DNA of 64,000 nt from Pteria penguin (Eukaryota; Mollusca; Bivalvia; Pterioida; Pteriidae). The position numbers and the translations under genes were made by a program. The DNA lies in NCBI GenBank assembly GCA_035048485.1, contig CM068587.1:22855034-22919033 (forward strand), in the 5' to 3' direction. A model generated the notes under the pieces. That model was not told the origin of the DNA. It did not search any database and saw only the letters and a program-made list of their open reading frames with translations. Of this stretch, positions 1 through 64,000 are shown piece after piece; positions within the stretch are counted from its first letter, which is position 1; each line of letters opens with the position of its first letter.

Positions 1-856
1 TCATTCAGTCTTTGCTTTCGCAAGGAAAAAAACAATTGGCTCTTGGCTTCAATTTTACTTACAGATATATAGATGACTTGCTTTCAATTAATAATCCTTC
101 ATTCGCGGATTACCTTAGCATCATCTATCCAAGTGAACTGGAGGTCAAAGAAACCACAGAAACTAGTAATTCTACTTCGTATTTAGATATTATGTTGTCT
201 TTCGACATTAATGGTCAATTGAACACCTCACTCTATGACAAACGTGACGATTTCAATTTCGCTATCACAAACTTTCCTTTCATAAGTAGCAACATTCCAT
301 CATCGCCCGCATACGGCGTATTCATATCTCAGTTAATACGTTATTCCAGAGCATGTTCAAATTACAATGACTTTGTTCTGAGGGCTAGGCGACTTTCAGT
401 TAAGCTGCTCAACCAGGGTTATATATGTGCTAGACTAGCATCGTCACTGAGGAAGTTCTACGGTCGTTACGAGACTCTGATTACTCCATATGATATTTCG
501 TTATAAGACTTTTAAATGATATTCTGGACTGAGACCGATTCCGATCACTTTACACAGATTTGACACCTTCTATACTAGAAGGTTACCTACTTCGACTTCT
601 CCATATATAGATACATATGGAATTCACACGATTTGACTCTTTCTACGGGGTATATGTGACGGGTGTTGCTAGCAAGCAGGAGATGCTCACTCTCCCCGGG
701 CACCTGATCTCACTCCATCACAGGGGTTCACATATGCTCTTCAAGTAGACATATTTTGTTATTTTCCATTTGTTTTTCATTTTCACTGATTTTGTATGTC
801 CTATGGTTTCATGATTTTTGGACTTGTGGTTTGGATTTATCCATCATCTTTACATT
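1..856 (+). mobile_element. Penelope-like element family A, copy 1 (3' part, cut by window edge)
   Basis: The 3' half of a Penelope-like retroelement: a reverse transcriptase fragment followed by ~320 bp of 3' UTR. The UTR carries a block at about 660-720 (GCAAGCAGGAGATGCTCACT and following bases) and ends near CCATCATCTTTACATTA. The same RT and UTR recur on the minus strand at 27315-28575 and 39234-40194, and the last ~100 bp recur alone at 11336-11443, so the right boundary comes from comparing copies. The left side runs off the window. Confidence 0.85.
3..506 (+). pseudogene. PLE-A reverse transcriptase, C-terminal fragment
   Basis: The RT would copy the element RNA at the insertion site. 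Visible are motif C (YRYIDDLLSIN; catalytic aspartates at about residues 20-21 of the open stretch) and the conserved thumb region (SYLDI, LYDKRDDFNF, YGVFISQLIRYSRACS, KFYGRYETL). Homologous copies end in SRLLNDILD; this copy reads a TAA after residue ISL because a base was lost in TTATCCAGA (here TTATAAGA), so it lacks the last nine residues. Motifs A and B lie outside the window. Clearly a PLE-type RT and not LINE or LTR; the exact PLE clade of family A is not certain. Confidence 0.85.
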
Positions 857-3140
857 ACTTCAATACACCGTTGTTTAGTATATCGCAAATACAAAAATGA
901 TACCATAAAAAGACATACATTTGTACATTTCTTTTTGCTAAACACCGTTTTGACATGCTTTTCGTTGGCATTGATTTTTCTTTTATTTTGGAATCCAACT
1001 AAATAAATTAATTTTCAGTATCATATACTTAACGTTTGCATTAATTACAAAATGTAAAATAATTGCAAAATAAAGATCATTAGCCCATGAATCAGGGATG
1101 TTATATAAAAAGTCAATGCACTTCAGGTGACCCTTTAACTACTGTTCATTTATCGAATGCCCTGATCTGATGGTCTCTTAGCGGAATGAAGTTCTCTGCT
1201 GTGTGTATTTACTAAGGTTCAGTGTCAGGCTATCAATTTACTATCTGCCGTGCTCTTTCTCCAAAGCAAAAATGTTTTCAACTAGGCACTGTTGAAGAGT
1301 TTATTCCAGTTTATACAAATCACGTGTTTATAAAACGCACATGGTCACGTGTTCATCATCAAGCGATTCCCCGGACTTGGTCTTAATTCTATCTTCAGAG
1401 AATGAAAAAGAAAAAAATATTGCAGTCTTGATACTTTCAAGATTTGTCGTTTAATCGATTACTAGCCCCATGAGATATTTATCTCTACATCATCATAGTA
1501 AATCTACGAGACACTACAGCAGTCAATTTGATAAGCCCATAGAGAAATTTCATGGGCCCTTTTTGTTTATCTCTGTAACCACTCTGACAATAATACGATG
1601 ATGAATTGCTTTTTGGGAAAATGAGATTGATTTACAATGTTTCTTTTTAGCAAAATGGATAAACATTTTAATGTATTTCCGTTATCCAATGTTCATTTAT
1701 TCAACAGACAATACAATATAATTTGAATTGTATTGAAAAACGATATCCTTGTAATATTATCATTTAGTTAATTTACGAACATCGGTAAAATAATGTTAAT
1801 AAACTACCATTTCATTATAAAAGCAATATATCTTGTTCGCGTTATCCAGGGTTATGTTACAAATATAAACAATACTGTTTATCTCGCACAATATTGTCAT
1901 CAAGCACAGTCGTTGCACAAAAACAAATGATTTTTTTTTCGGAAAAAATCACAATTAGAAATTGATACATCGATTATGTGTTTTTGATAAAATTTATTTT
2001 TGCACCATTTGTGTACCAATTAACAGTGCTTTCTTCTGGATTCACGTCATATGTAGCAGGCTAGAGGATAATTATTTATATGTTTGCATATATTTGCCTG
2101 GATATTATCATTAAATGTTCTTTCTCAATGTATTATACTCAAAAGTATTAATATAATTGAAGAGAAATAAACTGAAATTACACGGATTAAATACTTGCGT
2201 ATACCATTCATTATCACCTAAAAGTTATATGCGCTTGTTTGTTTTGTTTTTTGTTTTTGTTTTTGTTTTTGGGGGATTCTTTTTTTACTGGATTTTATTT
2301 CTTAATTACTGGCATACCTTCAACAGGGTTACTTCTTCAAAATTAATGCTATTATTACTGTTCACCCGTACAAATGTACAAATCTGGAATTTGATTTGAA
2401 ATTTGGTAACATATGAATATGATTCATAATGGACATATAATGGAAATATTAACACTAGTCCACTGATTAAATGTATCAAAAGGCATGTTACCTTGTTATT
2501 ATACATGTTCTTCTGGTGAATATCTTTTCTTGACAAAAATAGCACTCATTTCCTGGGGAGGTAGACGTTGCTGTATGTAGAGTACGGTCAGTGGTCATGT
2601 AATTACAATAGATCATTATCTGAGTCTGTTTCTCATAGGACGTTCATATTAAAGAAGAAGAGAAATTGATTAATGGTATACCTTTCATCCGTGTAATTGT
2701 GTAACAGACCATTTTAATTATTTTCTTATTTTAAACATTTTTTTAAATATTAAATACGTTTTTATGAAATTTATGTAATAAACTCTTCAGTGAGCCGAAT
2801 TAATTAAACAATTTATATCTGAATCTACGTTTGAAATACTGTTGAAATAAAAGATTTTGGTTCCAGAGGCCCCATCTATAACCGCCATGAATTTCCTCTT
2901 CGGTCAAACAGAAAGCTTATTACCTTGATATGCGTGATAAAATGAATATAATCCCAAATCCATGTCAATATCGTCTTAATAAGTATCTCACAAATACACA
3001 ATAGACAGCAATTTTTATGTAAACAAAATTTGAATATTTTTCTCCATAATCATCATCTAATTAGGTATATCTTTTGTTCTTATGATACAAGTTGTTGTTA
3101 ATTGTTACAAAGAAATTTTTTAATCTAAAATTTGCGCAAA
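857..3140. other. AT-rich non-coding stretch
   Basis: No convincing gene, repeat family or RNA was seen. Open frames are short and have no recognisable motifs. Short A/T runs are common. Confidence 0.5.
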
Positions 3141-3419
3141 GCCGGTGTGGCCTAATGGATGAGGTCTCGGCTCGAGACATAGAGGTCCCGAGTTCGATTC
3201 CCGCCCTGGGCAGACCGGTGTTCTGTCTTTCGGATAAGACAATAAAAACCGAGGTCCCGTGTCACCGTAGGCGTGACACGTAAAAGATCCCTCACTTTTT
3301 CGGGTGGGTTCGTTGCAAAGGTAGAAATTTCTATGCAATGCATCAGGCAGATGCCGTCACCATATACGTGAAATAACCGTGGAATGACGTAAAACAATAA
3401 TCAATCAATCAATCAATCA
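3141..3419 (+). mobile_element. tRNA-derived SINE, full length
   Basis: The tRNA-like head (3141-3213) has an A box (TGGCCTAATGG) and B box (GAGTTCGATTC). It is followed by a conserved central block (TCTTTCGGATAAGAC, AAAACCGAGGTCCCGTGT, GGCGTGACACGTAAAAGATC), a 3' block (GCAATGCATCAGGCAGATGCC, ACCATATACGTGAAATAA) and an (ATCA)n tail. The same architecture recurs at 44583-44852 (-), 61457-61743, 62644-62922 and as damaged copies at 37067, 40660, 42840 and 48346. The deeply conserved middle resembles the shared core domains described for invertebrate SINEs (Nin-DC/Meta type); I cannot assign the exact one. Confidence 0.9.
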
Positions 3420-5524
3420 TAAATCTGTGCACAATATCATCTGAACAACGAAGCAAATTTCGTGCTATTATAAAACCCCTCTTTATAATCTCATGTAAAT
3501 TACGACTGTAGCTGATGCTGTAGAAGTGACAATCGCAACCAAAAACATTTGTCATTCATGGACCACAGAAACAGATTCGAGAACAGGTTCCCGAGAGAAG
3601 TACATGTATCCTGTTTGGCTGGCTAGATACAACTGTCATGAAAAGTGTAAAACAACACATGCAGGCATTTTTATTATATACATGTAGAATATGTATATGT
3701 TTACTTTATTTACATATTATGTATTAAATACTGATTTGTTAAAGAATTTAAGTGCTAAGGTAAGATGCGGTAATCGAAGAGATTTATATATGAAATACAC
3801 AAAAGAAAAAAGAAAAAAGGCAATTACGAACTCTTGGAAGAACCATTCGTGTAATAAGGTGCCATGTAGGAGAAAGATTCGCAGCTGATTTATCACACCC
3901 TCCACGATACTATTAGTTAATGCTCGTAGTTAAGTGGTAACGACATTACCGTAGTAGAAAAGACATGTTAAGTATGAATCCTTTGGAACTGTACAACCAC
4001 AATTCAAACCGTATGAGAAGAATTTCAATCTAATAAGAATTTTTTTTCTGACAACAATGTCTGATAGGAGCAAACATGATCTTTATAACAACCGTAAACT
4101 TTGCGTCTCTTTCTGACATGCGTCTCTTTCTGACATTAACTTTTAATGGATAACTTTAAGGAAAATGAAGGATCGGATAAGTAGAGGCATGTAAACACCA
4201 GAAGTGATAAAGCTATATGAAGGAAAGTTAAAATATGAATACTGAAGTCGTCACGTTTGTCACACTCTGAAAAAGTAAATTCAGAGTCTATCAATATCCA
4301 TTAGATGATCTTAGTATGAAACACGGTTACTGCGTTCGGTTTAACCTTTTTAATTCCGTTAGGATATATTGCGTGCACATATTTATCAAAGTTTTAGTTA
4401 TTTATAAACAATACATCTTCAATATACCCGAATGTTCAATTAAAAGTTTTTGAAAGTTGCTACTAATATTGAAATCATATAACAACGTACTGTATGTGAA
4501 TTGTATTGTTTCTGATTGACCATAATAAGTTATGCATGCATATAGCCTTACTGCCATGTCAAATATTTTCTTTCATAATTCATATTCTGAACTATCATGA
4601 AGTGAATTAAATGCTCGTCCTTTATAAATTTATCCAAGCCAGTCGTCCGTTCGATAACTAATGGGTGTATATAATGAAAATATTCAATAGGTTTGTTTAT
4701 GACATGATCCTTAAAAATGAATAAGCTGAATAGGTACATTTATTAATCAAAATCACATTCTAGTTTTACATAAGATATTTCTTGGTTATTACGTTCATAC
4801 ATCATTAAAATACAATACAAACAAATATTAATATCATACATATCTTATTCAATTTTAAAAAGTCAAATATAAAAATGATCCGTCCTTAAGTTTTTATATT
4901 TCGTGCATTATCGTATATCAATCAGTAAAACGATGTCCATTTTCAAACTGATCGAATCACTATGATATTTATGCTTTACAAAACTTGATACATGGTTTGC
5001 ATAAAATAGATACAAAATGGTCAATGGTGCGTCATCATGTAGAGTGATCATTCAAAATACATGCTGGTATTTGATGGACAATGATTTACGGTACGCCATT
5101 TTTCTAGATTTAAATGTTCATACTTCATTTGCACCAATTTTTATGAAAAGCTTAAAATTCACTATGGTTGTGACAAAACTATAATATTGCAAATGTTTTA
5201 TTTGATTTAATTTCTATGGCGATATAAATTTTCATATCTATTTTTCTCTATTTATATAGTATTTTTATAATCTTGAAAAGTTCATTTTAATTCAAAGGTA
5301 GTCAGATAAAAACATCACTCAACATCAAGTTGATCCCAAATCTATTGGCCCCAATGTTTTGTCTAATTTGTAGCAATTATTTCTTATCTTCTCGAGTTAA
5401 AACCAATTACAGTGTCTTTCCTGAAGCGATCTGACTGACCCAATAATCTGTAAAACATGGTACAATACTCCAAAGGATTGGAAAATACATTATCATTAGT
5501 TGGACGGTAAGAACAGATGCCGTA
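3420..5524. other. AT-rich stretch, probable 3' flank of the minus-strand gene
   Basis: Nothing coding was recognised. The part next to 5525 would be the 3' UTR of the exon ending there; TTTATT (AATAAA on the minus strand) occurs near 5197, but I cannot tell which signal is used. Confidence 0.4.
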
Positions 5525-6309
5525 TCATTTCTTATTGAACATGACCTCTACGGACAGGAGAATATCCGATAAATTCCCATCCAGCAGCTCGTCGTCTAGT
5601 ACCTTTTCGTCTACCTCGTCAAATTTACGGTCTAGAAGATTGAGAATTGATTGGTTTTGTTCTTTCTCAAATGTTGGTTGGCGCATAACTGCTATACTGG
5701 CACTCTTCTTCCTACAACCGCTATTAATGTTTGACGGTCTTTCCACAAGATCACCGACACTTGTGCTTATAATGGTTTGAATTTTACCGTTTCTTTGAAA
5801 ATCTTTTCTTTTCTTCAATAAGACGTCCTTTGGATCTACAATATCCAAACTTTTACTGTTCATTCCTCGATAAAGAAAGTTTCTCGGCCTTTTAATTGCT
5901 TCGATGGCATCTTCATCGTCACTAAATGTATTTTGTCTGCTACATATGGGAACAGTAAGATGAGAGCCATATTGTGATGCTTCCTCTTCATCACTAAATG
6001 TATTTTGCCTGCTATATGTCGGAACAGTTAGATGCCCGCTCGAATCTTCATATATATCTGAAGATTTACCAGATCTACTATTGAAAGCTATATCAGAACT
6101 AGTATACGAATCTGAAGCCGCAGAGTTCTGACGCCATGATGTCCGCTTGTCCTTTGCTTTGCTACATGCAGACCGTATTTCGTTGACTAAATTGCCCTTT
6201 TCAGTGCTGCAATTTTCCTGTTCCGCCATTTCGACCAGCCAAGCAAACAATTTATCATAGGAGTCCATATGCTCATTTTTAATATCATCTAAATTGTGTA
6301 GGTTGCCCC
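5525..6309 (-). CDS. Terminal coding exon of an unrecognised acidic, Ser-rich protein
   Basis: A 3'-terminal exon of about 262 codons. Its 5' edge is a good acceptor on the minus strand (TTGATTTTGCAG before GGGGCAACC), so the in-frame ATG at 6334 lies in the intron and is not the start. The exon begins with two bases completing a split codon (phase 1) and ends in TGA at 5525-5527. After an N-terminal part (SYDKLFAWLVEMAEQEN) it is polar and low in complexity. It holds two near-repeats of HLTVP-x-x-SRQNTFSDEEEA (SRQNTFSD in both), which look like basophilic-kinase or acidic-directed phosphosites, then basic KKRKDF and an acidic helical C-terminus (LDRKFDEVDEKVLDDELLDG). No domain was recognised. 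Phase and strand match the candidate first exon at 25039-24976, possibly one gene spanning 19.5 kb. Confidence 0.65.
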
Positions 6310-6590
6310 CTGCAAAATCAAAACATAGAACCAATTAACTTTATACTTCTTCATCTTCACACTGTGGAAAGAACTCATAAACGTAACAATCGAAAACACT
6401 TGATCGACAACAGGTTCTAGCTTTATCTTATTATAAATTATTTTTAAAAAAAAATATTATTACCACGTTCGCCATTCAAAAGCTCCATGTAAGCCACTTT
6501 ATAGCTAAATGTCAAATATAAAAGCACAAGAAGTATCAACGTAAATTAAGTATTGAATAGTAATCAATTTTTCGAGGAGATCTGCCACTC

Positions 6591-7482
6591 CAGTTACGGG
6601 ATTTGTTTTACATATCTCACTTTACACAGTTACGGCCTTTGTTTTACATATCTCACTTTACACAGTTACGGGCTTTGTTTTACATATCTCACTTTACACA
6701 GTTACGGGCTTTGTTTTACATATCTCACTTTACACAGTTACGGGCTTTGTTTTACATATCTCACTTTACACAGTTACGGCCTTTGTTTTACATATCTCAC
6801 CTTACACAGTTACGGCCTTTGTTTTACATATCTCACTTTACACAGTTACGGGCTTTGTTTTACATATCTCACTTTACACAGTTACGGGGTTTGCTTTACA
6901 TATCTCACTTTACACAGTTACGGGCTTTGTTTTACATATCTCACTTTACACAGTTACGGGGTTTGTTTAACATATCTCACTTTACACAGTTACGGGGTTT
7001 GTTTAACATATCTCACTTTACACAGTTACGGGCTTTGTTTTACATATCTCATTTTACACAGTTACGGGCTTTGTTTTACATATCTCACCTTACACAGTTA
7101 CGGCCTTTGTTTAACATATCTTACTTTACACAGTTACGGGCTTTGTTTTACATATCTCACATTACGCAGTTACGGGGTTTGTTTAACATATCTCACTTTA
7201 CACAGTTACGGGCTTTGTTTAACATATCTCACTTTACACAGTTACGGGCTTTGTTTTACATATCTCACTTTACGCAGTTACGGGGTTTGTTTAACATATC
7301 TCACTTTACACAGTTACGGGCTTTGTTTTACATATTTCACTTTACACAGTTACGGGCTTTGTTGTACATATCTCACTTTATATAGTTACGGGGTTTGTTT
7401 AACATATCTCACTTTACACAGTTACGGGATTTGTTTTACATATCTCACTTTACACAGTTACATGGTTTGTTTTACATATCGA
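6591..7482. repeat. 36-bp tandem satellite, ~25 copies
   Basis: The unit is CAGTTACGGGCTTTGTTTTACATATCTCACTTTACA-like, with variants GGC/GGG/GGAT and TTTTAC/TTTAAC. The period is a multiple of three, so two frames stay open for 260-317 codons. These are repeat translations (SYGLCFTYLTLH) and not genes. Copies differ by few substitutions and almost no indels, implying recent amplification or homogenisation. Confidence 0.95.
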
Positions 7483-8033
7483 ATTTCCTTCCGTGTCCTG
7501 GATTAATGCAAATCCAATTACCGACGCCAAAAATTAATTGACCTCAATATCAACTTCTTATTGGCTCATTTCTTTTTTATCGATCTGTATACAAAACATG
7601 AACATGTGCCTCTGAATATCATAATACTATTTCACTTACGGTTGTGCTTAGCATTTTTTTTTTTTTTTTTAGCTTTTTCGTTTTTCTTTTCGGGAGGAAT
7701 TTTGGTAGAAATAGATTATTAAAATATTTTATCATTCAAACGAGTAAATTTTGAAGACATGTTTTACACATTTCCGATTGCATTCTATTAAAAAAACCCG
7801 TTAGAATAGATACATACTAATCCCGGGTTTTATCCCAAGAGTCATAGCCAGATTCCTCGGGTGTCTAAGTAAAGCAATAGAGATATGAACGTCACGCGTA
7901 ATTTTATTACTTATTTTAAGTTTTAGTGACATCTTATCCCTTTAATCTGTACCGATCAGACATCAGTGTATGGATATTGATACTCGTATAATTGCAATAT
8001 ACATATTACCAGTGTAAAATACGAAAGGGAAAT

Positions 8034-8122
8034 GGTGTCACATAACTATGGCACTAACAACAATGTACCACAATGGACATTCACGGTCCCCTGAAATTCA
8101 GAGGTAAGACCAGGTGCTTTAA
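8034..8122 (+). repeat. Dispersed repeat Z, copy 1
   Basis: About 90 bp (GTGTCACATAACTATGGC ... GACATTCACGGTCCCCTGAA ... CCAGGTGCTTTAA) matched in inverse orientation at 36555-36650. The family is unknown. Confidence 0.6.
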
Positions 8123-8689
8123 GTAAACAAGTACAATTGTTGATACAGGTAAATTGTTGATATTAAATACAAGTAAAATTGTTGATATTAAAAGAATCGC
8201 GAGCCATTATATAAACCAAATTTGGGAATAATAGGTAAATATGGAGGAAATATTTCAAAAATCTTTCCTAGACAACTTCAAGAGTTTAGCTAATTAAAAA
8301 TTGGAGGAAAACATTGTTAGTTGATTAGTAAGTTATTTTGTTTGTATATGACATTTTCAATCATCACACGATCTTCCAATAAAGTACCCCACATTTTCCA
8401 TCTTCTTGCTCCTGAAATCTACATGTGATTTCCAAATGAACAAACATTAAAATTGCTTCTAAATAATTCTGTTCTTAAAGCAATAAAATCTGTTGGCTTC
8501 TATTCATTACTGATGCACCTGCCAATTTTCAACTAAGATCGGATTTGGATCTCTCAAACACTGATATCATATTATAGATTTAGATACATTTTTATTTTCT
8601 GTTTGTCAGCATTATATACCATGTTTTACATTTCCATCCAAGAGAGGGATAAGCAAAGGATATCTCGTCATTGACGAGTCACAATGAAA

Positions 8690-8880
8690 CTCTGTCAAAC
8701 CGTGTGTACAGCTGGTGATTTGAACATGTATGTTGATCATGCTAGTACTATTAGGATAGAAATGGTACTTTTTGTGTCATCTGTATGTTTTGAGGATTCG
8801 TTATTGGCGTGGTTTGCTAAACAGGAGACACTTACTCATCCCGGGTATCTGGTCTTTGTTTCTTACGTGCCTATCAATGT
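8690..8880 (+). repeat. Degenerate PLE 3'-UTR relic
   Basis: GGTTTGCTAAACAGGAGACACTTACTCATCCCGGGTATCTGGTC aligns loosely with the family-A 3' UTR block at 660-720 (GCTAGCAAGCAGGAGATGCTCACTCT, CCCCGGGCACCTGATC). The flanks are too diverged to place boundaries. Confidence 0.4.
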
Positions 8881-9690
8881 AAATCGTAACAACTTTTTTG
8901 TATTATACAATACTAAACTGTATTAATACAAAACAGAAAAAGTATACAAACCTGCATTTTACTAGACACGGTCTTATAAACATATGGACGATACATAATG
9001 AAATGTCAAGGTATGTCTTATTAGTAGTGATGCAATCATTAATTGAAAATCTCCTTACTTTGATTATCTAATCAAACATACCGTGAGAATTAGTACCATG
9101 TCAGCCCGTTTGTCATGGTATTATCTATGTCATATGAGAAGAGTAATTAATTCTATTCCAGTTTTATGTCAGATTCAAAGGGTCGATAAAGATTTTAATT
9201 AAAACTGTCTTCAATCAGCGTTTGCCATTTTGGTTTAATTACAGGTTCTTTAGATTGTGAATTTTATTATGCAAGAAAAGAATCTTTTCTATTAAAGAAA
9301 AATAAAAGATCAATATGTATAATGAACATTCCGGAAGACTATCTTAATTAGTATCCGTGACATAACATTTAACCAATACTAAAGTCTGAATATTGATTTT
9401 ACAAATAATGAAGACGACATCAAATTTTTGGGCTTTTAACCTGACAAGACAATCATATATTTAAAGATCTATTAATCTTTTAAGAACAAGAAGCATAGCA
9501 AACAGTATCAAAAATTATCAGGGAATAAAGAAATCAACTGCAAAAACAAAACATCAAATTACAAATGTAGAATATTTGCTTTTATTTGCTCACACCATAA
9601 AGTGATGTTTTGTAACTCAGTAACATACCAACAGGATTCCTATATTCTCAATGCGAGAGAACGTCCGTTGGGCTAATTTCCATAATATAT

Positions 9691-9936
9691 ATATATATAC
9701 ATACATACATACACACATACATACATACACACACACACGCACGCACGCACGCACGCACGCACACGCACATACATACATACATACATACATACATACATAC
9801 ATACATACATACATACATACATACATACATACATACATACACACACACACATACACACATACATACATACATACATACATACATACATACATACATACAT
9901 ACATACATACATACATACATACAAACATACATATTG
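9691..9936. repeat. (TACA)n/(CACA)n/(CGCA)n microsatellite
   Basis: Compound tetranucleotide array, mostly CATA with inner ACGC and ACAC stretches. It creates open frames of MYVC/IHTY type on both strands, which are not genes. Confidence 0.97.
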
Positions 9937-10447
9937 GGTATACATAGGAACTTATTTAGTGATTCATCATATGTTTGTAAGATTTTTCCACTTTAAAATC
10001 CCAATATAAATTATCTTCAATAAATGAATTACAAAGTTTGATTTTTATAGAATATAAACTTAAACGTCACATTTACATATATGGAAAGCGTTCCTTAATA
10101 TTTGACATTTTATATAACAGAGTAAATATTACCCCACCACTGACTAGATTGTATTGAAAGGAGCCTGGTCTGATTAAAGTCGGGACAAGTATAAAAAAAT
10201 GTAAACGGATTTCTTAAACGGAAATCGATTGTTAATATATTTTCTGAGATGTATAAAAAGTATCGTTACCTAAGTCTGTATAAAAAGTATCGTTACCTAA
10301 GTCTATGTCGTTAACGAGATATGCCCGTTTTAAATTTCAATATATACACACCACTTCTTTGAATATTGACGAGGACGGTCAGATGAATTTACCTGACAAT
10401 AAAACTCGAGCTTAACCCGATTCTAAGATTTGTTCCACTGTTTTGGG

Positions 10448-10477
10448 GGTTTTTTTTTTTTTTTTTCTTTCTTTTTT

Positions 10478-10516
<39 letters not shown>

Positions 10517-10530
10517 CTTTTTTTTTTTGT
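10448..10530. repeat. Poly-T tract
   Basis: About 80 nt of T with a few C; could be the A-tail of an old minus-strand retroposon, but nothing adjacent supports it. Confidence 0.85.
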
Positions 10531-10716
10531 CTCTGAGTGTGTTTAGTTTTTTTCTACCACACCTTTGATTTTCCCCGTGTTCGTAGTCCTCCATGTGCGT
10601 CATCGCTGTTTGTTTTCTACAGTGAATATCCGCGCACGCGCAGTGGATGTGGTTGTAGCATCGCTTTATTTGGAGAATTGAAGCCAACCGAATTTAATTC
10701 GACTCAATTACCTTTA

Positions 10717-10891
10717 TAGGTGCAGGCTTGGTGTAGTGGTTAAGCGCTTGGCTTGCAGCGTCGACCATCCGGGTTCGATTCTTGATTGCGCCATTATGTC
10801 TAAGAGGTTAGTTACCTCCTGCTTCCATATGGCGATATAACTGAAATATTGTTGAAAACGACGTAAAACACCAATCAACCAACCAATCAAA
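10717..10891 (+). mobile_element. Short tRNA-derived SINE with target-site duplication
   Basis: The tRNA-like head has an A box (TGGTGTAGTGG) and B box (GGGTTCGATTC). A ~70 bp body and a (CCAATCAA)n tail follow. It lacks the conserved middle of the SINE at 3141, so it is a different subfamily. An 11-bp direct repeat AATTACCTTTA flanks it (10706-10716 and 10892-10902), which fixes both ends. Confidence 0.88.
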
Positions 10892-11335
10892 AATTACCTT
10901 TATTCTACAAAAACAGAGAGAATTTATTTTTAAATTTTGCAATTAACACAAAGTTTATAATTTATATAATACAGGAAAAATATGATAATGTCGTTATTTA
11001 TCTTTTTCATGCTATAATTTTCCAGTCTCGAACCAGGTTCCTTAAATGATTGGATAAATCAGGTCACGTGAAAACCCTTCCTTTTTTCTGATATTGGGCA
11101 AGTTGGAAAAAAAAGTCGAGTTAAATTTAGATGGAGTTTCATTTATTTCATAAACAAAACTACAAACTTTTAAACTGTCGTCTGTAGAAGAGATTGAAGA
11201 GAAAAAAATATATAGCTAATAAGATAAAAGAAACAGTCAGATCGAATAGTAGAGCTGCAAATTTACTTCGAGCATATCTGAGAGAGGCGGGTCAGGAAGA
11301 AAACTTTGAGACGTTTCCTTCGTGAAAGTTTGAGC

Positions 11336-11443
11336 AAACATTTTGTTATTTTCCACTTGTTTTTCATTTTCCCTGATTTTGTATGTCCTCTGGTTTCATG
11401 ATTTTTAGACTTATGGTTTGGATTTATCCATCATCTTTACATG
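11336..11443 (+). mobile_element. PLE-A 3'-terminal fragment (solo)
   Basis: About 108 bp nearly identical to the end of the family-A 3' UTR (TGTTATTTTCCACTTGTTTT ... TTTGGATTTATCCATCATC), without RT. A very short 5'-truncated insertion. Confidence 0.8.
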
Positions 11444-11649
11444 TATCGAATTTTTATTTGACATCCGACGCGAGGATGGGGAACACTACATGACATTATT
11501 CTCTTAATACACATCGCACCCTTACAATTCATATATTTCGATCTGGTTCGCGTCTGTCAATTTTGGGAAGCGCAGTACTGGTTATGTCACACTGAAATTA
11601 AGTCTTATTTTCTGCCGTATAATGGTTATCGGTGGGGTAAATTCGTTGT

Positions 11650-11760
11650 CTAGTGTTTTGTAGTACGGGGTGGTAAGTGGTCACTTGGTTTAAGCCTAGC
11701 CTCACCCGGTATTAAACCAAGTGTCCACGTATCATCCTGTATCGGGTCACAAAACACTAG
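11650..11760. mobile_element. Small foldback MITE
   Basis: An imperfect inverted repeat, CTAGTGTTTTGT ... ACAAAACACTAG, whose arms continue inwards (GGTCACTTGGTTTA against TAAACCAAGTGTCC). The whole 111 bp can fold into one hairpin. No ORF and no clear target duplication beyond the palindromic CTAG edges. Confidence 0.65.
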
Positions 11761-11974
11761 AATACTAATAATATCGCATATAAAGTGATCACTTTTGTGT
11801 CTAATAATTTAATCTATAACATACTTTTGCACATTATAATGTTACTTTCTTTAAAAAATACTATCCTTTCTTCCACATTGCAAGTAAAAAACGAAGAAGT
11901 ATCGAAGGGTAAACCATATCTCATAGACCATTGAATAAAAGGACAATGTCGTGTATAGTGTCATATTCAGACAA

Positions 11975-12066
11975 ATGCGAACCCCAACAAACTCGAGGTG
12001 AGAGAAAGTGCCCAGGGAGGAGTAAGCGTCCTCTGGTTGCATGCGACATCCGTCGCAAAAGTCCTG
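11975..12066 (-). repeat. Degenerate PLE 3'-UTR relic
   Basis: On the minus strand, GACGGATGTCGCATGCAACC, AGAGGACGCTTACTCCTCCC and TGGGCACTTTCTCTCACC match the layout of the family-A 3' UTR block (GACGGGTGTTGCTAGCAAGC, AGGAGATGCTCACTCTCCCC, GGGCACCTGATCTCAC). Heavily diverged. Confidence 0.5.
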
Positions 12067-12413
12067 CAACAACTTTTCAAGTTAAAGAAGTAAATACATA
12101 AATATACACGTATGAACACGTGAAAGAGACAAGAACACGAAGTCAAATTTTCCTATTCAAGCCAAGAAATGTTCTTTAACTGGACTTTTCTTCTTCCCGG
12201 TTAAAATTTTACAAAACTATTTTAACCAGTACAAGCAGTTTTAAATTCCCTCCTCAGTCGACTCGAAAAATACGAGTGCACAGTTCGTACAGAGCAAATA
12301 CTTTTAATATGCCTATACACAAAATTTTTATAGAACTATTATTTTAGTGTAGTTTCAAATTGCTTTATTAAAAAGAGTATCAGTAAAACTGATGGATGCT
12401 GCCCGAACAGTGA

Positions 12414-12870
12414 GTTTGACCTTGAGTGACCTTTGTCCAAAAGTCCTTCACCTAAATAATATTTTGGTGAAGTATGATCAAATTCTGATTAAAGGTATAG
12501 GAGATATAAGTACTTCATATTACTTTAAGTTATAGATAATAAGTGACCTTTACCTTTCAGAAATGACCTTTTGTGACCTTTGTTTAAATGCTCTCAACCT
12601 TAATAACATTTTTGGTGAAGTATGATCAAATTATGATGAAACGTGTAAGAAATATAAGTACTTCATGGTATTTTGAGTCATGGTTAATATGAGACCTTGA
12701 ACTTTCAGAAATGACCTTGAGTGACCTTTGTCCAAAAGTCATTAACCTAAATAATATTTTGGTGAAGTATGATCAAATTTTAGACAGACAAACAGACGGA
12801 CGGACAGACAGACGGACATACACACGGACACGAGAACGACTATATACTCCTCCGAAAGTTGTCGGGGAGC
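12414..12870 (+). repeat. ~147-bp tandem repeat (2.4 copies) with GACA/GACG tail
   Basis: GTGACCTTTGTCCAAAAGTC-type starts at 12426, 12573 and 12721, each followed by TTTTGGTGAAGTATGATCAA. The last unit runs into (GACA/GACG)n and ends at CTCCTCCGAAAGTTGTCGGG. A dispersed repeat type; no coding content. Confidence 0.75.
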
Positions 12871-14108
12871 ATAATAAAAATTTAAGAAATACAGTTACTA
12901 AAATATGAACACTTCCAGGTTGACTTTCAGTTTAAATTTAGGAAGTATCAGTGTTTACCTAATAAATTTACATGGATATTATAGTGCTCAATATCTTAAT
13001 GCAAGAATTTAAATACAAGAACGCAACACCTGTAATATGTTTACAGAATGCATGGAACTAGGGACAACCATCGCCGTTTCAAGCATCTTAAACCAACAAA
13101 ATGTATCGCAAATTAGTTCATTACATTCTGAGCAGAAACCAGACTGCTCTCCAGATTGTTCTGCAGATATCTTTAGATTTGAAGCAACTCTAAATCATAC
13201 CTTCTTCTTGTGATTATGTTTACTACTGACATATAGAATTATACCAAAGTTATGTCACAATAGTGAATTAAGGCCAGAAAACATTTTTGTTATACCACTT
13301 TTTGAAACATACTAATGATCTTCTAATACATACTAAAGGGCAATTATCTCTTTATGCATGTGTTGTAGTTCATTTGTCTAATTTACGTTTTATGAGTGTA
13401 AATAATTAGTTCCTTTCGTACATAAATAGTTAATGAAAGAACTTCATTTAAGACAACAATGTAATTACTGTAACAATCGATGAATACCTTTCGTACTCCA
13501 AAATTCAGAGAGTTTACATTTAATATAGTAAAAACAGAAGGAATTGATTGAACATCTTATAGAATATAAAATAAAATCGATTGTTTCTTTGAACATTGTA
13601 AAGTCTTATTATTAGAGGCACTGACAAAAGTATATATGTTAGTTCGATTCACTAGGTTGATATGGCTTTGCTTCGTGTTTCGGAAAATGTGTGTCCGACT
13701 TCAGTTATATATTATCATGATGAGCACAAGCTTGCACTACCACTGATAGTGGGCGACGACGCATTCACACTTATTAAAACGACATTATAACACTCAAACA
13801 CGAAATATAAATAGAAATTAATATGATGTTCTGAGTAGTACAACTGTAGTGCCGAGACGGAATCCCGCTCGATTTCACTTATAAGTGAAGGTGTGACAGA
13901 GCGTAAGTTATAGACAATGTTTGTAGTACAACAATTAAGTACATGCATCTAGTGTTGTTGCTATTGTTACACACCTAGTTCCAAAACTGAATGTCAGTTT
14001 TCAGAACTACAAGCTGAAACTATAGCTTAGTGTACATAGCTTTGTCATATTTAGTAAGAATATTTTACACTGTCAAGGAGTAAGTATATCTATTATCGCT
14101 ATGTTTTG
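12871..14108. other. AT-rich stretch without recognised features
   Basis: Short open frames only. No repeat partner was found elsewhere in the window. Confidence 0.4.
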
Positions 14109-14966
14109 ATTATACATAGAAGACACCACCACTAGATAAGATGCATGCTGCTAGTGTGTCGATTAATTATACATAGAAAACACCACCACTAGATAAGATG
14201 CATGCTGCTAGTGTGTCGATTAATCATACATAGAAAACACCACCACTAGATAGGATGCATGCTGCTAGTGTGTCGATTAATCATACATAGAAAACACCAC
14301 CACTAGATAAGATGCATGCTGCTGGTGTGCCGATTAATTATACATAGAAAACACCACCACTAGATAAGATGCATGCTGCTAGTGTGTCGATTAATTATAC
14401 ATAGAAAACACCACCACTAGATAAGATGCATGCTGCTGGTGTGCCGATTAATTATACATAGAAAACACCACCACTAGATAAGATGCATGCTGCTGGTGTG
14501 CCGATTAATTATACATAGAAAACACCACCACTAGATAAGATGCATGCTGCAAGTGTGTCCATTAATTATACATAGAAAACACCACCACTAGATAAAATGC
14601 ATGCTGCTAGTGTGTCGATTAATTATACATAGAAAACACCACCACTAGATAAGATGCATGCTGCTAGTGTGCCGATTAATCATACATAGAAAACACCACC
14701 ACTAGATAGGATGCATGCTGCTAGTGTGTCCATTAATTATACATAGAAAACACCACCACTAGATAAGATGCATGCTGCTAGTGTGTCCATTAATTATACA
14801 TAGAAAACACCACCACTAGATAAGATGCATGCTGCTAGTGTGCCGATTAATCATACATAGAAAACACCACCACTAGATAGGATGCATGCTGCTAGTGTGT
14901 CGATTAATTATATATAGAAAACACCACCACTAGATAAGATGCATGCTGCTGGTGTGCCGATTAATT
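14109..14966. repeat. 57-bp tandem satellite, ~15 copies
   Basis: The unit begins ATTATACATAGAAAACACCA and contains AGATGCATGCTGCTAGTGTG. The period is exactly 57 bp with only substitutions (TGTGTCG, TGTGCCG, TGTGTCC; AATTAT, AATCAT). Confidence 0.95.
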
Positions 14967-15748
14967 TCTATAACAAATGTCGTCACTTAAAATATAGAAA
15001 TAAAATTAACAAAACGTATAACAAAACCAGTCTCATTGCGTTCACAATTTTATTGGCATATCTGTAATTACAGTAATAATATGATGGCAGCACTATGTGG
15101 ACAATAATAAACCCAGCCCGATTGGAAAGCTAAAGCAATAGACTGCAAATATTCACTGACGTTCGTAGCCGATACCAAACTACCTAATTCAATCTTACGA
15201 TATTTCCTTCACTAATAAGTAATTTCCATTGTTCTATTCTTTCTTCATGTAAATGATTTATTTCTAGTAATTGCTATAGGCCACAAACAGAAAAAAGAAC
15301 CTATTTGAATGTGGTCAGTATCAAGAGACTGGATTTAGTATTATATCACCTGAAAGCCCATTCATTATCATAGAAGCTAAAACAATGGGATATAAAACTG
15401 TCACGCTTAATTTGGAGAATATCGGCAAGTACCCAGGAAAGGTTTTAAACTCACTCAACCAATATATTTGTCCGCATATCCAGAGAAGGAGAGAAAGAGG
15501 GCTTTTTTTGCCAGAGAGTGGTCAGTTGAGGTCAGTTTTAGTTTTCCTATCAGCAGTTGAAAAGCTTCTTTCTAAATATTGCTAATACTGCTCCTTTATA
15601 TCGATACTGTATTGTATACATTGGAGGAAGTAATCTGAAAATTCAATTAACTGCATGTTCAGAGTGGTTTTATACGTCACACGGACATGACGACCTGGAA
15701 ACATAATACAATATTGTAACCGAAATACTTGGGATGTTTCATTCTGAA

Positions 15749-16902
15749 CGTTAATGACCAGCTCTATATACGACACTAATCGTTAATGACCAGCTCTATA
15801 TACAACACTAATCGTTAATGACCAGCTCTATATACAACACTGAACGTTAATGACCAGCTCTATATACGATACTAATCGTTAATGACCAGCTCTATATACA
15901 ACACTGATCGTTAATGACCAGCTCTATATACGACACTAATCGTTAATGACCAGCTCTATATACGACACTAATCGTTAATGACCAGCTCTATATACGACAC
16001 TAATCGTTAATGACCAGCTCTATATACAACACTGAACGTTAATGACCAGCTCTATATACGACCCTAATCGTTAATGACCAGCTCTATATACGACACTAAT
16101 CGTTAATGACCAGCTCTATATACGACACTAATCGTTAATGACCAGCTCTATATACAACACTAATCGTTAATGACCAGCTCTATATACGACACTAATCGTT
16201 AATGACCAGCTCTATATACGACACTAATCGTTAATGACCAGCTCTATATACGACACTAATCGTTAATGACCAGCTCTATATACAACACTGAACGTTAATG
16301 ACCAGCTCTATATACGACACTGAACGTTAATGACCAGCTCTATATACGACACTAATCGTTAATGACCAGCTCTATATACGACACTAATCGTTAATGACCA
16401 GCTCTATATACGAAACTAATCGTTAATGACCAGCTCTATATACGACACTAATCGTTAATGACCAGCTCTATATACGACACTAATCGTTAATGACCAGCTC
16501 TATATACGACACTAATCGTTAATGACCAGCTCTGTATACGACACTAATCGTTAATGACCAGCTCTATATACAACACTAATCGTTAATGACCAGCTCTATA
16601 TACGACACTGAACGTTAATGACCAGCTCTATATACGACACTAATCCTTAATGACCAGCTCTATATACGACACTAATCGTTAATGACCAGCTCTATATACG
16701 ACACTAATCGTTAATGACCAGCTCTATATACGACCCTAATCGTTAATGACCAGTTCTATATACGACACTAATCGTTAATGACCAGCTCTATATACGACAC
16801 TAATCGTTAATGACCAGCTCTATATACGACACTAATCGTTAATGACCAGCTCTATATACGACACTAATCGTTAATGATCAGCTCTATATACAACACTGAT
16901 CG
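15749..16902. repeat. 32-bp tandem satellite, ~36 copies
   Basis: The unit is CGTTAATGACCAGCTCTATATACGACACTAAT. Two junction variants (CTAATCG and CTGAACG) and a TACAAC/TACGAC variant are interspersed along the array, so it has evolved by local shuffling as well as end growth. Confidence 0.96.
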
Positions 16903-17124
16903 TTTTTATCAATATCGCTAACACGTGTATATATTCAATCTTCTATACATAAATGATTCCATGATACAAATATAACTCACTTTTCATATGGATTCTGGGG
17001 GACAATTTTACATTACGAAATGACCTCATGTTGTCTGATCATAAATATAAGTAGACCGAGAGCAGGCCAAAAGTTATTTTTGTGTTTTAGGGTATTTTAA
17101 ATCCAAAGAAAATGTGGAGAATAA

Positions 17125-17445
17125 ATAAATATAGAACATATATACCTTATAATTTAGTGCACCATATGCGCATTTCGACAACTTATGTATCTTCAGTGAT
17201 GTTCGTGGCCAAATGATTGGAATTCTCAAAATACATACGTATATAAATATTTGAAGAGCAGTGTTGAAACCAAAATGACCGAAAAGTGAACCAAAGAATC
17301 TATCAAAGGACAGAGCTATGTATGAGGGAGATACTCCTCAGTTTTAGAGTGATTGACCTAAATTGATGACTGAAAATTTGAAGTATATATTTCTTGTCAG
17401 TACACATCACTGAAAACTATACTTATGATGCCCTCGGGGACTAAT
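17125..17445 (+). repeat. Dispersed repeat Y, copy 1 (uninterrupted)
   Basis: CATATGCGCATTTCGACAAC ... CAAATGATTGGAATTCTCAA ... GATGCCCTCGGGG. It matches, inverted, 39125-39235 plus 40195-40415, where a PLE interrupts it, and its end matches 38520-38606. Confidence 0.75.
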
Positions 17446-17504
17446 TTCTGAAATAATGTTTCTAATTGAGTTGACCGAACCCGACCATATACAAATTAGT
17501 AGAC

Positions 17505-18065
17505 CGATAACATGCCAGATCCTTACACTCTTCATAAAACTAATCACATGTCAGAATCCTTTTAGCCCTCATTAGGCTGATACAATGTCAGAATCCTTTA
17601 AGCCCACGTGGAGCTGATAACATGTCAGAATTTCTATTGTACTGAGTTTACCGATCAAATGTCATAATTTTTATAGCCCACATTAGGTTGATAAAATGTC
17701 AAAACATATCAGTTGAATAGACGGATAACATGTCAGAATCCTCATAGCTCTTATCAGGTTGATATGAAGTCAGACCTATCGATGTGAATAGACTGATAAT
17801 GTCAGAATCCTTATCGTAATATCGATTGTGTATAAGAATTGCTATCGAACTGAGTAGACTGATAATATGCCGGAATCGCTATCCCGATAATAAGCATGTC
17901 AGAATCCCTATCGCACATCCTATACCGATAACATGTCAGAGTCCTGAGTGTCATTGTCGTACACAGTAGACTAATAACATGTTAGAAACTCTATCGCACT
18001 AATTAGACTGATAACATGTCAGAATCCCTGTTGTACACATTAGACTGATAATTTGATAGAAACTC
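17505..18065 (+). repeat. Degenerate ~45-60 bp tandem repeat
   Basis: About twelve irregularly spaced occurrences of ACTGATAACATGTCAGAATCC-like text separated by variable stretches with GCCC/GCAC; an old, decaying satellite. Confidence 0.7.
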
Positions 18066-21000
18066 TATGGCACTTCATGAACAGAGACTAAAACTGACTC
18101 CCCAAATTGATCAGTTACACAGTGGAATCCCTGTAATCATAATTCTTTTCAAATTAATGAGCATGTGCCGATACCGTCCGAATCACTGTCGCATATCAGA
18201 GTATTGGACCACTAACACGCCAAAAGTCTTATCACGCCGAATGCATCAACAACATCAAAACTATTATCGGGATCCATGGTCTGTTAACACCTAGCTTTCC
18301 CAGTTAAATGAGCTATGATTGAGACAATTGATTTTATAATCAACTGCTGGAAGTCAAAGTGAGATTAAAAGGCAATTACTTGAGCAGCATGCAATATAAC
18401 AAAAACAAAACAATGAGTATTGTGTTTTGTGGAGAGCCGTTGGCGTCACATCTAGGTGTGACAGATTTCTGTATTGATTTCTTTCGTGCATTCGACTTTC
18501 CGTACATCTTGTCAATATTGATTGTAAAACAGTATTTACTTACATAATGGCGTATTATCGTAAGCTGAACGATTCCTTATTTATGATAGAACATTTTATG
18601 TTAGTACGTCTGTCTGTATATAATTAGTATGTCTCTATCGTTATATATGAATGATGTTTTTGTTAAAAATGTTACCGTCTAGTACATTTGAAATACATTT
18701 ATCTTATTCGTTGACTCGCTGATTGAATGACTAACTTATATACTTACATGCTTTTTACTTGCATTTTACTTTTGTACTTATTGGGTCTTTTATGTATGGT
18801 TTATTAAGCAGCATATACTCACATGCTCCAGAATATGTTAAGTCTTGTTATGTGTTTATTCTTATTTACTCAGCATGTCCGTTGCGACTTTTGTCATACA
18901 GCCATGTCATATGTTTCCTTTCTTTTGTATCTTGATGGTCTGATCAACATAGAATTTCTATACTTGATTCACGATCATTACCATGAATCTCATATCTTGA
19001 TGAGAAATGTAAGGTCAATATTGTGATAAATATCGCATTGTCTGGTAAGCTTAAGGCCGCACTATTTACACGTGTATATTCTGCACGTGACCATCCCAAG
19101 AAACAATGATTAAGCAACAAGTAATTACAAAAGTGACCACGGTCATTGTGTTTGCTTGACAGACCAAACTTAATCGATCGTTGTCCGATTAAAGTATATT
19201 CATGAGTGTATCAGTTTTAATTTACAAAGAATACCAACAAACCCCGTATCATTTCATCTTATAGGTTAATTTAATCAGATGATGCTGGAAATAGTTCAGA
19301 GTTCTTTTTCCATGCCGTGCCGTATTGAAATGTTTAGAATCTGTTATAGATATAAAGATCTAAAGGCAGCACAGCCAATGGTTGTCTAAACATATATTCT
19401 ACGTTCTGCTTGCAATCTTGAATATATATGTTTATCCGAAGTATCATGAAACTGCAATCACCTGTATATTCCAAGAAATACCCTGTGTGCAAAATCTTTT
19501 AAAAAGAGATTAAAGTATTCAAAGGGTGCCTAGTGCCATATATGATCTAATACCTACTATACATGTCATGTCTGACGCTGAGAGCGCAGTTAATCCATAA
19601 TATCGCTGAGAGCGCAGTTAATCCATAATATCAAATTTTATAAGTGCCGCTCTTTCCTTAATCTGGTCAAATGCAACTACTGACTATTCTGATTCCATAC
19701 GTAAAATGTTAGAGTAATAAATTCTATGTAAATATTTTTTGCAATAAAATCTAAAACAAAGAATTTGATACACAACTTTTACATATCTATCATGTTAAAC
19801 ATTTATTTCACAGAACTCACAGTTTGAACAACCTGTCTATCATAATGCTATGTTTCAAATGACTTCTCTTCGGTATAATCCTTTTATCTATGACCTTTGC
19901 ACAAAATACGTATAAGATCTCATAAGAATGAATATAAATTGAAGTGCTTACATGCCCACATGACATGGCAATTGATATTCTTGTACATCGTACTCTAGCT
20001 GACTTTGGAAATAATGCCATATAAAAAAAATTAATCCTCTGTGAATATCGAAAATAGATAATGTGTACCCCATCCATTGTTTTAATGATTCTCCAGCTTG
20101 TTCATAAAGGATAGAATGTAAGATGACAACCTTGACCTATATTTTACGATATGGGTTATCAGGATGATAGCATACTGTGATGAATATCCCCTCCTGAAGT
20201 CTTACCATTCCCTCTAGTCAGCTTAAATATTATTTATGTTGGTTGGTTTTGATTTGTGTGAGAACAACTTACGTGTGTTCTGGATTGTAGATAGCATTTA
20301 GAAATCTTTAATATGTTTCACACACTCCGAGATGAATGCACATGTCTTGCAATTAGTATTGAGAACGGTGGAACTTTTACATCTATCATACTGTATAATA
20401 TGAGTATTAAATACTGAATGTAATTCACCATTCTGATCATTGTGAATGTTACCAAAAGAAAAAAGTATTTTCTCTATTTTACACCAAAGTTCATTTTACA
20501 ATTGAAAGTGGTTCCGGATATGATTTTGAGGTGTACAATTTAATGTATGACTCATTAAAATTCAATGGGTCCGGATCATGAGAGTTTAGCAAGGAAGTTC
20601 AATTCAGACAATTTTTCCGAGGTTAAATAATTTACTCTTCGTACAGCAAAAGGTAGTAAGAGAAGTTTGGTCGAATCTTAAGTGTGATGTGTGGGTGTCC
20701 AGGCCTCCGGTTTCCACTTATGGAAAGCATGTATTTTTATACATGATGATAGATACATTCAAGGAATAAAGTAAAAAATCAGAAATAATGAGTAGACAAA
20801 TACCAAGAAGTTCAAAGGCATCTCCTACTGAGAGATGATATCCACTGTGAGGTCTTCATCTTACTTATAAATCCTCATTGTAGTTCTTAGTTTACATTCA
20901 CTACAGCTACATGTTTTTATATTTTATATATTTTATTATTAAATACTGGAATGTAAGGCAAAACATGCAACACAACAAAAACATCTTAGAATTATAATGA

Positions 21001-21375
21001 AGTAATAATTATTGAGTTATCATTGACTGTCAGTGATAATTAACAGAGCATGAACAATGTTCATATTCTTGTGGAGGTAAACTCCATTACCGTACGTCAT
21101 GTTCGCCGATTACATGACTGTATATCATTGAAATTACGACATGCCTTAATCCCGCATGTTGCATTCTACCCTTTGATTGTTATATCTCTTAATCAATGTG
21201 GGCGGCGTGAATATGTTTTCTGTAAACAAATAAGAAGAAATGGCGTCCAGATCACGTCTCCTATTATAAATACATAATTACTTTCATCGATATGATCACA
21301 CAGAATGTCTGGGGAATTGGGGTAATATATGCATGTTACTCACACAGAAATTGTTTTACATCAATTATATATGTA
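18066..21375. other. AT-rich stretch without recognised genes
   Basis: The only local structure seen is a perfect 28-bp tandem duplication around 19577-19632 (GCTGAGAGCGCAGTTAATCC twice). Open frames under 90 codons have no recognisable domain. Confidence 0.4.
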
Positions 21376-21392
21376 TCATTATATTATTATTA

Positions 21393-21459
<67 letters not shown>
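21376..21459. repeat. (ATT)n microsatellite
   Basis: A near-perfect trinucleotide run. Confidence 0.97.
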
Positions 21460-21896
21460 TGATTTTGTATTTTAATATCTTTTAATATTTCACATCAATC
21501 TACCAGTAGATTCAATATTACAATACAGGACTTCCGAGAAACGCATCAGTGATTCGATTTAAAGTGAAATGTGGGGCATTCTACGTCCGGTATAATATTA
21601 TTGGGTATAACCTCACGGAAATTCTTCCAAGTAATGAAAATAAGAGTTGTATTGCCGTGATTTTCGTTTCGTATGATTAAAATATCATTTCTTTTACAAA
21701 GATTTGTTGTTACACTTATACCCTATTTATATCATGCCGGAAATTCAGTCCTAACACTTTACAGAATAATATGTAAATTTGAAAGCCGACGCGTACCTCA
21801 GAAGTTCCGTATACGGTCCATAGGTTTCCTGGATATACTTGAAATTAATTCTCAGTTATGGCGAAGTACTTCCAGACAAAGTTATATTAACTTTTT

Positions 21897-23784
21897 GAAG
21901 TCAATGATTGGCTTAAACCTATGGAAGTCAATGATTGACTTAAACCTATTGAAGTCAATGATTGGCTTAAACCTATTGAATTCAATGATTGACTTAAACC
22001 TATTGAAGTCAATGATTGGCTTAAACCTATTGAAGTCAATGATTGGCTTAAACCTATTGAAGTCAATGATTGGCTTAAACCTATTGAAGTCAATGATTGG
22101 CTTAAACCTATTAAAGTCAATGATTGGCTTAAACCTATTGAAGTCAATAATTGGCTTAAAACCTATTGAAGTCAATGATTGGCTTAAACCTATTGAAGTC
22201 AACGATTGGCCGAAACCTATTGAAGTCAATGATTGGCTTAAAACCTATTGAAGTCAATGATTGGCTTACACCTATTGAAGTCAATGATTGGCTTAAACTT
22301 ATTGACGTCAATGATTGGCTTAAACTTATTGAAGTCAATGACTGGCTTAAACCTATTGAAGTCAATGATTGGGTTAAACTTATTGAAGTCAATGACTGGC
22401 TTAAACCTATTGAAGTCAATGATTGGCTTAAACCTATTGAAGACAATGATTGGCTGAAACCTATTGAAGTCAATGATTGGCTGAAACATATTGAAGTCAG
22501 TGATTGGCTTAAACCTATTGTAGTCAATAATTGGCTTAAACTTATTGAAGTCAATGATTGGCTTAAACCTATTGAAGACAATGATTGGCTTAAACCTGTT
22601 GAAGTCAATGACTGGCTTAAACCTACTGTAGTCAATGATTGGCTGAAACCTATTGAAGTCAATGATTGGCTTAAACTATTGAAGTCAATGATTTGGTTAA
22701 ACCTATTGAAGTCAACGATTGGCCGAAACCTATTGAAGTCAATGATTGGCTTAAAACCTATTGAAGTCAATGATTGGCTTACACCTATTGAAGTCAATGA
22801 TTGGCTTAAACTTATTGACGTCAATGATTGGGTTAAACTTATTGAAGTCAATGACTGGCTTAAACCTATTGAAGTCAATGATTGGCTTAAACCTATTGAA
22901 GTCAATGATTGGCTTAAACCTATTGAAGACAATGATTGGCTGAAACCTATTGAAGTCAATGATTGGCTTAAACCTATTGTAGTCAATAATTGGCTGAAAC
23001 CTATTGAAGACAATGATTGGCCTAAACCTGTTGAAGTCAATGACTGGCTTAAACCTACTGTAGTCAATGATTGGCTGAAACCTATTGAAGTCAATGATTG
23101 GCTTAAACTATTGAAGTCAATGATTTGGTTAAACCTATTGAAGTCAACGATTGGCCGAAACCTATTGAAGTCAATGATTGGCTTAAAACCTATTGAAGTC
23201 AATGATTGGCTTACACCTATTGAAGTCAATGATTGGCTTAAACTTATTGACGTCAATGATTGGCTTAAACTTATTGAAGTCAATGACTGGCTTAAACCTA
23301 TTGAAGTCAATGATTGGGTTAAACTTATTGAAGACAATGATTGGCTGAAACCTATTGAAGTCAATGATTGGCTTAAACCTATTGTAGTCAATAATTGGCT
23401 TAAACTTATTGAAGTCAATGATTGGCTGAAACCTATTGAAGACAATGATTGGCTTAAACCTGTTGAAGTCAATGACTGGCTTAAACCTACTGTAGTCAAT
23501 GATTGGCTGAAACCTATTGAAGTCAATGATTGACTTAAACTATTGAAGTCAATGATTTGGTTAAACCTATTGAAGTCAACGATTGGCCGAAACCTATTGA
23601 AGTCAATGATTGGCTTAAAACCTATTGAAGTCAATGATTGGCTTACACCTATTGAAGTCAATGATTGGGTTAAACCTATTGAAGTCAATGATTGGCTTAT
23701 ACCCATCGAAGTCAATGATTGGCTTAAGCCTATTGAAGTCAATGATTGGTTTAAACCTATTGAAGTCAATGATTGCCTTTAACC
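21897..23784. repeat. 27-bp satellite, ~70 copies, with higher-order structure
   Basis: The basic unit is GAAGTCAATGATTGGCTTAAACCTATT. A marked variant (AACGATTGGCCGAAACC) recurs at 22201, 22714, 23146 and 23578, i.e. at 513, 432 and 432 bp (19, 16 and 16 units). Blocks within each period repeat in the same order (TTACACC, CTTATTGACG, GTAGTCAATAATTGG, CTACTGTAG), so 432-bp higher-order repeats exist. Each contains one 28-bp (TTAAAACC) and one 26-bp (TTAAACTATT) unit. Long open frames on both strands are by-products. Confidence 0.95.
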
Positions 23785-24975
23785 TATTAAATTCTTACAA
23801 TATATTTGCACTCAAGAATATTTATGTAGATTATGTTTTAACTTTTACCATTTTACATGAACTGTGACAAATTTTGCCGAACACGAGATGACACATCATT
23901 GCTTAATATATTCAAGGGCTGGTTTGATATATGATCTGTTTATAATGACTAGTATGTGTAAAATACATATACAAATATCTCACTTGTGTAACCCTTAAAT
24001 GTAATGTGATTTTCTTTACGTCTTATCATATAAGATTAAATACAAAGCAATTAGACATATTCAAAATACCGTAAATGCAAAATAAAATATTAATAAATCA
24101 TTTAATTTCACATGTAATGCGCATTTTGATTGGTTTAAAAAGCAGTGGTATATCTCATCCACGAAATTTTTATTCTCTGACGACATAATTTCCCGCCTTT
24201 TCTCAACTGTGACGTCAATATTCACACCACAAAGAAAAAAATTAGAGATGATGAGAAAATAGTGCATACATAAGGTACCAATGTCTAAGAATATAAAACA
24301 TGTTTGAAAGGAATTAAATGATAAGGAATGAATCTAATTTGTTATTCTTTGGATGGAGGTATACCATTAAAAAAGGACGGAAACTTATGCATCATGCACT
24401 AAGCACAATGATCCAGTTTTCTGTTCGGGGTTCTTTTTTTTTCTTGTTTTGTGTGTAGTATACCTCTATCCAACGAATTAGATAATTAATTTAAATAAAT
24501 CAAAAATAGTTACATTCATCAATAATATTTTAATTTTGTCTTTAATCTTGTTTGATCGAAAATTTAGTAAAATTGATATCTAGATCTCTAACAAATTTTA
24601 ATTGTTTTATTTGTTACCAATTGGAACATATTTGCATTATTATCTGAACCCAAGAAAATTAGCAAAAGTAAACATTGACAAAATCGTCGCTGGCTCTACG
24701 ACTCCAATGTATTATTTTAATAAGTACATATCAAAGTCATTATCATCGAGTCATCGAGTAAATAATGTGGTTCAAATGAATCTTATACGCACATACACAC
24801 ACTCAAATCTTCCTCTTTTCTTTTTCAATGTAATGATAACTCCATTGCCGAAGTTATTTATAGTTCAGCAATACTGTTTTACGAAATTAAATCTTAATAC
24901 CCTCAGGAACTGGCTGCAATATTAATCACACAGGAGTAAAAGAAATAACAAAAAATTAACCAAAATTTGACCTAC
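23785..24975. other. AT-rich stretch with a possible foldback
   Basis: TTTGGATGGAGGTATACC (about 24350) and GTATACCTCTATCCAACG (about 24459) are inverted relative to each other, ~100 bp apart, possibly a tiny MITE. Nothing coding was recognised. Confidence 0.35.
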
Positions 24976-25039
24976 CTGATTCAGCATCACTACAAAATTT
25001 GTGCCCATGTCTATTTTTACGACTGCTCTGATTACCCAT
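24976..25039 (-). CDS. Candidate first coding exon, N-myristoylation-type N-terminus
   Basis: On the minus strand an ATG in good context (CAAAATGGG; A at -3, G at +4) opens 21 codons plus one base: MGNQSSRKNRHGHKFCSDAES, then a strong donor CAG|GTAGGT. Gly2, Ser6 and basic residues at 7-8 fit the N-myristoyltransferase consensus, so the product may be membrane-anchored. The exon ends in phase 1, matching the acceptor of the exon at 6309 on the same strand; a direct join would give Gly-Gly at the junction. Too short to trust without transcripts, but start context, motif and splice site agree. Confidence 0.5.
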
Positions 25040-25738
25040 TTTGAAATTGTGCTCACTCCTAATCCTTTGTTACTCGGGATATTGAATAAACATCAGTGTT
25101 GGCAGCACACTGAGATCGGAGAATTTTCACCTGCAGTAGTAACTGCGGCTTTAGAGGAATGATTATATAGCGCTGTCGGGGGATAAAGAGGCGTTCTCGA
25201 CATATCGATCCACTTGGAGAACACAATCAAATCGTGATGAAATGATTTTACCGTTGGACTTTCTCCTATATCATAATTGCCGTTAATGTGGTTCCGTGTA
25301 CTTTGACATTTTTGCTGAAAAGTGAAGATTAAATTGATCATGTCATAAATATGTACCGTACATGTTAATGTTGAAGTGCGTATTTTGTTTTATGGGCTAC
25401 AATGAGATTTCATAATCATTTTATCATGTAATGATCAGTCACTGAGTTATTTGGATAAGTCGAAAAATCAACAGTTCGAATCCTGACAGATTTTCGCTAA
25501 TGTTTTGTCACACGAGATTATGACAGTCAAAGCGAGATTTCATATCAAAGTATATCGTTAGAAAACCCCCACCTCTCCGGATGCATTCTTTGCATTTGTC
25601 TAAATTATTAAGCAAATGCCGCCACTATAGATACTCCTAAATTGATTTACAAAATTGATCAGTTTGTATTTTAGGCAACATGAACCACAATGGTATTTTT
25701 TGCAAGAACATGATTAAGATATTTTTCTCAAATACATA
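25040..25738. other. Possible 5' UTR/upstream region of the minus-strand gene
   Basis: No TATA box or motif that I trust. A weak tRNA-like B box (CAGTTCGAATCC) sits near 25470. Confidence 0.3.
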
Positions 25739-25838
25739 CATGCCTGCCTGCCTGCCTGCCTGCCTACACACACACACACGCACGCACGCACGCACACACA
25801 CACACACACACACACACATACATACATACATACATACG
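25739..25838. repeat. Compound microsatellite (TGCC)n(AC)n(CGCA)n(CATA)n
   Basis: Four adjoining simple-repeat motifs, resembling the array at 9691. Confidence 0.96.
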
Positions 25839-26966
25839 ATATCAGCTCAATCTAAAGTTTGTGCATCGCTTCTGTCACCTTACTATTCCACACATTGTAG
25901 TCCGTAGGGAAAAAAATGGTAGGGTTTTTCTCTGTTTTTGTTGAAAAATGATGAAAAAATGTCATATTATATAACCATTGTTTTCTTGTTTTTCAGCTTG
26001 AGGACTAGTATACATGATACCTACCTTATTCAGTTTGATGATTATAATAATATGATATTATAATTGAAATATTTATAGTTTAAATTTAATTCACAGTTTC
26101 GGCGTTGAACATCATTGAAAAGGCATTTTACAGATGATGCACTAGATTAATTCATGCATCCTCTCATATTAACAGAGCCCACTGAGGGATTATAGAAATC
26201 TAATACAGATACTGCAGTAGCTGGTGCTGTATCATTATGATACAAATAACAAGATAGTTTAATTCCGAGGTGTTTATAACACTTTTTTTTCATTTCCGTG
26301 ATATAAGTAACGTACGTTGGTTTAGACAACATGTAAATACTGTTGTGATACTCTTAAAGGTGCCTATTGTTTATGCGTATCAAAAGCGACGCGTTTGTAT
26401 GAGATTTCCCGCGATAAGTCAATTAGATTTGAAATGGTTACCAAGTACACTTTTTCAAGTCCAAACAAAAACAAAGGCTGTTACACGCCGAAAGAAACAT
26501 TTGTCACGAAACGGAGACATGTCAAATCTAAACAAAATTAATGATGTTAAAGTGCCATGGATTGAAGGCGAACGGCAAATAAGAGAGCTCAAGGCGTGGC
26601 CTTGCTCCTATGTTGTATATGCTATGCGAGTGCGGGATACTGATCAAAGTGAACACCGGCAGAATCCACTACCAAGAATCGAAGAAGAAAACACGGCCAA
26701 TTTTTGACATAATCTTCAAAAGAGCAATTTGTCGACAGCGCTTATGAGGCTCAATTTGTCCTGTGTCTGTCCGTTCTTCTGTCTTGTCTTTGAAGTTGAC
26801 TGTTTTGTTTTGTAATCACCTCTTAATACTATCAACGCTACCACATGAGACATGCATGTCTCAATCTGTTTTACGACCAAATATAAAAACTTATTATTGA
26901 AAAACCATCAAGTGAAAATGCAAAGCGATGTATTATAGCGGTCACTTTCTCCGTCATATGGTCATA
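25839..26966. other. Unassigned stretch with a 145-codon open frame
   Basis: 26270-26707 (+) is open for 145 codons; its second half (from about 26519) is polar and Lys/Arg/Glu-rich. There is no recognised domain, clear splice sites or repeat explanation. It may be chance or part of an exon. Confidence 0.25.
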
Positions 26967-27055
26967 TGGTCCGTCTATGTGGTGCAGTGGTAAAGACCGT
27001 TGGTTGCAATCTATGCTTAAGACGAAAGGAGTCATCCTGAGGTCGTAAGTTCGAA
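26967..27055 (+). mobile_element. tRNA-like SINE head
   Basis: A-box-like TGGTGCAGTGG and B-box-like AAGTTCGAAACC about 60 bp apart after CCGTCTATG. No conserved middle or tail was identified. Confidence 0.45.
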
Positions 27056-27314
27056 ACCAAATAACCTTACCTGTCCATGGCCAGGGTGCCCGACAGGAGG
27101 TCAAGCCAGCTTCGAATATCGCCTACACATCGATGTGTCGTCACATACATGTCAGAAATATGATCGACTGTGACGTTAACCAACAATGAAACAAACAACT
27201 TACCAGTAACCACATGTGACCAAACGCTATGATTTTCAAATGAAACACTCATATCAAGTTGTATAAATTCAATAATTTACTTGTACTAAGCAAAGGAGCA
27301 GATGTGACTTAAAT

Positions 27315-28575
27315 GTAAAGATGATGGATAAATCCAAACCACAAGTCCAAAAATCATGAAACCAGAGGACATACAAAATCAGTGAAAATGAAAAACAAAT
27401 GGAAAATAACAAAATATGTCTACTTGAAGAGCATATGTGAACCCCTGTGATGGAGTGAGATCAGGTGCCCGGGGAGAGTGAGCATCTCCTGCTTGCTAGC
27501 AACACCCGTCACATATAACCAGTAGAAAGAGTCAGATCGTGTAAATTCCATATGTATTTATATATGGAGAAGTCGAAGTAGGTAACCTTCTAGTGTAGAA
27601 GGTGTCAAATCTGTGTAAAATAATCGGAATCGGTCTCAGTCCAGAATATCATTTAAAAGTCTGGATAACGAGATATCATATGGAGTAATAAGAGTCTCGT
27701 AACGACCGTAGAACTTCCCCAGTGACGTTGCTAGTCTAGCACATATATAACCCTGGTTGAGCAGCTTAACTGAAGGTCGCCTAGCCCTCAGAACAAAGTC
27801 ATTGTAATTTGAACATGCTCTGGAATAACGTATTAACTGAGATATGAATACGCCGTATGCGGGCGATGATGGAATGTTGCTACTTATGAAAGGAAAGTTT
27901 GTGATAGCGAAATTGAAATCGTCACGCTTGTCATAGAGTGAGGTGTTCAATTGACCATTAATGTCGAAAGACAACATAATATCTAAATACGAAGTAGAAT
28001 TACTACTTTCTGTGGTTTCTTTGACCTCCAGTTCACTTGGATAGATGATGCTAAGGTAATCCGCGAATGAAGGATTATTAATTGAAAGCAAGTCATCTAT
28101 ATATCTGTAAGTAAAATTGAAGCCAAGAGCCAATTGTTTTTTTTTCCTTGCGAAAGCAAAGACTGAATGAATTCAGCTTCGTATTAGTAAAGGAATATGT
28201 CAGCCAGAAGCGGAGCACAGTTAGTGCTAATTGGAATGCCGACAATTTGTAGAAAAACCTTACCTCCAAACACTACAAAAATGTTATCGATAAGAAAGTT
28301 CAACATCTGGATGACAGCTGTTTCAGTGTATTTATTTTTGGAATCAGAATTTTCCCTAACAAAGTAAGTTTTATCGTGGCCTATTACTATATATTTGAAT
28401 TTGCGGCTTCCGTTTTTACTTATAAATGCATTTTGAATAATTTCCGCTAATCTGTCTTTTAATTTCTGATGAGGGATCGTTGTGTAAAGAGTCGAAAAGT
28501 CAAAAGACTTGATGGAGTGAATTTTAGTAAAACTTTTTGATGTTAGATGTTCTAACAACTCTTTTGAATTTTTAA
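27315..28575 (-). mobile_element. Penelope-like element family A, copy 2
   Basis: The longest family-A copy: RT from before motif A to the end, then the 3' UTR down to about 27315 (mirror of 534-856). It is 5'-truncated at about 28575. Confidence 0.88.
27636..28560 (-). pseudogene. PLE-A reverse transcriptase (motifs A to thumb), broken
   Basis: Order on the minus strand: SFDFSTLYTTIPH (motif A, catalytic Asp), an insertion-rich stretch, GIPISTNCAPLLADIFLY (motif B; other copies have GIPMGTN), then YRYIDDLLSIN (motif C) and the thumb region ending SRLLNDILD and TGA at 27636. Two breaks separate the parts: a TAA after DIFLY at about 28184 where copy 3 has a Ser codon, and a frameshift in the A run at about 28138-28146. 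A dead copy, and the only one here showing motif A of this family. Confidence 0.85.
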
Positions 28576-29660
28576 GGATGTATTACGAAATGTATGACGA
28601 AACCTCCAGATCTGGAGACACATAGAGTAAGTATGACATAAGATGCCGCAGCTGCAGAACTGACGTGGAGAAAGTTAGCAAAAATGATGTGTGAATTATC
28701 TATTATACTGCCGTCATGAGGCGGAGAAAAATGGTAGGGCCGTTGATTTGGGGGGGGGGGGTCTCTCCCTCCCAAATCCTCCGTATTACACTCCGAAATC
28801 GATTTCTTTCATAATTCAGTATATTCTAGAAAGAAGGTGCTTTGATGTCACTCAGTAATATTTCAGTTACATGTATAAAGAACACGCCCATGAATTTCTT
28901 GTCAGTAATTTTTTTTTTAAATACAGTTCTGAAAAATGCCACCAGATACGAATTTACGTGAAAATTCCTAAAAATTCGTATTTCTCAAAAATTTAATCAA
29001 CAGAAATCATAAAAATTATTATAAAATAAATAATAAATATTAAATATTGCAAAATCTAAAACAAATTAACAGAAATATAGCAATTAGACGACAGAGATAA
29101 AATGCTTCAAAATGCTTTTATATTGTTCCCTCTAGATGGCGTGGCTGATTTCTGGAAAGGATGCGCGGTGACCCCTTAATATTTTTTTTATCAAACACAC
29201 ACACGACATATTTTTTATTTCAGTGCCGTATTTAAAAAACCATAAGAACATTATTTTCCCATGATACCTTACACTGTGTGTTAAGTATTTTGACAGGGGT
29301 TTTTCCATTCGATTCATTTCCATTTATAGTGAATATTTTATCATTAACGCCATAGTGATTTTTAAAAGCTAACATATTTGTTTGCGATACCTATAGGCGA
29401 AAATGTAGAATTTATTGTTTATTGCTTTATTTATGGAAACAACATTTTGCTGGTCACATGAAGAGCTCATTTGTGAGGAATTAACTTTCACTTGGGTTTT
29501 TTATTTATTATTTTTTTTTTTTCGATATAACTTTATAAATGATTCACTAAAAACAAAAGATACTTGAGCTATATCTGTCTGTAGATAGCTTTTAATTATT
29601 ATTGCGTTCATTTGATAAATAATTTTTACAAGTATTTAAGATTATCACACTTAGGCTTGA
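28576..29660. other. AT-rich stretch
   Basis: A poly-G tract lies near 28750. No gene was recognised. Confidence 0.4.
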
Positions 29661-29669
29661 AACTTCAAT

Positions 29670-29776
29670 TACTGTTGTTGTTGTTGTTATTTTTGTTGTT
29701 GTTGTTTTGTTATTATGATTATAATTGTTATTATCATTATCATTATTATTATTATTATTTATTATTATTATCATTA
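29670..29776. repeat. (GTT)n and (ATT)n microsatellite
   Basis: Trinucleotide runs giving spurious Leu/Tyr or Asn/Thr open frames. Confidence 0.9.
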
Positions 29777-29839
29777 CAAATGCTGTCTCAATTATGAGAT
29801 GTCAAGTCAACAGCTTGAAAATTTAACTTAACGGATACT

Positions 29840-30760
29840 CTATTACATTCGAGATTCTTTTTTCAAGTGTTCGACAGAAAGGTCCGAGAAAGTGCGATTG
29901 CTGGAAATTACCCATCACTTAGCCTCCATTAATCCATTTAATGTTTGTTTGCTTTTGCCGTGATAGCAGTTAGTTCTGCAACGGTGACTTTTCATTTCAC
30001 TTTTGATTTTAATTTTATCTTCCTAGTGTAAATTGTTTCTAATTATGCCTATTACGTTCTTGTGGTAAGTAAGTTTTATACGGGTATTTTGCATATAGAT
30101 CTAATGCAGGAAAATTATTATCGGTAGATATTTTCACAAGGTTATCATTAGTAATTTTCCTTTAAAAGAAAAGTAAAAGAATAGTAGCAAAAATAAGAAA
30201 TTAAAGATCTCAAGAGGTTTAAATGTAATTTACTGAACCAACTATTTGGTATATCCGATAATATGATTAAGGCCCCATAATGATAGCCCTTGCTGTTCAG
30301 GAGTAGCTGTAACAAACAAAAATTCAAGATTTCCACCATGGCACCAAAGGCCTATTTTCTAAGAGAAGACAGAGGGCATCTGACCAGGTTGTCTGGAACA
30401 AATCATCAAGGACGTGCACATAAAACATGATAATAGTATTTAAACAAGAAAAGAGTACAAAAATATTCAATTGCACTGCAGTTACAATACCGACTTAGGA
30501 CGGTCAATTAAAGTAACAAACGTCACTCCATTGATGTGATTAACCAGTTTACGGGCGCCCACCCTCCATAGCCTATCATCCACTGAAGCCTCACACCAAT
30601 AGGACCTACCGTTCAGGAATAGCGATAACAAGAAATTCAATATTAAGAAGATACCTACAGATCAAAACGGGCAACCGTATTCCGTGTCTCAATATACGAA
30701 ATATTTATATTGATGAAATTGACGAAAGCAGTCCGCCTACTGTTTGTATTATGGTATTGT
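29840..30760 (+). repeat. Unit X copy a, left part
   Basis: It aligns with 41310-42220 (landmarks CTAATGCAGGAAAATT, GATATTTTCACA, GGTTTAAATGTAAT, TCATCCACTGAAGCC, TTATATTGATGAAA) and with parts of 38.1-39.2 kb and 44.0-45.0 kb. It stops where PLE-B begins and resumes at about 35515. No coding content. A fragment of the ~236-bp PLE-B terminal unit is present inverted at 30459-30550. Confidence 0.75.
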
Positions 30761-30805
30761 TTGTATTATGTTTTACTACTGTTTGTATTATGGTATTATA
30801 TCCAT

Positions 30806-31287
30806 CGATGCTTGGATGGCAATGCCCCTCGCCTCCCATCATATGGTATCTATATATCTCAATTAGTTCGATTTGTCAGAGGCTGCACCGATGTTTTGGA
30901 CATTCATAAAAGAAATTTACAAATTACTACTAAACTTTTAACTCAGTGTTACAGATATCACAAGCTAAGAAAAACATTCGGCAAATTCTTCAGATCTTAT
31001 TCAGAACTTCTGTCTAAATTTGGAAATATTTCTTTTAAACATTATGTATCCAATGGAATTTCCCATCCTAATTTTTACGTGATCTCGTATATAAACTAAG
31101 GAAAGTAAAAGGCTCCGATAACGTTATTTTATCATGTAATAAAATAGTCAAACGTCTTCTAAATAGACAATATGACATTGAGATCATCAAAAAGACTATA
31201 GGTCTTGTATTTGGCCCCTCTACAGCCTTATGCAGACTTTTACTTGAACGTTGCACGCTGACTAACAGGGCGGTGGGGACTATATGA
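30806..31287 (+). pseudogene. PLE-B reverse transcriptase, C-terminal part (upstream copy)
   Basis: Matches 34286-34768 at high identity (YGIYISQLVRFVRGCTDV, KLRKTFGKF, RQYDIEIIKKTIGLVFGPS). One G is missing relative to the downstream copy (TTTTTACGTGAT against TTTTTACGGTGAT, near 31080), shifting the frame. Confidence 0.85.
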
Positions 31288-31794
31288 CGGGCCTTGTCCA
31301 AACCTCTTTCAGAAGAGACATGGTCCTGAACCTCGTCCCCTCTGACTGTTAGTCGAGACTCCTACAGATCTAGGGTCTTAGCTCGCTTTCAGACTGGCAG
31401 AGCACGGTTTATCATGTTGATGTGGCATATATTTTTAGATCATTATGTGTTTTACAATACCTTACGTGTTTATATTTTTATGACCTCTCAATATGCGATA
31501 CCTGTTGACCCTCGTACTTTACATGGAGAATTATTTATAAATTTTTAAATGTACGTCTTTTTTCTTTCATATCTACACTTATTCTCAGATGCAGTGTGGA
31601 GCCTGTAAAAAGGTTCCCCGTGTCTGGGTGTTTCAAGTGTTATTATTCACCCAATAGTTACTGACTTGGTTGTGTGGGAGTTTTCCCCAGGGTTTGTACA
31701 TCCTTATCCCCCCTTTTCATTAAAATGGCTTCAAATATAATAAAAATAAAATACAAATCTCCTAAATTATAATCACACCACTTAGATTGCCTCT

Positions 31795-34768
31795 GTGTCC
31801 ACTCCTCATATACCTGGTATTTCTTGTAGAAAATTATTCGGCACCACTAAAGTTCTTATTTCTCCACTTAAAAGTAGTTTCCCTATTAAACGTTCGATCT
31901 CATTTTCAAAAACATTCACACCTATAAATTCTTACAGAGCTGTCAATTCTATACGCAGAGGGTATTCTAAGATTAATAAGTGCAACGCCAAGAAATGTAT
32001 TACTTGCCATCATTTAAACTGCAAGTCCAATATTGAATCTTCGGTTAATGGAAATATATTTAACACCAAATTAGACAAAGACATAGATTGAAATACTGCC
32101 AATGTTATATATGTCATCACTTGAGAAGCTAGAGGATGTGGGGCTCAATATGTCAGGGAAACTTCTCAAACTTTGAAACAACGTTTTCGAAATCATTCCT
32201 ATAAAATTCGTAATAATTCACGACGTAAATACCAGAATTTTCTTTATAACCACTTATATAAATACCAACATAATATTAACAATGTGAAAATAACTCCAAT
32301 AGAAAATATCTCTAAATTACCAGGTGATACGAAATCAGATGTTAAAAAACGACTTTTGGAAACCGAGCTCTACTGGATTAAACAACTACAAACCCCATAC
32401 CCTCTTGGTCTCAACGACCAAATATATCGACAAGGTAATATTTCTTCTCGTCAGAATAAGATCAATATTTTTACATTAAGACATAAAACTATTAGAAAAC
32501 GTAGGTCACAAGGTCGTCGTCGTAATCGTAACATCAGAAAACGTAATCGTTTAAATAGGTCATTAAACGATCTTTTATTTATCGCAAAAAATAATGGCCG
32601 TCATGAACTTTTGCATGCACTATCCTCTATTCCGGTAAATAAATTGAAACCTATCCTGGACGAAGCTGATCTTCGAAGTTTACGCAATTCTGATTGATAT
32701 AAACTCAATTTGATTATTTTATTTTCATATAATAAACTCTTTCCTCGTATTCCGTCTCTTCTACCCAAGCAGCAATTTCTCAAAATTAAATTTATTAATA
32801 AAGGCTTCGATCTACTTAACATTTCTAATATTTTCCGTGATCATAGAGTCACATCTAAAATCCCCCAATATTTTGAGAATTTAGAACCTCCACTTATTTG
32901 TTACCAGTACAGGTCATGTTATTACTGGTGACCTAAACTGTATTTCGGACAAGAAATTGAGCACCCTTTTTGGAAAAGGACCTAAATATAGGTTACCGTC
33001 CAGGATAGATTTCAATAAATGCCGTGACGTTATAGAAGATGCTTTAACTACATATTGTAAACGTTGGTGTAAAAAAGAACAGGTAAAGGTTCATGCTCTT
33101 AATGATTGGAAATTCGAGATTTTAAAAATTGTCGATATCCGTGTAAAGAACTTTACGGAAAATCCGCATTTATTTCAACAGCCTAATACATTGACGACAA
33201 ATTCTATTAAAAAGAAGATAGCTGACTTACATGCTAAATATCTCTTTGTTCCCGCTGATAAAGCAGGTAATAACATAATAGTTGTTTGAAAACTATATTA
33301 TATTGAAGTACTTAAAAACGAATTAAACTCCACTCATACATATTTTGAAAGCCCTACCTCAAAAGAGAGCACCTTGCACGATCACCTCATGACCATGTCC
33401 GACTTCAAAATTAAAACTGATAAATCTGATCTACCAACCATGTATTGGCTCCCAAAACTACATAAAAGTCCATATAAATCACGTTTCATATCTAATTCTA
33501 GCCACTGCTCTACTACGGTACTATCGAAACATATTACGTCTGCTCTAACTGCTATAAAAGATCATATTATCAAATATTGTGATGTCGCATTTCATAATAG
33601 TAACATCAATTACTTTTGGTCGATTAAAAATTCTCATGAAGTAATAGACAAACTTCTTTCGCTAAATTTCAAAGCGACTCAAATTTCTACATTTGATTTT
33701 TCTACACTTTATACATCTCTGCCTCATGATTTGATTAAAAGCAAGTTGCTGTCTCTTATACAATGGTGTTTTCACAGAGAATCTAAAACGTACATATGTA
33801 CTTCCAATAACTCTGGATTCTTTTCCAACAAACAATATACTTCATATAAATACTGGACTTGCAAGGAATTATGTAAAGCACTAGATTTTCTCATGAATAA
33901 TATTTTTGTGCAATTTGATGGCAAGATATATCAACAAATAGTTGGAATTCCTATGGGTACTAACTGCGCGCCTCTGATAGCAGATTTATTTCTTTATTGT
34001 TATGAGAGGGATTTTATGGTTTCTATTCAAAATTCAAAACGTTTTGACCTCATTGACAAATTTAATAACACTTGCAGATATCTGGATGACATTTTGGTTA
34101 TTGACAACCCTGAATTCGAACAATTTATTTCAGAAATATGTCCACCAGAGCTCACATTGAATAAAGCTAATACTTGAGATAAATCTACACCTTTCTTAGA
34201 TTTAAACATCAAAATTATCAACAACCTAATATATACTAATATTTATGATAAACGTGAGGATTTTGGATTTCCTATTGTAAATTTCCCTTACTTGGATGGC
34301 GATGTCCCTCGACTCCCATCATATGGTATCTATATATCTCAATTAGTTCGATTTGTCAGAGGCTGCACCGATGTTTTGGACTTTCATAAACGAAATTTAC
34401 AAATCACTACTAAACTTTTAACTCAGGGTTACAGATATCACAAGCTAAGAAAAACATTCGGCAAATTCTTAGGATCTTATTCAGAACTTCTGTCTAAATT
34501 TGGAAATATTTCTTTTCAACAGTATGTATCCAATAGAATTTCCCATCCTAATTTTTACGGTGATCTCGTATATAAACTAAGGAAAGTAAAAGGCTCCGAT
34601 AACGTTATTTTATCATGTAATAAAATAGTCAAACGTCTCCTAAATAGACAATATGATATTGAGATCATCAAAAAGACTATAGGTCTTGTATTCGGCCCCT
34701 CTACAGCCTTATGCAGACTTTTACTTGAACGTTGCACGCTGACTAACAGGGCGGTGGGGACTATATGA
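31795..34768 (+). pseudogene. Naiad-like PLE polyprotein: N-terminal GIY-YIG endonuclease + reverse transcriptase, with five in-frame TGA codons
   Basis: Retroelement replication protein. In order: a basic N-terminus; a Cys-rich lead (CNAKKCITCHHLNC); a GIY-YIG nuclease (NVIYVIT, QYVRETSQTLKQRF, then ETELYWIKQLQTPYPLGLND); a basic linker (RRRNRNIRKRNRLNRSLNDL); GHVITGDLN; RT with VPADKAGNNIIVV, YWLPKLHKSPYKSRFISNS, TFDFSTLYTSLPH (motif A), GIPMGTNCAPLIADLFLY (B), CRYLDDILVID (C) and a thumb. Endonuclease before RT is the permuted order known from Naiad/Chlamys PLEs. In-frame TGAs lie at 32089, 32122, 32695, 33287 and 34175, with no in-frame TAA or TAG; those at 32089, 32122 and 33287 sit where relatives carry Cys. 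Between about 32905 and 32945 the frame shifts and the CxC linker motif expected before GHV.TGDL is absent, so this copy is damaged in any case. Confidence 0.82.
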
Positions 34769-35041
34769 CGGGCCTTGTCCAAACCTCTTTCAGAGGAGAC
34801 ATGGTCCTGAACCTCGTCCCCTCTGACTGTTAGTCAGGACTCCTACAGATCTAGGGTCTTAGCTCCCTTTCAGACTGGCAGAGCACGGTTTATCATGTTG
34901 ATGTCGCATATATTTTTATACCATTATGTGTTTTACAATACCTTACGTGTTTATATTTTTATGACCTCTCAATATGCGATACCTGTTGACCCTTGTTCTT
35001 TACATGGAGGATTATTTATAAATTTTTAAATGTACGTCTTT

Positions 35042-35513
35042 TGATTGTTCTGCTGTTATGGTGAGTGGGAAGGTGGGCCCGTAAACCGGTTAACCACACC
35101 ATTTGTTTGGCTTCTGTCAAATTAAATGACCGTCCTAAGTCAGTATCGTAATTGCACTACAATCAAATATTTTTGTAATGTGTTAAATGTTCTATTATAT
35201 TATTTATATCCATGTATTGTATAGCTCCATGGTGACTTCTGCCACATAACTGAGCCAGTAACTCCTCTTTTTTCTTTGATTGTTCTTCTGTTACGGTGAG
35301 TGGGAATGTGGGCCCGTAAACCGGTTAACCACACCATTTGTTTGTTTTTTGTCAAATTAAATGACCGTCCTAAGTCGGTATCGTAATTGCACTACAATCA
35401 AATATTTTTGTAATGTGTTATATGTACTAGTACATTATTTATATTCATGTATTGTATAGCTCCATGGTGACTTCTGCCATATAACTGAGCCAGTAACTCC
35501 TCTTCTTTCTTGC
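35042..35513 (+). repeat. Two direct ~236-bp units at the PLE-B 3' side
   Basis: Each unit runs from GATTGTTCTGCTGTTATGGT (second unit: TTCTTCTGTTACGG) to CTGAGCCAGTAACTCCTC and contains GGCCCGTAAACCGGTTAACC. Pieces occur inverted at 30459-30550 and 41852-41902. They may be pseudo-LTR material of PLE-B or a separate short repeat; no RT-coding content. Confidence 0.7.
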
Positions 35514-35514
35514 A

Positions 35515-36250
35515 AAAGTAAAAATGTATTACTTACTAAACAATTAACGAATACACATCACTATCACTAGGGATAATTACGCTTGTAGCACAAACTTTGT
35601 CACAATAAAGTGAAACTAAACATACGGTTTCTGAAAATGGTATAACTGGTATTAATTCTACTAGAAACCCCCGAGTAAACTTTTCAAGACTACAGGATGA
35701 TATACAATTCATAATGGTAACACTTATCAAACACCTATTATGAAATATTTAAATCGGGAAAAATAAGAGAGAAGTACCGAGAATTTTCAATTACTTACTC
35801 CATGACAAACGGACAGCTCTTCTGAATAAATATTAACGGAGTGGAGCAAACTTAGACCTTTATCAGTCTGATTTTATGTTTGGGATGCAGGGGCGGAAAA
35901 GTATTTCCGTTTAACTTCTTTTATCATTATCAATGGAAAAGTTTTGAAATGTAAAAGTGGAATTTTATGGCCATGTACTTGAAAAGACAAAAGGGACTAA
36001 AGGATTCCGAGATTTTATGGTAACATTTCACCAATGACACAGGAAAGCCCACCATCAAAAGTCATTCTTAATTACCTTTTTAGCATCCTTGGAATAAGCA
36101 GTTGTAGCTCGGCTATGCACTTGGCTTGTGACCGAGATGTCCGGACTGAGACTCATCGGTGTCTTGCCGTTTAACCCATGTAGTTTGAATGTCAAAATAA
36201 AGTCAGATAATTTTGCAGGACATGTTAATTAGAGGCTAATTACCCTCAAT
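35515..36250 (+). repeat. Unit X copy a, right part
   Basis: Continues unit X after the PLE-B cluster: aligns with 42245-42890 (CTACAGGATGATATA, GGCGGAAAAGTATTT against AGCGGAAAAGCATTT, TTTTATGGTAACATT, AATTACCTTTTTAGCAT). It ends in a degenerate SINE head (36100-36180, GCTTGTGACCGAGATGTCC). Confidence 0.75.
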
Positions 36251-36554
36251 ATTCATTCCGGACTCCATCTTCGTTTTCTCAAATATACGATTCGTACACA
36301 TTCGTACACAAATCGATTCGACGAATTTCCCGAAAACACGGATATTTACCGAATATACGGTGCAATGTACCGACAACACACATGTATTTACCGAAAACAC
36401 GTTTCGAATTACATGTATATAACTTTACACAAATAATGTAAAGGAAAGGGGAAAAAACAGAGGAACTTTATCACATATACAGAGATGTGGAACACTTTCT
36501 TCTGAACATCGCAGTCAACTGACATTCCACTTAAATATTGTAATTTTAATCGTA

Positions 36555-36650
36555 TTTTAAAGCACCTGGTGTCACCCCTGAATTTCAGGGGTCCGTGAAT
36601 GTGCACTGTAGTACTTTGTTATAAGAGCCATTGTCATGTGACACCAGTTA
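36555..36650 (-). repeat. Dispersed repeat Z, copy 2
   Basis: Inverse of 8034-8122 (on the minus strand: CATTCACGGACCCCTGAAAT, ACACCAGGTGCTTTAAAAT). Confidence 0.6.
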
Positions 36651-36700
36651 TTTTCGTATTTTAAAAGAACTGAAATGTTTGACGTTTTAAGTGAATGCTT

Positions 36701-36929
36701 GTGAATGCGGTACCAAGTGATTTTGGTACCTATGCTTATGTCATGGTTTGGTGATTTCGGTACATGTTTTATTTCTCTTCTAAAATGACAAAACAAATCA
36801 GCTGTATGTTTTGTAAGTGACTTAGATAAGTAAGTACATAAATGTAATGACCACATAAGTTTTTTAAGTTACCTATGCATTCATCTTTCAATCCCGCCGG
36901 GTACCGTAATCACTAGGTACCGCATTCAT
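36701..36929. mobile_element. ~229-bp MITE with 29-bp terminal inverted repeats
   Basis: TGAATGCGGTACCAAGTGAT (36702) is mirrored at 36900-36928 with three mismatches over 29 bp. GGTACC occurs in both arms and inner copies (GTGATTTCGGTAC) lie between. No ORF; superfamily unknown. Confidence 0.65.
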
Positions 36930-37066
36930 ATGTATGAAACATTGTCTGACTTTTCTGGTGGAAGCTCAGATTAATCTAAGAGTTTTATTGACCGATCCAC
37001 CAATTTTAAGGGATTTTATTATTAGTGAAGCGTCGGGCTACTCTCATTTGATGATCGCACAGTAGA

Positions 37067-37268
37067 AGATTGACTGATTGATTAATTGATTATTGTTTTA
37101 CGTCACTCCACGATTATTTCACGTATATGGTGACGGTATCTGCCTGATGCATTGCATAAAAATTTAGACCTTTGCAACGGACCGACCCGAAGCAGTGAGG
37201 GTTCTTTTAAGTGCTACGCCTACCGTGACACGGGACCTCTAGTTTTTCTGTTTTATCCGAAAGACACT
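37067..37268 (-). mobile_element. tRNA-derived SINE, 5'-truncated
   Basis: (TCAA)n tail, 3' block and middle block match the SINE at 3141, ending at TTATCCGAAAGACACTC; the tRNA head is missing. Confidence 0.85.
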
Positions 37269-37599
37269 CAGTAGACGAAAGATCATTATCATAATTTATG
37301 TGCATAACATCCAAAGTATCCACAAACTGGATATCAGCCGATGACGATCATCGGTCAATTATCCTCAGATGGAAAGTTTTAGCCAACACAGCTCTCTTTA
37401 CCCTTAATAGTCACCGCAATACTAATAATGCTGTCATCCTCATTTTAACTCAGAAAGCACTTTCAAATTCATGCGATAATTTAATTCTAACTCCTTTGTG
37501 TAAGGTCAAGGTACACAGTGACATGCAACATCATTACGTAAAAAAGCACAGTACTTTTGATACATCTAGACAGGATTTTCGAAATGCACTTTAAATTCA

Positions 37600-39225
37600 T
37601 TGTATGTAGACACAGTTCCTCAAAGGAAACATCTAAACACAGTATAGCCGGACTGTAAAACACTGAAAGGGTCTTGATTTTACTCCCAGAAAACATAGGT
37701 AACGATTACCTACTTCCTGCATTCTAAAGTTGCTTACCTCAAAACTAAAGGCATACCTCAAGACCCAAGGCACATTTAGAATACAGAACGAAGTTTACTC
37801 GCTGTCCGGCCAAATATATCACCAAATGATATAGAAATGTTTCCCGCGCTTGCGCAGGTCTTTTTCTAGTCATCATATAATGCAATGATCTTGGTGTGAC
37901 GTAAAACAAATCAAAGAAGCAAACAAACATACCTTAAACAAAGGCTGAAGGGAGTTTAATTTCTAATAAAAACAAGTTTCCTCGTTCGTAAACTTTTCAC
38001 ATCTTGATTTCTTCTTGAGCCTTTCCGGCAAGATCAGGTAAACAACATCGAATATATTTACGAAATCGCTGGATGTTGAAACTTCTGACATAAAAGACGA
38101 ATTTCGTTTGTATTCAATATTCTCTGGATAGAGTACAGTTTCTAAATTTAAGAAATTAAATATTGCAAGAAGTTTGAATTTAAGGTACAGACCAATTATT
38201 TGTCATATAACTTATAATCAATCGTCCACTGAAGCCCCACATCTACAGAACTTACTGTTCAGGAATAGCGAAACAAAAAATTCAATGTCAATAAGACTAT
38301 CCACAGCGGCACGTTATGTTGAGATAGTAAATAAAAACAAACCTGACATACTTTCTCTTTATCAGTACTTCACCACTGAAGTATAGAGAAATTGAAGTAT
38401 GACAGATTTGTTTTATTTACTATCTCAGGGTAACGTATCCCTGTGGACTACCTACAGATCAAAACCTATTATCCATGTTCTACATTTATTATAACCACAA
38501 GGCACACAAGGCCAGTGTCACTGCTGGTCGACTGATAGTCCCCGAGGGCATCATAAATCTAGTTTTCAGTGCTTTTGTACTGACATGAAATATATACTTC
38601 AAATTTTCAATATTCTCTGGATAGAGTACAGTTTCTAAATTTAAGAAATTAAATATTGCAAGAGGTTTGAATTTAAGGTACAGACCAATTATTTGTCATA
38701 CCCTGTGGTGTAATAAACGTTCCATATTGATAGCACTTACCATTCAAATTCGCGATAACGAAAATTCAAGATTAACGGCCGGTTAGGATTTCCTAAAGAC
38801 CTATTTTTCAAATACAACTTATAATCAATCGTCCACTGAAGCCCCACATCTACAGAACTTACTGTTCAGGAATAGCGAAACAAAAATTTCAATGTCAATA
38901 AGACTATCCACAGCGGCACGTTATGTTGAGATAGTAAATAAAAACAAACCTGACATACTTTCTCTTTATCAGTACTTCACCACTGAAGTATAGAGAAATT
39001 GAAGTATGACAGATTTGTTTTATTTACTATCTCAGGGTAACGTATCCCTAGGACTACCTACAGATCAAAACCTATTATCCATGTTCTACATTTATTATAA
39101 CCACAAGGCACACAAGGCCAGTGTCACTGCTGGTCGACTGATAGTCCCCGAGGGCATCATAAGTCTAGTTTTCAGTGCTTTTGTACTGACATGAAATATA
39201 TACTTCAAATTTTCAGTCATCAAAT
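37600..39225 (+). repeat. Unit X copies b (tandemly duplicated segment)
   Basis: 37930-38140 aligns with 40860-41075. The segment 38113-38606 is followed by a near-identical second copy at 38611-39220 (shared: TTCAATATTCTCTGGATAGA, CATCTACAGAACTTACTG, CACAGCGGCACGTTATG). The second has ~114 bp extra (38701-38814), which is also present in other X copies, so the first lost it. Both copies end in repeat-Y sequence. Confidence 0.8.
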
Positions 39226-39233
39226 TAAGTAAT

Positions 39234-40194
39234 GTAAAGATGATGGATAAATCCAAACCACAAATCCAAAAATCATGAAACCATAGGACATACAAAATCA
39301 GTGAAAATGAAAAACAAATGGAAAATAACAAAATATGTCTACTTGAAGAGCATATGTGAACCCCTGTGATGGAGTGAGATCAGGTGCCCGGGGAGAGTGA
39401 GCATCTCCTGCTTGCTAGCAACACCCGTCACATATACCCCGTAGAAAGTGTCAAATCGTGTGAATTCCATATGTATCTATATATGGAGAAGTCGAAGTAG
39501 GTAACCTTCTAGTATAGAAGGTGTCAAATCTGTGTAAAGTGATCGGAATCGGTCTCAGTCCAGAATATCATTTAAAAGTCTGGATAACGAGATATCATAT
39601 GGAGTAATAAGAGTCTCGTAACGACCGTAGAACTTCCTCAGTGACGATGCTAGTCTAGCACATATATAACCCTGGTTGAGCAGCTTAACTGAAAGTCGCC
39701 TAGCCCTCAGAACAAAGTCATTGTAATTTGAACATGCTCTGGAATAACGTATTAACTGAGATATGAATACGCCGTATGCGGGCGATGATGGAATGTTGCT
39801 ACATATGAAAGGAAAGTTTGTGATAGCGAAATTGAAATCGTCACGTTTGTCATAGAGTGAGGTGTTCAATTGACCATTAATGTCGAAAGACAACATAATA
39901 TCTAAATACGAAGTAGAATTACTAGTTTCTGTGGTTTCTTTGACCTCAAGTTCACTTGGATAGATGATGCTAAGGTAATCCGCGAATGAAGGATTATTAA
40001 TTGAAAGCAAGTCATCTATATATCTGTAAGTAAAATTGAAGCCAAGAGCCAATTGTTTTTTTCCTTGCGAAAGCAAAGACTGAATGAACTCAGCTTCGTA
40101 TGAATAAAGGAATATGTCAGCCAGAAGCGGAGCACAGTTAGTGCCCATTGGAATGCCGACAATTTGTTGAAAAATCTTACCTCCAAACACTAAA
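39234..40194 (-). mobile_element. Penelope-like element family A, copy 3
   Basis: RT C-terminal half plus 3' UTR, inserted into a copy of repeat Y: flanks 39125-39233 and 40195-40415 are contiguous in the uninterrupted Y copy at 17125-17445. Only the last ~210 codons of the RT were inserted (5' truncation). Confidence 0.88.
39555..40193 (-). pseudogene. PLE-A reverse transcriptase, motif B to C-terminus, uninterrupted
   Basis: Intact from FGGKIFQQIVGIPMGTN (motif B) through YRYIDDLLSIN (motif C, two Asp) to SRLLNDILD and TGA. It lacks fingers, motif A and any endonuclease, so it cannot act. The cleanest family-A reading frame here; it shows what copies 1 and 2 lost. No TGA occurs inside this part. 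Confidence 0.88.
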
Positions 40195-40415
40195 TCAATC
40201 TAAAACTAAGGAGTATCTCCTTCATGCATAGCTCTGTCCTTAAATAGATTCTTTGGTTCACTTTTCGGTCAGTTTGGCTTCAACACGGTACTTCATGTTT
40301 TCATATATTTTGAGAATTCCAATCATTCGGCCACGAGAATCACTGAAGAGACATAATTTGTCGAAATGCGCATATGGTGCACAAAATTAAAAGGTATATA
40401 TGTTCTATATTTATC
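40195..40415 (-). repeat. Repeat Y, right part of an interrupted copy
   Basis: Inverse of 17125-17350 (GAGTATCTCCTTCATGCATA, TTTTGAGAATTCCAATCATT, GTCGAAATGCGCATATGGTG). Confidence 0.75.
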
Positions 40416-40659
40416 TAAGTCAAGATCATACACCCGTCAATTACATATGCTATGAAAGGACTTCGGGGTGGCGCATATTACAGTAAGGACGAAAATGCAG
40501 TTTATATATAATCATCATAGAGGCAGATAAGAGGAAAAAAAATCCAATGTTTTCAGAATTTGAACACTTTTTATTTATATATATACCATTTATGCATAAA
40601 ACGGTGCATACTGAAACATATTGATGAAAATGACGCATTCACAAGAAAAGACAAAAAGG

Positions 40660-40860
40660 GAACAGGATGCCACACTTTGGATGAAACAGCAACAACAGAG
40701 ATCCCATGTCAAAACGGACATGACGTCAAAGATCCTTCACTGATTCTAGTGGGTCCGTTGCGTTGGTATAAATTTCTTTGCACTGCATCAGGTAGATGCC
40801 ATTACCATATAATGCAATAACCTTGTTGTGACATAAAGCAAAAATCAAACAACCAACAAA
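40660..40860 (+). mobile_element. Degenerate tRNA-derived SINE within unit X
   Basis: The middle block (GAGATCCCATGTC, GTCAAAGATCCTTCACTG), TGGGTCCGTTGC, GCACTGCATCAGGTAGATGCC and a CAAACAACCAACAAA tail are still readable. The 3' end of the same SINE precedes unit X at 37885-37930 and 43918-44005, so it was present before the unit multiplied. Confidence 0.75.
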
Positions 40861-42839
40861 CATACCTAAACCAATAGCTGAAGTGAGCTTAATTTCTTAT
40901 TTAAACGTGTCCCTCGTCTGTTGTTGTCCGTAAACTTCTCACATTGATTTCTTCTCTGACCTATTCGACTAGCTCGGAAAACAACCTCGAAGGTATTTAC
41001 AAAATCACCGGTGGTTGAAATTCTGACAAGATGGAAAATTTCGATGATTGTATTCAATATTCTCTTGACAGAATGCAGTTTTCTAAAGACCTAAAGCAGA
41101 AACAGACAGAAGTTACACGTTATTTGCAAACTACACACATTAAATGTTTTTCTGCATCTATATTTTTTACCGATGTAGGGGTGTTTCTATCATGCACACA
41201 GACATGATTAAACCACACTAACACATTCCAGGTTGTTTTTCCGAATACGCTACGGAAACTTTAGATTTAAAGAAAATGCAATCGTTGGAAAATATTTACT
41301 TACAGGTCTCCTAGTGTCCATTCAGTTAATGTTTATTTCGTTTTGCATTGATGACATTTCGGTTTACAACGGAGACAGTTCACTTCACTTTTGATTTTGT
41401 TGATTAAATCTTCCTCGTGTAAATTTCTGTCCTGAAATTATTTCCGATTATGATTTTACATGCGTGTGGTAAGTAATTTTTCGGCGGATATTTTGCACAT
41501 CTAATGCAGGAAAATTGATATCGGTATATATTTTCACATCATTATCATAACAAATTATTGTTAAAGAAAAGCAGCAAAAAAAAAAAAACAAGAATTGCGA
41601 GATCTGAAGAGGTTTAAATGTAATGTACGGACCGGTTAATTGTTTTACTCTGTAATGTAATTAAGATCCCATAGGACTTACCGTCCAGGAGTAACTATAA
41701 CGAAAATTTAAGATTGCTATCATGGCGGCCAGTCGAAATTTCTTAAGCGCCCTTTTTTAAACACAAGTTCTACCCTATCATCCATTGAAGCCCCGCTACT
41801 ATAGAACTTGCCGATCAGGAAAAGCAATAACAAGAAATCCAAAAGAAAAAAGAGGAGTTACTGGCTCAGTTATGTGGCAGAAGTCACCATAGAGCTATAC
41901 AATGCCAATTAGACTATCTACAGATCAAATCCTATTATCAAAGTCATTATCATACGTCCTTCATTCACATAGCATACAAAAGGGCATCAGGGGGGCATCT
42001 TACAATGAGGACATTTAACATACAGATAATGAAATTGCAACTGAAATACAATTATCAAAGGGAAGTATCAAAGAAAATGTCTCCATTAACTTGAGAATTT
42101 GAATTATTCTTTTTTGACATATATACCATATACGCATAAAACAGTACATATTGGGCATCCCTATTCCGTGTCGCAACAACTGAAACATTTATATTGATGA
42201 AAATGACGCAAACAGTCAGTTTAATGTTTATATTAACAAAAGTCAGTTTGCATTACTTACTAATACATGTATAGTAATTAATACCCCTCACTATTTATAG
42301 GGATGACCTCGCATGTAGTGCAAATTTTGTCACATTAAAGTGAAACTACACATGGATTTCTGAAAATAGTTTCACGAGTGTTAAATCTACTGCCTACTGG
42401 AAATCGAGATGTCAGATAGTAAGTAAACATTTTTCTAAACTACAGGATGATATATAATTTATAATGATGTAAAGAGAAAGAAGTACCCAGACATTTTAAA
42501 TACTTGTTCTATGACAAAAGGACAGTTTTTATGAATAAAAGTAAACGGAAGTTGAGCAAACATTGGCCTAGATACGGTTGAATTTTACGGATTTGAGGTA
42601 GAAGCGGAAAAGCATTTGCATTTAACTTATATCATTGCTATTAATAAGAGGTGTTGAAATGCCAAGATGGAATATTATGGCCATTTACAAAAAAAGAATA
42701 AGACAAAGGAGACCAAGGACTTCCGCAATTTTATGGTAACATTAAACCAAGGGTCGAGGGGAGCCCACCATAAAAAAAATCACTCATAATTACCTTTTTA
42801 GCATATCTGGAATAAACGTAACTTAATCAGTAATGTGTT

Positions 42840-42958
42840 TTGCTCGTGACCGAGAGATCCCGACTGTTCCTCATCGGTCTCCTGGTATTTAGATGTGATA
42901 TGTAAAACATCCCTCACTGCTTCGGATGTGTCCGTCGCATTGATATAATTGGGGTCCT
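42840..42958 (+). mobile_element. SINE 5' part, split from its 3' part at 43918
   Basis: GCTCGTGACCGAGAGATCCC, AAAACATCCCTCACTGCTTC and GTGTCCGTCGCATTGATATA stop at 42960. The missing end (GCACAGTACATAAGACAGATGTC ...) resumes at about 43918, after a LINE fragment and unassigned sequence. Confidence 0.6.
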
Positions 42959-43234
42959 TTCTCAAACGCTGACATGATAAGAGAAGTGACTTTGTATGTG
43001 GTCTATCCTTCGGGATTATACTTATTCTTCGATCTTTGGTTTAACTCTGATAATGGCCTAAAGTGAGAAAATAATGAAAAATATTTCCTCTACGTATATT
43101 AAGAACAATATTAGTAATATATGACTGAAAATTTGTATTATCGTTTACAATAAAACCAAAGTCATACCCCATAATATTTTCAGAATGCTTTAGGTGTCTT
43201 CTCATTAAAGACTCGGACATTATACTAAACTCGA

Positions 43235-43915
43235 AGGGGACACATATAGTATCAATATATGGTAGACAATTTTGACCTCCGATTTTATTTACATAAACCA
43301 TTGAGTGATTTACATCACAAACTCATATCTAAATTCAGACTATCAGCTCATAATCTAAATGTTGAATATGGAAGATACAGAAATGAAACAAGGTTCAATC
43401 GAGTATGTACATTGTGTAATTTAAATGATATAGAGGATGAGTTTCATTTTATCTTAAAATGTCCAGTGTATCGAGAACTAAGAAATTTATACATCAAAAC
43501 GTATTATTTTAGACGTCCTAGTGTTTTTAAACTAATACAATTACTAAGTGTGCGAAATCTGAAAGAGTTGCGCAACTTAGGAAAATTTTTATTTCTTACA
43601 GAAAAAATTAGAAAACTTAACACAACTTAAAATAAGGTTAAAGCCCAGTAGTTGAATAGATCATCTGTCTGTGAAATAACTCTCACGCAATCGCCTTTAA
43701 TTGTAATCATTTTACGTTTTACTCATATTTATTCAATGTGTAAAATACCATACTATTAGAGAATTGCTATGTTTATATAATAATCTATGCATATATGCTA
43801 ATCTATGTATATATTGTGTTCATCTTGAAGTTAAATTATTTATTTATACATGTATTTGTAATATCTGATGTGCCAGATGGCATAAAGAAATAAATGAACT
43901 AAATTGAACTGAAGT
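43235..43915 (+). mobile_element. Non-LTR retrotransposon (LINE) 3' end
   Basis: The C-terminal end of a LINE ORF plus a 3' UTR ending in AAAGAAATAAATGAACTAAATTGAACTGAA. 5'-truncated, as usual for LINE insertions. It lies between the two halves of an older SINE. Confidence 0.75.
43259..43630 (+). pseudogene. LINE ORF2 C-terminal Cys/His region
   Basis: FRLSAHNLNVEYGRYRN followed by CTLCNLNDIEDEFHFILKCP (C-x2-C ... H-x5-C) is the zinc-binding tail found at the end of many animal LINE polyproteins; it helps RNA/target binding and is not catalytic. RT and endonuclease are absent. The first residues may derive from flanking DNA. Confidence 0.75.
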
Positions 43916-43984
43916 ATAGCTTCTGCACAGTACATAAGACAGATGTCATTATCATGTAATTAAATGATCTTAGTGTGACATAAA

Positions 43985-44570
43985 TCTAAAATCAAACCAG
44001 CAAAGAAATAATCCTGACATAAAGGCTGAGGCGAGCTTAATTTCTAAGTTTTAACATCTTGATTTCCTATCGGTATACATTTTCCCCATGATTATCATAA
44101 GAAATTGTCGTTTAAGAGAAGTAGCAAAAACAAGAAATTCAAGATCTTCATGGTTTTTTTAAATGTAATATACCGGGATGAATAATACGCCATACCTTAA
44201 ACTGTAATAAAGGTCTCATATTGATAGGACTTACCGTTTAGGATAGTGATAAGGAAGATTCAAGACTGTTACCATAGCGGCAAGTCGGAATTTCTTATAT
44301 TGAAATACAAGTTTAAGTTGTACCGAATCGTCCACTGAAGCCTCACACCAATAAGATTTACCGATCAGTAATAGCAATAAATCCAATGCCAATAAGACTA
44401 TCTACAGATCAAACCCTATTATCAAATGTCAAGGTTATATGTCCTTCACTCACATATCCTATGAAAGGACATCAAAGGGGGGAGGCATCTTACAGTGAAG
44501 GTAGTGACCATTCAGAAAACGAAGTTGAATATAATAATCACAGAGGCTGATTACAGTAAATGTCTCCATA
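43985..44570 (+). repeat. Unit X copy d, first part
   Basis: Aligns with the 41480-42110 region of copy c but with deletions; resumes after the SINE at about 44870-45130. Confidence 0.65.
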
Positions 44571-44582
44571 AATTTGAGAATT

Positions 44583-44852
44583 GATTGACTGATTGATTGG
44601 ATATTGCTTTACGTCAGTCCACGATTATTTCACGTATATGGTGACGGCATCTGTCTGATGCATTGCATACGAATTTAGACCTTTGCAACGGACCGACCCG
44701 AAGCAATGAGGGATCTTTTACGTGCCACGCTTACCGTGACGCGGAACTTCGGTTTTCAATATCTCATCCGAAAGACAGAACACCGGACAGGAAGTCGAAC
44801 CCGGGACCTCTCGATCACGAGCCGAGCACCTTATCCACTAGTCCATACCGGC
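44583..44852 (-). mobile_element. tRNA-derived SINE, full length, with TSD
   Basis: On the minus strand: AGCCGGTATGGACTAGTGGA head, B box GGGTTCGACTTC, TCTTTCGGATGAGAT and the standard 3' block. TTTGAGAAT occurs at both ends (about 44574 and 44854), a short target duplication inside unit X. Confidence 0.88.
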
Positions 44853-45914
44853 TTTTGAGAATATGATCTCTTTTTATTGTCATATATGCCATATACGTAT
44901 AAAACATACATAGCTGGCATTCTGATTCCGTACGGCAATAAATGAAACATTTACATTGATGAAAATGACGCAAACAGTCCGTCTGATGTTTGTATTATAA
45001 TGTTTATGGCAATATGAAAGATAGTATTACATGTGTCTTTTGTGGTAACGAATACCCCTCACTATATACGTATACGGAAAACGTTGTCGCATTTAAAGTG
45101 AATCTGTACGTAAGAAATGAATCCTATATTTTTTTGGTTGATTCACAGGGGTGACCTTACATTGAGAAATTCATAAGACGTAATTCGTAATAGACTACTG
45201 CAGTAGTAATACGTCAATAGGTAAAAGGGATGACTCGTATCACAGGGTTACCAACATCAAACCTCGATATCTCCGCTAATTTTGCACGCTTTGACAAAAA
45301 CCTGGTACCGATCGATCGGGAAGAGTCTCTTCTCTTTGTATCAAGGGCGTCGGAACAGGGGCGGCAGGGGCGGCGGCCGCCGCCCCAATAATTTTGCAAA
45401 AAAAAAAATAATAATAATAATTAAATAAATAAAAGGAAAGATTGAAAAGTGTATGAGGAATTGATAACGGCGACCGTTGTTTATTTGGAGCGGCGATTAC
45501 AACGGCAATCTGTGTGCATTGGAGCGGCGAGGCGTGAACCCCAATCACGGTCACTGATTACCCAAGCCAACACGAGGGTGATGATAACCTATATCAGGAC
45601 TTCAGGTGTGTGTTGACAATTCACTATAGGTAATAATGAGGGAAGTTAGAGTTTATAACTTATTCCCTTTGTCGAATTTATAATTGGTATATGCAATGGG
45701 GATTCAATTTGTTCTTAAGCTTTGATGGTAAAAAGATGTACGTAATTAAACAATTATCGGAAATAACAAAATCATTATGTATGTTGAGCCCAGTAATTAT
45801 TAAATGAAGGTACTGAAAATTAATATATTTAAATCACAACAATATTTCATTTCTATCTTGAAAATGGAGGGATCGACATGTATCAATTAACCTTTTAAGT
45901 TCAAATTTCCTAAG

Positions 45915-48097
45915 CGATCTTTCGGCAAGAAAAATCCAGAATTGCGATCTTTTAAACCATCGTGGTTTAAGCACTATACATGGCTACATTATGACGAGGT
46001 AATTTGATCACACATTCATAATTTTCTATTTGAAAATGTTATGTTTTATGGTAAAATGAAATGTTATTACAATGAATTTGAGCCGTCAGTGAGCACAACT
46101 GAATATGCTAGACATCGTATATGTACAGCAAAGTTTGTAACAATTGGATACAATTATCATTTTGTAATAATGTTTTATTATTATTTTCAGACAAAAGATC
46201 TGGCCTTTTGCTTCACTTGTATGACTGCTGCAAAGGAGGGAAAGCTTGCAAATTCCAGAGTCGATGGTTGTTTTATAAAAACAGGATTCAGCAACTGGAA
46301 AGATGCAACATTGAAGTTCAGAAAACACCAGGACTCGGACTGCCATAAAGAAGCTGTAGAAAGAATAGTGAAATTGCCTAGTGAAACAAAAGATATCGGT
46401 GAAGTGCTTTCTGTCGCCCATTCCGAGGAGAAAAAGAACAACAGACAGCAGTTGTTGACCATTCTGCGTAGCATACGGTTTCTTGCTAGACAAGGCTTAC
46501 CCATCCGTGGTCATGACGACGAACAAAGCAATTGCAAGTGATGGCATTACAGATCCTGCGTGACGTAGCTACTCGCATCAGAGAGGATGGGTATTTCTCC
46601 ATCATGGTAGACGAGACGACAGACCAGTCTAACCGTGAACAAGTTGTGATTGTGATTCGTCATGTTGATAGTGACATGAATGTTTTCGAGGAGTTCATTG
46701 GATTATGTATGGTGCCGTCAATCGACGCTGCTACGATGACCGACGTGATTCTCGATGCGTTAGTGAGGATGAACATCTCCTTGAGTAAGTGCCGTGGACA
46801 GTGCTATGATGGAGCCAGCAATATGTCTGGAGCTAAGAAAGGTGTGGCAACTAACATCACCAAGAAAGAGAGGAGAGCTGTATACACACACTGCTATGGA
46901 CATGCACTTAACTTAGCTGTTGGTGATACCGTGAAAAAGTCAAAGATTATGCGCGATTCATTGGATACAGTGTTCGAGATGTCCAAACTCGTCAAGTATT
47001 CACCTAGGAGAGACACAATGCTGGACCAGCTGAAGCATGAGATGGCACCAGATACACCAGGATTCCGAGTGTTATGCCCAACTCGATGGACAGTCAGAGC
47101 TGCTAGCTTAAATAGTGTTCTAGATAACTACTCAGTTCTCCAGTCGTTGTTGGAATCCTGTTATGAATGCACAAAGGATCCTGAAACCCGTTCTCGGATC
47201 ATCGGTGTAAAATCTCAGATGCAGAATTATGACTTCCTCTTCGGTGTAACCCTTGGATACGAAATTCTACGTCACACAGACAATTTAAGCCGAGCACTTC
47301 AGAAAAAGGATCTCTCAGCTGCGGAAGGACAACGCATCACAGAATTTTCTATGGCATCGTTACGTGAAATGCGCACAGAAGAGGCTTTCAATACATTCTG
47401 GGAATCGGTTAACAACAAACTCGAGGATCTAGAAGTTGGTGAACCCCGACTGCCCCGACGTAGAAAGATGCCCAAGAGATTCGAAATAGGCAACGCCCCT
47501 CCAGAATTTGCATCTTCAGAGAGCGATCTCGATAGACAACATTATTACGAAGCATTGGATCTTGTAATGAACTGTGTGAGTGATCGCTTTGACCAGCCCG
47601 GTTTCCGTGTGTACCGCCACCTACAGGACGTTCTCCTGAAATTTGTACATGGGGACGAAACATACAAGGAAGATTTGGATTTCATCTTGGACTTTTACAA
47701 CGAGGATTTGGACAAGACATCACTTCCAACGCAACTAGAGACCTTCTCATCGTTCATAAGAAACAACATGAGTGATAAGTCAACTGTGTCGTTATCGGAT
47801 TTGTTGAAGTCACTTCGCGAGATGACTCCAACCTCCAGATGTTTCTTTTCCGAGATCGGGACTCTTTTGAGACTTATTCTTGTGATGCCAGCCACCAATG
47901 CTACCAGTGAAAGGACATTTTCAGCACTACGCCGCGTCAAGACATACTTACGCTCGACCATGACACAAGAAAGGCTGAACCACCCGATGATGTTGCACAT
48001 CCACAGAGATGCTACAGACAGTCTAAATCTTACTGATATCGCCAACGACTTCATCTCAGCTCGGGACTCACGAAGATCTATTTTCGGACAGTTGTAA
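45915..48097 (+). pseudogene. hAT transposase, ZMYM1/TTF-zinc-finger type, with internal deletion
   Basis: A DDE-family cut-and-paste transposase. Exon 45915-45998 (FKPSWFKHYTWLHYDE; donor GAG|GTAATT) joins in phase 0 to 46191 (acceptor TTATTTTCAG), completing a TTF-type zinc finger (LAFCFTCM, HQDSDCHKEA). It reads to GLPIRGHDDEQSN and stops; from about 46535 another frame gives MALQILRDVATRIREDG, FSIMVDETTD (first catalytic Asp), CYDGASNMSG (second Asp), CPTRWT and the dimerisation region NATSERTFSALRRVKTYLR, ending FGQL at 48097. Relatives have some 40-50 residues between GHDDEQSN and the MALQ(I/V)L stretch; here they are gone and the frame changes, so the copy is inactive. An AATAAA lies at 48236. 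Any exon upstream of 45915 was not found. Confidence 0.85.
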
Positions 48098-48345
48098 AGT
48101 GAAGTGAACGAACTATGTATATATTATGACTATGTTTAACTTTTACACTTTCTAGTGCTTTTATGTGCAAAATCTTTAATTTATTACATGTTAAAATGTT
48201 CATATCAATCATGATATATTTAAATAACAAAATGTTAATAAAATATAAAACGCAACTTTGTTTTATTTTAGAAGGTGTATTTAGAGGGCAAGTATACCTT
48301 GAAATATTGCTGATTGTTTAACACTCGAGCCACCCTAAGTAATAA

Positions 48346-48768
48346 ATGTCACTCCACGAATACTGCATGTATATATGGTTACGGCATCTGCCTGATGCAT
48401 TGCATAGAAATTTAGACCTGTGCAACGGACTCATCCGAAGCAATGAGGAATCTTTTACATGCTATCCTAGCACGGGTCCTAGGTTTTTACTGGTTGGAAA
48501 GGTAAATCGAGACGCATAAGTTAATCTGGACGATCGTAAAAATCATATTTAATGAACAAATATTATAATGGACTTTTGTATACAGGTTGAACAGATGTTA
48601 TTCTTTCGATTTGTAGCTCAAATTGATGAAAAATGTCAGTAAATAACAAAACTAGCGACCGTCTGGATTTACATTTCCAGCCAGTACTGTCTCATACGAA
48701 AAATGTGTAGCCCAAAGCGGTACTCGAACCCGTGACCTGACGTTCACTAAGCCATACCGGCTTCGTAA
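48346..48768 (-). mobile_element. tRNA-derived SINE, split, inside the hAT element
   Basis: 3' and middle blocks lie at 48346-48490 and a tRNA-like head (AAGCCGGTATGGCTTAGTGA, B box GGGTTCGAGTACC) at 48712-48768. ~215 bp of unrelated sequence lies between. Both parts share strand and order with full SINEs. Confidence 0.65.
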
Positions 48769-49250
48769 GTTTTTGAAGTTAAAATGTGTGAAATATAACA
48801 GAAACAGCTCCAAACAGTGTCATTTAAACCTAAAAACCTTAAATCTTCAAGGGGCGAAGCCCCCTGAACCTCCACCAGGGCTTTGCCCTGGTCCCACTGG
48901 GGGCCTTATGGCGGCCCCCAGACCCCCGCCGCCCCAAAATGAAATACCTACCGACGCCCCTGTGTATATATACACTTTGTTACTGTTTACCCATATAATC
49001 CATCTTTTTTCGCACGATTATTTCATTTTGCCTCCATACGGACGGTTAATGGATGCATCCTGCTATAAATAACGCCGCAATGTCCTTTAATCCGAGCCGC
49101 AGCAAATCTCCTAGCTACGCATCGTTCGTGTTCTCTCGTGACATACCATTAAGAAAGTAATCGAGTCAGAAGATATACAGTAAAATCTGCGGGAAAAATG
49201 ACAGCGATCTTGAGATCAGACGAGGGCCATAATTTATTGATCGCTGTTAT

Positions 49251-49329
49251 ATGGCGGCGAAACGGTTTGCCAGTTTGCAAGCAGACGAGATCGAAAAGAA
49301 GAAATTGATGATAAATTCAAAAAAAATAG
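49251..49329 (+). CDS. Possible 5' coding exon
   Basis: ATGGCGGCGAAACGG opens [18 protein letters not shown] and reaches a donor-like AATAG|GTATGG. N-termini of the form KRFA-x-x-x-DEI are frequent in invertebrate proteins related to ZMYM2/KCTD1-type tyrosine-recombinase domains, but what follows here is a TA microsatellite. Phase (1) happens to fit the acceptor at 49646, yet that join is not convincing. Confidence 0.25.
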
Positions 49330-49378
49330 GTATGGTATGGTGTTGTCTGGCTATGTATTTGCCTCATGCATGCTATCA

Positions 49379-49495
<117 letters not shown>

Positions 49496-49645
49496 TTTTC
49501 ATATCGAAAAGGGGCAGGGGGTCACAAATTCTATATTCATCAATGCTGAAAGTGCGTCCAAATTCTGATCTTACAAGTGAAACTTCTTGAAACTGATATT
49601 AAGCAACGTATTAAACATGTCTGCTCATTAATATTCTTATTTTAG

Positions 49646-49953
49646 GTATGAAATGTTCCATGTGCTTAGCAAGCTGCTCGTGCACAGTAACGGAAGGCAA
49701 CAAACATAGTTTTCAATACATTCTACAGAACTGTACGAAAAAAACTATTGCTGGTATACCAGGGTGTCCTTCTATAAGATCTTGTCCTAGCTGTAAGGAA
49801 GCCATCGAACATTCGGATGCATGCAACGACATGGGGTGTTCCAACTGCGGAAAACATTTCTGCTTTATATGCCTTACTCCAGCCGACGATCAGGGTAGAT
49901 TACAATGTCCGAGCCAACACTCAGTGGCTCCCATACAACATGTGTCAATGTAA
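49646..49953 (+). CDS. Terminal exon with RING2 (Rcat) domain of an RBR-type E3 ubiquitin ligase
   Basis: RBR ligases pass ubiquitin from RING1-bound E2 to a cysteine in RING2 and then to substrate. Acceptor TCTTATTTTAG precedes the exon; stop TAA at 49951; AATAAA near 50068. Residues from the first Met: CSMC and CSCTVTEGN, an IBR-to-RING2 linker (FQYILQNCTKKTIAGIPG), then RING2: CPSCKEAIEHSDACNDMGC and CGKHFCFICL. The cysteine of DACNDMGC is at the position of the catalytic Cys. RING1 and IBR are not in this exon and no upstream exon was identified, so the gene is partial or a fragment. Confidence 0.7.
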
Positions 49954-50378
49954 GACTGAACATTGTGATATGTAAATCCAGTGTAACTCCATGGAGTCAA
50001 GAACTGGGTATTAGCTTGCACATTTACATATTCTTTTATTGATACGTTCTGTATGATGTATTCTTGAAATAAATATATGATTATGAAACATTGTATAATT
50101 CTCTTTCAATCTTTTACAATTCTAAAATTCTTAGACATAAATTCGTTTATGTTATGATGAACAGTGTGTGACGTGCATAAAGTGCAATGAATATACTTTT
50201 ATCAAGACTAGTGTAAAAAAAAAGTCTACGCATTCTGAAAAGGAGGGAAGAATTATACTATCCTGTATGAAGATAATATAATATGCTCAATCATGGTCAT
50301 TTGTCATACATATATTGACCTATGTCACACAAGCGAAGGCGCCTCGCCCTCTATGGGCTTTATCAACCCGACATAACC

Positions 50379-50420
50379 AGAGACATATATACACATACAT
50401 ATATGTGTATATATGTCTCT
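50379..50420. repeat. 42-bp near-perfect palindrome flanked by GACATAAC
   Basis: 17-bp arms AGAGACATATATACACA and TGTGTATATATGTCTCT around an 8-base centre. GACATAAC occurs directly on both sides (50370 and 50421), like an 8-bp target duplication. Confidence 0.75.
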
Positions 50421-50452
50421 GACATAACTAATAATATTCGTTTCCCGACGGG

Positions 50453-50534
50453 GACTGGAACCCACGACCTATGGTACCGAATCACCTAGCTGTCATGCAT
50501 CCGACCGTCTAACCGACTGAGCTACCCGAGCTCC
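50453..50534 (-). mobile_element. tRNA-like repeat head
   Basis: On the minus strand: GGAGCTCGGGTAGCTCAGTC, GGTTAGACGGTCGGATGCAT, ... GTCGTGGGTTCCAGTCCCCG; A box TAGCTCAGTCGG and B box GGGTTCCAGTCC. The distance between boxes is slightly long for a real tRNA and there is no acceptor pairing, so SINE-like. A second, truncated head (GGAGCTCGGGTTGCTCAGTC) points the other way at 50640-50668. Confidence 0.55.
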
Positions 50535-50699
50535 GCAAAAAAGAAACCGGCCACGGAAAGTGAAGGGATTTACCCGACGTAAACGTGTTGTCATGCATAC
50601 GATTAGCTAATGATTTGCCATTAAAGCTCTATTTTTGTGGAGCTCGGGTTGCTCAGTCGGTTAGACAAAAGACCGGACACAGGCTTTTCCTTCACTTAA

Positions 50700-51710
50700 C
50701 TTTACCACAAAATGGCAACACCCTCTTTTCCAAAATGTAAGGAATCTGCCCTAAATCGGTTAAAATGAATGAATGCAAAATGTCATAGTATGAACAGAGA
50801 CATAAACTACTTTCAAGCAGTCGATGTATCTTGTATGAATGGGGTCCAATTACACCTATCCCTTTGTATTTCATTCCCACTATGATTGTCACTATATTTT
50901 AGATAATTCATCATTCGTTCATTTTTTATGAAGCTTTAAAAGCATTCCAGGAGGAATGGACAAAATGAGTCACGAACACATTACAGTATATTGTTATTTA
51001 TGCATATGTTTCATTTACTGTCAAATGTGAAATGAAATAGTACAATTGATCGTAGCATTTATTTGTCTGTTTATGTTTTATATCTATATCCAAGTTACGT
51101 TTATCTCATCATAGAATTTTATTATGACCAAGATACCAATTATCGATCATACTTAAGCTAAATAAATATTGAGTAAAGTTCCTTTTATTTTCGTACATTT
51201 AACAAGCGGACATCCCTGCATTTAGAAAAATTTTAACACTGACGGGGTTTATTTAAGTTTTCAGTTCTCATAAGCGTATACAATAATTTAATTCACATTG
51301 TCTAGAAAACATTTGATTGTTTTAAAAGTGTTTTACATTATTTCTTTGTTACGTATATTTACATTATTTCCTTGTTATGTATTTTCTATGAAGGGATGAT
51401 TTGGGGTGACCGCCTTATAGTCCGACAAAAAAAACCGTGCAAACAGTTTTCGGATTGCAAAACATTTGCCCGGGTAAACAAAACTAAAGGTGTGCTTCAC
51501 TATATTTAAATGTTCGCCAAAACTTTGCTTTATAAGGAACATGTATACTTACATATAACGTCAATGTGTCCTCTTATATGAAGGGAAGCCGATATTTGAT
51601 TATACATGTAAGAATGAGTGACATCCTTTTAAACTGCATGCGCTTCAAGGCCTTAGCTGCAGCATATACAAATGACAATATCAGTAAGTCTGTCTGTTAG
51701 AAATCGCACT
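50700..51710. other. AT-rich stretch without recognised features
   Basis: No ORF of note and no repeat partner in the window. Confidence 0.4.
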
Positions 51711-51780
51711 GTCTTTACTCTACTCATAAATAAATGAAACAACAAACAAATAGTATTTTCCGACTAGCCCGAGAAGCGTA

Positions 51781-52100
51781 CGTGAAAGCCGGAGTTTAAT
51801 CTATCAAAAAATATTAAATTACAAAATAATCAAAGGCAAAACAATTTATCCTGTGTCATAATTTTCAAACAGAACCAAAATTACTCTATGTAAATATACA
51901 TGAAAACTTTAATGACGTTCATGAACCATACAAGACGTCGTGGATGTTATAAAAGACATGAAAATATATAATATAATATCAATTCACTTTGCATAAATTA
52001 TCAAACCCAGGGGAAAACAGAAATAAAAAAACCCTGTGGGTAAAAAGCTCTGAAACTGGGTAAGATAATTTATCCCCTATTCTCATACAAAACTAAAAAA
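51781..52100. other. Extra segment between A2 and B2 of the YR retrotransposon
   Basis: Has no second copy at the other end of the element. It may be part of a longer B2 or a small insertion. No ORF. Confidence 0.4.
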
Positions 52101-53108
52101 TTAGGTGTGTACAGCTTGAGAAACGAGCTAGAACTGATAATCCACGCAATATTACTCTACTCGACCCTGACCATCACGTGACCAGAACACACGAGTGTTC
52201 GAAAAGCCTCATAGGCCAGACTAAATAATTTCTTTCGTACCACAAAGACAAATATTTTCCGCTATGCTACGTAACGTGGAAAACATTTAGTCTTTACTCT
52301 ACTCATAAATAAATGAAACAATAAACAAATAGTATTTGCCGACTAGGGGAGCATGGGGTAAATTCGGCCGTGTTTCTACTATTGCACTGATCCATAATGA
52401 TAAAGCTAATTTTTCAATAGTATTTTAAAGTTAATGCCATATTCATTAAATACATATCCTATACTTTATGTCCATTGCGTATTTTTGTGAGATAAACCTA
52501 AAACAAAGTAGAAAATGAAGGTTTTACACCAAAAACTGAAATGGGGTAAATTCGGCCATCAAGAGGTAAATTCGGCCATACGAGGGGTAAATCTGGCCAC
52601 AGTCGGGGTAAATTTGGCCATCTGTTATTCCAATGGGGTATATTCGGCCATATACCATTGGTCATGCATTATACGACACACGTAGAGAATTTTAAGGCGA
52701 CCCATTATCAATCATACCGGTACTTCATATAGGCAACACTGATTTTAAAATTGTCATTGTAAGAAAGGTTCGGTATTAGATATGTTCAGGGTAAACATAC
52801 CAATGGAAAGAGCACCTAAAAGCGAGTCTCTGAATCTGTGTAAATCTTGAAATCAGATTATCCGTATCCCGTTCTCTCTTTTAATGGCAAAACTATAAAT
52901 ATCATTTATCCCCCCCATCCCTTATTTTCACCCCTCTCTCTGGTAACATCAATAATTTGAACACTGCTGGTATTTTATACTTTTGAGTTGTAGTTAAGAT
53001 CCTTATCCGTACGCGTTGCGTTTTCGAAAACTCGCACCGGCAAAATATAGTGAATAATAAACATAAGCACGAAGTTTCAACTCAATATCTTAATGAATGT
53101 GTCAGAGC

Positions 53109-53385
53109 TGTATACGTCAAATACAGGTAACGGCCCGGATAGCTTTGTGGTGAGAGCGGAAGGCTCCACAGATATATAGACACACGGCATACGACTTCTT
53201 ATATACATATATATTTATGTATTTCCTAATCTCTCATTTTGTAATTGAGATAGTTTATAGTGTAACAGGCTGGCGAAAAAGGTGTGACTAGACCCGGGAA
53301 TCGAACCGAGAACTTTCCACTCTCACCACAGAGCTATCCGGGCCGTTACCTGTCTGTCATAATAGTATTTGACGTATACAACTAC
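53109..53385. mobile_element. Foldback repeat with tRNA-like arms
   Basis: Left arm GTATACGTCAAATAC, AGGTAACGGCCCGGATAGCT, TTGTGGTGAGAG; the right arm is its reverse complement with a ~15-nt insertion. About 150 bp lie between. On the minus strand the right arm reads like a tRNA-derived head (TAGCTCTGTGG A box; CGGTTCGATTCC B box) without a full anticodon arm. Inserted within the pogo-like element. Confidence 0.6.
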
Positions 53386-53717
53386 CAACATGTCGGCAAA
53401 GATGAACGACATGAAATAAGTGGGAAGGGGTTAAAAGAATATCGGATTCAGATATTCGTTAGCAATTATTATAGATAATAAATATAAGAACATATATAAC
53501 TAATATTAATTTAATTATAGTTAATCATATGCAGCTGATGTCACAATATTAGAAGCCTATATGCATAAATTCCCATTTAGCAATGAGGAATTAATTATAA
53601 TACAATGTATTGAAAAATAGTGCATGCAGTAGGTATTTAGAAGTTTTTGAAAGATTTTTCCTATATTTTATGTTTAAATATATTATGATAATCATATCAT
53701 CAAAGTTTCTTTGAGGT

Positions 53718-54832
53718 CTATAATTTAAGCCCTTTCTTCTTTGTCTTTTGCTTTTCGGCTTTCCTTTTTTTCTCATTTAATATATCTAACGAAGTTAAAA
53801 GCCTATGAGATTTTACTATGTTAGCCTTGGACTTCTGAGAATCATTCCTCTTTCCAACATTTGGCATAAAAATGTTATTTATTGTTTCATCGACAGACGG
53901 AAGGTCAACAAGTGAATGTTCCTCTAACGATGGCAGACTAGCACAACCTTGCTCATCTGCAGTCGCTATCTGGATTTCCCCTCTCATAACTAAATCTAAT
54001 AGTAAATCTGAAGTCAATTCCTTGTTTGATGAAAAGTTAACTTCAATTGGACTGACCGAAAGTGTATGAGAGGCTAAAGGTTGTACGTCAGTCGAGGTGA
54101 GTTGACTGCTGGTCGGAGGCATAGTGGACATTGCAGGCGATGTTGTCATGTGGGATTCCGCATTGAAGGAAGATACAGCACTTTGCAGAAATGGAGGCTT
54201 AAATCTTACAGGGGCTCTTGTGATTTGTTTAGAGGATATGTGATGTATTTGATCGCTAGTAGGAAAAGATTGATAATGAGACAGACTATCAGAGGAAGAC
54301 ATCGTTATGGGGAATGGAATGTTCGTATGATCAGATGATGTCATTGTGGCCACGGAGTTAGAAGACGTTGGAATTAAAGAAGTTGCAGGAGTGGATAGAT
54401 TACTGGGCGTAGGTAATGGCATTTCATGTTGTGCAAGGGTGTTAATTTCACTAGGAAGAAAGGCTTCTTCAGGAATTGCATTCTTATTTAATGGGTAGAT
54501 GCCACAAGCTATAAATCCGCTGATAATATTTGATACCGTCATTCCTTTGTCCCATGCATACTTAAACAAACCCGTGAATGTTGCTTTGCTTATTACATTA
54601 AGTGGGTTCTCTGACAGGTAGGTAGTGCAAGCTTCATTGTAAAAGTGGTTGAGAGGACCAAATACTGCACGATCTAACGGTTGCAGGCAATGTGTCGTAT
54701 GTGGAGGTAGCGACAGAAGTACAATGTTTTCCGCAATTGCGAGCTCAATAATCGACAAGGACTCGTGTGATGAATGGCCGTCAAGAATTAACAACTGAGG
54801 TCTTGCTGGACCACAATTTTTCAGAAAAACCT
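53718..54832 (-). pseudogene. pogo/Tigger-like transposase, C-terminal half (DDE_1)
   Basis: Starts inside the DDE catalytic domain: FLKNCGPARPQLLILDGHSS (second catalytic Asp in LILDGHSSH), then LPPHTTHCLQPLDRAVFGPL and KATFTGLFKYAWDKG, FKxCGIYPLN-like FIACGIYPLN. A long Ser/Thr/Pro-rich tail and a basic C-terminus (KKRKAEKQKTKKKG) follow; stop TAG at 53718. The N-terminal helix-turn-helix/CENP-B DNA-binding domains and first Asp are missing: the frame is cut at about 54833, where a tRNA-like repeat abuts. Related to the pogo/jerky/CENP-B group; this copy cannot be active alone. Confidence 0.85.
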
Positions 54833-54835
54833 GTG

Positions 54836-54905
54836 CAGTCGAATGGGATCGAACTCCGGACCTTTCGATAACAAGCCAACACCGACTGAGCTACGCAGGC
54901 TTCAC
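54836..54905 (-). mobile_element. tRNA-like repeat abutting the transposase
   Basis: On the minus strand: GAAGCCTGCGTAGCTCAGTC, GGTGTTGGCTTGTTATCGAA, GGTCCGGAGTTCGATCCCAT; A box TAGCTCAGTCGG, B box GAGTTCGATCC. It probably marks the insertion that removed the N-terminal half of the transposase. Confidence 0.5.
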
Positions 54906-55158
54906 AGAAGTGTGTATACTATAGCGATTAGCCGCTTGTTACTGACTAGGCTATAGAGAAATAAAAGTTCCGTGTTCGAATCTCTACATAGACAACAATT
55001 TATCTTAATAATATAATTTTTGGGGGTTTTTTTTTCTTTTTTGGTTTGTTTTACATTTATTTGTACATGTATGTTGTCATTTAGCAAGTTAATTGATTAA
55101 TGTCATATGCACTTTCAATTGAGTATTTGGTGTTTCTCTACTTGCACTTCAGTTAGGC

Positions 55159-55539
55159 CTAATGTTTAACTTCATAAATTAAACCGATTATAGAGAGGTA
55201 ATCGGTTGCTGTCCGAAGCTTATGTTCGTCGGACACTTTACATCCAATGGTACACAACTGTTGTGGGCCTATTTTTCTTGATTTTATTTCGCTTGCCCTC
55301 TTTGGTTTCACCAACCAAGTAGAGGAAATGTTCATCCTCATTATTCTTGCAACTATCATGGCATTTTCTCGCTTCAAGTATGCCTTGGTGTGGCCTTCGT
55401 CTTGTATCGCTATTGCATTGATATCTTTTGGGTTGTTTTCTTCCAATACAAGTTTATAGCCGGCACCTATTGTCAGTTCCCTTGCTCCCCAATGATGCAT
55501 CCCGACTGCCCAATTTCCATTGATTATTAGCATTGGCAT
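55159..55539 (-). CDS. HIRAN-domain-like protein encoded inside the pogo-like transposon
   Basis: A 126-residue ORF with its own stop (TAG, 55159), preceded on the minus strand by an acceptor (TTTTAACAG before AAATGCC), so it may be a last exon. Features: VGMHHWG ... LTIGAGYKLVLEENNPKDINAIAI ... KAYLKRENAMIVARIM, matching the HIRAN pattern (h-G-x-x-x ... G-x-x-h-x-L-x-x-E-x-x-N-P-x-D-x-N-A-I-x-V ... G/A-Y-L-x-R-x-x-A). HIRAN domains (HLTF/Rad5, and stand-alone in phages and animals) bind DNA ends. It lies upstream of the transposase in the same orientation, within the TIRs. A role in transposition, or later capture, are both possible; I know of no described case. Confidence 0.6.
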   Translation of the reverse strand: MPMLIINGNWAVGMHHWGARELTIGAGYKLVLEENNPKDINAIAIQDEGHTKAYLKRENAMIVARIMRMNISSTWLVKPKRASEIKSRKIGPQQLCTIGCKVSDEHKLRTATDYLSIIGLIYEVKH

Positions 55540-55543
55540 TTCT

Positions 55544-56504
55544 GTTAAAATATGTATATGTATTCAGTATTTAATACACTCCAAAGAAAAATTATAGCTG
55601 TTTTCAGACAGACAGACGGACAGAAAGATAGGTAGATCAATATATATGTAGATTGTTGGTATATCAACAAGAAAACAAAGTTGAAATGAAAATAAGGAAA
55701 GAAGATGTCTCCGTGGGGGGATTGGGGGTTAAAACCGAGGCTCCATGTCAAATTCCTCTCTACTTCGCAGGGTGGGTCCATTGCAAAGGTTTAAATATTC
55801 CACACGTACACACAACACAAATAATAATATAAATATGCAGTACAAGAAAATGAAAAAAAAGAAGTAAGAACAATTTAAACTGTCACAAAAGGAGTAGAGA
55901 AGGGGGGGGGGTGTTCTAATAAGTCCGTTTGCATTTAGCTTGATTTTCATTTATAAATGAACATTTTAACAAAAAATGATTTAAATCACCAAACTTAGTT
56001 TTTATAATTAATTATAATGTGTATTAATAACGTATCTATTTCAGTTGGTTGTCTTCTGTTATTAATTTAAAGGTGGCCGTCTTTACCCCTTCTCACATCT
56101 TTTGACCTGGTTGGGATTATACGATAATTTTAATTATTTTCCAGTATCTTTTGAATAAATGTGTATATTTGTTGTTTCAAATGTGTTCTATAGATTATTT
56201 ATTGTTACACATAGAGGCATGTATCTTCCCAACTTACCGTAATATTATGTCTGAAGTGTTGTTTGTTGAAATAAAGTGTTTCGAAAATCGCGCTTTCCAA
56301 ACGATTAAAACAAAAGCGCGACAACTCTTACTTTTGATGTTTTGCGTCATCAATCGCACGCGCGTGCATACGTCATATCAAATAGATACGGAGTAGAAAT
56401 TTTGTAACTTTTGATTCCGATTAATTGCGAATTCAGAAATAAGTACTATTTACAAGTTTTAATCGATTTAAGCAGATGATGAAAAAGTGGCCGAACTTCT
56501 CCCA
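55544..56504. other. Right interior of the pogo-like transposon
   Basis: A SINE scrap (55728-55800, AAAACCGAGGCTCCATGTC, GGGTGGGTCCATTGCAAAGG) and otherwise AT-rich sequence. No HTH/CENP-B exon was recognised. Confidence 0.45.
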
Positions 56505-56644
56505 GGCCGAATTTACCCCATGCTCCCCTAGCTCGAAAAGCGTATAGAAAATAACCAAAGAAAGGGAGCGAGCAAAAGTGACAATGAAAAGCGTAAACAC
56601 AATATTTAAAAATAAGTTATAACAGTAATACAGTAAAAATGAAA

Positions 56645-58413
56645 TTACAAACCAAGTTGCTGAGAGACTGATAACCTATTGGATTTCTGATCTACTCTGT
56701 ACATGTCTTTGCTAGAATCACACTTCCAACGACCATGACGCTTGATGCATCTTTCTTTAGCATCCCCAGCCACTGCCGCAGTGGCGCCCCCTGATCTAAG
56801 GGAATGTAAACCAAAATTAGCGTCCGGATTAACAGATTTAAGACGTGTTAAAATGGTCTCTCTAGCTGCTGTGTAACTGATCTTTTTTACCTTATAAATC
56901 AGTTTTGCAACTAGTGATGAAACGATTTTCGCCGATGATCGAATATCGATCGCTGAAAGTGCGCCGATTTCGATTTTCGATTCTATTTTTAAAAATCGAA
57001 AAATCGCCGGAAAAAAAACGAAGAAGAAGAAGTTTTATCATTCAAATTGACTCGTAAAATGTAGTGTTACTATCTACCGAAATGACCCAATTGACGGGAA
57101 TGCCCCATCTTATTACTGAAATGCCCATGAAATGGAACTTAAATGTTAATAATTATTGTTTTTTACATATAAATTTGAATGAATCAGGATAAAAGCGTGT
57201 GAACATATAGTATTTTTGTTTGATTCTCTTATCTTTGTATAAATTTTATTGTTAAAAAATCGTTTATCTTGCCACCTACAGAATTTCCTCTGATTCTTAC
57301 TCAAAGGACTGAAAGTGAAAAAAAAAATTACAAACTTATTCATCAATTTCATGACATTTGTAATTTTCAAAGAATCATCAGAATGAATGTATGATGCTTT
57401 TTTAAATAGTTTGTCTCCTCTTAATTTTTCCATAGAATAAAGGAATTGCTAGTTATTCTTGTTTGGTCTTTAGTAAAGACACTTGTTATTGAGATATATT
57501 TTATTGTTTAAAATTTCTAGTTTATTATATTTTTCAAATTAAAAAAATCTACATACATGATTACATTGTCAAATGATGAAAATATCCCCTTGCAAAATGG
57601 TTTTCTTATTCGTCCGATTATAATCGATCATCGATCGGCTATGATTTCCGATTATTGTCCGATCATCGATTATGAAAATTGTCCGATTCTGCATCAATAT
57701 TTGCAACACCCTTAGAACGAAAAATAGGCTTAAACAAATAATCTGATGATTGCAAATCTATGCCTGCTAATGTGATATATTTTGACAACATATTAGCTGG
57801 ACAAGCACAATCATGTTTGACCTTTAGCAACTAATACTTCATCACCTTGCCTGTAATGGTCAGTTTTGCTCCTATGAATGTTTAAAGACAAATAGCTATC
57901 AAAAATATGCACATCAAAACATTTTAAATCAAAACGCAAAAACCCTGCAAAACATAACAAAATCATGCTTAAGTCCCTAATAACGATCAAGTCAGACGAA
58001 TCACTATGCGTTTCACATAACCTGATGAGAGTTTCTGTTGAAACTGGATCCTTCCTCACGAACTTGAGAGTAGCTATACGCTTAGCAGCTTCTTGTAACG
58101 ATTTCACATACGAATTGTCGGTTGGATCCGCCATTCCGTTAATCTCATGTGCCCACTTAATCGCATATACAGCGTGATTTATCACGTGAGAAGAAGAACC
58201 ACGGTCGAGTAAATACGTCATATATAATGCAACGTGAATAGGCTGCGCTGGGATGTGTTGAAATCCTTGACCAGAAATGAAATCTGACCATCTCTTGAAA
58301 TGACCATAATATGTTGACACAGTGTCATTACTTTTACTCTGCACAATAAAATTAGACATTTTCCCTCCGAGATCGGATAAATAACTGTTGTCTGAAATCC
58401 CACTCTGCTCCAT
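56645..58413 (-). pseudogene. Tyrosine recombinase of the YR retrotransposon, interrupted
   Basis: Integrates the circular cDNA in place of a DDE integrase. It starts MEQSGISDNSYLSD (58413) with an N-terminal SAM-like core-binding half (HFKRWSDFISGQG, ALYMTYLLDRG), then the catalytic half: LCFAGFLRFDL (first Arg). After a frameshift near 57820 (VAKG to KHDCACPANMLSKYI) it runs into a 788-bp hAT-type insertion. It resumes at about 56903 with ISYTAARETI, LHSLRSGGATAAVAG (H-x-x-R), KRHGRWK, and SSKDMYRVD holding the probable nucleophilic Tyr; it ends QQLGL, TAA at 56645. All catalytic positions can still be found, but the gene is split. Confidence 0.85.
56912..57699. mobile_element. Non-autonomous hAT-type element, 788 bp, with 8-bp TSD
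   Basis: Flanked by exact TTTGCAAC (56904-56911 and 57700-57707). Ends TAGTGATGAAACGATTTTC and, inverted, TATTGATGCAGAATCGGAC form imperfect TIRs. Both ends are full of ATCGAT/GATCGG motifs. It carries only a 95-codon open frame of unknown kind on the minus strand (57146-57433), so it depended on a transposase elsewhere. Confidence 0.85.
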
Positions 58414-58461
58414 GGCGTCATTATACCATTCTGAATAGCTAAGCCTGTCAAATTTTTAAAA

Positions 58462-59677
58462 TTACAATGAAAATTCAAACCTTAAAGCTATTAGATAAAA
58501 AGATAAAGGATTTCTACTAAATATGCTCTTATTACATCTGCCCTTAATTGTTGCATTACTTCTAGGCAAAATCTGTAAATTTGAAATGTGCTTTCTATAA
58601 ACTCTAAGTAGTGGCCAAAACGGAGCAGACTCCCATTTAGGCAAAACAATTGTAGCCTTTACTTCGTCCTTGACACACTTGTAAAAAACATCTGCCCCCC
58701 CATGCTCGTTGGGGTACAATAAGATTATTATAACCTGACCAAGATGTTTTGAAAGCATCTACGCTGTCTGTACCGGGACACCAAACTCTTGAACTGAATT
58801 TTATACATCTATTGTTATAATGAGATGCAAAACTATCATAATCATGAGGCCCGTACCTAGCTTCTAAAATCTTAAACAGAAGCACTCAAACCCCAGTCGT
58901 CTCTATCTGATAACCTACTCAGGGAATCTGCCTCCTGATTTTCAACTCTAGGTATCCATATTGACGATAAGCTTATATTTTCTCTTTTGCAAAGTTTAAA
59001 GATATTCACTGCTATGGAATGCAGTTCCCGAGTTTTGCTACCAACGTTAAGAATATAGCACACATTTTTACTGTCACTAAAGACTTTAACCTTTGAACCT
59101 ACAAGTTTGGTAGACTTCGTTTGAATAATTCTATTGATCGATTCAAGTTCTCTCCAAGTCGAACTTTTGACACTTTCCCTTTGGCTCCATAAACCATGAA
59201 CTTGTTCCTTGCCCTGCTGTCGGGCGTCCCCTACATCCTGATTATATAGGGAATTAGTCTGAATTAAATGACCACCAAACTCTGTGTTTGATGCATCACT
59301 GAAAAGCTGAAAATCTGAATGATCTGGCAAGATAAAAGACTTTAATCCTGCACCGATCATATTAAGCACCTCTATGTTATGAACCAGTAATTCATTTCCT
59401 TGATTGCCTCTGAGGAAAATGTAATTTTGCTATTCCAGCTAGCCCTCCTTTCTATACAAAAGTATAAAAATCTGGTATTCCTGCGAACCTCGTCTCCTAT
59501 AACCGCCTTCATACTGATAATTTGTCCGACCAAACTGGCTACGAGCTTAGCGCTAAAAAGTACCTGCCCCCTACCAAACATCCCTAATATTTCTGTCAAA
59601 AACATAAGGAATCTGTTTACCCTGTCGTATGACACTCTAATTATGCCATCTTTTAAGTCCACTGGAAGCCTAACCAC
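58462..59677 (-). pseudogene. RT C-terminus, RNase H and downstream region of the YR retrotransposon (frameshifted)
   Basis: Continues the RT of the upstream ORF after a frameshift at about 59660: VSYDRVNRFLMFLTEILGMF, LVASLVGQIISMK. After a second shift at about 59383 comes RNase H: FQLFSDASNTEFGGHL (first Asp), SSTWRELESI (Glu), VFSDSKNVCYIL (Asp), WIPRVENQEADSLSR (final Asp). A third (about 58880) and a fourth (about 58712) lead to RYGPHDYDSFASHYN and KATIVLPKWESAPFWPLL, the usual end of DIRS-type polyproteins. Each break is a single-base change, several at short runs, so decay or assembly error cannot be told apart. Confidence 0.82.
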
Positions 59678-61248
59678 TGAACAATTTGCTTAGGCTCCCA
59701 TTCACATTTGTTGTGTGCGAGAAGAAAACCAAAACTCTGAATCTCATTTTTCACTATATTGCTTACTTTGTTCGCCCCATCATAAGAAAAGCTACCTGCT
59801 AGTCCGTCATCTAAATACATTACCACCTTTATTCCCATAGATCGTATATATTTTACAAAATGTCTGGTGACCTTTGAGAAAATATATCCAGACGTTGACA
59901 ATCCGAACGGAAGTACGTTATAAACAAAATTTCTAACCCCATCGTCAAAATCCCAACTAAATCCTAGATAAACTCTATGCTCAGGAGATACAGGAATGTG
60001 ATGGTAGGCTGATTTAAGATCATAAGTAAAAACGAAATCACCTACCTCAAAAATGTCTCTAGCTACCTCTGCGTCTTCATACCTATATTTGAACTTAAAT
60101 AAATGCAGATTAATATGACGACATTCTAACACTAACCTTGGTTTACCTTTTTTGTTATATGCTACAGTTAATGGATTGATAACAATAGGTACTGAAAAAA
60201 GTTCTGATATGCATTCTTTACGTAAAAGCTCGTTGATCTCTTGAGCTACAAAATCTCTGTTATCTAAAGCCGACCTATTGTTTTTCAAGCTAACTCCATC
60301 TGGTAAATTTCGAAATGGCAACTTATAACCTGCACAAATAACGTCAATAATGTGCGCGTCAGCGCCGGTGGATACCCATTTATCTATGTGATTCTTTAAT
60401 CTACCCACAGGAGAGCTCGAATCGTTGCCCTTATCGGCAAGAATAATAAAATTATCGTTGATCTCAACATTTTCTGAAACAAATAAGTGCTTTAATTCAC
60501 AGTCTGGAGAAAATCCTGAATTTATACTTATCTCCATGTTAGTATCCTGCTTTTTGCATTCTCTCACCCGGTGACCTTTGACACCACATTTAAAACAGTT
60601 GCCTGGTCTTGAAACAGGAGGGTCCTCTGTGCACCCGAATTTTGATTGCGGAGCAACCTTGTTGTTTGGTCTAACGTAAGGATGCGAACGATTTCTAAGA
60701 CTCTTTCTTTTACTTTCTTTTGACTTCTTTTCGGCCCGAGCTTGAGCTTTTATGATTTTCTTTTCGTCATCCGAATCGTCAGCGATGGGATTGGCCTGGT
60801 ATTCGGTCACTACTTTCCACCCAAGGGGACTGGAATCAGCGATTTTAATGAGTTTTTGTCTTTCATTCAACAAATCAATACCTTCTTTAATTCTTTCACG
60901 TGCGGAGGTCACGTTATCGACAGTGATATTGGCGCTTGTCAAACTCGAGTCTGCTTCTCGTAGTTTGGAGATGACCTGGATATTTCCCCTGTATTGAGCC
61001 TCATTGCCATGCCTTTTAAACTTGTACGAACCGAACATGCTTTCCTCTATCTTAGAGATTTGTGCTAAGGATAAATCCTTTTGCGTGTTTTCCATAGTCA
61101 GGCGAAAATTAGTAAAACTAGAGTCTATCATGGCTTGCATATTACTTAAAAGTTGATTCCGAGACTTGTCGACTGCTTTCTGAACTTGTTGAGAAATAAA
61201 ACTCTGGGTCGTCGGAGACATGCTGCCGGCTTCGCGTGAGATATTCAT
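59653..61248 (-). CDS. Gag-like + reverse transcriptase ORF of the YR retrotransposon
   Basis: I place the start at the ATG at 61248 (MNISREAGSM), just inside repeat A; upstream codons lie in the repeat. An N-terminal gag-like part has predicted helices (SQQVQKAVDKSRNQLLSNMQ, ARERIKEGIDLLNERQKLIK), a basic stretch and a CCHC zinc knuckle (CFKCGVKGHRVREC). After a linker comes RT: KGKPRLVLECRHIN, FTYDLKSAYHHIPVSPEH (motif A), NVLPFGLSTSGYIFSKV (B), KVVMYLDDGLAGS (C). The YLDDG signature is that of DIRS-order RTs. It reads without interruption to WLGFQWT, where a one-base loss stops it at 59653. Gag and RT are in one frame; no methyltransferase or protease seen. Confidence 0.85.
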   Translation of the reverse strand: MNISREAGSMSPTTQSFISQQVQKAVDKSRNQLLSNMQAMIDSSFTNFRLTMENTQKDLSLAQISKIEESMFGSYKFKRHGNEAQYRGNIQVISKLREADSSLTSANITVDNVTSARERIKEGIDLLNERQKLIKIADSSPLGWKVVTEYQANPIADDSDDEKKIIKAQARAEKKSKESKRKSLRNRSHPYVRPNNKVAPQSKFGCTEDPPVSRPGNCFKCGVKGHRVRECKKQDTNMEISINSGFSPDCELKHLFVSENVEINDNFIILADKGNDSSSPVGRLKNHIDKWVSTGADAHIIDVICAGYKLPFRNLPDGVSLKNNRSALDNRDFVAQEINELLRKECISELFSVPIVINPLTVAYNKKGKPRLVLECRHINLHLFKFKYRYEDAEVARDIFEVGDFVFTYDLKSAYHHIPVSPEHRVYLGFSWDFDDGVRNFVYNVLPFGLSTSGYIFSKVTRHFVKYIRSMGIKVVMYLDDGLAGSFSYDGANKVSNIVKNEIQSFGFLLAHNKCEWEPKQIVQWLGFQWT

Positions 61249-61456
61249 GGTTAGGTGTGTACAGCTTGAGAAACGAGCTAGAACTGATAATCCACGCAAT
61301 ATTACTCTACTCGACCCTGACTATTGCGTGACCAGAACACACGAGTGTTCGAATAGCCTCATAGGCCAGACTAAATAATTTCTTTCGTACCACAAAGACA
61401 AATATTTTCCGCTGTGCTACGTAACGCGGAAAACATTTATTATCAAAGCCATCGCA

Positions 61457-61743
61457 AGCCGGTGTGGCCTAGTGGTTAAGGTGTTCGGCTCGTGATCGAC
61501 AGGTCCCGGGTTCGACTCCTGCCCTGGACACACCGGTGTCCTGTCTTTCGGATGAGACTGTAAAAACCGAGGTCACGTGTCACGGTAGGCGCGGCACGTA
61601 AAAGAAAACTTTCTTTGTTTCACTGCTTCGGGTGGATCCGTTGCAAAGGTCTAGATTTGTATGCAATGCATCAAGCAGATGCCGTCACCATATACGTGAA
61701 ATAATCGTGGAGTGACGTAAACAATAATCAATCAGTCAATCAA
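61457..61743 (+). mobile_element. tRNA-derived SINE, full length, 15-bp TSD
   Basis: Head GCCGGTGTGGCCTAGTGG with B box GGGTTCGACTCC, middle and 3' blocks as at 3141, (TCAATCAG)n tail. Exact duplication ATCAAAGCCATCGCA (61442-61456, 61743-61757), just outside the end of the YR retrotransposon. Confidence 0.93.
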
Positions 61744-61757
61744 TCAAAGCCATCGCA

Positions 61758-62630
61758 GACGACATTTGTGTTCCTCGACCACATCGGTTCATTATGGATT
61801 GAAGTACACGTTTTGTTTTTATTGAGAAATAAAAGGAAACTGGTCACGAGTAAATTTTAAATTTTTGCTTTTGTATGTTTTTTTTTGGGGGGGGGGGTGT
61901 TGAGGTTGGCGGTTTTTTTTTTTTTTTTTTTTGTGTGTTTTGGTTTTTGGTTTTTTTTTTGTTTTTTGGGGGGGGGTTGTTTTTTTTTTATAATTTTTTT
62001 TTTTTTTTTGGTCCTATAAAATGGCTATTATGACCTCAAAAAAAAAACGCTATGCCCCCGGTTGACACCAGTAGAAACATACAAAACAAATATATATTAC
62101 TTAGTAGTAATTAATTTCATACTTTTCTAATCCTTTTTCTGTTTCCCATGTCAAAATCTTGAGATCGATTAAGGCGGACCCTTACATTCTACCTTGACAA
62201 AATTTCTGGAACCGCACCTGTGATGAAGCGATTGATCAGTGACTACATTGAGGCCATTATTCGCCAGACGTGTGAAACATTCATTTTCATTAAAAAAAAT
62301 CGAAGAAAATTGTGTTGGCGAAAAGTGTGGAAAAACTGGTAGGAAAGACTGACAGTCGGATGGGGAGCAAATAATCCGACAACAGTTAACCACTTTACTT
62401 TTGAACATGTTCTCTGTCTGACTAATAACGTTAGATACAGATAAAATTAAGTCATGGAAGGGGAGGGGGATGTCACAGTCCAAAACTGGGCAATAAGTAC
62501 CTATCTTGGTACCTTTTTCTGACAAATTGGGGAAGGGGGGCGCAAACCCCGTCCCCCTCTTAATGCCGCGATTGGGGTATTTGTCTCTTCTTCTTCTTCC
62601 ATTAAAGTGAAGGACCGCTTATGCGGCATC
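61758..62630. other. Low-complexity T/G tracts and unassigned sequence
   Basis: 61876-62012 is almost only T and G (GGGGGGGGGGTG, long T runs). 62169-62525 is open on the minus strand for 118 codons without a recognisable domain. Confidence 0.5.
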
Positions 62631-62643
62631 ATCTCACTATGAA

Positions 62644-62922
62644 AGCCGGCGTGGCCTAGTGGTATCGCGTCGGACTCCTAATCGGGAGGCCGGGGTTCGA
62701 GTCCCGCTCTGGTCATGCCGGTGTCATGTCTTTCGGACGAGACAGTAAAAACCGAGGCCCCGTGTCGTGGTATGCATGGCACGTTAAAGATCCCTCACTG
62801 CCTCGGGTGGGTCCGTTGCAAAGGTCAAAATTTGTATGCCCCGCATTAGGCAGATGTCGTCACCATATACGTGAAATATTCGTGGTGTGACGTAAAACAA
62901 AAATCAATCAATCAATCAAAAA
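62644..62922 (+). mobile_element. tRNA-derived SINE, full length, 13-bp TSD, Arg(CCT)-like head
   Basis: Head GCCGGCGTGGCCTAGTGGTA with anticodon-like CTCCTAA, so CCT, in a plausible stem; B box GGGTTCGAGTCC; body as at 3141. TSD ATCTCACTATGAA at 62631-62643 and 62923-62935. The other full copies have a different head around the anticodon. Confidence 0.92.
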
Positions 62923-62963
62923 ATCTCACTATGAAGGACCGCTTATGCAGCATCATCTCTCGG

Positions 62964-63640
62964 GTTAGCCCATTCACCTAGAATTTTCAAAAGGCAAGTT
63001 TTCATATGCCCGTCATTAGACGGGACGTATTATGTTATGGCGCTGTCCTTACGTCCGTCTGTCCGTTCATGCGTCCGTCCGGGATCATGTTTTCAGGACT
63101 TTTTTTGCCGTTTTTCAAGATATTCAGTTGAAATTTGGTATATAGCTTTATTTCAAGAGGCGTCAGTACCAATTCGAGTTTTGTTACGATTGACCTACTT
63201 TTGACGGATTTATGGCCCTTGGACTTATAAATTTCAAGATTTTTTTTTTTTTTGAAAATTCATTAAAAATCTAATTTTTGTAAAAACATTATGAAATTTA
63301 GCATGAAACAAGTAAAATGTACCAACTATCACATATTTTACAGGTATTGATATCTTTTTCTTCATTTTTGAGAAATTTATAATTTTAGGAGGGGGAGGGG
63401 TGTTAGGGGTGGGGGGGCTTGGACTAAAAAATTTCAAGATTTTTTTTGCAGGTCAAGTTCGAAGATGGGTTTGATAGGACCATTTCTGCAGGAGTTATTG
63501 CCCTTGGACTTATTCCTATGATAAATAGCTATGAAACGCAATTTACTTTAGTAAACGTCAGATGTTTTTCATGAAACTCATGCCAAATGCGAATTGATCC
63601 CGTCCGAATTAAGCGACGGGCGTATTATGCCACGCTAGGC
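62964..63640 (+). repeat. Dispersed repeat (CGTCCGTCCG-containing) of mollusc type
   Basis: GCCCGTCATTAGACGGGACG, CGTCCGTCTGTCCGTTC and TTGAAATTTGGTATATAGC through to GACGGGCGTATTATGCCACG. Start and end share GACGGG.CGTATTATG text (about 63017 and 63616). No coding potential. Confidence 0.5.
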
Positions 63641-63649
63641 GTTGCTCTT

Positions 63650-63850
63650 GTTACGTTTTAGTGCAATACCATCTATCGCTGTCGGACTATCGGGCTGTCG
63701 GACTATCGGGCCGTCAGACTATCGGACTATCGGGCTGTCAGACTGGCCCATTCACCTAGAATTTTCAAAAGGCAAGTTTTTGCGTTTTAGTGCAATACCC
63801 TCTATCGCTATCGGGCTGTCGGACTATCGGGCCGTCGGACTATTAGGCTT
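63650..63850 (+). repeat. ~16-bp tandem repeat (ACTATCGGGCTGTCGG), two blocks
   Basis: Two blocks, each introduced by GTTTTAGTGCAATACC and TCTATCGCT, separated by a second copy of the 34-bp segment CCCATTCACCTAGAATTTTC ... (also at 62968). A small segmental duplication. Confidence 0.65.
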
Positions 63851-64000
63851 GAACCATGATTTCGTCTATTGCTATATCGTACTAGATTTTAATGAGACAT
63901 TCGGTGTTCGAGCTACCTCGAGATGATCTGTCATCTATAAGAAATATCCCTGCATGTGATTCGGAGGATATTATCATAGCTTTAATTTCTAACGTAAGAA

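Follow-up and report, generated by a model that had tools for sequence, protein, structure and literature searches.

The genome of Pteria penguin carries an abundant family of Penelope-like retrotransposons, apparently of the Naiad type, whose single open reading frame (ORF) is very probably decoded with five selenocysteines (Sec) under one SECIS element at the ORF end. Selenocysteine is a rare 21st amino acid, and proteins that contain several of them are rare. An initial annotation of one copy, located in a window of 64,000 nucleotides (contig CM068587.1, the whole stretch of DNA analysed here), had proposed a selenocysteine-using Naiad family. This proposal is now supported by TGA codons fixed across genomic copies, a SECIS element, relatives with cysteine at the same sites, and the presence of tRNA-Sec and SepSecS in the host. 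The enzyme that this family encodes thus seems to contain five selenocysteines, given that its message carries a SECIS at its very end. In the proposed mechanism, the host SECIS-binding protein and eEFSec would act through the SECIS to insert Sec at the five UGAs, and the sixth UGA would terminate translation. The finished protein would then nick DNA and reverse-transcribe its own RNA as other Penelope-like elements do, both being general activities of these elements.

The window copy itself is, judging by its sequence, a dead element (Table 1). Compared with L008, a copy with a whole frame, it is missing 119 bases at ~32911, a deletion that puts the ORF out of frame and takes away the CxC linker, and it has further small frame-breaking deletions near the ORF start. 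The initial annotation had called this copy frameshifted and devoid of the CxC linker. That description is right for the window copy, but the family keeps the linker, with the first Cys codon present in 29/29 covering copies and the second in 28/29. L008 is atypical here, as its second linker Cys codon is TTC vs. TGT in the other 28 of 29 copies. The related statement that the window copy is no functional master holds, given that deletions break its frame. Intact copies exist elsewhere in the genome. The five in-frame TGAs that had been listed (32089, 32122, 32695, 33287, and 34175) were all confirmed, and, with TGA read as a residue, neither TAA nor TAG occurs in the surviving frames 31786-32913 and 32909-34765. 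The end coordinate previously given for the element, 34768, coincides with the third base of a sixth in-frame TGA, which is located within the SECIS. Beyond the element, the 235-base units at 35040-35511 have an inverted counterpart (74-78%) at 30430-30561, ~4.5 kb upstream.

Table 1. Features of the window copy and its flanks (window positions; residues in L008 numbering)
Feature	Position	Strand	Evidence
Partial copy of the element's 3' part, directly upstream, pseudo-LTR-like	30811..31371	+	Repeats D1 and D2, 96-97%
Second SECIS match, in the upstream partial copy	31276-31339	+	33.2 bits, below gathering
Degenerate single ORF, from the intact-copy ATG to the terminal TGA	31725..34768	+	ATG region matches L008 and three other aligned copies
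GIY-YIG-type endonuclease region (residues 80-225)	31960..32397	+	Pfam GIY-YIG in relatives, conserved columns, model pLDDT 90
In-frame TGA, proposed Sec, residue 123	32089..32091	+	TGA in 9/9 copies
In-frame TGA, proposed Sec, residue 134, where the Cys-Cys-His-His set of the endonuclease has its first Cys	32122..32124	+	TGA in 9/9 copies
In-frame TGA, proposed Sec, residue 325	32695..32697	+	TGA in 19/19 copies
Deletion junction of the window copy	32911..32913	+	Two L008 alignment pieces overlap by 2 bases; 119 L008 bases unmatched
Reverse transcriptase part of the ORF	32909..34765	+	tblastn with the L008 protein; telomerase reverse transcriptases are the 14 best PDB matches of the full-length model
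In-frame TGA, proposed Sec, residue 562	33287..33289	+	TGA in 30/30 copies
In-frame TGA, proposed Sec, residue 858	34175..34177	+	TGA in 29/30 copies, TCA in one
SECIS element, AUGA at 34765-34768	34757..34820	+	RF00031, 36.6 bits, gathering 35
Sixth in-frame TGA, within the SECIS, proposed true stop	34766..34768	+	TGA in 30/30 copies
Two head-to-tail 235-base units 3' of the element	35040..35511	+	Repeat comparison

On another contig, L008:195-3356 retains a whole frame of 1054 codons with exactly five internal TGAs, at residues 123, 134, 325, 562, and 858, followed by a sixth, terminal TGA. A random sequence of 1054 codons with the same base composition as L008 would contain ~74 stops, and the probability that five of five stops are all TGA is 0.0006. 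The initial annotation, taking the three stops as equally likely, had put it below 1%. Across 30 loci, a set that includes L008 and the window copy (which stands for L001), the five sites were TGA in 96 of 97 covered cells, and the exception was a single TCA at residue 858 (the 34175 site). The count for each site excludes loci that do not extend to it, namely 21, 21, 11, 0, and 0 of the 30 for residues 123, 134, 325, 562, and 858, respectively. Other stops in these loci were limited to 8 in 24,635 codon cells, each found in a single copy (5 TAA, 2 TAG, and 1 TGA).

A protein search of the genome (838 Mb, 49 contigs) scored 45 candidates in 46 matches. Excluding one copy that was split in two left 44 long copies, which are the best-scoring ones and in which stops were counted by number, not by place. 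Five in-frame TGAs were found in 36 of the 44, six in 6, and four in 2, and 20 of the 44 had five TGAs without any other stop. Stops in these copies totaled 224 TGA, 21 TAA, and 5 TAG. In the copies examined, the comparison that the initial annotation had suggested shows TGA fixed at the five sites and TAA and TAG only as scattered decay. The pattern it had named as contradicting its reading, in which the sites would hold Cys or Trp codons or a TAA/TAG mix and a SECIS would be lacking, was not seen. Variants common to at least two copies fell on codon positions 1/2/3 of the ORF in the proportions 9/5/26, compared with 102/101/112 for singletons. We regard the third-position excess of shared variants as pointing to coding constraint in the ORF. 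Beyond the last UGA, shared variants were distributed 2/2/3, and the sign of constraint is weak there.

The search for a SECIS that the initial annotation had proposed was positive. The Rfam SECIS_1 match at the ORF end scored 36.6 bits against a gathering threshold of 35, with an E-value of 1e-4 for the searched region of 5.6 kb and 0.0011 for all 64 kb, which contain no other SECIS above gathering. The surrounding segment (34740-34835) folds at -46 kcal/mol (z -5.1), and the hairpin has an AUGA and UGA core, an unpaired AAA, and then an extra small helix, a form which we take to be a type II SECIS. A match at or above gathering was recovered in 27 of the 30 loci; L016 (32.2) and L028 (31.2) fell below it, and L020 gave no SECIS match at E ≤0.1. 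The 64 SECIS bases are identical in 22 of 30 copies, and the changes in the other 8 lie outside AUGA, AAA, and UGA. The five UGAs precede the SECIS by 579 to 2784 nt, which falls within the UGA-SECIS spacing of 207-5207 nt given for mammals (PMC3316567).

A decayed relative beside L028 (L028 4504-4859, minus strand) provides a view of the SECIS at greater distance. Its protein is 62-64% identical in two C-terminal stretches, and it has its own SECIS of 46 bits, above the score of the main family (z -3.8 when folded with its flanks). Between the two, 59 of 63 SECIS bases are identical, compared with 220/289 just before and 114/141 just after. The differences consist of four substitutions and one gap, located in loops or at a mismatch turned pair.

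To place the five sites among homologous proteins, we aligned 199 relatives (sets of 30, 120, and 49) to L008 and split them at 55% identity to it into 115 close and 84 distant relatives. Most proteins in the sets of 120 and 49 are fragments, which leaves a separate and small n for every site, and because the 120 proteins, listed of 4515, reach only ~516 residues, the frequency of TGA at residue 562 cannot be drawn from that set. Distant relatives had Cys at residue 123 in 18/20 cases, at residue 134 in 20/20, and at residue 562 in 38/42 (otherwise W 2, Leu 1, and Asp 1), which bears out the claim that related elements have Cys at 32089, 32122, and 33287. The sites at 32695 (residue 325) and 34175 (residue 858) are variable and not Cys in most distant relatives. 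With the TGAs taken as Sec codons, the alignment thus shows Sec/Cys exchange with relatives at three sites (residues 123, 134, and 562).

Among close relatives, by contrast with the distant ones, W was the usual residue at four sites: 7/7 at residue 123; 8 at residue 134, with Cys 2; 19 at residue 325, with an exact protein end in 16, Leu 1, and gap 1; and 9 at residue 562, with an exact end in 1. Residue 858 was Ser in 36/45 and W in 1/45, and the first linker Cys (residue 424) was Cys in 3 and W in 3. Our reading is that W at these sites stands for TGA rendered with a TGA-as-Trp code, because other records end exactly at residue 325 and because P0001 and P0002 have W at the terminal TGA. Of the W cells in the close set, 52/378 lay at other L008 positions, 26 of these at residue 896, and are presumably true Trp. 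The W at the first CxC linker Cys in P0003, P0175, and P0188 is probably TGA as well and could mark a further Sec site.

In the tree, L008 fell in a supported clade with P0001, P0002, P0031, P0032, and P0036. The label "UGA562" required three changes on this tree. Since P0031, P0032, and P0036 start downstream of residue 562 and are unlabelled, the tree does not bear on whether there was a single origin. No relatives were found in an alignment search of viral contigs or in searches of genome contigs with the L008 protein and P0148. The record P0148 is labelled as a Candidatus Thiodiazotropha MAG. Candidatus Thiodiazotropha is a clam symbiont, and for P0148 alone the label hints at a clam host.

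A control was available within this genome, in the form of a second family of the same kind of element. It gave 45 matches, of which 25 had no stop, and the other 20 copies held 30 stops in all (19 TAA, 7 TAG, and 4 TGA), with no fixed TGA. Since stops in this family are mostly TAA, sequence decay in the genome does not favour TGA. One copy, L031, is 37% identical to L008 and has Cys at residues 123, 134, and 562 and at both linker positions, along with Glu at 325 and Thr at 858; a SECIS search of that copy gave no match. These Cys-type elements share domain order and conserved residues with the Sec family but differ from it in their Cys codons at the three exchange sites and in lacking a fixed TGA and a SECIS match. 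Three fragments of the Cys-type family, which has at least 45 matches in the genome, also lie in the window at 27645-28582 (-), 39564-40193 (-), and 3-503 (+), and are ~58-64% identical to P0004-P0006.

The domain order was assigned mainly through relatives. Pfam placed an N-terminal GIY-YIG domain in 5 of the 7 relatives scanned (four above the cut-off and P0005 just below it) and RVT_1 behind it in 2 of the 7, both below the cut-off. The protein of L008 itself had no Pfam match to GIY-YIG or RVT_1, and Pfam and PDB sequence searches with it returned chance-level matches only. The earlier statement that GIY-YIG precedes the reverse transcriptase (RT) is thus upheld by homology. The full-length model had a mean pLDDT of 77, and its 14 best PDB fold matches were all telomerase reverse transcriptases (best E 1.2e-12); their TM-scores, normalised to query length, were low (0.22-0.30). 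A fold search with the endonuclease model (pLDDT 90) gave no match at E ≤0.001; UvrC GIY-YIG chains ranked 4th, 8th, and 12th, each at E above 1. Conserved columns group residue 134 with Cys 139, His 158, and His 177, which we take to be the Cys-Cys-His-His zinc set of such endonucleases. This agrees with the earlier placement of 32122 in the zinc-binding part of the endonuclease.

The element also has a pseudo-LTR feature, as its 3' part is repeated directly upstream of the window copy with 96-97% identity. No hammerhead family was among the Rfam matches (E ≤5) at 30400-36000. This anatomy is presumably that of the Naiad type, Penelope-like elements with an N-terminal GIY-YIG endonuclease. 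Our verdict, based on sequence comparison, is a very probable multi-selenocysteine Penelope-like element of the Naiad type.

The host appears equipped for Sec insertion. Two strong tRNA-Sec loci (77-78 bits) were found at C13:36871078-36871163 (-) and C3:12199727-12199812 (-), along with eleven weaker matches, three at the cut-off and eight below it. Because tRNA-Sec matches occurred in all 14 control genomes (above the cut-off in 5), just the two strong loci were used. SepSecS was represented by seven exon-like matches on one contig, two of them with a TAA inside.

The five TGAs could instead be disabling mutations, spread in a burst from a single defective master mobilised in trans, with the full protein not made. 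Copies are about 95-99% identical to one another, so five common TGAs could be a matter of descent alone. However, four of the sites are occupied by W or coincide with a protein end in relatives at ≥55% identity, and distant relatives have Cys at three of them. The improbability that five of five stops are TGA, the preference of shared variants for third codon positions, and a SECIS at the ORF end whose sequence, in a diverged relative, has changed less than the flanking DNA likewise argue against this scenario, which we consider very unlikely. It is similarly improbable that the UGAs are read through as another amino acid, either by a general code change or by a near-cognate Cys or Trp tRNA, with the hairpin being incidental. 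Cys at three sites in distant relatives would also fit UGA read as Cys. Still, under a general code change, it would be hard to account for the control family, where TGA is rare and scattered like other decay stops (4/30), and an incidental hairpin would make the sole above-gathering SECIS in 64 kb a coincidence at just this place.

Decoding with five selenocysteines also has a variant, in which the sixth UGA would be recoded too and translation would run through the SECIS to the TAA at 35027-35029. The frame beyond the sixth UGA does hold one more TGA (30/30) and then this TAA (30/30). However, the last UGA of the ORF lies inside the AUGA core of the SECIS and should therefore be a true stop. 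It would terminate translation because it is within the SECIS and so closer than the minimum UGA-SECIS spacing of 51-111 nt described for Dio1 (PMC3316567). The one-base length difference in the SECIS of the diverged relative also shifts the downstream frame. Of the 17 close relatives that reach the terminal UGA, 8 end exactly there and 9 run on, but these are gene predictions and cannot settle the matter. Overall, we consider recoding of the sixth UGA unlikely.

Returning to five selenocysteines and a terminating sixth UGA, a broader reading can be offered tentatively, at somewhat less than even probability. Host selenium may gate the movement of the family, as one stop-straddling SECIS would drive five recodings before any RT is made. 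Sec may have been gained stepwise, also at non-Cys positions, with four sites common to relatives, the linker CxC in some, and residue 858 almost only in this subfamily. The terminal UGA would have been spared because it belongs to the SECIS core itself.

Craig, Yushenova, Rodriguez and Arkhipova reportedly described Naiads in 2021, with multi-Sec members in clams and spiders. Published Naiads likewise have an N-terminal GIY-YIG endonuclease, a CxC linker, a telomerase-like RT, and several in-frame UGAs. Because multi-Sec Naiads have reportedly been published, we count the family here as a known kind. It is a well-supported new example of a kind of element that was reportedly described before, not a new kind. 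Judged by titles, no other paper on a Naiad selenoprotein was found in a literature search. The 2021 paper (Mol Biol Evol 38:5005) is cited in PMC11167929.

Two better-studied systems share single traits with the element. SELENOP, which has ten UGAs in human and mouse (PMC5133445), resembles it in having several UGAs in one message. However, SELENOP is a host protein with two SECIS in its 3' UTR, whereas one SECIS was found in the element, starting inside the ORF. The fowlpox virus GPX4 also has its SECIS in coding sequence, where it is reported to support selenoprotein expression in mammalian cells, but it is an unrelated protein, described with one in-frame UGA (PMC6769590). The element would have Sec both in its RT and at a probable zinc-ligand position, and the role of selenium there becomes a testable question. 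The co-occurrence of Sec and Cys families in one genome, together with intermediate relatives and a stop-containing SECIS, amounts to a natural experiment on how Sec can be gained without loss of function, and it bears equally on how one UGA may escape recoding by its position.

The window contains other repeats and transposon remains. Remains of a hAT-type transposase with DUF4371 and a hAT dimerisation region lie at 46008-48097 (+), and those of a DDE_1 transposase at 53718-54890 (-). A retrotransposon at 57811-61320 (-) has zinc knuckle, RT, and RNase H-like matches, and its downstream ORF looks tyrosine recombinase-like by eye (DIRS-like), with no Pfam match. Two tRNA matches, at 61458-61530 and 62645-62714 (+), are barely above gathering and are possibly tRNA-derived repeats. 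Long minisatellite arrays occupy 6591-7480, 14109-14966, 15749-16904, and 21895-23788, with units of 36, 57, 32, and 27 bases, respectively.
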